Shown: piece after piece, positions 1 through 33,452 of the stretch
Layout of the letters: every line of letters begins with the position of its first letter
How positions within the stretch are numbered: the first letter of the stretch is position 1
Source: Bacillota bacterium
GTDB taxonomy: Bacteria > Bacillota > Sulfobacillia > UBA995 > UBA9673
DNA: 33,452 nucleotides
Direction: 5' to 3'
NCBI GenBank assembly: GCA_003599345.1
Contig: QZJP01000022.1
Span: 1-33,452, forward strand
Position numbers and translations under genes: made by a program
The notes under the pieces: model-generated
The model's database searches: none
Told to the model about the DNA's origin: nothing
What the model saw: the letters and a program-made list of their open reading frames with translations, nothing else

Positions 1-1440
1 CATGGCCGCCTCCGGCACGCCGAACCTCTGCCGCCCGAGTTCAGGATCGTCCAAGAGCTCGAAGAACGGCTCGGCCCTCAGGTGGTCCGCTCCTCGACTA
101 GCGACGGCGAGCCCCAGCCCGTACGCCTTAATCCCGCGGGGCTCGCCAAGGAAGACTTCGAGCCTCTTGCCGTGCATGGCGTAGGTTTCGGCCCCCCGGC
201 CGATACGCTCGGCGGCCTTCGCCACACCATCGGCCAGAACGTCACCGAACCCTTCGCGCCGCCCTATCTTGCCGAGGAGTTGCCAGGCGGCTTCTCCGTT
301 TCCCCACCGGAGGTCGAGGCCGTCGGTCTCGCTCCTCGTGACAATCCCCTTCTCGTAGCACTCCATGGCGAAAGCGATGCAGCCGGAAGCGCTTATGGCG
401 TCGATGCCCCACCGGTTGCAGAAGTCCACGCACTTGAGGGCCAGCGGGAGATCCTCGTTCATGATCCTGGTGGTGAACCCCGCCAGGGCCTCGAACTCGG
501 GACCCTCGCCCCTGAGCCCGGCGTGCGGTCCCTCCTTGACGACGAAGAACCGGCTGCAGGGGATGGTGCATGCGAAGCAAGCCTTCTGTTTGACGTTGAA
601 CTCCGTGGCCAGGCGTTCGCCTGAGACCAGGTCGGCGTGCGGGAAATACCCCGTCCTATGGTTCTGCGTCCCCAGCATCCCCAGTCCGTTCAGGGCCGAG
701 ACCAGACGGGTGGTCCCGAGAACCTTCCGGGACGGGAAATCCGGGTGCGCCTCGATGTCCTTGTCGATGTCCGCCATTATCCGGCGGAAGCCCTTTGGGT
801 CGAAGACATCCACCCGCCCGGCCCCGCGGACGGCGATACCCTTGACCTTCTTCTGGGCCATGACCCGGCCCATACCGGTGCGGGCGCAGGCTCTCACGAG
901 GTTGGCGATGATGCCCGAGAACGCGACACCGTTCTCCGCCGCGGGCCCTATGCACGCCACCTGAGTGCTCTGGTCGTCCAGGGCCTTGCGGATGGCTGCC
1001 GTCGTCTGCCATACGTCGAGCCCCCAGAGTTCGGCCGCGTCACGGAACTCCAGCCGGCCGTCGTCGAGGAGAAGCCAGACCGGGCGGTCGGACTCTCCCT
1101 CCAGGATGACCTGGTCGAAGCCGGCGAACCTCATCTCCGTGCCGAAGAACCCCCCGGCGTTGGAGTCTCCCAGAATGCCGGTTTGCGGCGACTTGCCACT
1201 GACGTTGAACCTTTGACCCGGGAAGAGAGTACCGTTGAGCGGCCCGATACCGAAGAAAAGCTTGTTCTCGGGTCCGAGGGGATCGGCTCCGGGCGGTATC
1301 TCGTCGAGGAGGCCGCGGGTGTTGAGACCCCTCGCCCCCAGATACTGCCGGCGAAGCCGTGATGATATCTCCTCCGCTCTGGACGACCTGGCGCCCAAGT
1401 CGACTCTCAAAGCCTTGCCCGAAACCGATGTGCGTGTCAT
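1..1440 (-). CDS. Tungsten/molybdopterin aldehyde:ferredoxin oxidoreductase (AOR family), C-terminus beyond window edge
   Basis: Not in the ORF track (no stop within the window). The reverse complement from the ATG at 1440 reads MTRTSVSGKALRVDLGARSSRAEEISSRLRRQYLGARGLNTRGLLDEIPPGADPLGPENKLFFGIGPLNGTLFPGQRFNVSGKSPQTGILGDSNAGGFFGTEMRFAGFDQVILE..., an AOR N-terminal domain. Near 540-600 it reads FNVKQKACFACTIPCSRFFVVKEGPHA (CxxCxxxC cluster). The start overlaps the upstream ferredoxin stop (ATGA). Confidence 0.93.
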   Translation of the reverse strand, partial: MTRTSVSGKALRVDLGARSSRAEEISSRLRRQYLGARGLNTRGLLDEIPPGADPLGPENKLFFGIGPLNGTLFPGQRFNVSGKSPQTGILGDSNAGGFFGTEMRFAGFDQVILEGESDRPVWLLLDDGRLEFRDAAELWGLDVWQTTAAIRKALDDQSTQVACIGPAAENGVAFSGIIANLVRACARTGMGRVMAQKKVKGIAVRGAGRVDVFDPKGFRRIMADIDKDIEAHPDFPSRKVLGTTRLVSALNGLGMLGTQNHRTGYFPHADLVSGERLATEFNVKQKACFACTIPCSRFFVVKEGPHAGLRGEGPEFEALAGFTTRIMNEDLPLALKCVDFCNRWGIDAISASGCIAFAMECYEKGIVTRSETDGLDLRWGNGEAAWQLLGKIGRREGFGDVLADGVAKAAERIGRGAETYAMHGKRLEVFLGEPRGIKAYGLGLAVASRGADHLRAEPFFELLDDPELGRQRFGVPEAAM

Positions 1441-1937
1441 ACCCCGACCTCCGCCCGTTCGTCCCCGGCGGCCGCGGTCACGTCGGCCCGGGCCCGTGTC
1501 TCGCGTTTGGAGCGGGCGATCTCCTCGGGATCGCCCCACCTGAGCGCCCTCGGCGTGCAGCGCTTGACACACGCGGGATCGCCCCCGCAGAGGTCGCACA
1601 CGAGGGCCAGCCCGGTCTCGGGGTGCAGGTGCATCGCGCCGAACGGGCAGGCCTCGACGCAGGCTCCACACCCGATACACTCATCCGAGTTCAGCTCGGG
1701 ATTTCCCCAAACCCCGTCCTTCGTGAGCGCGCCGGTGGGGCAGACCTCCACGCAAGCGGCCTTCACGCAACCGCGGCATAGCACCGGCCGGTCTAACCCC
1801 TCCGCCTCGATTTTCACGACCCGCACTCTCGATAGCGGGGGGCTGAAGGCGTCCTCGTGCTGGAAGGAACATGCCATCTCACACGCGCGGCAACCCGAAC
1901 AAACGGCCACGTCCACGACCATCCTACGGCTCAACAC
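1437..1937 (-). CDS. 4Fe-4S dicluster ferredoxin-like electron transfer protein, AOR-associated
   Basis: 166 aa; CSGCRACEMACSFQHE, CRGCVKAACVEVCPTGAL, CIGCGACVEACPFGAM, CDLCGGDPACVKRCTPRAL motifs; GTG start preceded by AAGGAGG. Confidence 0.92.
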   Translation of the reverse strand: MLSRRMVVDVAVCSGCRACEMACSFQHEDAFSPPLSRVRVVKIEAEGLDRPVLCRGCVKAACVEVCPTGALTKDGVWGNPELNSDECIGCGACVEACPFGAMHLHPETGLALVCDLCGGDPACVKRCTPRALRWGDPEEIARSKRETRARADVTAAAGDERAEVGV

Positions 1938-2052
1938 GTATCCTCCTTAGACTCCACGGCAGGCACACTCGGCTTACCCTGTGGCGAAGTCCACGCCTCC
2001 TAGCTGGCTTGCCGCAAAAAGGCAAGGTGATTGCTCACAGCGGGCTGCCGCC

Positions 2053-2325
2053 CTAGCCGCCGGCGAACCGATAGAGAAGCGTAAGCCTGGCGCCATCCAC
2101 TAGGGGCTCGCTTCCACCATCCGGGCCGAGAGCCCTGGCCCGCTCACCGGGCCGCTCCACCACCACGAAGTACCCAGCCAGAGCCGCATCGCGGGGTCTG
2201 CCGGCAGTTGCCGCCACACGGGCGAGGATATCGTCGACGACGGCGCCCGCCGGCAGGTCGAGGACATCTTGGGGCCTCCCGCTCTCAATCCTGAGCAGTC
2301 CCGTGTAGACGACGGTTACTCGCAG
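2053..2325 (-). CDS. MoaD/ThiS-like ubiquitin-fold small protein with GG C-terminus (putative sulfur carrier), likely non-canonical CTG start
   Basis: Absent from the ORF track. The reverse frame ending at TAG 2053-2055 reads (L/M)RVTVVYTGLLRIESGRPQDVLDLPAGAVVDDILARVAATAGRPRDAALAGYFVVVERPGERARALGPDGGSEPLVDGARLTLLYRFAGG*. The C-terminal DGARLTLLYRFAGG matches the MoaD/ThiS pattern (DGD-V-x-x-x-PxxGG). No ATG/GTG/TTG lies in frame after the upstream TAG at 2404. A CTG at 2325 is preceded by GAGGGGG. Confidence 0.72.
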   Translation of the reverse strand: MRVTVVYTGLLRIESGRPQDVLDLPAGAVVDDILARVAATAGRPRDAALAGYFVVVERPGERARALGPDGGSEPLVDGARLTLLYRFAGG

Positions 2326-2403
2326 GCCGGAAACCCCCTCACGAAGGGGCGGGATACGGCGGCAAGGGCCGTCTCCCGCCCTTGGTTCCGGTGTGACCTG
2401 CTG

Positions 2404-2985
2404 CTACTCCTCCTGCCGGAAGAATATCCGGCGCCAACTCCAGTCCGGCTCCACAACCTTCGGCGCAGCAAGGAGAACGATGAAGGGCACGAGGCTGTAG
2501 ATAGCGATGAAGCCCCAGACCGGGTAAGTCATGTTGAAGGCCATGAGACCCCAGAACGGCCCAACCTTGAACACGAACGCATACAGAGCCGTGAAGTACC
2601 AGACCTGAGTCAGGAGAGCGACGGTGTTCCAGCCCACGAAGGCACCGGCCCTTGCCCACCCCTTGAAGCGGTGGTAGATGGCCGGGTAGAAGATGGACAG
2701 CACAAGAGCGTGGATAGCGTAGCCCATCCATCCCCATAGCCCGATGTCGCCGGGAATCGAGGTCAGGAAGCATGTAACGAACCCGGCGATGGGCCCGCCG
2801 ATCATCGTGGCGAGGGTTAGCCAGAGCCCGTCGAAGTTGAACGACAGACCCGGGAGGTAGCCGGGAATCGTGATTTTCAGGGCGTTGAACACGAACCCCA
2901 GACCTCCGAACACCGCCACGACAGCAACTTGCCTGGCGCTTAGCCATGGCTTACGCCTCTTGATCTCGGGCGAGATTGAAGACAT
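2404..2985 (-). CDS. ECF transporter S (substrate-specific) component, membrane protein
   Basis: 193 aa, several hydrophobic segments; N-terminal VVAVFGGLGFVFNALKITIPGYLPGLSFNFDGLWLTLATMIGGPIAGF resembles S-component folds; AAAGGAGG upstream of ATG; fused A-A' and T components in the same block. Confidence 0.8.
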   Translation of the reverse strand: MSSISPEIKRRKPWLSARQVAVVAVFGGLGFVFNALKITIPGYLPGLSFNFDGLWLTLATMIGGPIAGFVTCFLTSIPGDIGLWGWMGYAIHALVLSIFYPAIYHRFKGWARAGAFVGWNTVALLTQVWYFTALYAFVFKVGPFWGLMAFNMTYPVWGFIAIYSLVPFIVLLAAPKVVEPDWSWRRIFFRQEE

Positions 2986-3052
2986 TGGTCAAACCTCCTT
3001 TCCTACCCCATAGTCGCAGTGCTCCAGCCGCGGCTCACGGCCGCGGTTCTGT

Positions 3053-4831
3053 CTAGACCCCCGGGACAATCGCCGGGGGTTCACCGGCAACAGAGCCGTC
3101 CTTGCCCCGGCCCTGATTGCGGCTGAACCGTGTGGCGGCCTCATCTACCAGGAAGGTGGCGGGGTCGATAACTACCCCGTAGTCCAGCCGGGCCGCCTCG
3201 AGAGTGACTAGCCCCCTGACAACGTCGTCCCGCACGGCGGCCGGGTCTCTCTCGAACGGGTTCCCGTATCCCCCGCCCCCGCCGGTCCTCACGCTGCACA
3301 CATCCCCATGTCTCAGCCGGTAAGCCGTAGCCTTCATGACAATTGTCTCGTCCGGCCGGCCCGGATTGACCACCACGAGGTCGTGGGCAGCCGCGCTTCC
3401 CCCGGCGAGGCCCCACGGGGGGCACACTGACCGCTCCATGATAGCGGTCATAAAGGCCTCGTCTGAGAGCACCCGGTAGTCGCGGTAGTGACCCAGCCCT
3501 CCCCGCCACTTCCCCGGGCCTCCGGAATCCTCACGGAGCTGGTATCTCTCGACACGAAGGGGGTACTTGCTCTCGATGACCTCGACCGGCACGTTCCGGG
3601 TGTCTCCGTCGGCGATGAAGATGAGGACGTTCTCGCCGTCATGGCCGGCCCACGCGCCCCACCCTCCGCCTTCGGGCTCCTGGTGAATGAACTGCCTGCC
3701 GCTCGCGCCGTCGGTCCCGTAAATCATGAAACCAGCCATGTCGCCGTAGTGGGCGGCTGGAACCGCGTCGGCAAGGTCCGAGGCCAAGGCCTTCAGCACG
3801 ACGTCGATGAGAAGGATCACGGTCGGGCCGTCGAGGAACGCCGCGCCGGGGGGCCGCACGTTGAAGATGGAGTCCCTTGGCACGACGACTTTGAGGGGGA
3901 CGAAGTCGCCCTCGTTCACGGGGGACATCGGGTTGGTGAGGCACTTCAAGGCGGTCCTGCAAGCGGCGACGGTGGCCGACAACCCGCAGTTGACCGGACC
4001 CAACGTCTGGCCGGCGGAACCCGTAAGGTCCACGGTCATCTCGTCTCCCGAGATGGTCACCGCGGCCTTGACCACCAGGGGGCCGGACCCGACCCCGTCT
4101 CCGTCCAGCCGGGCCTCGGCGCACCAGGTCCCGTCGGGCATGGCCCGAATGGCCCGGCGGCCGGCCTCCTCGCCCTGGCGGAATATGGCGGCGACGACAT
4201 CGAGAAGGGCCTCTTCGCCGAACCGCTCGACGAGTTCAAGAAACCGGGTCTCCCCGGTCCGGCAAGCGGCAATCTGGGCCCTGAGGTCGCCTATCTGGGC
4301 TTCAGGCCACCGGACATTGTCCCGGATTATCTGAAGGACGCTCCGGTTCATCTCTCCCGCTTCGACCAGGCGGACCGACCTGAGCCTGAGGCCTTCCTGG
4401 AAGATGTCCGTGGTATCCGCGGCTCCACCCGGGGACTTGCCTCCCACGTCGAGCCAGTGGGCGCGGCTGACGGCGAAGCCGACAAGCCGCCCGTCGTGGA
4501 AGACCGGGGCGATGGCCGTCATGTCGTTGAGGTGGACACCGGTCGTGTAGGTGTCGTTGATGAGGTAGATGTCGCCCGGCTGGATGTCCCTGGTGCCGAC
4601 GTCTTGGATAACCGTCTTCACGGCGGCGCCGAGGTCCCCCAGGAAGATAGGCAGTCCTGCGGACTGGGCTATCATGTCGCCCTTGGCGTCGAAGACGCCC
4701 ACGCTGAAGTCCAGGACTTCATAGATAATCGGGTTGTAGGACGAGCGCATCAGGTTGATCCGCATCTCGTCGGCGAGAGCGATGAACCCGTGGCGGACGA
4801 CCTCCATGATGACCGGGTCAATCCGCTTCAT
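3053..4831 (-). CDS. Hydantoinase B/oxoprolinase family protein (HyuB copy 1)
   Basis: MKRIDPVIMEVVRHGFIALADEMRINLMRSSYNPIIYEVLDFSVGVFDAKGDMIAQSAGLPIFLGDLGAAV..., C-terminal VRTGGGGGYGNPFERDP; start chosen at the ATG overlapping the upstream stop (ATGA), shorter than the ORF-track start at 4846. Confidence 0.95.
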   Translation of the reverse strand: MKRIDPVIMEVVRHGFIALADEMRINLMRSSYNPIIYEVLDFSVGVFDAKGDMIAQSAGLPIFLGDLGAAVKTVIQDVGTRDIQPGDIYLINDTYTTGVHLNDMTAIAPVFHDGRLVGFAVSRAHWLDVGGKSPGGAADTTDIFQEGLRLRSVRLVEAGEMNRSVLQIIRDNVRWPEAQIGDLRAQIAACRTGETRFLELVERFGEEALLDVVAAIFRQGEEAGRRAIRAMPDGTWCAEARLDGDGVGSGPLVVKAAVTISGDEMTVDLTGSAGQTLGPVNCGLSATVAACRTALKCLTNPMSPVNEGDFVPLKVVVPRDSIFNVRPPGAAFLDGPTVILLIDVVLKALASDLADAVPAAHYGDMAGFMIYGTDGASGRQFIHQEPEGGGWGAWAGHDGENVLIFIADGDTRNVPVEVIESKYPLRVERYQLREDSGGPGKWRGGLGHYRDYRVLSDEAFMTAIMERSVCPPWGLAGGSAAAHDLVVVNPGRPDETIVMKATAYRLRHGDVCSVRTGGGGGYGNPFERDPAAVRDDVVRGLVTLEAARLDYGVVIDPATFLVDEAATRFSRNQGRGKDGSVAGEPPAIVPGV

Positions 4832-6525
4832 GGCCCGGTCCCCCACTCGTAGTCTCCGGCCGCGGCCTCCGGGCTTACGTACCCCAACCTCACGTCCTCC
4901 GCTATAGCTCTCGGATCTCTCTCGCGCGGATCCCCCCAGCCCCCGCCGCCGCCGGATTCGACGGTGACGAGGTCGCCTTTCTCTAGAAGGAACGCCGTCG
5001 AGCGCCCAAGCCCGGCAATCGTCTTGCCGTCCCGGGTGACCGTGACACGGTTCGTAACGCCGTCCCGGCCCCCGTGAAGGCCGAAGGCCGCGCGTTCGGC
5101 CCGCCCGGCGGCAAAGGTCGCCGCGTACTGGCCGCCGGTCTCGACCAGGAACTCGAGGGTCGTCCCCAACCCCCCGCGGTACTTGCCCGGCCCACCCGAG
5201 TCGGTCCGCAGCTCATACCTGGTCACCATGAGCGGGTTTCGCGCCTCGATTATCTCGACGGGGGTGTTCCGGGTGTCGCCGTTGGAAACGCATACGAGGG
5301 CGCTCTCCCCGTCACGGTCCGGGGTAGCCCCCCATCCGCCGCCATTGGGAGCGCTGAACGAGGTGTAGCGGCTCGGCGCTAAGCGGTCATCCCAGCCCGC
5401 CATACACTGCCCGCATATCGTGCCGAAGTGGCCGGCAGGCAGGCCTTGAGGGATAACCTCCGAGAGAGCCCGCCACGCGGCATCTATGGCCCGGCGGGCG
5501 ACTTCACCGTACATAGCTACCGGCGATGGCTTCGTGGCGTTGACGACGGTCCCCGGAGGGGCCTTGACCGTGAGCGGGCGGAAGCACCCGTCGTTGGTCG
5601 GGCCGTGTGGGTCCGTGATGGCTCTCAGGAGGACCCTGCAGCCCGACACGAGACCGCAGTACGTGAGGTTATAGGAGGACTTCGTGGCCGGGGCGGACCC
5701 CGTGAAGTCCAGGGTGACGTCGGCGCCGCTCTTCTCTATGGCCACTTCCACCCTGACCGGGGAGCCGGTGACGGTGTCGGAGTCAAGGAAGTCGACCCCC
5801 CTGTACCGGCCGTCCGGCATCGCCTCCAGCCTTTCCCGGGTGAGACGCTCCGTGGCGTCCAGGGTGGCGTCGATGCAGTCCTCGACCACTTCCGGGCCGT
5901 ACCGAGCGAGGAGTTCCGCCAGCCTTCGCCGGCCCACGTGGCATGCGGCCAACTGCGCCCCGAAGTCGCCCTTCCACGTCTCCGGCTGCCGGATGTTGGC
6001 CGTGAGGGTGTCGATGAGCTGCCGGTTGGGCCGGCCGCGCTCGTAGGCCTTGACGACCGGCAGGAGCAGCCCTTCCTGGTGTATCTCGGTGGCGTTGGTC
6101 ATCACACTGAGGGGAACCTGGCCGCCGATGTCCATCCAGTGGGCGCGGCTCGCTACGAAGCCCCGGAGGCGCCCAGCGTCAAAGACCGGGGCGACCACGG
6201 AGACGTCGTTGAGGTGGGTACCCCCGCCCTCGTACGGGTCGTTAGTCAGAATCACGTCTCCGGGGTGGAGGTCGTCGCCGAACTTCTTGAGAACGGCCTG
6301 GACCGCCCAGTCGAGAGTGCCGAGGAAGATGGCGAGCCCAGCCGTCTGGGCGACCAGCCTGCCGCGCCGGTCGAAGACGCCCGTGGAAAAGTCCAGGACC
6401 TCGTAGATGACCGGACTCATCGCCGTCCTGACGACGGTCCGCTTCATCTCGTCGGCCACCGCGACCAGGTAGTTCGAGACTACCTCGGTTGTGACCAGGT
6501 CCCGTCCTCGGGCCACGTCTCTCAC
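4828..6525 (-). CDS. Hydantoinase B/oxoprolinase family protein (HyuB copy 2, divergent)
   Basis: VSNYLVAVADEMKRTVVRTAMSPVIYEVLDFSTGVFDRRGRLVAQTAGLAIFLGTLDWAVQ..., C-terminal VESGGGGGWGDPRERDP. GTG start at 6525 proposed from GTGA overlap with the racemase stop; the ORF track starts at 6585. Confidence 0.93.
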   Translation of the reverse strand: MRDVARGRDLVTTEVVSNYLVAVADEMKRTVVRTAMSPVIYEVLDFSTGVFDRRGRLVAQTAGLAIFLGTLDWAVQAVLKKFGDDLHPGDVILTNDPYEGGGTHLNDVSVVAPVFDAGRLRGFVASRAHWMDIGGQVPLSVMTNATEIHQEGLLLPVVKAYERGRPNRQLIDTLTANIRQPETWKGDFGAQLAACHVGRRRLAELLARYGPEVVEDCIDATLDATERLTRERLEAMPDGRYRGVDFLDSDTVTGSPVRVEVAIEKSGADVTLDFTGSAPATKSSYNLTYCGLVSGCRVLLRAITDPHGPTNDGCFRPLTVKAPPGTVVNATKPSPVAMYGEVARRAIDAAWRALSEVIPQGLPAGHFGTICGQCMAGWDDRLAPSRYTSFSAPNGGGWGATPDRDGESALVCVSNGDTRNTPVEIIEARNPLMVTRYELRTDSGGPGKYRGGLGTTLEFLVETGGQYAATFAAGRAERAAFGLHGGRDGVTNRVTVTRDGKTIAGLGRSTAFLLEKGDLVTVESGGGGGWGDPRERDPRAIAEDVRLGYVSPEAAAGDYEWGTGP

Positions 6526-7313
6526 CACCTTCGCGGCTTGGGTCTCGGCAGCGGGAACGCTTTCTTGGAATGGCTGAGCCCGCACTTAACCAGAAGTTCG
6601 GTCATCTTCAGGGTGAGAACGTTGGAATCCACGACCGGGACTCCGATTTCCGCCTGGAGCCACTGAACGACCCCGCCCATGCTGAGGCCGCCGCAGGCAA
6701 GGACGATGACGTCCGCGTCGTCTTCCTCCACCGCCAGCGCCGCCTCGCGGCGAAGGGCCTCCTTGAGCACGCTGAGGGAGGCCTGTTCACCGGTCGTGCC
6801 GGCCAGCACCTCGGTTACGCTCGCCCCGAGATGCCTCATCGACACCAGGTGACCCTCCAGCCCGTAGAGCCGGACGAGGTCGCGGATCATGGGGCCCGCG
6901 GCGGCGTCGGTGTCGATAATCGAGAACCTGCTACCGAGCATGGCGGCCATGAACATGGAGGTCTGCCCGGTGCCGACCACGGGTATCGAGACCGCCTCGC
7001 GGCTGGCGCCGAGCGCGGGGTCCCCGAAACAGGCGTTTATCACGGCGTCCATCCCGTCCCGCTCGGCCCGTTCGACCTGGGGAAGGCACCAGGCTCCGCA
7101 GGTCTGCTCGTCATAGCGGCACTCCAGAGTGGCCGAGCCGCGTTCGGCCCGGTAGACGCGGAGTTCCGTGCGGGGATCCTTGTGCATGTCGTAGAGCTCC
7201 ATCAGTTCACGAAGCGGCTTGTCACCGACCCCCTCGAGCGTCATGGGGACGAGTACGCCGATCCGTATCGTCCGCTGACCGGCCGGGCCGGCCCCGCTGG
7301 AACAAGTCGTCAC
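6522..7313 (-). CDS. Asp/Glu/hydantoin racemase family protein
   Basis: IRIGVLVPMTLEG, VINACFGDPALGASREAVSIPVVGTGQTS, DADVIVLACGGLSMGG: paired catalytic-Cys motifs of the Asp/Glu/hydantoin racemase superfamily. Confidence 0.85.
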   Translation of the reverse strand: MTTCSSGAGPAGQRTIRIGVLVPMTLEGVGDKPLRELMELYDMHKDPRTELRVYRAERGSATLECRYDEQTCGAWCLPQVERAERDGMDAVINACFGDPALGASREAVSIPVVGTGQTSMFMAAMLGSRFSIIDTDAAAGPMIRDLVRLYGLEGHLVSMRHLGASVTEVLAGTTGEQASLSVLKEALRREAALAVEEDDADVIVLACGGLSMGGVVQWLQAEIGVPVVDSNVLTLKMTELLVKCGLSHSKKAFPLPRPKPRRW

Positions 7314-7331
7314 TCAAGACATCCCCTTCCG

Positions 7332-9386
7332 CTACCGCCTGTTCTTGTCCGTGCTGATGAAGAGGTGGCCGCCCGGCCCGACGACCGCCGTGAAGCCTGG
7401 AGGCAGCACGGTGTTCGATGCCGGCTCCTCAATGATGGCCGGGCCCTGTACCCGCGCGCCGGCGAGAAGGCTCGCCCGGTCGTAAGCCGAGCACGTCCTG
7501 AATCCGTCTTCGGGGACGAAACAGACCTTGCGTTCGGTCCTCGGTGCGGGCGGTGAACCATCGTCCCCCAACGCCTCATCGCTCCGGCCCAACGTCGGCC
7601 TCTCCACGAGCCCGGACGCGTCCAAGCGGACAGCTACCACTTCGCAAGGCTCATCTTCGAGGGCGAAAGAGTACTGGCGGAGGTGAAGCCTCCGGAAACG
7701 CCGCGCGACACGGTCCAGAGACTCCTCCCCCAAGCTGGAGGGTACGCCGACCTGCAGGGTGTGCTCCTGGCCCGCGTACCTCATCTCGATCGAAGCGGCG
7801 AGTCTCACCGACGGGCCACTGAAGCCCTGTGAACGGAGGGCCCTTCTGGCCTCACGGCTCATCCGCCGGATAAGGCCGCGGACCTCGGTGAGAGCCTCGC
7901 GGTTCCAGGGGCGGACCAGAGTCTGGGCGTAGGTCCGCCGGACGTCGGCGAGGAGGATGCCAAGAGCCGCCAGGTGCGCCGGGTGCTGGGGCACGATGGC
8001 TTCGCGCGCGCCGAGTTCCCGGGCCAGCGCCGCGGCGTGGAGCGGCCCGGCGCCGCCGAAGGCCATCAGTGAGAAATCCCTCGGGTCATGACCCCGGTCC
8101 ACGGACACGACGCGGACAGCCGCCGCCATTGCCGCTTCGAGAATCCTGATTACTCCGTGGGCCGCCTGGTAGAGGTCGAGTCCCAGCCCGGAGGCGAGGG
8201 GCTCGAACACCTGGGCGGCCAGGTCGGGGTAAAGACGGAACTCCCCGCCCAGGAACCGGTCCGGGTCTATCCAGCCCAGCAGGAGATAAGCGTCGGTGAC
8301 GGTGGGCCGGGTGCCGCCATGCCCGTAGCACGCCGGGCCGGGGTCGGCTCCCGCGCTGGCCGGGCCCACCTTGAGCATGCCGGCGGAATCAACCCAGGCG
8401 ATGGTCCCTCCGCCTGCCCCGATGGAGTGCACATCCACTACCTGCTGTTGGACCGGGTAACCGTCCACATGCTTCAGAGGCACAAATGGTATGTCTCCCC
8501 CGGCAACCAGAGAGACATCACAACTGGTCCCGCCGATGTCGACGGTTATGAGGTTCCGGCGTCCAGCCTCCTCCCCCAGCCGGGCCGCCCCCAGGACCGC
8601 TGCGGCCGGGCCCGAGAAGAGCATGGAGACAGGATTGTCGACGGCTGCGCGCGCTCCGTAGAGCCCTCCGTCGCACCGCATCACCAGGAGGTCGCACAGC
8701 ACGCCCGCGCTCTCAAGCCTCGATGAGAGCCGGCCTACGTAGTCGCGGAGACGCGGGGCGAGGTAGGCGTTGAGCACCGCGGTGGACGTCCGCTCATACT
8801 CCCGCCACTCTCCGGCGTGGCCCGTGGATAGTGCGAACACAACTCCCGGGAATTCGCGGCGAAGGAGGCCGGCCGCGAACTCCTCGTGGACCGGGTTGGC
8901 GTAGGCGTTCAAGAAAGACACGGCCAGGCTCTCGGCGCCGAGGTCGAGCAAGGTCTTGACCGCCGAGCAGAACTCCTCGGGGTCGAGCGCCCGCGCCACC
9001 GACCCGTCGGCCCGGACGCGCTCATCCACTTCGAGGCGCATGTCACGTCGGACCAGTGGCCGGGGCTTGAGGTAAAAGAGGTTGTACATGTCCGGCCGGT
9101 TGAAACGGGCGATCTCGAGGACGTCGCGAAAGCCCTTCGTAGTGATGAGCCCCACGCGAGCGCCCTTGCGCTCTATCAGGGCATTGAGCCCCACCGTGGT
9201 CCCGTGCCCGAAGAAGGTCAGGTCCCGGCCGTCCCTGTCCAGCCGCTGGTAGGCTTCGACGATAGCGTCGTCCGGACGATGGGGCGTACTCGGCACCTTC
9301 ACCAGGCGCAGGCCAGCCGCCTCGTCCCAGAGGACGAGGTCAGTGAAGGTTCCCCCGGTATCCAAGCCGATGCGGCACTGGGCCAT
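7332..9386 (-). CDS. Hydantoinase A/oxoprolinase family protein (HyuA copy 1)
   Basis: MAQCRIGLDTGGTFTDLVLWDEAAGLRLVKVPSTP..., VDIGGTSCDVSLV, FGGAGPLHAAALARELG; start moved to the ATG at 9386 from the ORF-track 9452. Confidence 0.95.
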   Translation of the reverse strand: MAQCRIGLDTGGTFTDLVLWDEAAGLRLVKVPSTPHRPDDAIVEAYQRLDRDGRDLTFFGHGTTVGLNALIERKGARVGLITTKGFRDVLEIARFNRPDMYNLFYLKPRPLVRRDMRLEVDERVRADGSVARALDPEEFCSAVKTLLDLGAESLAVSFLNAYANPVHEEFAAGLLRREFPGVVFALSTGHAGEWREYERTSTAVLNAYLAPRLRDYVGRLSSRLESAGVLCDLLVMRCDGGLYGARAAVDNPVSMLFSGPAAAVLGAARLGEEAGRRNLITVDIGGTSCDVSLVAGGDIPFVPLKHVDGYPVQQQVVDVHSIGAGGGTIAWVDSAGMLKVGPASAGADPGPACYGHGGTRPTVTDAYLLLGWIDPDRFLGGEFRLYPDLAAQVFEPLASGLGLDLYQAAHGVIRILEAAMAAAVRVVSVDRGHDPRDFSLMAFGGAGPLHAAALARELGAREAIVPQHPAHLAALGILLADVRRTYAQTLVRPWNREALTEVRGLIRRMSREARRALRSQGFSGPSVRLAASIEMRYAGQEHTLQVGVPSSLGEESLDRVARRFRRLHLRQYSFALEDEPCEVVAVRLDASGLVERPTLGRSDEALGDDGSPPAPRTERKVCFVPEDGFRTCSAYDRASLLAGARVQGPAIIEEPASNTVLPPGFTAVVGPGGHLFISTDKNRR

Positions 9387-9465
9387 GAGCCCCACTCTCC
9401 GCTCGCCCGGGGCGGGGGGGCCACCCCCGCCTCTCTCCCGGTCGGGTCTCACGTCTTCCTGGACG

Positions 9466-11199
9466 CTATCCGGCGCCCCCTCGCCGGCGCAGTTCAGCCG
9501 TGGCCTGCCAGTCGATGGCCGAGGTGTCGGGATCGAGGACCACCCCGTAGTGACGCCGAGCAGACTCGAGCGTCACCAGTTCCCGGATCACGTCCATGCG
9601 TACCATTTCGGGGTCTCGCTCCAGCGGGTCCCCGTAGCCTCCGCCGCCGCCCGTCCGAACGCTGCAGACATCACCTTTCTTGAGCCGGTACCCGGTATAC
9701 TTCATGACGGTTTTCTCACCGGCCGTACCCGGGTTGACGACCACGAGGTCGTGAGCCCCCTCCTTACCGCCGCTCATTCCCCAGGGCCGGCAATACGACC
9801 GGTCCATGATGCAAGTCATGAAGCCCTCGTCGGCCAGGAGCCGGTAATCCCGGTAGTGCCCGAGCCCGCCTCTGAACTTGCCGGGTCCCCCGGAGTCCTC
9901 ACGCAGGGAGTACCGCTCGAGGCGGAGGGGGAACTTGGACTCGATGACTTCCGCAGGAATATTGCGCGTGTCTCCGTCGGCGATGAAGATCATGACGTTC
10001 TCGCCGTCACGGTCGGGGAACGCGCCCCACCCGCCGCCCTCGGGCTCCTGCTGGATGAACTGCCGGCCCGTGGCCGGGTCGACCCCGTAAATCATGAACC
10101 CCGCCATATCGCCGTAGTGCGCGGCGGGGACGGCATCACCCAGGGCCGGGGCTAAGGCCTTCAGCACCACGTCGATGAGGACGATGAGGCTAATCCCATA
10201 GAGGAAGGCCGGACCCGGAGGCTTCACGTTGAACATGGAGTTGGACGGCACGATGAGCTTCAGCGGGGCGAAGTTGCCCTCGTTGACCGGTGACAACGGG
10301 TCGGTCGCGCATTTCAAAGCCACGCGGCACCCGGATACGCTGGCCGCCAGCCCGCAGTTCAAGGGCCCAAGGGTCTGCTCGGAAGAGCCGGTGAGGTCAA
10401 CGGTCATCTCGTCGCCCGATATGGTGACCGTCGCCTTGATGTAGAGCGGCTCGGTGCCCACGCCGTCGTTATCGAGGTACCCTTCGGCCAAGTAGGTGCC
10501 GTCGGGCATCCGGGCAATGGCCTGCCTGACCGACTCCTCGCCCTGGCGGAGCATCTCCGCCACCGCCTCTAGGACGGTCTCCCGGCCGAAGCGCTCCACC
10601 AGCTCGAGGAACCGTTGCTCGCCGGTCCGCGCCGCCGCTATCTGGGCCCTGAGGTCACCCATGTGAGCCTCCGGCCAGCGCACGTTGTCCTTGATGATCT
10701 GCAGGATGCTGCGGTTGACCTTCCCTTCCTCGTAGAGGCGGACCGACCGCAGCCGGAGTCCCTCCTGGAAGATGTCGGTGCAGTCGTGCGACCCGCCCGG
10801 GGACTTGCCGCCGATGTCGAGCCAGTGGGCCCGGCTGGCCGTGAACCCCACCAACTCGCCGTCCGCGTAGACCGGGCTGATGACCGTAACGTCGTTGACG
10901 TGTGAGCCGGTAGTGTATGTGTCGTTGATCATGTAGACGTCGCCCGGCTTGATCTCGGCCAGGCCTACGTCAGCGATGACCGTCTTTATGGCCGCCCCCA
11001 GATTCCCGAGGAAAATGGGAAGCCCGGCCGCCTGGGCGATCATGTTCCCGCGGGCATCGAAGACCCCCACGCTGAAGTCCAGCACCTCGTAGATTATGGG
11101 GTTGTAAGAGGTGCGCATCAGGTTGATCCGCATCTCGTTCGCCGCCGCGATGAAACCGTGCCTGAGAACCTCCAAAGTGACGGGGTCTACCCGCTTCAC
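9466..11199 (-). CDS. Hydantoinase B/oxoprolinase family protein (HyuB copy 3)
   Basis: MKRVDPVTLEVLRHGFIAAANEMRINLMRTSYNPIIYEVLDFSVGVFDARGNMIAQAAGLPIFLGNLGAAIK..., VRTGGGGGYGDPLERDP; closely similar to copy 1. Confidence 0.95.
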   Translation of the reverse strand: MKRVDPVTLEVLRHGFIAAANEMRINLMRTSYNPIIYEVLDFSVGVFDARGNMIAQAAGLPIFLGNLGAAIKTVIADVGLAEIKPGDVYMINDTYTTGSHVNDVTVISPVYADGELVGFTASRAHWLDIGGKSPGGSHDCTDIFQEGLRLRSVRLYEEGKVNRSILQIIKDNVRWPEAHMGDLRAQIAAARTGEQRFLELVERFGRETVLEAVAEMLRQGEESVRQAIARMPDGTYLAEGYLDNDGVGTEPLYIKATVTISGDEMTVDLTGSSEQTLGPLNCGLAASVSGCRVALKCATDPLSPVNEGNFAPLKLIVPSNSMFNVKPPGPAFLYGISLIVLIDVVLKALAPALGDAVPAAHYGDMAGFMIYGVDPATGRQFIQQEPEGGGWGAFPDRDGENVMIFIADGDTRNIPAEVIESKFPLRLERYSLREDSGGPGKFRGGLGHYRDYRLLADEGFMTCIMDRSYCRPWGMSGGKEGAHDLVVVNPGTAGEKTVMKYTGYRLKKGDVCSVRTGGGGGYGDPLERDPEMVRMDVIRELVTLESARRHYGVVLDPDTSAIDWQATAELRRRGGAG

Positions 11200-11211
11200 G
11201 TCAAGCGCCTC

Positions 11212-13275
11212 CTACCCGTTCTTCCGGATGAGCATGTTCCCGTAAGCCGAGACCGTGGCGGTCCATCCAGGCGGGACGACCGTGGTCGACCCCGGCTCCT
11301 CCACGACCGCCGGGCCGGCCAGCTTGTTGCCGGCCAGGAGCCGTTCGCGCTCGTAGATTGGGGTCCGCTCGTTCCAACCGAGCGACGGGAAGTAGACCTT
11401 CCGGGTTCCCTTGAGGGCCTGGGCCTCGGGGCCGGCACCGCCCCGGGCGAGCTCGCGGAGCCTTGGGTTTACGACGAGCCCCACCGCCGTCAGCCTGAGG
11501 TTGACTATCTCAGTCGGCTCCTCAGGGGCGGAGTGCCCGTAGTTGCGCTTATGCAGCTCGTGGAACCTCGACTCGAGGTTGGCTTGCCAGTCGGTGTCGC
11601 CGGCCTCTTCGCCGAACGGCACGTTGACCGACCACTCCTGGCCCACGTAACGCATGTCGGCCGACCGCACGAACCTGCGCTTCTCCCGGGGAACGTCCTC
11701 CTGTTCAAGGACCTCGCCTGCCCGCTTTGCGAGCGAGTCAAACCTCTCGTCGAGCGTCGCCCGGTCGACTTCGCGCGTCTTGGTCAGAAAGGTCCAGGCG
11801 AAGTCGTGCCTGATGTCGGAGTAGAGCATCCCGAGGGCGGAGAACTGCCCCGGGGCCACGGGCACGAGGACTGTGGGTATCTCGAGCTCGGCAGCCACGT
11901 CGCATGCGTGCATCGGGCCGGCCCCGCCGAACGCCACCAGGGCAAACTCGCGCGGCGACAGCCCGCGCTCGACGGTCACGGCCCGAACGGCGTAGGCCAT
12001 CTTGGTGTTAACCACGCGGAGGATGCCCGCCGCGGCTGCGGTGCGGTCGAGCTTCAGCGGGCCTGCGACCTTCTCGTCGAGTCGCTTGGCCGAGAGGTCG
12101 GGCCTCACGGCCATTTCGCCCCCGAGGAAGTAGTCGGGGTTGAGGCGGCCGAGAACCAGGTTGGCGTCGGTAGTCGTGACCTCCGTGCCACCCTTGTCGT
12201 AGCAGACCGGCCCGGGTTCAGCCCCGGCGCTCTGCGGCCCCACGTTCAGGGCCCCCACCGAATCAACCCAAGCTATGGAACCGCCGCCGGCCCCGATGGA
12301 CTGGACGTCGACCATCGGAACCAGCAGCGGGTGGCGTTCAATCTTGTACTCCGTCCGGATAAGGACGTTCCCGTCGATGCTGACGCACACGTCCGTGCTC
12401 GTCCCGCCCATGTCGAATCCAATGGCCCGAGGTATCTTCTCGAGGCCCGAAACCTGGGCCGTCCCCACCGCGCCCCCTGCCGGTCCGGACATGAGCGTGC
12501 TCACCGGGCTCAGCTTGGTAACCTCTACCGACGAGACGCCGCCCGAGGACTGGCAGATGAAAAGACGGTGCATGTAGCCCTGCCTCTCGAGCTGGGTCTC
12601 CATGTTGGAGAGGTACCGGTCGACTATCGGGCGGATATAGGCGTTGATGGCCACCGTGCTCGTTCGCTCGTACTCCCGCCACTCGCGAGCCACATCGTGG
12701 GACAGGGAAACCGTGGCCTCGGGGTACTCCTCGGCAAGAATCTCGCCGATACGGTCCTCGTGTGCGGCGTTGGCGTAGGAGTGGATCAGGCAGACGGCGA
12801 TGGATCTGACGCCCTCGGCCTTGAACTTACGAACACAGGCCCTGACCTCGTCCTCGTCGAGGGGGGTGACCACGTTACCCCGGGCGTCGAGCCGCTCGGT
12901 GACTTCGAGCCGGTGCTCCCTGGGCACCAGCGGCTCAGGCTTGCGGTAACGCAGATCGTACATGCTCTCCCGGTTGTGACGGCCGATGTCGTAGATGTCG
13001 CGGAAGCCCCTCGTGGTGATGAGGCCGGCCTTCTCACCGCGCCGCATCAGAAACGCGTTGAGCCCGACGGTGGTCCCGTGCACGATCATCGAGACACGGT
13101 CCATGCTGTCGGACACCTTGCGGATGCCGGCCTCCACACCGAACCAGAAGTCCCGCGGCGTGGACGGCGTCTTGTACAGGGACAGGTCGCCGGACTTCTC
13201 GTCCAGGACGACTATGTCGGTAAAGGTCCCGCCGATGTCGACCCCCACGCGGTAGCCCCGATCACCTTCTGGCAC
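11212..13275 (-). CDS. Hydantoinase A/oxoprolinase family protein (HyuA copy 2)
   Basis: YRVGVDIGGTFTDIVVLDEKSGDLSLYKTPSTP..., FDMGGTSTDVCVS, FGGAGPMHACDVAAELEIPTVLVP; GTG at 13275 preferred over ORF-track start 13305 (which overlaps the upstream gene). Confidence 0.95.
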   Translation of the reverse strand: MPEGDRGYRVGVDIGGTFTDIVVLDEKSGDLSLYKTPSTPRDFWFGVEAGIRKVSDSMDRVSMIVHGTTVGLNAFLMRRGEKAGLITTRGFRDIYDIGRHNRESMYDLRYRKPEPLVPREHRLEVTERLDARGNVVTPLDEDEVRACVRKFKAEGVRSIAVCLIHSYANAAHEDRIGEILAEEYPEATVSLSHDVAREWREYERTSTVAINAYIRPIVDRYLSNMETQLERQGYMHRLFICQSSGGVSSVEVTKLSPVSTLMSGPAGGAVGTAQVSGLEKIPRAIGFDMGGTSTDVCVSIDGNVLIRTEYKIERHPLLVPMVDVQSIGAGGGSIAWVDSVGALNVGPQSAGAEPGPVCYDKGGTEVTTTDANLVLGRLNPDYFLGGEMAVRPDLSAKRLDEKVAGPLKLDRTAAAAGILRVVNTKMAYAVRAVTVERGLSPREFALVAFGGAGPMHACDVAAELEIPTVLVPVAPGQFSALGMLYSDIRHDFAWTFLTKTREVDRATLDERFDSLAKRAGEVLEQEDVPREKRRFVRSADMRYVGQEWSVNVPFGEEAGDTDWQANLESRFHELHKRNYGHSAPEEPTEIVNLRLTAVGLVVNPRLRELARGGAGPEAQALKGTRKVYFPSLGWNERTPIYERERLLAGNKLAGPAVVEEPGSTTVVPPGWTATVSAYGNMLIRKNG

Positions 13276-13282
13276 GCAGTCC

Positions 13283-15016
13283 TCACCCTTTCTTGAGCTG
13301 GTCACGCAACTCGGCCGTGGCGACGGGGTCGACGGTCAACAACCCTGGGTCGACGACAACCCCGTAGACGCGTCGGGCCTCCTCTATGGTCACGTAGTCT
13401 CGCTTCACGTCGAGGCGTACGGCTTCGGGGTCGCGCTCGAGGGGGTCCCCGTAACCTCCGCCGCCCCCGGTCCTGACGCTGACCACGTCGCCCGCCTTCA
13501 GGCGGTGTCCCGTGGCCTTCATCAGCCGCCTCGCCCCGGGCAGAGCTTCGTTGATGACGACAACGCTGTGCTCGCCGTCGTGGCCCCTGAAGACTCCCCA
13601 GGGGCGGAAGACCGAGCGGTCCATGATGCAAGTGGTCTGGGCGTCGTGGCCCAGGATGCGGTAGTCGCGGTAGTGGCCGAGCCCCCCGCGGTAGCGGCCC
13701 GCCCCTCCCGACCCCTCTCTGAGGGCGTATCGCTCGACCCTCAGCGGGAAGCGGTTCTCGATTATCTCCGCCGGGCAGTTGTGGGTGTCGCCGTCGGCCA
13801 GGAAAATCATTACGTTCTCGCCGTCGAAGCCGGCCCCGGCGCCCCACCCCCCGCCTTCGGGCTCCTGGTGGATGTAGGGGCGGCCGGTCCCCGGGTTGAC
13901 TCCGAAGATCATGAACCCGCCCATCTCGCCGTAGTGCCCGGCCGGGATGCGGTCGGGGAGGGCGGGCGAGAGGGCCTTGAGAACGGCCTCGATGAGCATG
14001 TTCAAGCTCATCATGTAAAGGAACGTGGACGCCGGGTAGGTGGCGTTGAAGAGCGACCCTTCCGGGGCCACGACCTCGAGAGGAGCGAAGTGCCCCTCGT
14101 TGGCCGGCTGGTGCGGGGAAGTCAGGCATTTGAAGGCGATGCGGCAGCCGCAGATAGTCGCCGGAAAACCGCAGTTGATGGGGCCCTGGACCGCCGGTGA
14201 CGACCCACCGAGGTCAAACAGCATCCGGTCCTTGTCGACTGTCACCGTCACCCTGATGCGGACGGGGTCTTTGCCGACGCCGTCGTTGTCGAGGTAGGTA
14301 TCGGCGGAGTAGACTCCGTCGGGGATGCGGCCGATGGCCTGGCGGGCTAGAGTCTCCCCCTGGGCGATGAGCTCGGCCATGCCCTCGACGACAACGTCCC
14401 TCCCCAGCCTCGACGCCAACTCGACGACCCGGTTCTCGCCCGTCCGGCATGCCGCCACCTGAGCTCTCAGGTCTCCCATGTGGCTTTCCGGGTAGCGGAC
14501 ATTGTCGTGGAGGATGCGGTAGACGCTCCGGTCCAGGCGGTCCTCGCGGAAGAGACGGACCGACCGCAGGCGTATGCCTTCCTGGAAGACGTCCGTCGAG
14601 TCGGTGCTGCCTCCGGGGTCCTTCCCCCCAAGGTCGAGCCAGTGCGCCCGGGCGGCGGTGAACCCCACGACCTCCGGGCCGCAGAAGATCGGGCTGATGG
14701 CCGTCACATCGTTGACGTGGTTGCCTGTCAGGTACGGGTCATTGATCAGGTAGACGTCGCCGGGCCTCATGTCCGCGAGCCCGACGTCTTTCACTACCTG
14801 ACCGACGGCGATGCCCAGGTTGCCGAGGAAGATCGGGAGGCCGGCGGCTTGGGCCACCATACGGCAGTCGCGGTCGAACAGCCCGACGCTGAAGTCGAGG
14901 ACCTCGTAGATGATTGGGTTGTAGGCCGTGCGCATGAGGTTCGACCGCATCTCGTCAGACGCGGCGACAAGACCGTTGCGGATGACCTCGAGTGTTACGG
15001 GGTCGACTCTACCCAT
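13283..15016 (-). CDS. Hydantoinase B/oxoprolinase family protein (HyuB copy 4)
   Basis: MGRVDPVTLEVIRNGLVAASDEMRSNLMRTAYNPIIYEVLDFSVGLFDRDCRMVAQAAGLPIFLGNLGIAVGQ..., VRTGGGGGYGDPLERDP. Confidence 0.95.
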   Translation of the reverse strand: MGRVDPVTLEVIRNGLVAASDEMRSNLMRTAYNPIIYEVLDFSVGLFDRDCRMVAQAAGLPIFLGNLGIAVGQVVKDVGLADMRPGDVYLINDPYLTGNHVNDVTAISPIFCGPEVVGFTAARAHWLDLGGKDPGGSTDSTDVFQEGIRLRSVRLFREDRLDRSVYRILHDNVRYPESHMGDLRAQVAACRTGENRVVELASRLGRDVVVEGMAELIAQGETLARQAIGRIPDGVYSADTYLDNDGVGKDPVRIRVTVTVDKDRMLFDLGGSSPAVQGPINCGFPATICGCRIAFKCLTSPHQPANEGHFAPLEVVAPEGSLFNATYPASTFLYMMSLNMLIEAVLKALSPALPDRIPAGHYGEMGGFMIFGVNPGTGRPYIHQEPEGGGWGAGAGFDGENVMIFLADGDTHNCPAEIIENRFPLRVERYALREGSGGAGRYRGGLGHYRDYRILGHDAQTTCIMDRSVFRPWGVFRGHDGEHSVVVINEALPGARRLMKATGHRLKAGDVVSVRTGGGGGYGDPLERDPEAVRLDVKRDYVTIEEARRVYGVVVDPGLLTVDPVATAELRDQLKKG

Positions 15017-15023
15017 AGGCGGC

Positions 15024-15869
15024 TCAGAGCCCCTTGATGAGGTTCACGGTCAGGGTGAACTCGGTGAGCCCCATGAAGAACACGGCGAACCCGACGGCGA
15101 GCGCGCCGGCCACCATCAGAGTCCCGATGACGTCTTTGCGCCCGAACTTCGTCGCCCTGAGGTAGGTGCGGCGCTTGAGGTCGTAGCCGAAGCCTCGGGA
15201 AAGGAGGGCCGCCGCCATGAGTTCGGCCGAGGCCACCGAGCGGAACAACGTCGGGATGAGGACGGGAAAGTACGACGCCACACGCTTTAACGGGTTCTTC
15301 GTGCTTGCGCCCTTCCATCCCCTGGCCTGCTGCGCCTCTAGAACGCCGGTTATCTGCGAGAAGAGTACCGGAATATAGCTGATGGCCGTGCTGATGGCCA
15401 TACCGAACTCAGCCGGGGCTCCCAGCCGTACGAAGCCGAGAGCCATCTCGGTCGGAGCCGTGCAGACGGTGAGCAGCATGGCGGCTGTCAGGATGACGCT
15501 GAACCGGAAGACGAGCGCGATGGAGAAGACGAGGGTTTCCAGATAGACCGGGAGCCCGGGCCCGTGCCCGAACATGGCCGGCCAGGCGTAGCCGAGGAAG
15601 AGCGAGCCCTCCGGTTCCTGGTAGAGGAAGAAGTTCAGGATGAAGATGAGGATGAGGATGGGTAAGCCGGGAGCGAGCGCGGCCCAGAGGAGCTTCAGCG
15701 GCAACCTGGCCATGCGCGTGATGATGCCTTGGACCACGATGAGCCCGAGGAGAAGCAGCGGATCCTCCCATAGCACACAGATGAGTGTGAGCATGAGGAA
15801 GCCGAAGAACTTCACCCGCGGGTCGAGCTGGTGGATGATGGAGCCGGTCGGAATGTAGTCCCGCCTCAT
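15024..15869 (-). CDS. ECF transporter T component (transmembrane)
   Basis: MRRDYIPTGSIIHQLDPRVKFFGFLMLTLICVLWEDP... (typical EcfT N-terminus), AQQARGWKGA, multiple TM segments. ATG at 15869 overlaps the upstream stop (ATGA); the ORF-track ORF from 16511 is an out-of-frame read-through extension into the ABC gene. Confidence 0.93.
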   Translation of the reverse strand: MRRDYIPTGSIIHQLDPRVKFFGFLMLTLICVLWEDPLLLLGLIVVQGIITRMARLPLKLLWAALAPGLPILILIFILNFFLYQEPEGSLFLGYAWPAMFGHGPGLPVYLETLVFSIALVFRFSVILTAAMLLTVCTAPTEMALGFVRLGAPAEFGMAISTAISYIPVLFSQITGVLEAQQARGWKGASTKNPLKRVASYFPVLIPTLFRSVASAELMAAALLSRGFGYDLKRRTYLRATKFGRKDVIGTLMVAGALAVGFAVFFMGLTEFTLTVNLIKGL

Positions 15870-17620
15870 ACGAGTGCCTCCTTGAGCCGTACGAAATACT
15901 CCACGGCTTCCTCTACCGTCCTGAACCCACCCGGCAGCCCGTATTCCGATAGCTGCTGGGCGAAGAGCATCAGCTGCGGTGGCTTGAGGGCCGATTCCTT
16001 GAGGATGTCCACCGCCGCGAACGTTTCTCTGACAGGCGAGTCGAGAAGGAGGGTCCCGCCCTTGAGGACCACGATGCGTTCGCAGTACTCGGCGGCGAGG
16101 GCCATGCTGTGGGTGATGACGATGACCGTCTTCCCCTCTTGGTTCAGGGCCTTGGCCAGGTCCATGATCTCGTGGCTCCCGCGTTGGTCTTGCCCTGTCG
16201 TCGGCTCGTCGAGCACGACCATCTCCGGCTTCATGCTGAGCACGGATGCCACCGCCACGCGCTGCTTCTCGCCCTTGCTGAGGAAGAACGGGTTGCGGCC
16301 GAGAAGGGACGTGATCTGCATGGCCTCGGCGGCCTCCCGAACCCGGGCGTCTATCTCCTCTTTGGGGAGGCCCAGGTTCTTGGGCCCGTAGGCTATCTCC
16401 TCGAAGACCTTGGACTTGAAGATCTGGGCGTCGGGGTCCTGAAACACGTATCCGACGTGGGCCGCAAGCTCGGCGATAGTCATGCCCGAGGTATCCTTGC
16501 CCATGACCCACAGCCGACCGGCCGACGGTCTTAAGAGGCCGTTGAGGTGCTTGACGAGCGTTGTCTTGCCCGAGCCGTTCTGGCCGAGGATGCCCACGAA
16601 CTCTCCCCGGCGGATTTCGAGGTCGATGCCCTTGAGGGCCTCGGTTCCGTCGTCGTACGTGTGCCTCAGGCCCTCGACCTTCACGACGACCTCGCCGTTG
16701 ACCCGAGGAGCCGGCTCGAAGGGGAACTCGATGGCCTGGGCGGCCCTGCGGGTCCTACCGGGGTCGGGGAGCATGTCCTTCATCATGCTCACGGCCTCCT
16801 TGGTTGTCGCGGGGAGGCCCGGCACCGGGAAGCCACGCTCGCGCAACCTGGCCATGAGCAAGGTCACCTGCGGCAGGCTGAGGCCCAGCTCCACCAGTTG
16901 CTCGACCTGCTCGAGGACTTCCCTGGGGTTCCCGTCGAGGACCACGCGCCCTTGGTCGAGAACGACAAGCCGGTCAACGAGTTCCATGAGTTCTTCGAGC
17001 TTGTGCTCGACGATCACAATGGTTAGGTTGAAGTCCTTGACGAGCTTGCGGAGGAGGTCGAAAACCACGGTCGTGCCGATGGGGTCGATGTTCGAGGTCG
17101 GTTCGTCAAGGACGAGGACGTTGGGTGACATCGCCAGGGTGGCGGCCAGGGCGCAGGCCTGCTTCTCGCCCCCGGAGAGGTAGTGCGGGTTCCGGTCGAG
17201 ATAGCGGTGGAGCCGGGTGAGGTCGACCAACTCATCTATCCTGGCCCTGATCTCGTCCGGCGGCATGCAGTAGTTCTCGGGTCCGAAAGCAATCTCGTCG
17301 CGCACCGTCGGCGCCACGAGCTGAGCGTCCGGGTCCTGGAACAGCAGCCCGCATATCCGTGACAGAGCGTAGACCGGGTAGGTCTTGTTGTCTACCTCCT
17401 CGTGGAGGATGACCTTCCCCTTCATCTCCCCCCGGTAGAGCTGCGGGATCAGGCCGTTCATGGCCAGGCACGCGGACGTCTTGCCGGCCCCGCTGGCCCC
17501 GGTGATCAGGACAATCTGACCCTCCTGGATTCCCAGGTCGAGGTTTGCGACCGCCGGACGTTCGCTGTCGCGGTACTGGAAGGAGAAGTTGTCGAAACGC
17601 ACTATGGCCACGTATGCCAT
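15866..17620 (-). CDS. ECF transporter ATPase, two fused ABC domains (A-A')
   Basis: 584 aa with two ABC modules: ITGASGAGKTSACLAMNGL ... LSGGEKQACALAATLAMSPNVLVLDEPTS and ILGQNGSGKTTLVKHLNGLL ... LSKGEKQRVAVASVLSMKPEMVVLDEPTT; AGGAGGGA before ATG. Confidence 0.95.
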   Translation of the reverse strand: MAYVAIVRFDNFSFQYRDSERPAVANLDLGIQEGQIVLITGASGAGKTSACLAMNGLIPQLYRGEMKGKVILHEEVDNKTYPVYALSRICGLLFQDPDAQLVAPTVRDEIAFGPENYCMPPDEIRARIDELVDLTRLHRYLDRNPHYLSGGEKQACALAATLAMSPNVLVLDEPTSNIDPIGTTVVFDLLRKLVKDFNLTIVIVEHKLEELMELVDRLVVLDQGRVVLDGNPREVLEQVEQLVELGLSLPQVTLLMARLRERGFPVPGLPATTKEAVSMMKDMLPDPGRTRRAAQAIEFPFEPAPRVNGEVVVKVEGLRHTYDDGTEALKGIDLEIRRGEFVGILGQNGSGKTTLVKHLNGLLRPSAGRLWVMGKDTSGMTIAELAAHVGYVFQDPDAQIFKSKVFEEIAYGPKNLGLPKEEIDARVREAAEAMQITSLLGRNPFFLSKGEKQRVAVASVLSMKPEMVVLDEPTTGQDQRGSHEIMDLAKALNQEGKTVIVITHSMALAAEYCERIVVLKGGTLLLDSPVRETFAAVDILKESALKPPQLMLFAQQLSEYGLPGGFRTVEEAVEYFVRLKEALV

Positions 17621-17834
17621 TCCCTCCTGGATACCCGAGCCGGAGCCGGGACCGCCCGCGGAGCCCGACGCTCCGAAGATGGGCGGTGAAGCCCCGTAAG
17701 CTGAAAGTCGAATGGGGCCCGATACCTAGCGAGCTTGGGTTATGGATACCGGTGGTGCTCCCTATGAGGGATGTTGCTCTTTTGCCGATGGGAGGCTGCT
17801 CTCGCGCACTACCCCGCGGGGGAAAGCAGGCTCC

Positions 17835-19469
17835 CTAACGCGCCCCCCGCTCGCGGAACTGGTTTGGGCTTACCCCGAAACGCCGGGTGAAGAGCGAGCT
17901 GAAGTAGCTGCCGCTGCTATAGCCCACTTTCCCGGCGACCTTGTGGATGGTCTGGTCCGTGGACCGGAGGAGGTCGCACGCCCGGCCGAGCCGGACCTCC
18001 GTGACATACTCGCCGAGCGTCATACCGGTGTGCAACTTGAACAACCTGGCGAAGTAGTACGGGCTCAGGTAAACCATTGCCGCTACCCGGCGGAGGTTCA
18101 GAGGCTCACTGTAGTGCGCCTCAACATAGGCCTTGGCAGCCAGGACGGCCCTTTCTCCCACCGAGGTGGAGTCAGCCAGGCGCCGCCCCAGCTCCTCAAC
18201 CAACCCCGTAACGACCGCCGGGGCATCCGGCTCGAGTGGGCCCGGTCTCTCGGACAGGAGTTCCTCGAACTCCTGACGGAGCCTGGCGACGGTCTCCACC
18301 GCCAACCCCCCGCGAACGAAAGCGGTCCCGATGAGGCCGGCTAGAACGCGCGCCTCGCCCACCGCGTCGTCGTGACGGAGGTCGCCCAGTATTTCCCCGG
18401 CCAACCGCACCACCCGAGGCATGTCACCTTTCAGGGCGGCCTCGCACAGGTCGGCCTCGAGGCCGAGAAGCCTGGCTGCCGAGAACGTGCCGCTCGCCCC
18501 CAGCTTGGAAAGGGCGGCCCGATAGGAGCCGGGGAAATCGCGCACGTCCCAGCAGTAGGTACCGGCAGCAACCTGAGCCTGGTCGCCTAGGGAATCCCTT
18601 ACCCACCCGACGGCGCGAGAAACCCACTTGTCGGGGTCCGCTGACTCGTCCGGGCCCGGCGACAGCGCCAGAATCAGCCTACCCCGCTCACGCCATGCCA
18701 GGACCTCCCCTCCGGGCCAGTCCACGAGAGCCGTTCCCCAACCGGTACCGGGGTCCCCGGCCCGGGCCCGGCCGGACCCGCTGGGTGGGACCCCCGCCAC
18801 TTCGGCCAGGAGACTAGGATGCCCGGGCCCCCGGGGTGCCGCTGGATTCGTGTGGGCCGGGTCCTTGCCCATGACATCCGCGACCACGACGAGCCGGGGC
18901 GGAAGGTTGAGGCCTAGAGCTCGCGCTTGGGCCTCGAGTTCGGAACGGTCGAAGAGAGAGGGGCGGGTGATAAGGATGTTCAGGTAGTCCCGCCGCATGA
19001 AGGGAAGTAGCGACCGGACGACCTCCTCGGTCTCCCGGGCCCGGGCCTCGCGGACGACCTCCCGGCCCCGGCTGGCGAGCACCCTGCGGAGGGCGTTCCT
19101 GAACTCGTCCTGCCTTATGGGCTTGACGACGTAGTCGATAGCCCCGAGCCTGACGGCCTCACGGGCGTATTCGAACTCAGGGTGAGCGGTGAGAAAGACG
19201 ATGTGGGTCTTGGAAGCCTTCCTATGCATGTGCCTGGCCGCCGTAATGCCGTCCATCCTGGGCATCCGGATGTCCAGGAGCACGATGTCGGGTCTGGTCT
19301 CATCGAAGACAGCCAGGGCTTCCTCGCCGTCTCGGGCCTCGCCGACGACCGTGACCCCGGGGTGGCTGGCCAGGAACCGCCTGAGCTGCCCGCGGGCGCT
19401 GGCTTCGTCGTCCACGATGAGAACCCGTGCGGGTCCCAGGTTGCCGGCGCCTGGATGGACCACGCTCAT
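17835..19469 (-). CDS. YesN-type response regulator (REC + AraC-type HTH)
   Basis: ARVLIVDDEASARGQLRRFL ... DIVLLDIRMPRMDGITAARHMH ... YVVKPIRQDEF; C-terminal AraC HTH LNLRRVAAMVYLSPYYFARLFKLHTGMTLGEYVTEVRLGRACDLL ... GYSSGSYFSSLFTRRFGVSPNQFR. Confidence 0.95.
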   Translation of the reverse strand: MSVVHPGAGNLGPARVLIVDDEASARGQLRRFLASHPGVTVVGEARDGEEALAVFDETRPDIVLLDIRMPRMDGITAARHMHRKASKTHIVFLTAHPEFEYAREAVRLGAIDYVVKPIRQDEFRNALRRVLASRGREVVREARARETEEVVRSLLPFMRRDYLNILITRPSLFDRSELEAQARALGLNLPPRLVVVADVMGKDPAHTNPAAPRGPGHPSLLAEVAGVPPSGSGRARAGDPGTGWGTALVDWPGGEVLAWRERGRLILALSPGPDESADPDKWVSRAVGWVRDSLGDQAQVAAGTYCWDVRDFPGSYRAALSKLGASGTFSAARLLGLEADLCEAALKGDMPRVVRLAGEILGDLRHDDAVGEARVLAGLIGTAFVRGGLAVETVARLRQEFEELLSERPGPLEPDAPAVVTGLVEELGRRLADSTSVGERAVLAAKAYVEAHYSEPLNLRRVAAMVYLSPYYFARLFKLHTGMTLGEYVTEVRLGRACDLLRSTDQTIHKVAGKVGYSSGSYFSSLFTRRFGVSPNQFRERGAR

Positions 19470-21106
19470 CAGCCTCTCCCCCGTGAAGACTTGGCCGGTA
19501 TTCTGATGACCACGACAGTGCCTGAACCGCTGTCGCTGGAGATGTCCATGTGGGCATCCTGCCCGTAGTGGAGTTGGAGTTTCTGGCGGACCAGTCTGAG
19601 CCCAAGACCGGTCACCTGCCTGCCGGTCGTGAGCGAGGCTTGCGGCGGCTCGATAAGGAGCCCGTCCGGCAGGCCCACCCCGTCGTCGCGCACCTCGACC
19701 TCGACATGAGAGCCCACACGCCGGGCACTGAGGCTAATGCGACCTTCGTAGTTGCGAGGCCCGAGCCCGTGCACGACGGCGTTCTCCACGACGGGTTGCA
19801 GGACAAGGGACGGGACCGGGGTTTGCTCGAGACGCCGCGGCACCTCGACCGCCACGTGGAGGGTCGAGCCGAAGCGGTTCTGCTGGATGGTCAGGTAGTT
19901 GGTGACGCACTGGATCTCCTCCCGCAGGGGCACGAGGTCCTCGCGGGCGGCCAAGACGTAGCGAAGGAAGTCCGACAGCGCGTAGACCATCCGCTCGGGC
20001 TCAGGTTCTCCGGCCGTTATGGATGACGCGATCATGTTCAAGGAGTTAAAAAGAAAATGAGGGCTGAACTGGGCTTGGAGCAATCTGAGCTGCGTGTCGG
20101 CCAGAGCCTTTTCCAGGTTTCGGACCACTTCCGTCTCCTGAGCGAGCCGTTCGTTGTACTCCCTCAAGAGCCGCTCCCGCGTCTCCCTGGCAGCGGACTC
20201 GACCAGCGAACTCATCGCCGTTTGGAGCGACTCGGCGGCGGCCCGAAGGGGAGTGTTCAGCACGACGGGCACCTGGCGGTAAGCCTCCAGCAGAACCGCC
20301 GCCTCGGCGCCGGTACGGGCGTGCCTCCTTACCTCCTCCAGATGAGCGTCCCGCGGGGGCTCGAGCAGGACGAAACCACAGACCACCGAGCCGAGGTAGC
20401 CCCCGTCCGGGCTGATCGGGACGGAGAAAGCCACTATCCCGCAGCAGCACTCGCACAGGTGCTGGATGTCCGTAGCGCGCTCGTCCGGTCGAGTTCGGGA
20501 GACGCACGGAATGTCACGGCAACCTCCGTCGACCTGCTCGCGCCGCAGCCGGCAGAAGGCCGGGAGATTCGAAGGTTTCGTCACGCCGCGCCCCAGCTCG
20601 TCCAAAACCAGCACTCCGAGTCCCGTGGCTTCGGCAAGGGCGTCCTGAATGCGCTGCAGAGACCCCACGGACACGATCTCACGCAGACTGGGAGGGGGTT
20701 CGGGCCTGACGACGTCCGGCCTCGAGGGAGGTAGCGGGAGCTGTACCTGAACCGGGTTGTAAATCGCCAGTAGGTGTAGCGGCTCGGGGCCCGGGTTCTC
20801 CAGGACGTGGGTGACCCCGTCCGGGAAGTGACGGAAGACCCCGGGACTGAGGTCGTGCCACTCGCCGTCGATTGCCTGGCGACCTTGCCCACTAAGAACG
20901 TAGAGGCCTTGCTCGTAGCCCGAGTGCCGGTGGGGATCCCACTTCCGGCCGGGTTCCACGGTCACAAGGGCTACGGATAGACCGGCTGACTGAAGTGCGG
21001 CCGTGTGGAGCCATTGGAAGCTGGCAATACCGAACTCCTGCCGGGGCGCCTGGTACAATTGGGGGCCGCCGGAGACGAACCGCACTCCGTGCGTTCCTTT
21101 GCTCAC
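19469..21106 (-). CDS. Cupin-PocR-LytS/YesM-type sensor histidine kinase
   Basis: N-terminal cupin (GRKWDPHRHSGYEQGLYVLSGQGRQAIDGEWHDLSPGVFRHFPDGVTHVLEN). PocR-type sensory region (LQRIQDALAEATGLGVLVLDELGRGVTKPSNLPAFCRLRREQVDGGCRDIPCVSR...LCECCCGIVAFSVPISPDGGYLGSVVCGFVL). His_kinase box (LQAQFSPHFLFNSLNMIASSI) and HATPase (DDGVGLPDGLL...GLGLRLVRQKLQLHYG). Confidence 0.9.
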   Translation of the reverse strand: MSKGTHGVRFVSGGPQLYQAPRQEFGIASFQWLHTAALQSAGLSVALVTVEPGRKWDPHRHSGYEQGLYVLSGQGRQAIDGEWHDLSPGVFRHFPDGVTHVLENPGPEPLHLLAIYNPVQVQLPLPPSRPDVVRPEPPPSLREIVSVGSLQRIQDALAEATGLGVLVLDELGRGVTKPSNLPAFCRLRREQVDGGCRDIPCVSRTRPDERATDIQHLCECCCGIVAFSVPISPDGGYLGSVVCGFVLLEPPRDAHLEEVRRHARTGAEAAVLLEAYRQVPVVLNTPLRAAAESLQTAMSSLVESAARETRERLLREYNERLAQETEVVRNLEKALADTQLRLLQAQFSPHFLFNSLNMIASSITAGEPEPERMVYALSDFLRYVLAAREDLVPLREEIQCVTNYLTIQQNRFGSTLHVAVEVPRRLEQTPVPSLVLQPVVENAVVHGLGPRNYEGRISLSARRVGSHVEVEVRDDGVGLPDGLLIEPPQASLTTGRQVTGLGLRLVRQKLQLHYGQDAHMDISSDSGSGTVVVIRIPAKSSRGRG

Positions 21107-21174
21107 ACAAACCAGCCCCCATCAGACCGCGTGGCCAGCCCGCGCGCCGAGCGGCCGACCCGCTTCGCGGAGGC

Positions 21175-22845
21175 CTAGCGGAGGATGAGTCGCCCGCGAC
21201 TCCGGTCGACGCTCCGACCTTCCTCGACGACCACCCGTCCGGCCTGGACTGTGGTGAAGGGCCACCCCACAAGCCGACACCCGTCGAAAAGAGAGAAGCC
21301 GGCCCGTGACCCAAGTTCGTCGTGGCGGATGGTCGTCCGGCGCTGGACGTCCACAAGCACGGCATCCGCGTCGCTGCCGGGAAGCAGGGTCCCCTTGCGG
21401 GGGTACAGCCCGAAGACCTCACTGGGCCCGCGTGCGAGAAGCTCGGCTGCCCGGACTATCGAAAGCCCTCTTCCTATAGCCCCTTCGGTGAGAACCGCCG
21501 CCAAATGGGTGGCCATCGCCGGGTATCCCGGCATGACGTCTCCGAAGGAACCGCCAAGGCCCTTCTGCTCGCGGGTCATGGTCACGTTGTCGGTGCCCAG
21601 GGCGGAGACCGTACCGTCCTCGACGCCGCGCCAGAGCGCCTGCCTGTCTTCCTCGCTTCGAAACGGGGGCACCATCTTGGCGACGGAGCCCCTGTCCGAA
21701 TCCCACGACAGAACCAGATGGGGTGAAGCGACCTCGGCCACCAGGCTCAGGCCCGAGGCCCGCGCTTCACGCACCGCCTGGAGCCCCGACGCGCTTGAGA
21801 CATGGACGGCGTAGACGGTCGCTCCCGTTACGCGCGTCATCCACGCCAGCCGCCGGATGGCATCCTCCTCGGCCTGTGACGGGTGGGTTTCTGCCCAGTT
21901 CCTAAGTTGTCCTTGTGATCCGACCTGGTAACTGTTGCTTTGGGTGCCTCCGCCGCCCGGGACGGAACCAGCCGAGTCCGCCGGCGGCCCCCCCGCCGGC
22001 CGCGACGCCCGGGCGACGATGGAGGCGTTCTCGGCGTGAACACAGGCCACGCACCGTTTCCGCGCCGAGGCACATCGCCTGAGCCCCTCCATCAGGAAGC
22101 CGTCGTCCACTTCCTGGATCAGGCCGGGTATGCCGCACATGTAGAACTTGAACGAGGTCACGCCGAGCTCGGCGTAGAGCGTCATCTCGTCGAGTTGCGT
22201 CTCGGTCCCTATTATCAGATGAGGGAACACGTCCACCGAGCTGTGCTCCTCGACGATCTTGTCCAGTCTCTCGAGAAGGGACTGGTGGGGTCCCGGTCCG
22301 CCCAGGTAGCAGCCGATGGTCGTCACGCCGCCCAAAAGCGCCGAACGTGTCTCGGTCTCGAGGTCCTCTTCGAGGCCGGCGAACAGCCCGAGGTGGACAT
22401 GCGGGTCGACGACCCCGGGGAGGACGTACCGTCCCGCGGCGTCGAGAACCCTCCCCGAGTCGCGCGGCGCTCCGGACCCCAGGCAGACTACACGCCCGTT
22501 CTTGATCCAGACGTCGGTCTCGAACGTCCCTTCGCCGGGCAGAACCACGACACCGCCGGTAATGGCCAAGTCGAGACGTGGGCGTGTGTGGACCGAGGCC
22601 TGGGCCGGAACCGGCCCTTGGCGCTGGGCGTCATCGTGAGGGCGAAGCGCCGGCGCCACCCCCGACGGTTGGCCCTCCGCGGCGAACGCCTCCCCCGTCT
22701 CACTCAGGCGGACGATGCGCATCCCCAGCCGTTCGGCCAACTCCTCGGCCTCGCCGGTAACCACGTCCCCCGGCGAGAGGACGACCTCCCTCTCCCCTAG
22801 GGCCCACCTGAGTTCGATATCGCGTGAAGTGATGAACTCTCTCAT
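21175..22845 (-). CDS. Dihydropyrimidinase/hydantoinase-type cyclic amidohydrolase with N-terminal BMC-associated domain
   Basis: GRYVLPGVVDPHVHLG, SFKFYMCG (candidate carbamylated Lys), CVHAEN, YAVHVSSASG, GTDNVTM; N-terminal MREFITSRDIELRWALGEREVVLSPGDVVTGEAEELAERLGMRIV shared with the aminotransferase at 23825-25192. Start ATG at 22845 chosen over the ORF-track 22875. Confidence 0.9.
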   Translation of the reverse strand: MREFITSRDIELRWALGEREVVLSPGDVVTGEAEELAERLGMRIVRLSETGEAFAAEGQPSGVAPALRPHDDAQRQGPVPAQASVHTRPRLDLAITGGVVVLPGEGTFETDVWIKNGRVVCLGSGAPRDSGRVLDAAGRYVLPGVVDPHVHLGLFAGLEEDLETETRSALLGGVTTIGCYLGGPGPHQSLLERLDKIVEEHSSVDVFPHLIIGTETQLDEMTLYAELGVTSFKFYMCGIPGLIQEVDDGFLMEGLRRCASARKRCVACVHAENASIVARASRPAGGPPADSAGSVPGGGGTQSNSYQVGSQGQLRNWAETHPSQAEEDAIRRLAWMTRVTGATVYAVHVSSASGLQAVREARASGLSLVAEVASPHLVLSWDSDRGSVAKMVPPFRSEEDRQALWRGVEDGTVSALGTDNVTMTREQKGLGGSFGDVMPGYPAMATHLAAVLTEGAIGRGLSIVRAAELLARGPSEVFGLYPRKGTLLPGSDADAVLVDVQRRTTIRHDELGSRAGFSLFDGCRLVGWPFTTVQAGRVVVEEGRSVDRSRGRLILR

Positions 22846-22849
22846 GGCC

Positions 22850-23506
22850 CTACCCAACCGGCGGCCCTGAGTCACGACGGCCCCGGGAGGCGAGGGATTC
22901 TATGGCCGTCAGGGCCGCCTGGCGGGCAGCCTCAACGTGGGACACCGACCCCGATACGAAGAGCCTCCCGTACTTTCCGACCGGGTCGAAGTCGACGAGG
23001 GTGATGGATGAAGCCTTCTCGGCTTCGTTAGCCGCGACGACGATGTAGCCGGCCGGCTCGACCTCGAGAATGAAGAGGGCCTGCCCGGCGACCACTAGTG
23101 AGCCGTGCCTGGCGCGGTTGATGAGCTGGGCCTCGTAGGGGCTGACGCTGGTGACGACCGTGTCGGAAACGACCCGTGGGGCCAAGGCGTCGGCCGCTGT
23201 CAGGCCGAAGTGCCCGAGCAGCACCCTTCCGGCCTCCCGCACGTCTCCCACGGACGCCGAGTGTACCTCTATCTGGCCGAACTCCCGCTCCACCATCAGC
23301 CAGCCCGGCCGCACGTCAGTTGCTTTGAGGGCGGCGTCGAGCGCGGGGTAGACGTCGCTACCCGGGGCCAGTTCGACCCAGAGCTCGGCCATGCCGGCCA
23401 CGGGCGTGTCACCCCTGGCGACCGACCCCACCAGGGCGGCGAACTGGGGCTGCATGTTATCTATCAGGGCGAAGGTCCTGAGCCCCCGCGCCTTCTCTTC
23501 CGTCAA
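22850..23506 (-). CDS. BMC-T: tandem-domain bacterial microcompartment shell protein
   Basis: TFALIDNMQPQFAALVGSVARGDTPVAGMAELWVELAPGSDVYPALDAALKATDVRPGWLMVEREFGQIEVHS... plus a second BMC-like half LFILEVEPAGYIVVAANEAEKASSITLVDFDPVGKYGRLFVSGSVSHVEAARQAALTAIESL; TTG start with GAGGTGA at about 7 nt. Confidence 0.88.
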   Translation of the reverse strand: MTEEKARGLRTFALIDNMQPQFAALVGSVARGDTPVAGMAELWVELAPGSDVYPALDAALKATDVRPGWLMVEREFGQIEVHSASVGDVREAGRVLLGHFGLTAADALAPRVVSDTVVTSVSPYEAQLINRARHGSLVVAGQALFILEVEPAGYIVVAANEAEKASSITLVDFDPVGKYGRLFVSGSVSHVEAARQAALTAIESLASRGRRDSGPPVG

Positions 23507-23513
23507 AGCCGCG

Positions 23514-23807
23514 TCACCTCGACCGCCCCTCGATTGTCTTGCCTTGCGCGGTCACCGAATCGAGGATGGCCACGATGGCCGCGTCTACCGGGACCTGTAC
23601 CCCTGCGGCGTGCCGGGCCGGGTCCCCTGTGACTACGGCGACGACGTCACCTTCCCCCGCTCCGGTCAGGTCCACGGCCAGGCAAGTCGGCGCGGTCGCC
23701 GGGGCCCCGAGCCCCGCTAGTGGCTCGCAGACGAGCAGTTTGTACCCCTGGAGTGACCCGTGCTTGACTGTCGAAACCGCCTGACCGGTCACCCGGCAAA
23801 TCAGCAT
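23514..23807 (-). CDS. BMC-P: EutN/CcmL-family pentameric vertex protein
   Basis: 97 aa MLICRVTGQAVSTVKHGSLQGYKLLVCEPL...CLAVDLTGAGEGDVVAVVTGDPARHAAGVQVPVDAAIVAILDSVTAQGK; true start is the internal ATG with CGGAGGGG upstream, so the ORF-track ORF (to 24059) is over-extended. Confidence 0.93.
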   Translation of the reverse strand: MLICRVTGQAVSTVKHGSLQGYKLLVCEPLAGLGAPATAPTCLAVDLTGAGEGDVVAVVTGDPARHAAGVQVPVDAAIVAILDSVTAQGKTIEGRSR

Positions 23808-23824
23808 GGCGATCAACCCCTCCG

Positions 23825-25192
23825 TTAGCGGCGCAAGATGAGGGCGATCTCGCCCACGACCCGCTCGATGTCCTCGGGTCTGATGAAGAAGTGGGGGGCC
23901 ACCCTGATGACTGGCCCGCGCGCCGACGCGATTATGTTCCGAGCTCTGAGGGCCACCTCCACGGCATGGGAGTCCCCTCCCGGAACATCGATGGCCGTGG
24001 TTGGGCCCTTCCGGCTGATGTCCTCCGGGCTGACCGACTTCAGACCGTGTCTGCGACACGCGTCCAGGGCCACCCGCGAGAGCATGTCGACACGGTCACT
24101 GATAGCCTTCGGGCCAAGGTGGTTGACAATCTCCATCCCAGCCCTCGCGGCGAAGGCAGGCATCACCGGCGGGGTCCCGGTGTCAAACCGCCGGGCATCA
24201 CGCGCGTAGTCGAGGAGGCGGACTTCGAACGAGAACGGGTTCTCCTGCCCGAACCAGCCCGTCACCGCCGGCGTGAGGCCCGGCACGAGATCCCTCTTCA
24301 CGTAGAGGAAGGCGATGCCCGGAATCCCCAACAGGTACTTGAGGTTACCCGATGCCAGGAAGTCGATGTCCAGAGCCTTCACGTCCAGCGGGCAGGTCCC
24401 GAGAGACTGGTAGGCGTCCACGAGCACCAACGACCCACGGGAGTGCGCCAGGCGGACGACCGGCTCGAGGTCTTGCTTGAACCCGTTGAGGTAATATACG
24501 TGGGTGATGGACGCGACCAGGGTATCCTGGTCGACATAGCGGTCGTAGTCGTCGAGCATCAGTTGCCCGTCGCGTACCGGGACGAACTCCACCTTGTAAC
24601 CGTACTTCTGGTGGGCCAGCCACACATGGCCCACTGTCGGGAACTCGGCCTCGGTGGCGACGACTTTCCGCCGTCCGTTGGCCGTTCTCAGGGCCGAGGC
24701 CACGGAGGAGACCGCCTCGGATACGGACGTGGAGACCGCTATCTCGTCCGGGGAGGCCCCGATGAGACGCGCGAATTCGGCCTTGGCCCTGCTCACTTCG
24801 GCCATCCAGTAATCCCAGTCCATGCCGACCGTGAGCCAGTTGTCCAGATACGCCTCGATTGCCCGGCGGACGTGGCGTGACTGGGGCCCCTGGCTGCAGT
24901 TGCCCACGTGGATGGCGTCAGCCAGGATAGGGAACTCCTCCCGCCAAGCCGCGACCACGCTCTCATCCATTAGGGAACCGCGCGGCCAGGCAGGTGGCCC
25001 GCCGGGTTTGGACCAGGACTCGGCGGCTGGGGCGCCGGCGGGGGAGTCGACGATACGGACACCCACCCGGGCCGCCGTCTCGCGGGCGGCCTCCGTGAGG
25101 ACCACGCCGGGCCTCAGGACCAGCTGAGTGGTGCCCGACCTCGCAAGGTTCTCGAGGTCGGCGGATGTGATGAACTCCCGCAACCCAGACAC
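23825..25192 (-). CDS. Class V PLP-dependent aminotransferase / cysteine desulfurase-like enzyme with N-terminal BMC-associated domain
   Basis: PLP fold motifs STSVSEAVSSVASAL, LVLVDAYQSLGTCPLDVKALDIDFLASGNLKYLLGIPGIAFLYV (SGNLKYL candidate Schiff-base Lys), RFDTGTPPV; N-terminal LREFITSADLENLARSGTTQLVLRPGVVLTEAARETAARVGVRIV. Confidence 0.9.
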   Translation of the reverse strand: MSGLREFITSADLENLARSGTTQLVLRPGVVLTEAARETAARVGVRIVDSPAGAPAAESWSKPGGPPAWPRGSLMDESVVAAWREEFPILADAIHVGNCSQGPQSRHVRRAIEAYLDNWLTVGMDWDYWMAEVSRAKAEFARLIGASPDEIAVSTSVSEAVSSVASALRTANGRRKVVATEAEFPTVGHVWLAHQKYGYKVEFVPVRDGQLMLDDYDRYVDQDTLVASITHVYYLNGFKQDLEPVVRLAHSRGSLVLVDAYQSLGTCPLDVKALDIDFLASGNLKYLLGIPGIAFLYVKRDLVPGLTPAVTGWFGQENPFSFEVRLLDYARDARRFDTGTPPVMPAFAARAGMEIVNHLGPKAISDRVDMLSRVALDACRRHGLKSVSPEDISRKGPTTAIDVPGGDSHAVEVALRARNIIASARGPVIRVAPHFFIRPEDIERVVGEIALILRR

Positions 25193-25212
25193 TTCCCCTC
25201 GCCGGGCCGGGC

Positions 25213-25500
25213 TTACTTACCGGCCTTGGTCTCCTGCATTCCGAAGAGGGCGAGCACGTCCGTGTGCGGCCTGGGGATGACGTGAACGGACACCAGTTCG
25301 CCCACCCGCTTGGCCGAGGCGGCGCCGGCGTCGACGGCTGCCTTAACCGCGCCCACGTCGCCCCTCACGATGACGGCGACCAGACCGCCGCCGGCGTTCT
25401 GCTTGCCGACGAGTTCCACGTTGGCGGCCTTCACCATAGCGTCGGCCGCTTCTATGGCGGCCACAACACCCTTCGTCTCCACGAACCCCAAAGACAGCAC
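25213..25500 (-). CDS. BMC-H: canonical hexameric microcompartment shell protein
   Basis: [90 protein letters not shown]; classical PduA/EutM-type sequence; GTG start with AGGGAG upstream, internal to the ORF-track ORF. Confidence 0.97.
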
Positions 25501-25519
25501 TAGACTCGACTCCCTTTCC

Positions 25520-26293
25520 CTATGTGGACTCTGACGGCCTTTCCGGGGCCGTCTCCGGACAGCGGGCCGGCGGTTCCTCCACCCGGTCCGATACCTCCAC
25601 GAGCGCGTCCACCGCCAGGCAGCCCTCCCCCTCGGCCAGCACGACAAGAGGGTTGACGTCGATTGACAAGACATCGGGACGCTCGAGCAGGACCCTGCCC
25701 AGCGACTGGGCCACCGCGACCAGCGCCCGCACGTCGCGACGCCTCCGCCCGCGGACTTCGCCGAGCAGGGCGGCAGAGCGCAACTCACCGAGGCCCCGCA
25801 TGACGTTCGCCTCGAAGACGGGCGCGAGGACGAAAGCAACGTCATCGAAAAGCTCCGCGTAGACGCCCCCCAGGCCGATCATGACTACGGGACCGAACTG
25901 TGGGTCCCTGACGGCGCCGGCGATCATCTCCAGGCCGGCGCCGGCCATCCGCTGGACGAGGAAGCCCGTCCGGCCCCCGGGCGCCGCGTCGCTTACCCGG
26001 GCCTCTATCCTCCCGACGGCCTCCTCGAGTTCCCGGGGGGTCCGGAGGTCGAGTTCGACGCCGCCTATGTCCGATTTGTGAGCCAGGCCTGGGACGAGAA
26101 CTTTGACCGCGACGGGGTACCCGATGCTCCCGGCTACCTTGGCGGCCTCCTCGCGGTCTTGGGCCACCCCCCAGGGAGCGAAAGGAACCCCGTAACCGGC
26201 CAGTAGCGTTGCGGAGTCAGCCTCCGAGAGTGGAAGCCCCGTGCGGTTCCCCCTGATCCCGGGCCCGCTCGTCCGGATGCCGGCCTCACTCAT
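25520..26293 (-). CDS. ADP-forming acyl-CoA synthetase beta (ATP-grasp) subunit
   Basis: [74 protein letters not shown]...[44 protein letters not shown]...[11 protein letters not shown]. Confidence 0.92.
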
Positions 26294-27794
26294 CGTCCTC
26301 GGAGCGATGACCCCACTCACCGTCCCCACCACCGCCCTTGAGGAAGTCCCGGTACCGGACCAAGTTGGCGAGGGCGCGCACCGCCCGGTCGGGGGTCTCG
26401 AAGGTCGGTAGGCCGCTGTCCTCCAGTATCCGCCTGCCGGACCGAACCACGTCGCCGGCGAGGATGACCGTGAGGAGCGGCTTCGTCCCTGCCCGCTCTG
26501 ACGCGCGCCGGTAAGCGTCGGCCACAGCCCGCCCCAGTTCCTCGACGTCCAGGTACAGGGTGGGGACAGTGATCATGATAAGAGCGTCGACGCCGGGGTC
26601 GGACAGGAGCAGCTCGACGGCCCGGGCGTGTTGCTCCACCGTTGCGGCCGCCGTCATGTCGCAGTGTCCCTCCGGGCGGCACACGGAGGCGAAGGGTGGA
26701 AGCAACCTAACCAATGCCTCGCGGGTCTCCCGCGAGACCGTCGCCAGCCGGAGAACCTTTCCCGCGCCGCCCCCGGCGGCCAGGAAGTCCATGCAATACG
26801 CGCCGGGACCGCCGGCCTGGGTAGCCAGGAAAACCCTGGGCCCCGACGGCGGCAGCCTATCGAAGGCCTGCAGAGTGTCCGTAAGCTCGTCGGCGCTGTC
26901 GACCCTCACTATACCGTGGTCACGGAAGGCAGCCGAGTAGACCCGGTCGGACCCGGCCATCGACCCGGTGTGCGAGTGAGCCGCCTCGCTTCCTTGAGCC
27001 GTACGCCCGACCTTTAGGACGACGACCGGCTTCGCGCGGGCGACGCGCCCCGCCGTCCGGACGAAGTCACGGGCTTTCTCGTGGCCTTCGAGGTAGACCC
27101 CGACGACCCGGGTCAGGCTGTCCCCGTCAAGGTAGTCAAGAAGCTCTATCAGGTCCAGGTCAGCCATGTTACCGAGGCTGCAGAACTTGCTCACGCCGGC
27201 CGGCGCGGGCTGGGCCGACCACCTGGCAACCATCCACGCCCCGAACGCGCCGCTCTGTGAGACCATCGACACCCCGCCGGCCCGTCGGCGCGTGCCTTGA
27301 ATGAAAGTCGTGTCGAGGCGGTTGGCGTTGTCGATGATGCCTACGCAGTTGGGGCCTATCTCCCGGACCCCGTATCTCCGGCAGATGCCGAGAAGGGCCT
27401 CCTGCCTCGCGCGGCCCTCGGGCGTACCCGTCTCGGCGAATCCGGCGGCGGTGGTGATCACCCCGCGGACGTCCCCGCGGGTCCTGAAGCGGTCCTCAAG
27501 GTCGGGAACCACGTGCTCGATAGCCGCGGCAGGCGCAGCTATCACCACCAAGTCCACCCTCTCGGGGATTCCGGCCAGGGCCCGGTGGCCGGGGTAACCG
27601 GCAACCGGCGCTCCGTGGGGGTTGATGGGAAATACCTTGCCTGGGAAACCCGCGTCGGCCATGTTGCGGACAATCTGATGCCCAGCCTTGAGGGGGTCGG
27701 AAGAGGCCCCTACGATAGCGACCCCCTCGACGCCCTCGAAGAAGACCTCGGCGCCGGAGCTACCCACCACCAACCTTACCCCCGTCTCCCTCAT
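26286..27794 (-). CDS. ADP-forming acyl-CoA synthetase alpha (CoA-binding/CoA-ligase) subunit
   Basis: VAIVGASSDPLKAGHQIVRNM...GKVFPINPHGAPVAGYPGHRAL...EIGPNCVGIIDN...SMVSQSGAFG...AAHSHTGSMAGSD (candidate phospho-His region). The 5' end overlaps the upstream gene; the exact start (27794 ATG or a GTG/TTG around 27765) is uncertain. Confidence 0.92.
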   Translation of the reverse strand: MRETGVRLVVGSSGAEVFFEGVEGVAIVGASSDPLKAGHQIVRNMADAGFPGKVFPINPHGAPVAGYPGHRALAGIPERVDLVVIAAPAAAIEHVVPDLEDRFRTRGDVRGVITTAAGFAETGTPEGRARQEALLGICRRYGVREIGPNCVGIIDNANRLDTTFIQGTRRRAGGVSMVSQSGAFGAWMVARWSAQPAPAGVSKFCSLGNMADLDLIELLDYLDGDSLTRVVGVYLEGHEKARDFVRTAGRVARAKPVVVLKVGRTAQGSEAAHSHTGSMAGSDRVYSAAFRDHGIVRVDSADELTDTLQAFDRLPPSGPRVFLATQAGGPGAYCMDFLAAGGGAGKVLRLATVSRETREALVRLLPPFASVCRPEGHCDMTAAATVEQHARAVELLLSDPGVDALIMITVPTLYLDVEELGRAVADAYRRASERAGTKPLLTVILAGDVVRSGRRILEDSGLPTFETPDRAVRALANLVRYRDFLKGGGGDGEWGHRSEDDE

Positions 27795-28704
27795 CGGGTC
27801 CGCCCGCGGCCCCACACAAGGCCTTCAGCCGTGCCCAACGCATCTCGGCCTCGGCCTGCATATCGGCCACGCTCTCCTCCGTCAGGTGAGCGAACTTCCG
27901 GAGGGAGCCCACAAACTCGCGGAGCGGTCGTGGCTTGGGAACGTCCCGCGTGAGCCTGAACCGGCCACGCTCGACCTCGAAGAGAGGATAGTAGCGGGTA
28001 AGCACGGAGAGCCGAGCCACTTCAAGACTCCGGTCCGGCGGAAACCCCCACCCGTTCACACAAGGATTGAGGACATGGATGTACGCCATCCCGTCGCGGA
28101 CCTCGGCGGCCTTCCGGACCTTGCCGACCAGGTCGGCGAGAAAACCGGGTGACGCCGTGGCTACGTAGGGCAGATCGTGCATGGCCATGATCATGGGGAA
28201 GTCCTTCTTGCGCTGGGCCTTTCCCCCGCGGGCGGGTCCGACCGGCGTGGTCGAGGTCCACGACCCCTTCGCGGTCGAGCCCGACCTCTGGAACCCCGTG
28301 TTCATATAGCCCTCGTTGTCATAGCAGATGTAGATGATGCGCTCGCCCCGTTCGGCCGCGCCGGACAGGGCCTGGAACCCGCAGTCCACCGACGCGCCGT
28401 CACCGGCGAAAGCCACGACGTTGACCTCCCGGCCCTTGCGCTCGCAGCCGAGCCTGATCCCCGCCAGCATTGACGCGGTGTTGTCAAGCAGCGGGAAGAA
28501 CACGGGGCATCTGGTGCCGGTGGTCCGCTTCCACCCGACCACCCCCACCCCACCCATGCACCCCGGAGGAATGGCCAGAATCGTGTTGGCGCCCAGAACC
28601 TTCAGCACGGTGCGCAGGGTGAGTTCGACGTTACAGCCCACGCAAGCAGAGATACCGGGGGAGAGAACGTCTTCGCGCTCTGCCAGGTAGTCGATGAAGT
28701 TCAT
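27760..28704 (-). CDS. 2-oxoacid:ferredoxin oxidoreductase, beta (TPP-binding) subunit
   Basis: CVGCNVELTLRTVLKVLGANTILAIPPGCMGG...VVAFAGDGASVDCGFQALSGAAERGERIIYICYDNEGYMNTGFQRSGSTAKGSWTSTTPVG; ATG at 28704 overlaps alpha stop (ATGA). Confidence 0.93.
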   Translation of the reverse strand: MNFIDYLAEREDVLSPGISACVGCNVELTLRTVLKVLGANTILAIPPGCMGGVGVVGWKRTTGTRCPVFFPLLDNTASMLAGIRLGCERKGREVNVVAFAGDGASVDCGFQALSGAAERGERIIYICYDNEGYMNTGFQRSGSTAKGSWTSTTPVGPARGGKAQRKKDFPMIMAMHDLPYVATASPGFLADLVGKVRKAAEVRDGMAYIHVLNPCVNGWGFPPDRSLEVARLSVLTRYYPLFEVERGRFRLTRDVPKPRPLREFVGSLRKFAHLTEESVADMQAEAEMRWARLKALCGAAGGPDEGDGGKVGGG

Positions 28705-29897
28705 CGTCCCCGCCCTCCCGAAAGCCACACCGTCGGGCAGGTGGCGGTCCCCCCGCGGCGCGAGGCCTCAACGACTGTCCGGACCGCCTTCGTCATGAGG
28801 TCCACGGTAAGGTCCTCTCCGCCCAAGCCGCCGACGAAGGCGACGGAGGGCACGGGCCTGCCCAGGTCCGACAATGTGGCCCGCAGCTCCTGGTGGATGA
28901 TTCCGGTGCCCCATCCGAAGGACACGTTGCGGTCCACAACCCCGAAGCCGCGGAGGTCCTTGAGAAGTCTGAAAAGCTCTGTAGCGGGCCAAGGACGGAC
29001 AGAGCGGACTTTCACCAGCCCTACCGGCACCCCGCGGTCCCGGGCCTCATCGACGGCCACACGGGCCGCGCCGGTCATGGAACCCAAGGTGACCAGAGCG
29101 AACTCAGCGTCGGCCAGGCGATAGGCGCTGACCGGCCCTCCCCAGTGTCGCCCGAACTTCCGGCCAAAGCTGGCATCGGCCTCCTTGATCACTTGGGCGG
29201 CCCGGCTCATGGCCAGAACCTGCTTCCGGCGGTATTCGGTCAGGAGAGCGCCCGGCGTAAGGGGGTCGACGGACATCGGGCGCTCGGGGTCGAGCAGGAT
29301 GTGCTCAGGCTCATAGCTGGAAGGCAAGTAGTCATCGACGTCACTCTGGTCCGGAACATCTACCCTCTCCGTCATGTGCGACAGGTAGAAGCCGTCGTAG
29401 CACACGTTCACGGGCAAGAGGACGCGCCGGTCCTCGGCGATACGAAAGGCCTGGATGACGGTGTCCAGGATTTCCTGGTTGTCCTCGACGTAGAGCTGCA
29501 CCCAGCCCGCGTCCCGCAGGGTCAGCGAATCCTGCGGCCCGCCCCACACTGTCTGGGGCGAAATCATCTCCCGGTTAACGATGACCATGACGATCGGCAA
29601 GCGGAGGGTGGGAGTCCGGAAGTAGGGCTCGTACATGAGCGAAAGGCCCTGGGAGGAAGTGGCCGTGAACGTGCGGCAACCGGTCAACGCGGCTCCCTGG
29701 AGGACGCTGAGGGCCGAGTGCTCGCTCTCGACCTCGCACAGGCTCGCGGTCAACTCGCCGTCGGCCGCCATCTGCGCCAGGTGCTCCACGATGGGTGTCT
29801 GAGGTGTAATGGGGTAGGCGGCTATCACGTCCGGCCGGCATAACTTGGCGCCGATGGCCGCGGCCTGGTTGCCGCTGAGAACCTGGACCGTAGTCAC
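28701..29897 (-). CDS. 2-oxoacid:ferredoxin oxidoreductase, alpha subunit
   Basis: VLSGNQAAAIGAKLCRPDVIAAYPITPQTPIVEHLAQMAADGELTASLCEVESEHSALSVLQGAALTGCRTFTATSSQGLSLMYE; GTG start at 29897 overlapping the upstream stop (GTGA). Confidence 0.94.
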   Translation of the reverse strand: MTTVQVLSGNQAAAIGAKLCRPDVIAAYPITPQTPIVEHLAQMAADGELTASLCEVESEHSALSVLQGAALTGCRTFTATSSQGLSLMYEPYFRTPTLRLPIVMVIVNREMISPQTVWGGPQDSLTLRDAGWVQLYVEDNQEILDTVIQAFRIAEDRRVLLPVNVCYDGFYLSHMTERVDVPDQSDVDDYLPSSYEPEHILLDPERPMSVDPLTPGALLTEYRRKQVLAMSRAAQVIKEADASFGRKFGRHWGGPVSAYRLADAEFALVTLGSMTGAARVAVDEARDRGVPVGLVKVRSVRPWPATELFRLLKDLRGFGVVDRNVSFGWGTGIIHQELRATLSDLGRPVPSVAFVGGLGGEDLTVDLMTKAVRTVVEASRRGGTATCPTVWLSGGRGR

Positions 29898-30811
29898 GCC
29901 CTCACCCCCTCCTCCACGAGGCTGAAGGCGTCGCGCGGGCACTCCGTGACACAGATGCCGCAACCCTTGCAGTAGGTCAAGTCGACGGCCACCCCTCGCC
30001 GGCTTCGCGGGGGGACGCCGGCGTTAAAGCTAACCGCCCCGACCGGGCAACTCACCACGCATACCCCGCATCCATTGCAGGCCTCGGCCTGCCACACCGG
30101 CCGGTGGGAACGCCATTCGCCCGTCTCAAGCACGTAGAGCTCGGTCCCGACCGGGGCCTCGTGCGGGCCGGTCTCGGGCCACTCGTCGATAGAGGCGGTA
30201 TCGCCGTCTTCCGAGGGGCGGGCGGCCGCTGACCCGCCGGAGCGGGGACTGAAGGTCCTGACCGCGTCGTAGCCTCGCATCACGGCCTTGGCGTTCGACG
30301 GTCCGAAGGCCTGGGCCGCTCGCTCGGCGACATCGGACACGACCACCCAGCCGGTGGCGCGGCAGAAAGCGCCGAGCATGACGGTGTTCGGAACGGCGCG
30401 GCCCAGGACGTCGAGGGAGATTCCTGTCGCATCCACGGCGGCGACGCTCGTGACGCCGGCCTTGACCGGCAGGAGAGAAGGCTCGCGCTTGGTGTTCAGG
30501 ACCAGGACCGAGCCTCCCGGCATGCCCTCGAAAACGTCGACCGCGTTCATCAGGGTCTCGTCGAGGACTACCACGCAGTTCGGATGGTAGACCTGAGTCT
30601 TGGGCCGGATGGGCTCCCCGCTGATGCGGACGAAGGCCGAGACCGGGGCGCCGCGCCGCTCGAATCCGAAGTACGGGATGGAGTTCGCGTACAGGCCCTG
30701 TCTCACCGCCGAGTGGACGATGATCTCAGAGGCCTTGACTGTCCCCTGCCCACCCCGGCCGTGTAGCCGCAGTTCCTTGGCTAGAGGCACCGCACATCTC
30801 CCCGGCTCCAT
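29894..30811 (-). CDS. 2-oxoacid:ferredoxin oxidoreductase, gamma-delta fusion (POR-gamma domain + 2x[4Fe-4S] ferredoxin domain)
   Basis: LRLHGRGGQGTVKASEIIVHSAVRQGLYANSIPYFGFERRGAPVSAFVRIS...; C-terminal CNGCGVCVVSCPVGAV...CKGCGICVTECPRDAF. Start either ATG 30811 or GTG 30790 (GGGGAG upstream of the latter). Confidence 0.92.
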   Translation of the reverse strand: MEPGRCAVPLAKELRLHGRGGQGTVKASEIIVHSAVRQGLYANSIPYFGFERRGAPVSAFVRISGEPIRPKTQVYHPNCVVVLDETLMNAVDVFEGMPGGSVLVLNTKREPSLLPVKAGVTSVAAVDATGISLDVLGRAVPNTVMLGAFCRATGWVVVSDVAERAAQAFGPSNAKAVMRGYDAVRTFSPRSGGSAAARPSEDGDTASIDEWPETGPHEAPVGTELYVLETGEWRSHRPVWQAEACNGCGVCVVSCPVGAVSFNAGVPPRSRRGVAVDLTYCKGCGICVTECPRDAFSLVEEGVRA

Positions 30812-30974
30812 CGAAAGGGTCTCGCCGAACGAGGCCGCCGGCGTGACGGCAATCGCGCATAGCCATCGCGCATACAGGAAGCGAAACCCCGTAGATTGAA
30901 AGGGACCTTCCGGTCGGCAGCCGGGCCTCCTTTGCGCCACGTTGCTCTACGAGGCCAACGATACTGCCACGTAA

Positions 30975-31039
30975 GAGCCGTCGAGTGGACACGGGGGAGC
31001 CGTCGGGCACATCACGCGAGAGCCGTCGGGTAGGTCACG
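30975..31039. promoter_or_regulatory. Three tandem about 20-bp direct repeats (candidate operator) in the divergent intergenic region
   Basis: GAGCCGTCGagtggacacgg (30975-30994), GAGCCGTCGggcacatcacg (30997-31016), GAGCCGTCGggtaggtcacg (31020-31039); perfect 9-mer cores spaced 22 and 23 bp. Confidence 0.6.
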
Positions 31040-31066
31040 AGGGCATGGCCCGAGAGGCGAAACGTC

Positions 31067-31954
31067 GTGGAGAGGACAACCGTCGTCACTGACAGCGTCG
31101 CAACTGTCCCTGAAACGCTGTGCCGGGACCTGGGCATCCTCGTGGTCCCGTTGACCATCGAGCTTGACGGCGTCGTCTACCGCGACGGCGTCGACCTCGC
31201 GCCGGACGACTTCTACGCGAGGATGAGGACGTCCAAGCTTCCTCCTCGGACGTCGCAACCTTCTCTAGGCGCCTGGCTCGAGAAGTTCAACGAGGCGGCG
31301 GCAGAGGCCGACCGTATCCTCTGCTTGACCCTGAGCGCCAAGCTCAGCGGAACCTACTCCTCGGCCGTACAGGCAGCGACAATCTACAGTGAGGAATCCC
31401 CTCCCGGCCGGTTCCGCCCTCCCCTTCACGTCATCGACACGGGCCTTGGCACCGTGGCCGAGGGCTGGGTGGTTATCGAGGCGGCACGGGCCGCCCGTTC
31501 CGGCGCTCCGTTCGAGGACGTCCTCGCCCGGGCCAGGGCCGTGATGGCCAGAGCCAAGATACTCGTGGCCGTCGACACCATGGAGTACCTGGCTAGAAGC
31601 GGGCACGTACCCAGGCTTGTGGCCTCCACCACCGGACTGCTTGGCCTCAAGCCCCTCATCAAGTTCCGCGACGGCGACGCCGTCTCGGCGGGCGTGGCCG
31701 CAAGTGTCGAACACGCGTACGACGTGATGCTGCGGCGGCTTAGCGAAGAGCGCCGGCGGGTCGAATCGGAGGCGAGGAGAAGGGCTCGCCTGCACGTGGG
31801 CGTCATGCACGCCGGAGCACCCGTGCGGGGCGCCGAGCTTGCCGAGCTCGTCCGGAGACTCGAGCCCGACGAGCTGCTCATGACCGGCTTCACTCCCGTC
31901 ATGGGAGCTCACGCGGGCCCGGGGTTGTTCGGCGTGGGCTACTTCGCTGAGTAG
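31067..31954 (+). CDS. DegV family protein
   Basis: TTVVTDSVATVPETLCRDLGILVVPLTIELDGVVYRDGVDLAPDDFYARMRTSKLPPRTSQPSLGAWLEKF...LTLSAKLSGTYSSAVQAA...VIDTGLGTVAEGWVVIEAA...GLLGLKPLIKFRDG. Confidence 0.95.
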   Translation: MERTTVVTDSVATVPETLCRDLGILVVPLTIELDGVVYRDGVDLAPDDFYARMRTSKLPPRTSQPSLGAWLEKFNEAAAEADRILCLTLSAKLSGTYSSAVQAATIYSEESPPGRFRPPLHVIDTGLGTVAEGWVVIEAARAARSGAPFEDVLARARAVMARAKILVAVDTMEYLARSGHVPRLVASTTGLLGLKPLIKFRDGDAVSAGVAASVEHAYDVMLRRLSEERRRVESEARRRARLHVGVMHAGAPVRGAELAELVRRLEPDELLMTGFTPVMGAHAGPGLFGVGYFAE

Positions 31955-32102
31955 GGGGCCCGGGCCTCGCGACTTATCCTTGTGATAGGCGAGAATCCCG
32001 GCCTTGGGAAACAGGAAGACTCCCATCAGCGTAGTAGTTTATAGAAAGCGTCCGGTACTGCCGCTCCCACGTGGAGGCGGGACCAGTGACGATGACTCGG
32101 TT

Positions 32103-32188
32103 GCCGGAAGACACTTTCTTGGGTAGTCAAGCTGGAGGACCGGCCAGCGTGAGGCCCTGGGGCCCACGCTGGTTTGCTGTCTTCCGGC
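32103..32188. other. Nested inverted repeat (possible structured RNA)
   Basis: Outer arms GCCGGAAGACA (32103-32113) / TGTCTTCCGGC (32178-32188) are perfect 11-bp reverse complements; inner hairpin CCAGCGT (32144-32150) / ACGCTGG (32166-32172). Confidence 0.5.
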
Positions 32189-32275
32189 GGCGTCGGTGGA
32201 GATGGGGTGACAACCCGGGGAGGCGTGGTTAGACAGGAGAAAGACAAGCGGCACACGGGAGAGGAGGGGAGATGA

Positions 32276-32527
32276 ATGTCGCAACCGGCCGTTCTCAAGA
32301 CCAAGCTCAAGGCGGAGGAACGCGAGATCCAACTAGCCGGCCGCCCGGCAGTCCGGAAACAGATGCCGACGTGGGAGCTACTCGCCGGGCTGACCCTTCT
32401 CGTTCTGGGCCTGGCCTTCTTCGCCCGGGCGTTCACCGGCTCGATACGTTTCGTCCTGCTGACGGCTTGGATGGTCGGTGCCGGTGTAGTGCTCGCGTTT
32501 AAGACCAATTTCGCATGCCCAAGATAG
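32276..32527 (+). CDS. Small membrane protein of unknown function (about two TM segments)
   Basis: MSQPAVLKTKLKAEEREIQLAGRPAVRKQMPTWELLAGLTLLVLGLAFFARAFTGSIRFVLLTAWMVGAGVVLAFKTNFACPR; GAGGAGGGG directly upstream. Confidence 0.6.
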   Translation: MSQPAVLKTKLKAEEREIQLAGRPAVRKQMPTWELLAGLTLLVLGLAFFARAFTGSIRFVLLTAWMVGAGVVLAFKTNFACPR

Positions 32528-32690
32528 TTCTTTGTTTCACAAAGTACATAGACAGCCGTGCGACTGTACGTAGAGATGTCCACGGGGGTCTTACGCGGGC
32601 GTGCGATATGACGATTAGGTAAGCTATAGGGGCCTCGGTTTACGATCGGCCCCGGTCACCTCATATTTCCCCGCCATGCCGGCCCGTACC

Positions 32691-33452
32691 TCAGCCCTGG
32701 CTCCGGTCCAGCCGTTCCAGAATGGCCCGGACGAACCGGTACGCCGAGTCCATGGCCCCTCCAGGCAACGAGTCCATCTTATCCACCGTGTCGGTAGGCA
32801 GGTGCCAATAGGGAGCCCGGCCTCTCTCATCCAGGCATATGATGGTGATTGCGGGCACGCCGGCGAGAATGGCGTCGGACATCTCCGTCACGCCCCCCGC
32901 TAACCCCCCGGGGCGGGCACCCCACTGGGGGTGCTCGGCGGCGACCTCCCCGGCGAGTCTCCGGAGGCCGGGGGCGCTCCACAGCGGGATGACGAACCCC
33001 TCCTTGGTCCCCCACGCCGGTCGCCCACAACCCAACATCTCAAAGACCACCGCTCTCGGCTCGCGCATCTCCGAACGGTGACGAGCGAAGAACGCTTTGG
33101 CCCCCTCGTGCAAGGCTTCCTCGGAACCCGAGCACAGGCACCAGACCCTGGACTTGACGAGGGGTTTCGCCGCCAAGTCCTCCGCCAGCGTGAGGACGAG
33201 CCCGGCCCCGGTGGCGTTGTCGTTGGCTCCGGGGGTCGGCGGCGTCAGCTCCGCCTGTAGGGTGAGCAGGACCAGAAGGAAGGCCATGGCCGCCGAGGCT
33301 CCGGAGGCCGCCCAGGCCCAGGGCCACCCAAAGACCATTCCGCCCGCGTAGAGCACGACCTGACCCAGGAACGCCGCGAAGGCCGCGGTCGAGAAGAGGC
33401 GGTAGGCCTTCATCCATCCCGGCGTGCTGAAGATGATGGGGGTGCGCTGCGA
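32691..33452 (-). CDS. M28-like zinc peptidase with transmembrane segments, N-terminus beyond window edge
   Basis: The frame continues upstream of the ORF-track ATG as SQRTPIIFSTPGW-MKAYRLF...; contains PGANDNATGAGLVLTLAEDLA, VVFEMLGCGRPAWGT, TEMSDAILAGVPAITII, YWHLPTDTVDKMD, typical of M28 metallopeptidases. Confidence 0.75.
   Translation of the reverse strand, partial: SQRTPIIFSTPGWMKAYRLFSTAAFAAFLGQVVLYAGGMVFGWPWAWAASGASAAMAFLLVLLTLQAELTPPTPGANDNATGAGLVLTLAEDLAAKPLVKSRVWCLCSGSEEALHEGAKAFFARHRSEMREPRAVVFEMLGCGRPAWGTKEGFVIPLWSAPGLRRLAGEVAAEHPQWGARPGGLAGGVTEMSDAILAGVPAITIICLDERGRAPYWHLPTDTVDKMDSLPGGAMDSAYRFVRAILERLDRSQG

Follow-up and report, generated by a model that had tools for sequence, protein, structure and literature searches.

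How the enzymatic core of a metabolosome is fastened to its shell has so far received system-specific answers, namely CsoS2, CcmN, the N-terminus of PduB and EutQ. Here, we analysed a window of 33,452 nucleotides from a Bacillota bacterium (contig QZJP01000022.1, assembly GCA_003599345.1), in which two metabolic enzymes with unrelated catalytic domains lie among BMC shell genes and begin with similar segments. An earlier note on this DNA, made from the sequence alone, took the common segment for a BMC targeting element. But, why should an aminotransferase and an amidohydrolase share an N-terminus? We consider it likely that the segment is a BMC-dedicated mini-domain, related by homology to H1/H2 of EutQ and also to the C-terminal parts of PduM and TIGR02536 proteins, and that it tethers both enzymes to the shell's inner face.

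Results and discussion

All features described here are encoded on the minus strand. The class-V PLP aminotransferase/lyase (23825..25192, GTG start; PF00266, E 2.7e-38) and the hydantoinase/allantoinase-like amidohydrolase (21175..22845, ATG start; PF01979; TIGR02033 at 225 bits, below the cut-off) both adjoin shell genes, as had been claimed. These code for a CcmP-like BMC-T protein (22850..23506; PF00936; NF053796, 222 bits), a BMC-P (EutN/CcmL) vertex protein (23514..23807; PF03319, E 6e-22) and an EutM-like BMC-H protein (25213..25503; PF00936, E 1e-29; NF012018), the last sharing 67% identity with E. coli EutM across 84 residues. The BMC-T and BMC-H proteins are the presumed docking surfaces. 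The locus further encodes the beta and alpha subunits of an ADP-forming acyl-CoA synthetase (25520..27815; PF13549, PF13607) and the beta, alpha and gamma-delta subunits of a 2-oxoacid:ferredoxin oxidoreductase (POR; 27760..30940; Pfam and NCBIfam matches). Like the BUF-type BMC loci without aldehyde dehydrogenase (Axen 2014, Ravcheev 2019, Sutter 2021), it combines shell genes with an amidohydrolase, and no aldehyde dehydrogenase was seen. Maledivibacter halophilus (L048), reported to hold BUF1 and BUF3, has an orthologous locus. The enzymes of the window locus, a class-V aminotransferase, a 2-oxoacid oxidoreductase and an ADP-forming acyl-CoA synthetase, are not the set listed for xanthine/BUF1, and the locus is probably of the BUF3 type of Sutter et al. 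2021.

The N-terminal segments of the aminotransferase (REFITSADLENLARSGTTQLVLRPGVVLTEAARETAARVGVRIV, 25049..25180) and the amidohydrolase (REFITSRDIELRWALGEREVVLSPGDVVTGEAEELAERLGMRIV, 22711..22842) can be aligned over 44 residues without any gap, 23 of the positions being identical, in agreement with the hand count of about 23 in the earlier note. Their BLOSUM62 score is 98, while 20,000 shuffles averaged 21 (sd 4.3) and reached at most 50; together with the conservation across 27 orthologues described below, the shuffles rule out chance similarity. In both enzymes, the Pfam and NCBIfam annotation is confined to the catalytic part. A profile search of the genome from which the window derives returned only these two enzymes convincingly (E 9.9e-27 and 2.5e-7; next best 0.4), and among the ORFs of the window neither the POR and acyl-CoA synthetase subunits, which had been noted to lack the segment, nor any other further ORF matched the profile.

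The segment as a predicted folded module

As an isolated domain, the aminotransferase module was modelled by AlphaFold2 with a mean pLDDT of 92, with strands at residues 4-6, 21-24, 28-30 and 44-47 and helices at 8-16 and 32-41. In the full-length model, the folded module is followed by a disordered linker to the aminotransferase domain (residues 51-72, 24977..25042; pLDDT 34-37). The amidohydrolase module precedes a low-complexity linker of approximate extent (22567..22710), judged from the sequence and from its orthologues, in which catalytic homology starts at about residue 85-93. The module is thus confidently predicted to be an independently folding mini-domain of about 45 residues, beta-alpha-beta twice, on a disordered linker. 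Integration into one catalytic fold, which would have spoken against a targeting element, is ruled out by these models, in which the module is separable, and by its fusion to many folds.

Terminal position next to a flexible linker, as seen for the aminotransferase module, is also typical of the classical encapsulation peptides on BMC-locus enzymes (PduD, PduP, EutC, EutE, CcmN). Such peptides consist of one amphipathic helix of about 15-20 residues, whereas the module is modelled as an alpha/beta domain with four strands and two helices; as far as the models go, it is a folded unit of about 45 residues rather than a peptide tag. A peripheral subunit-binding domain (E3-binding), prompted by the motifs TPxAR...A and ITxxDV, was rejected, also in circularly permuted form, as there was neither a Pfam match nor a PDB fold match at E <= 0.001. 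The PDB fold search yielded no solved structure matching the module well enough to name a function, the PDB sequence search gave only low-complexity matches to designed TIM barrels, and tblastn of a single tag against plasmids gave only three weak, unrelated matches.

Relatives in EutQ, PduM and TIGR02536 proteins

The statement in the earlier note that EutQ starts with a similar segment proved correct. A profile built from the enzymes only matched EutQ at E 2.3e-5 (proteome scale, Z 4300), with EutQ residues ~3-46 as the homologous region; hhalign gave 98.6-98.8% against EutQ-type N-terminal and TIGR02536/PduM-type C-terminal modules (EutQ 98.6%, E 7e-16); and the four best of 18,950 NCBIfam models were TIGR02536 (3.5e-13), PduM (2.3e-7 and 1.2e-5) and EutQ (1.1e-6). 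In the N-terminal region of EutQ (residues 1-99, H1/H2 at 9-41), the module is likewise N-terminal, followed by a flexible stretch and encoded in a BMC locus (Eut). Beyond the module, EutQ has H3/H4, to which encapsulation peptides of other enzymes bind, and a cupin, whereas in the window the module is joined directly to two metabolic enzymes: H3/H4 is absent from both, and in place of the C-terminal EutQ cupin (PF06249/NF012001) their catalytic parts belong to PF00266 and PF01979.

In PduM (TIGR04493, NF011957, PF15953), which according to a 2025 paper has no known homology outside Pdu (PMC12108088), the C-terminal ~45 residues are the same module. The strongest family match, the TIGR02536 ‘ethanolamine utilization protein’ family, carries it at model residues 161-206, and some of its members have a flavoprotein-like body. 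Both families thus bear the module C-terminally on structural proteins and differ from the window, where it is N-terminal on enzymes; nothing but the module is homologous between them. The N-termini of EutT cobalamin adenosyltransferase-like proteins match partially (E 1.8e-7 in L163, 0.01 in E. coli), being divergent and recognised only in the second half of the module. Among the papers that could be searched, we found none that treats the module as a single common domain. Since it also occurs on the structural linker proteins EutQ, PduM and TIGR02536, ‘shell-linker module’ describes it better than ‘cargo tag’.

Distribution in BMC loci and among orthologues

Profiles of the module match in ~90 of ~1,300 genomes searched. 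Shell genes were present in 84 of the 85 match neighbourhoods fetched (59/60 and 25/25), compared to none of 20 random stretches; a 20-residue partial match (L076), which falls within an unrelated 188-aa ORF and has no shell genes in its vicinity, was treated as chance. The module is also fused to acetaldehyde dehydrogenase, a TrpB-like enzyme, RpiB, EutT, a [2Fe-2S] protein and ~110-aa adaptors, and it occurs as module, linker and helix in proteins of ~100-175 aa as well as in module-helix-enzyme fusions. Both the enrichment in BMC loci and the diversity of fused enzymes that had been anticipated for a targeting element were therefore found. Relatives of the module are almost confined to BMC gene clusters, where they most likely fasten enzymes to the shell.

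The module is present in all 27 distinct aminotransferase orthologues with intact N-terminus from this BMC locus type, that of the window among them (E ~1e-12 to 1e-21); as they are related by descent in the tree, this is not a count of independent events. Aminotransferase homologues from six BMC-less genomes, in which we found neither a BMC domain nor the module, lack it (one of the six, L060, has a truncated N-terminus), and so does a paralogue in the window's own genome, outside the BMC locus (L025). A divergent aminotransferase copy in such a BMC locus is also without the module (L040/L049; fused to the amidohydrolase in L049). Most orthologous amidohydrolases of the same locus type have other elements at the same N-terminal place, either DIFSDYIKK or a tandem FLPDWI, the pattern that swapping of a targeting element would leave. 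The further suggestion that only the two tagged enzymes are lumenal is not supported: with most orthologous amidohydrolases untagged as well, absence of the tag does not place POR or acyl-CoA synthetase outside.

Which face of the shell, and which partner?

Enrichment in BMC loci, diverse fusions and separability support the claim of a BMC targeting element well; binding itself is inferred, the published experiments being on relatives. In Salmonella, the H1/H2 region of EutQ was reported as Eut shell binder (PMC12487888): EutQ lacking residues 62-99 stays with the shell, while EutQ lacking 9-41 goes with the cargo. Residues 1-99 target sfGFP to Eut BMCs (PMC12487888); as this construct exceeds H1/H2, the role of H1/H2 alone is shown by deletion only.

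It is unlikely, though the strongest of the alternatives, that the module docks the enzymes on the outer, cytosolic face, with aminotransferase and amidohydrolase feeding or draining the compartment from outside. Held et al. assumed that EutQ contacts EutM at a helix presumed to face the cytosol, and K53, D57 and Q64 mutants, among them Q64K, abolish binding in vitro (PMC4827028). K53 and D57 are kept in nearly all BMC-H proteins of these loci, the window's included, but both are broadly conserved in EutM relatives and hence not specific evidence of a docking site; the window BMC-H has K at the position equivalent to Q64, which speaks against the tethering favoured below. Later in vivo work locates EutQ in the interior of the Eut BMC, as a bridge between shell and core (PMC12487888), and the module is often paired with encapsulation-peptide-like helices, which belong to the lumen.

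Slightly less probable still is a cargo-cargo or core-scaffolding domain, whose binding partners would be other enzymes, encapsulation peptides or itself and whose contact with the shell would be indirect. Deletion of PduM partly separates shell and core, and once these are separated PduM stays with the core (PMC9132943); metabolosome encapsulation peptides moreover condense cargo (PMC12339742). Yet the core-binding signal of PduM is residues 1-23 and not the C-terminal module (PMC12108088), EutQ without H3/H4 remains with the shell (PMC12487888), and minimal adaptors combine the module with a separate helix, suggesting two different partners. A domain for ligand binding, oligomerisation or stabilisation without targeting role is very improbable, for although the module is folded and no solved structure is close enough to name a function, its partners (cupin, PLP enzymes, amidohydrolase, aldehyde dehydrogenase, RpiB, adenosyltransferase, [2Fe-2S] protein) have no ligand in common and are united by the BMC locus, and homologues from BMC-less genomes manage without it.

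We thus favour tethering on the lumenal side of the shell. In the linker proteins EutQ, PduM and TIGR02536, the module would be the shell-engaging half, while a helix of the encapsulation-peptide type would engage the enzyme core. The window locus would bypass such an adaptor by joining the module via a disordered linker directly to aminotransferase and amidohydrolase, which would then be encapsulated and held probably at BMC-H or BMC-H/BMC-T surfaces. With somewhat less assurance, we lean towards regarding this previously unnamed BMC-specific mini-domain as a general shell-docking unit across metabolosomes, paired with a core-binding helix in adaptors and placed directly on enzymes in some loci, and thus as a second targeting code besides encapsulation peptides.

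If true, the occurrence of one short folded domain in several enzymes as well as in EutQ, PduM and TIGR02536 proteins would allow the fastening question to be addressed with one construct in many systems, and would explain the C-terminus of PduM. The module would also offer a folded alternative to the aggregation-prone encapsulation peptides for loading engineered compartments, and it provides a simple sequence marker to assign cargo in BMC loci of unknown function.

Results and discussion

The window holds a bacterial microcompartment (BMC) locus, with all annotated genes on the minus strand in the order POR gamma-delta, alpha and beta, acyl-CoA synthetase alpha and beta, BMC-H, class-V aminotransferase, BMC-P, BMC-T and amidohydrolase. 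After the amidohydrolase come a histidine kinase whose sensory part comprises cupin and PocR domains (19469-21106) and an adjoining AraC-type response regulator, probably the regulator of the locus, followed by an ABC/CbiQ-type transporter and, downstream of the BMC genes, a run of several hydantoinase A and B genes (3053-15016); this run beside the transporter suggests a cyclic ureide-like substrate. The genome contains only two BMC-domain genes, both inside the window. The similarity between the first 44 residues of amidohydrolase and aminotransferase, which the earlier note had read as a probable cargo-targeting tag, was confirmed: 23 identities in a gapless alignment scored 98, compared to at most 50 in 20,000 shuffles. 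A search of the same genome revealed no further convincing copy. An AlphaFold2 model of the window tag, computed with 25 relatives (mean pLDDT 92), showed a strand-helix-strand unit occurring twice, and in the full-length aminotransferase a folded module and a folded catalytic domain were separated by disordered residues 51-72. Foldseek found no counterpart to the module among solved structures at E <= 0.001.

Scanning species genomes for the aminotransferase yielded 31 loci, to which whole-genome searches added more. Many share the gene order around BMC-H/BMC-P/BMC-H/BMC-T/amidohydrolase/POR/acyl-CoA synthetase, with Clostridia, Spirochaetes, delta-type proteobacteria and others as hosts. In such loci, the module was present on all 27 distinct aminotransferases of the orthologue group with an intact N-terminus, the window's included. 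Shell genes lay on the fetched genome stretch (L-numbers, local coordinates) for 26 of these; the 27th (L057) sits on a 3.2-kb contig of a genome with a BMC domain. A divergent second copy in a BMC locus (L040) is devoid of the module and has a near-identical copy in L049, where the second aminotransferase is joined in frame to an amidohydrolase (L049:6088-7539), which supports action of both enzymes in one pathway. The window's own genome provides a natural non-compartment control: an untagged paralogue (L025, contig C80; 62% identical) adjoins a hydantoinase A gene, away from shell genes. Further untagged relatives outside BMC loci were found in Tissierellia (L045), Aminicenantes (L058 and, with a truncated N-terminus, L060) and three Shimazuella, and these six genomes contained neither a BMC domain nor the module. 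Tallied by hand, module against BMC gave 26/1/1/6 (Fisher p 3.5e-5, kinship by descent ignored). On the aminotransferase tree the tag label must change three times or more, and L045 is nested with strong support among tagged sequences, suggesting that module and BMC were lost together.

On the amidohydrolase, the module occurs only in the window, L030, L059 and L064. Clostridial orthologues instead begin with a short DIFSDYIKK-type segment; in L034, L037, L042, L044, L046-L048 and L052-L054 this N-terminal segment is conserved, leads into a linker and resembles a classical encapsulation peptide. Orthologues from spirochaetes and delta-type proteobacteria start with two or three FLPDWI/FLPEWI-type repeats; in L041, L038, L050, L055 and L056, tandem FLPDWI/FLPEWI/FVPDWV-type motifs occupy the module's place in a disordered-looking N-terminus, possibly as a short linear motif for targeting that is present in several copies. 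If the N-terminus serves in targeting, orthologous enzymes of one locus type would be expected to swap unrelated elements there, as seen here; we infer that the two alternative elements, too, may serve in targeting. The proposal that the lumen holds no enzymes besides the tagged pair was unsupported, since sister amidohydrolases are mostly untagged and other peptides or piggybacking can bring in untagged cargo.

Profile A2, built from 28 enzyme tags, matched 20 of 388 clostridial-class genomes and 47 of 299 genomes of the window's phylum (E <= 1e-3), while a profile of 55 modules (A3) matched 12 of 346 and 15 of 297 genomes of two other phyla (E <= 1e-4). The predicted enrichment in BMC loci was evident: shell genes were present in 59/60 fetched A2 neighbourhoods, the exception being a partial match of 20 residues, compared to 0/20 random 18-kb stretches, nearly all drawn from genomes with A2 matches, and in 25/25 A3 neighbourhoods. 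As the aminotransferase itself was the matched gene in only a few loci (L066, L087, L146, L158), this enrichment is not carried by the seed family.

Fusion to diverse partners, likewise anticipated, was observed. The module is N-terminal in EutQ-type cupin proteins (about 30 loci) and C-terminal in TIGR02536/PduM-type proteins (about 20 loci). It also occurs N-terminally on an acetylating acetaldehyde dehydrogenase (L110:7312-9228; TIGR02518, 717 bits), where an encapsulation-peptide-like helix lies between module and catalytic domain; C-terminally on a TrpB-like PLP enzyme (L086:8998-10713; 628 bits) with shell genes in its locus, possibly an undescribed BMC enzyme; behind a helix-like N-terminus and ahead of the isomerase domain in RpiB (L159:6661-7482); and on BFD-type [2Fe-2S] proteins (L155, L147) and EutT (L163, L170). 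Seven small proteins of 102-174 aa (L072:3152-3577, L073:8039-8344, L108:6197-6718, L154:8018-8353, L157:7419-7772, L160:8821-9150, L166:6463-6792) combine the module, across a low-complexity linker, with a single helix-like segment in varying order, and are candidate minimal shell-core adaptors.

The suggested similarity to EutQ was borne out: E. coli EutQ matched the enzyme-only profile over residues 3-46 (E 2.3e-5 at 4,300 proteins) and a broad profile at E 5e-9. The window tag by itself stayed below significance against the EutQ model (E 0.04); the tag family as a whole was significant. Comparison by hhalign gave 98.6% with EutQ-type N-terminal and 98.8% with TIGR02536/PduM-type C-terminal modules, whereas NCBIfam models offer the cleaner test, being independent of the tag profile with which those alignments were gathered. 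They matched as TIGR02536 (3.5e-13), PduM (2.3e-7) and EutQ (1.1e-6), with no other below 0.02; with the 28 enzyme tags only, the best families were TIGR02536 (4e-5), EutQ (1.8e-4) and PduM (2e-3). PduM has been stated to be without homology outside Pdu (PMC12108088) and the Pdu operon to be without a EutQ homologue (PMC4827028). In the freely accessible papers searched, we found neither a paper that unites EutQ, PduM, TIGR02536 and EutT through a common domain nor a report of the domain on an amidohydrolase or aminotransferase.

Residues 1-99 of Salmonella EutQ alone send sfGFP to Eut BMCs; EutQ without 62-99 remains with the shell and without 9-41 with the cargo, which led to H1/H2 being attributed to the shell and H3/H4 to the peptides of the cargo (PMC12487888). 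In PduM, residues 1-23 confer core targeting (PMC12108088), their removal leaves a weak association with compartments (PMC12108088, PMC9132943), and loss of PduM lets core and shell partly come apart (PMC9132943). With the module located at EutQ H1/H2 and the PduM C-terminus, these published results would fit one shell-side module combined with one core-side helix. The window's main hexamer shares 67% identity with EutM, the in vitro partner of EutQ (PMC4827028). In the window locus, the enzymes themselves would bear the shell-side module.
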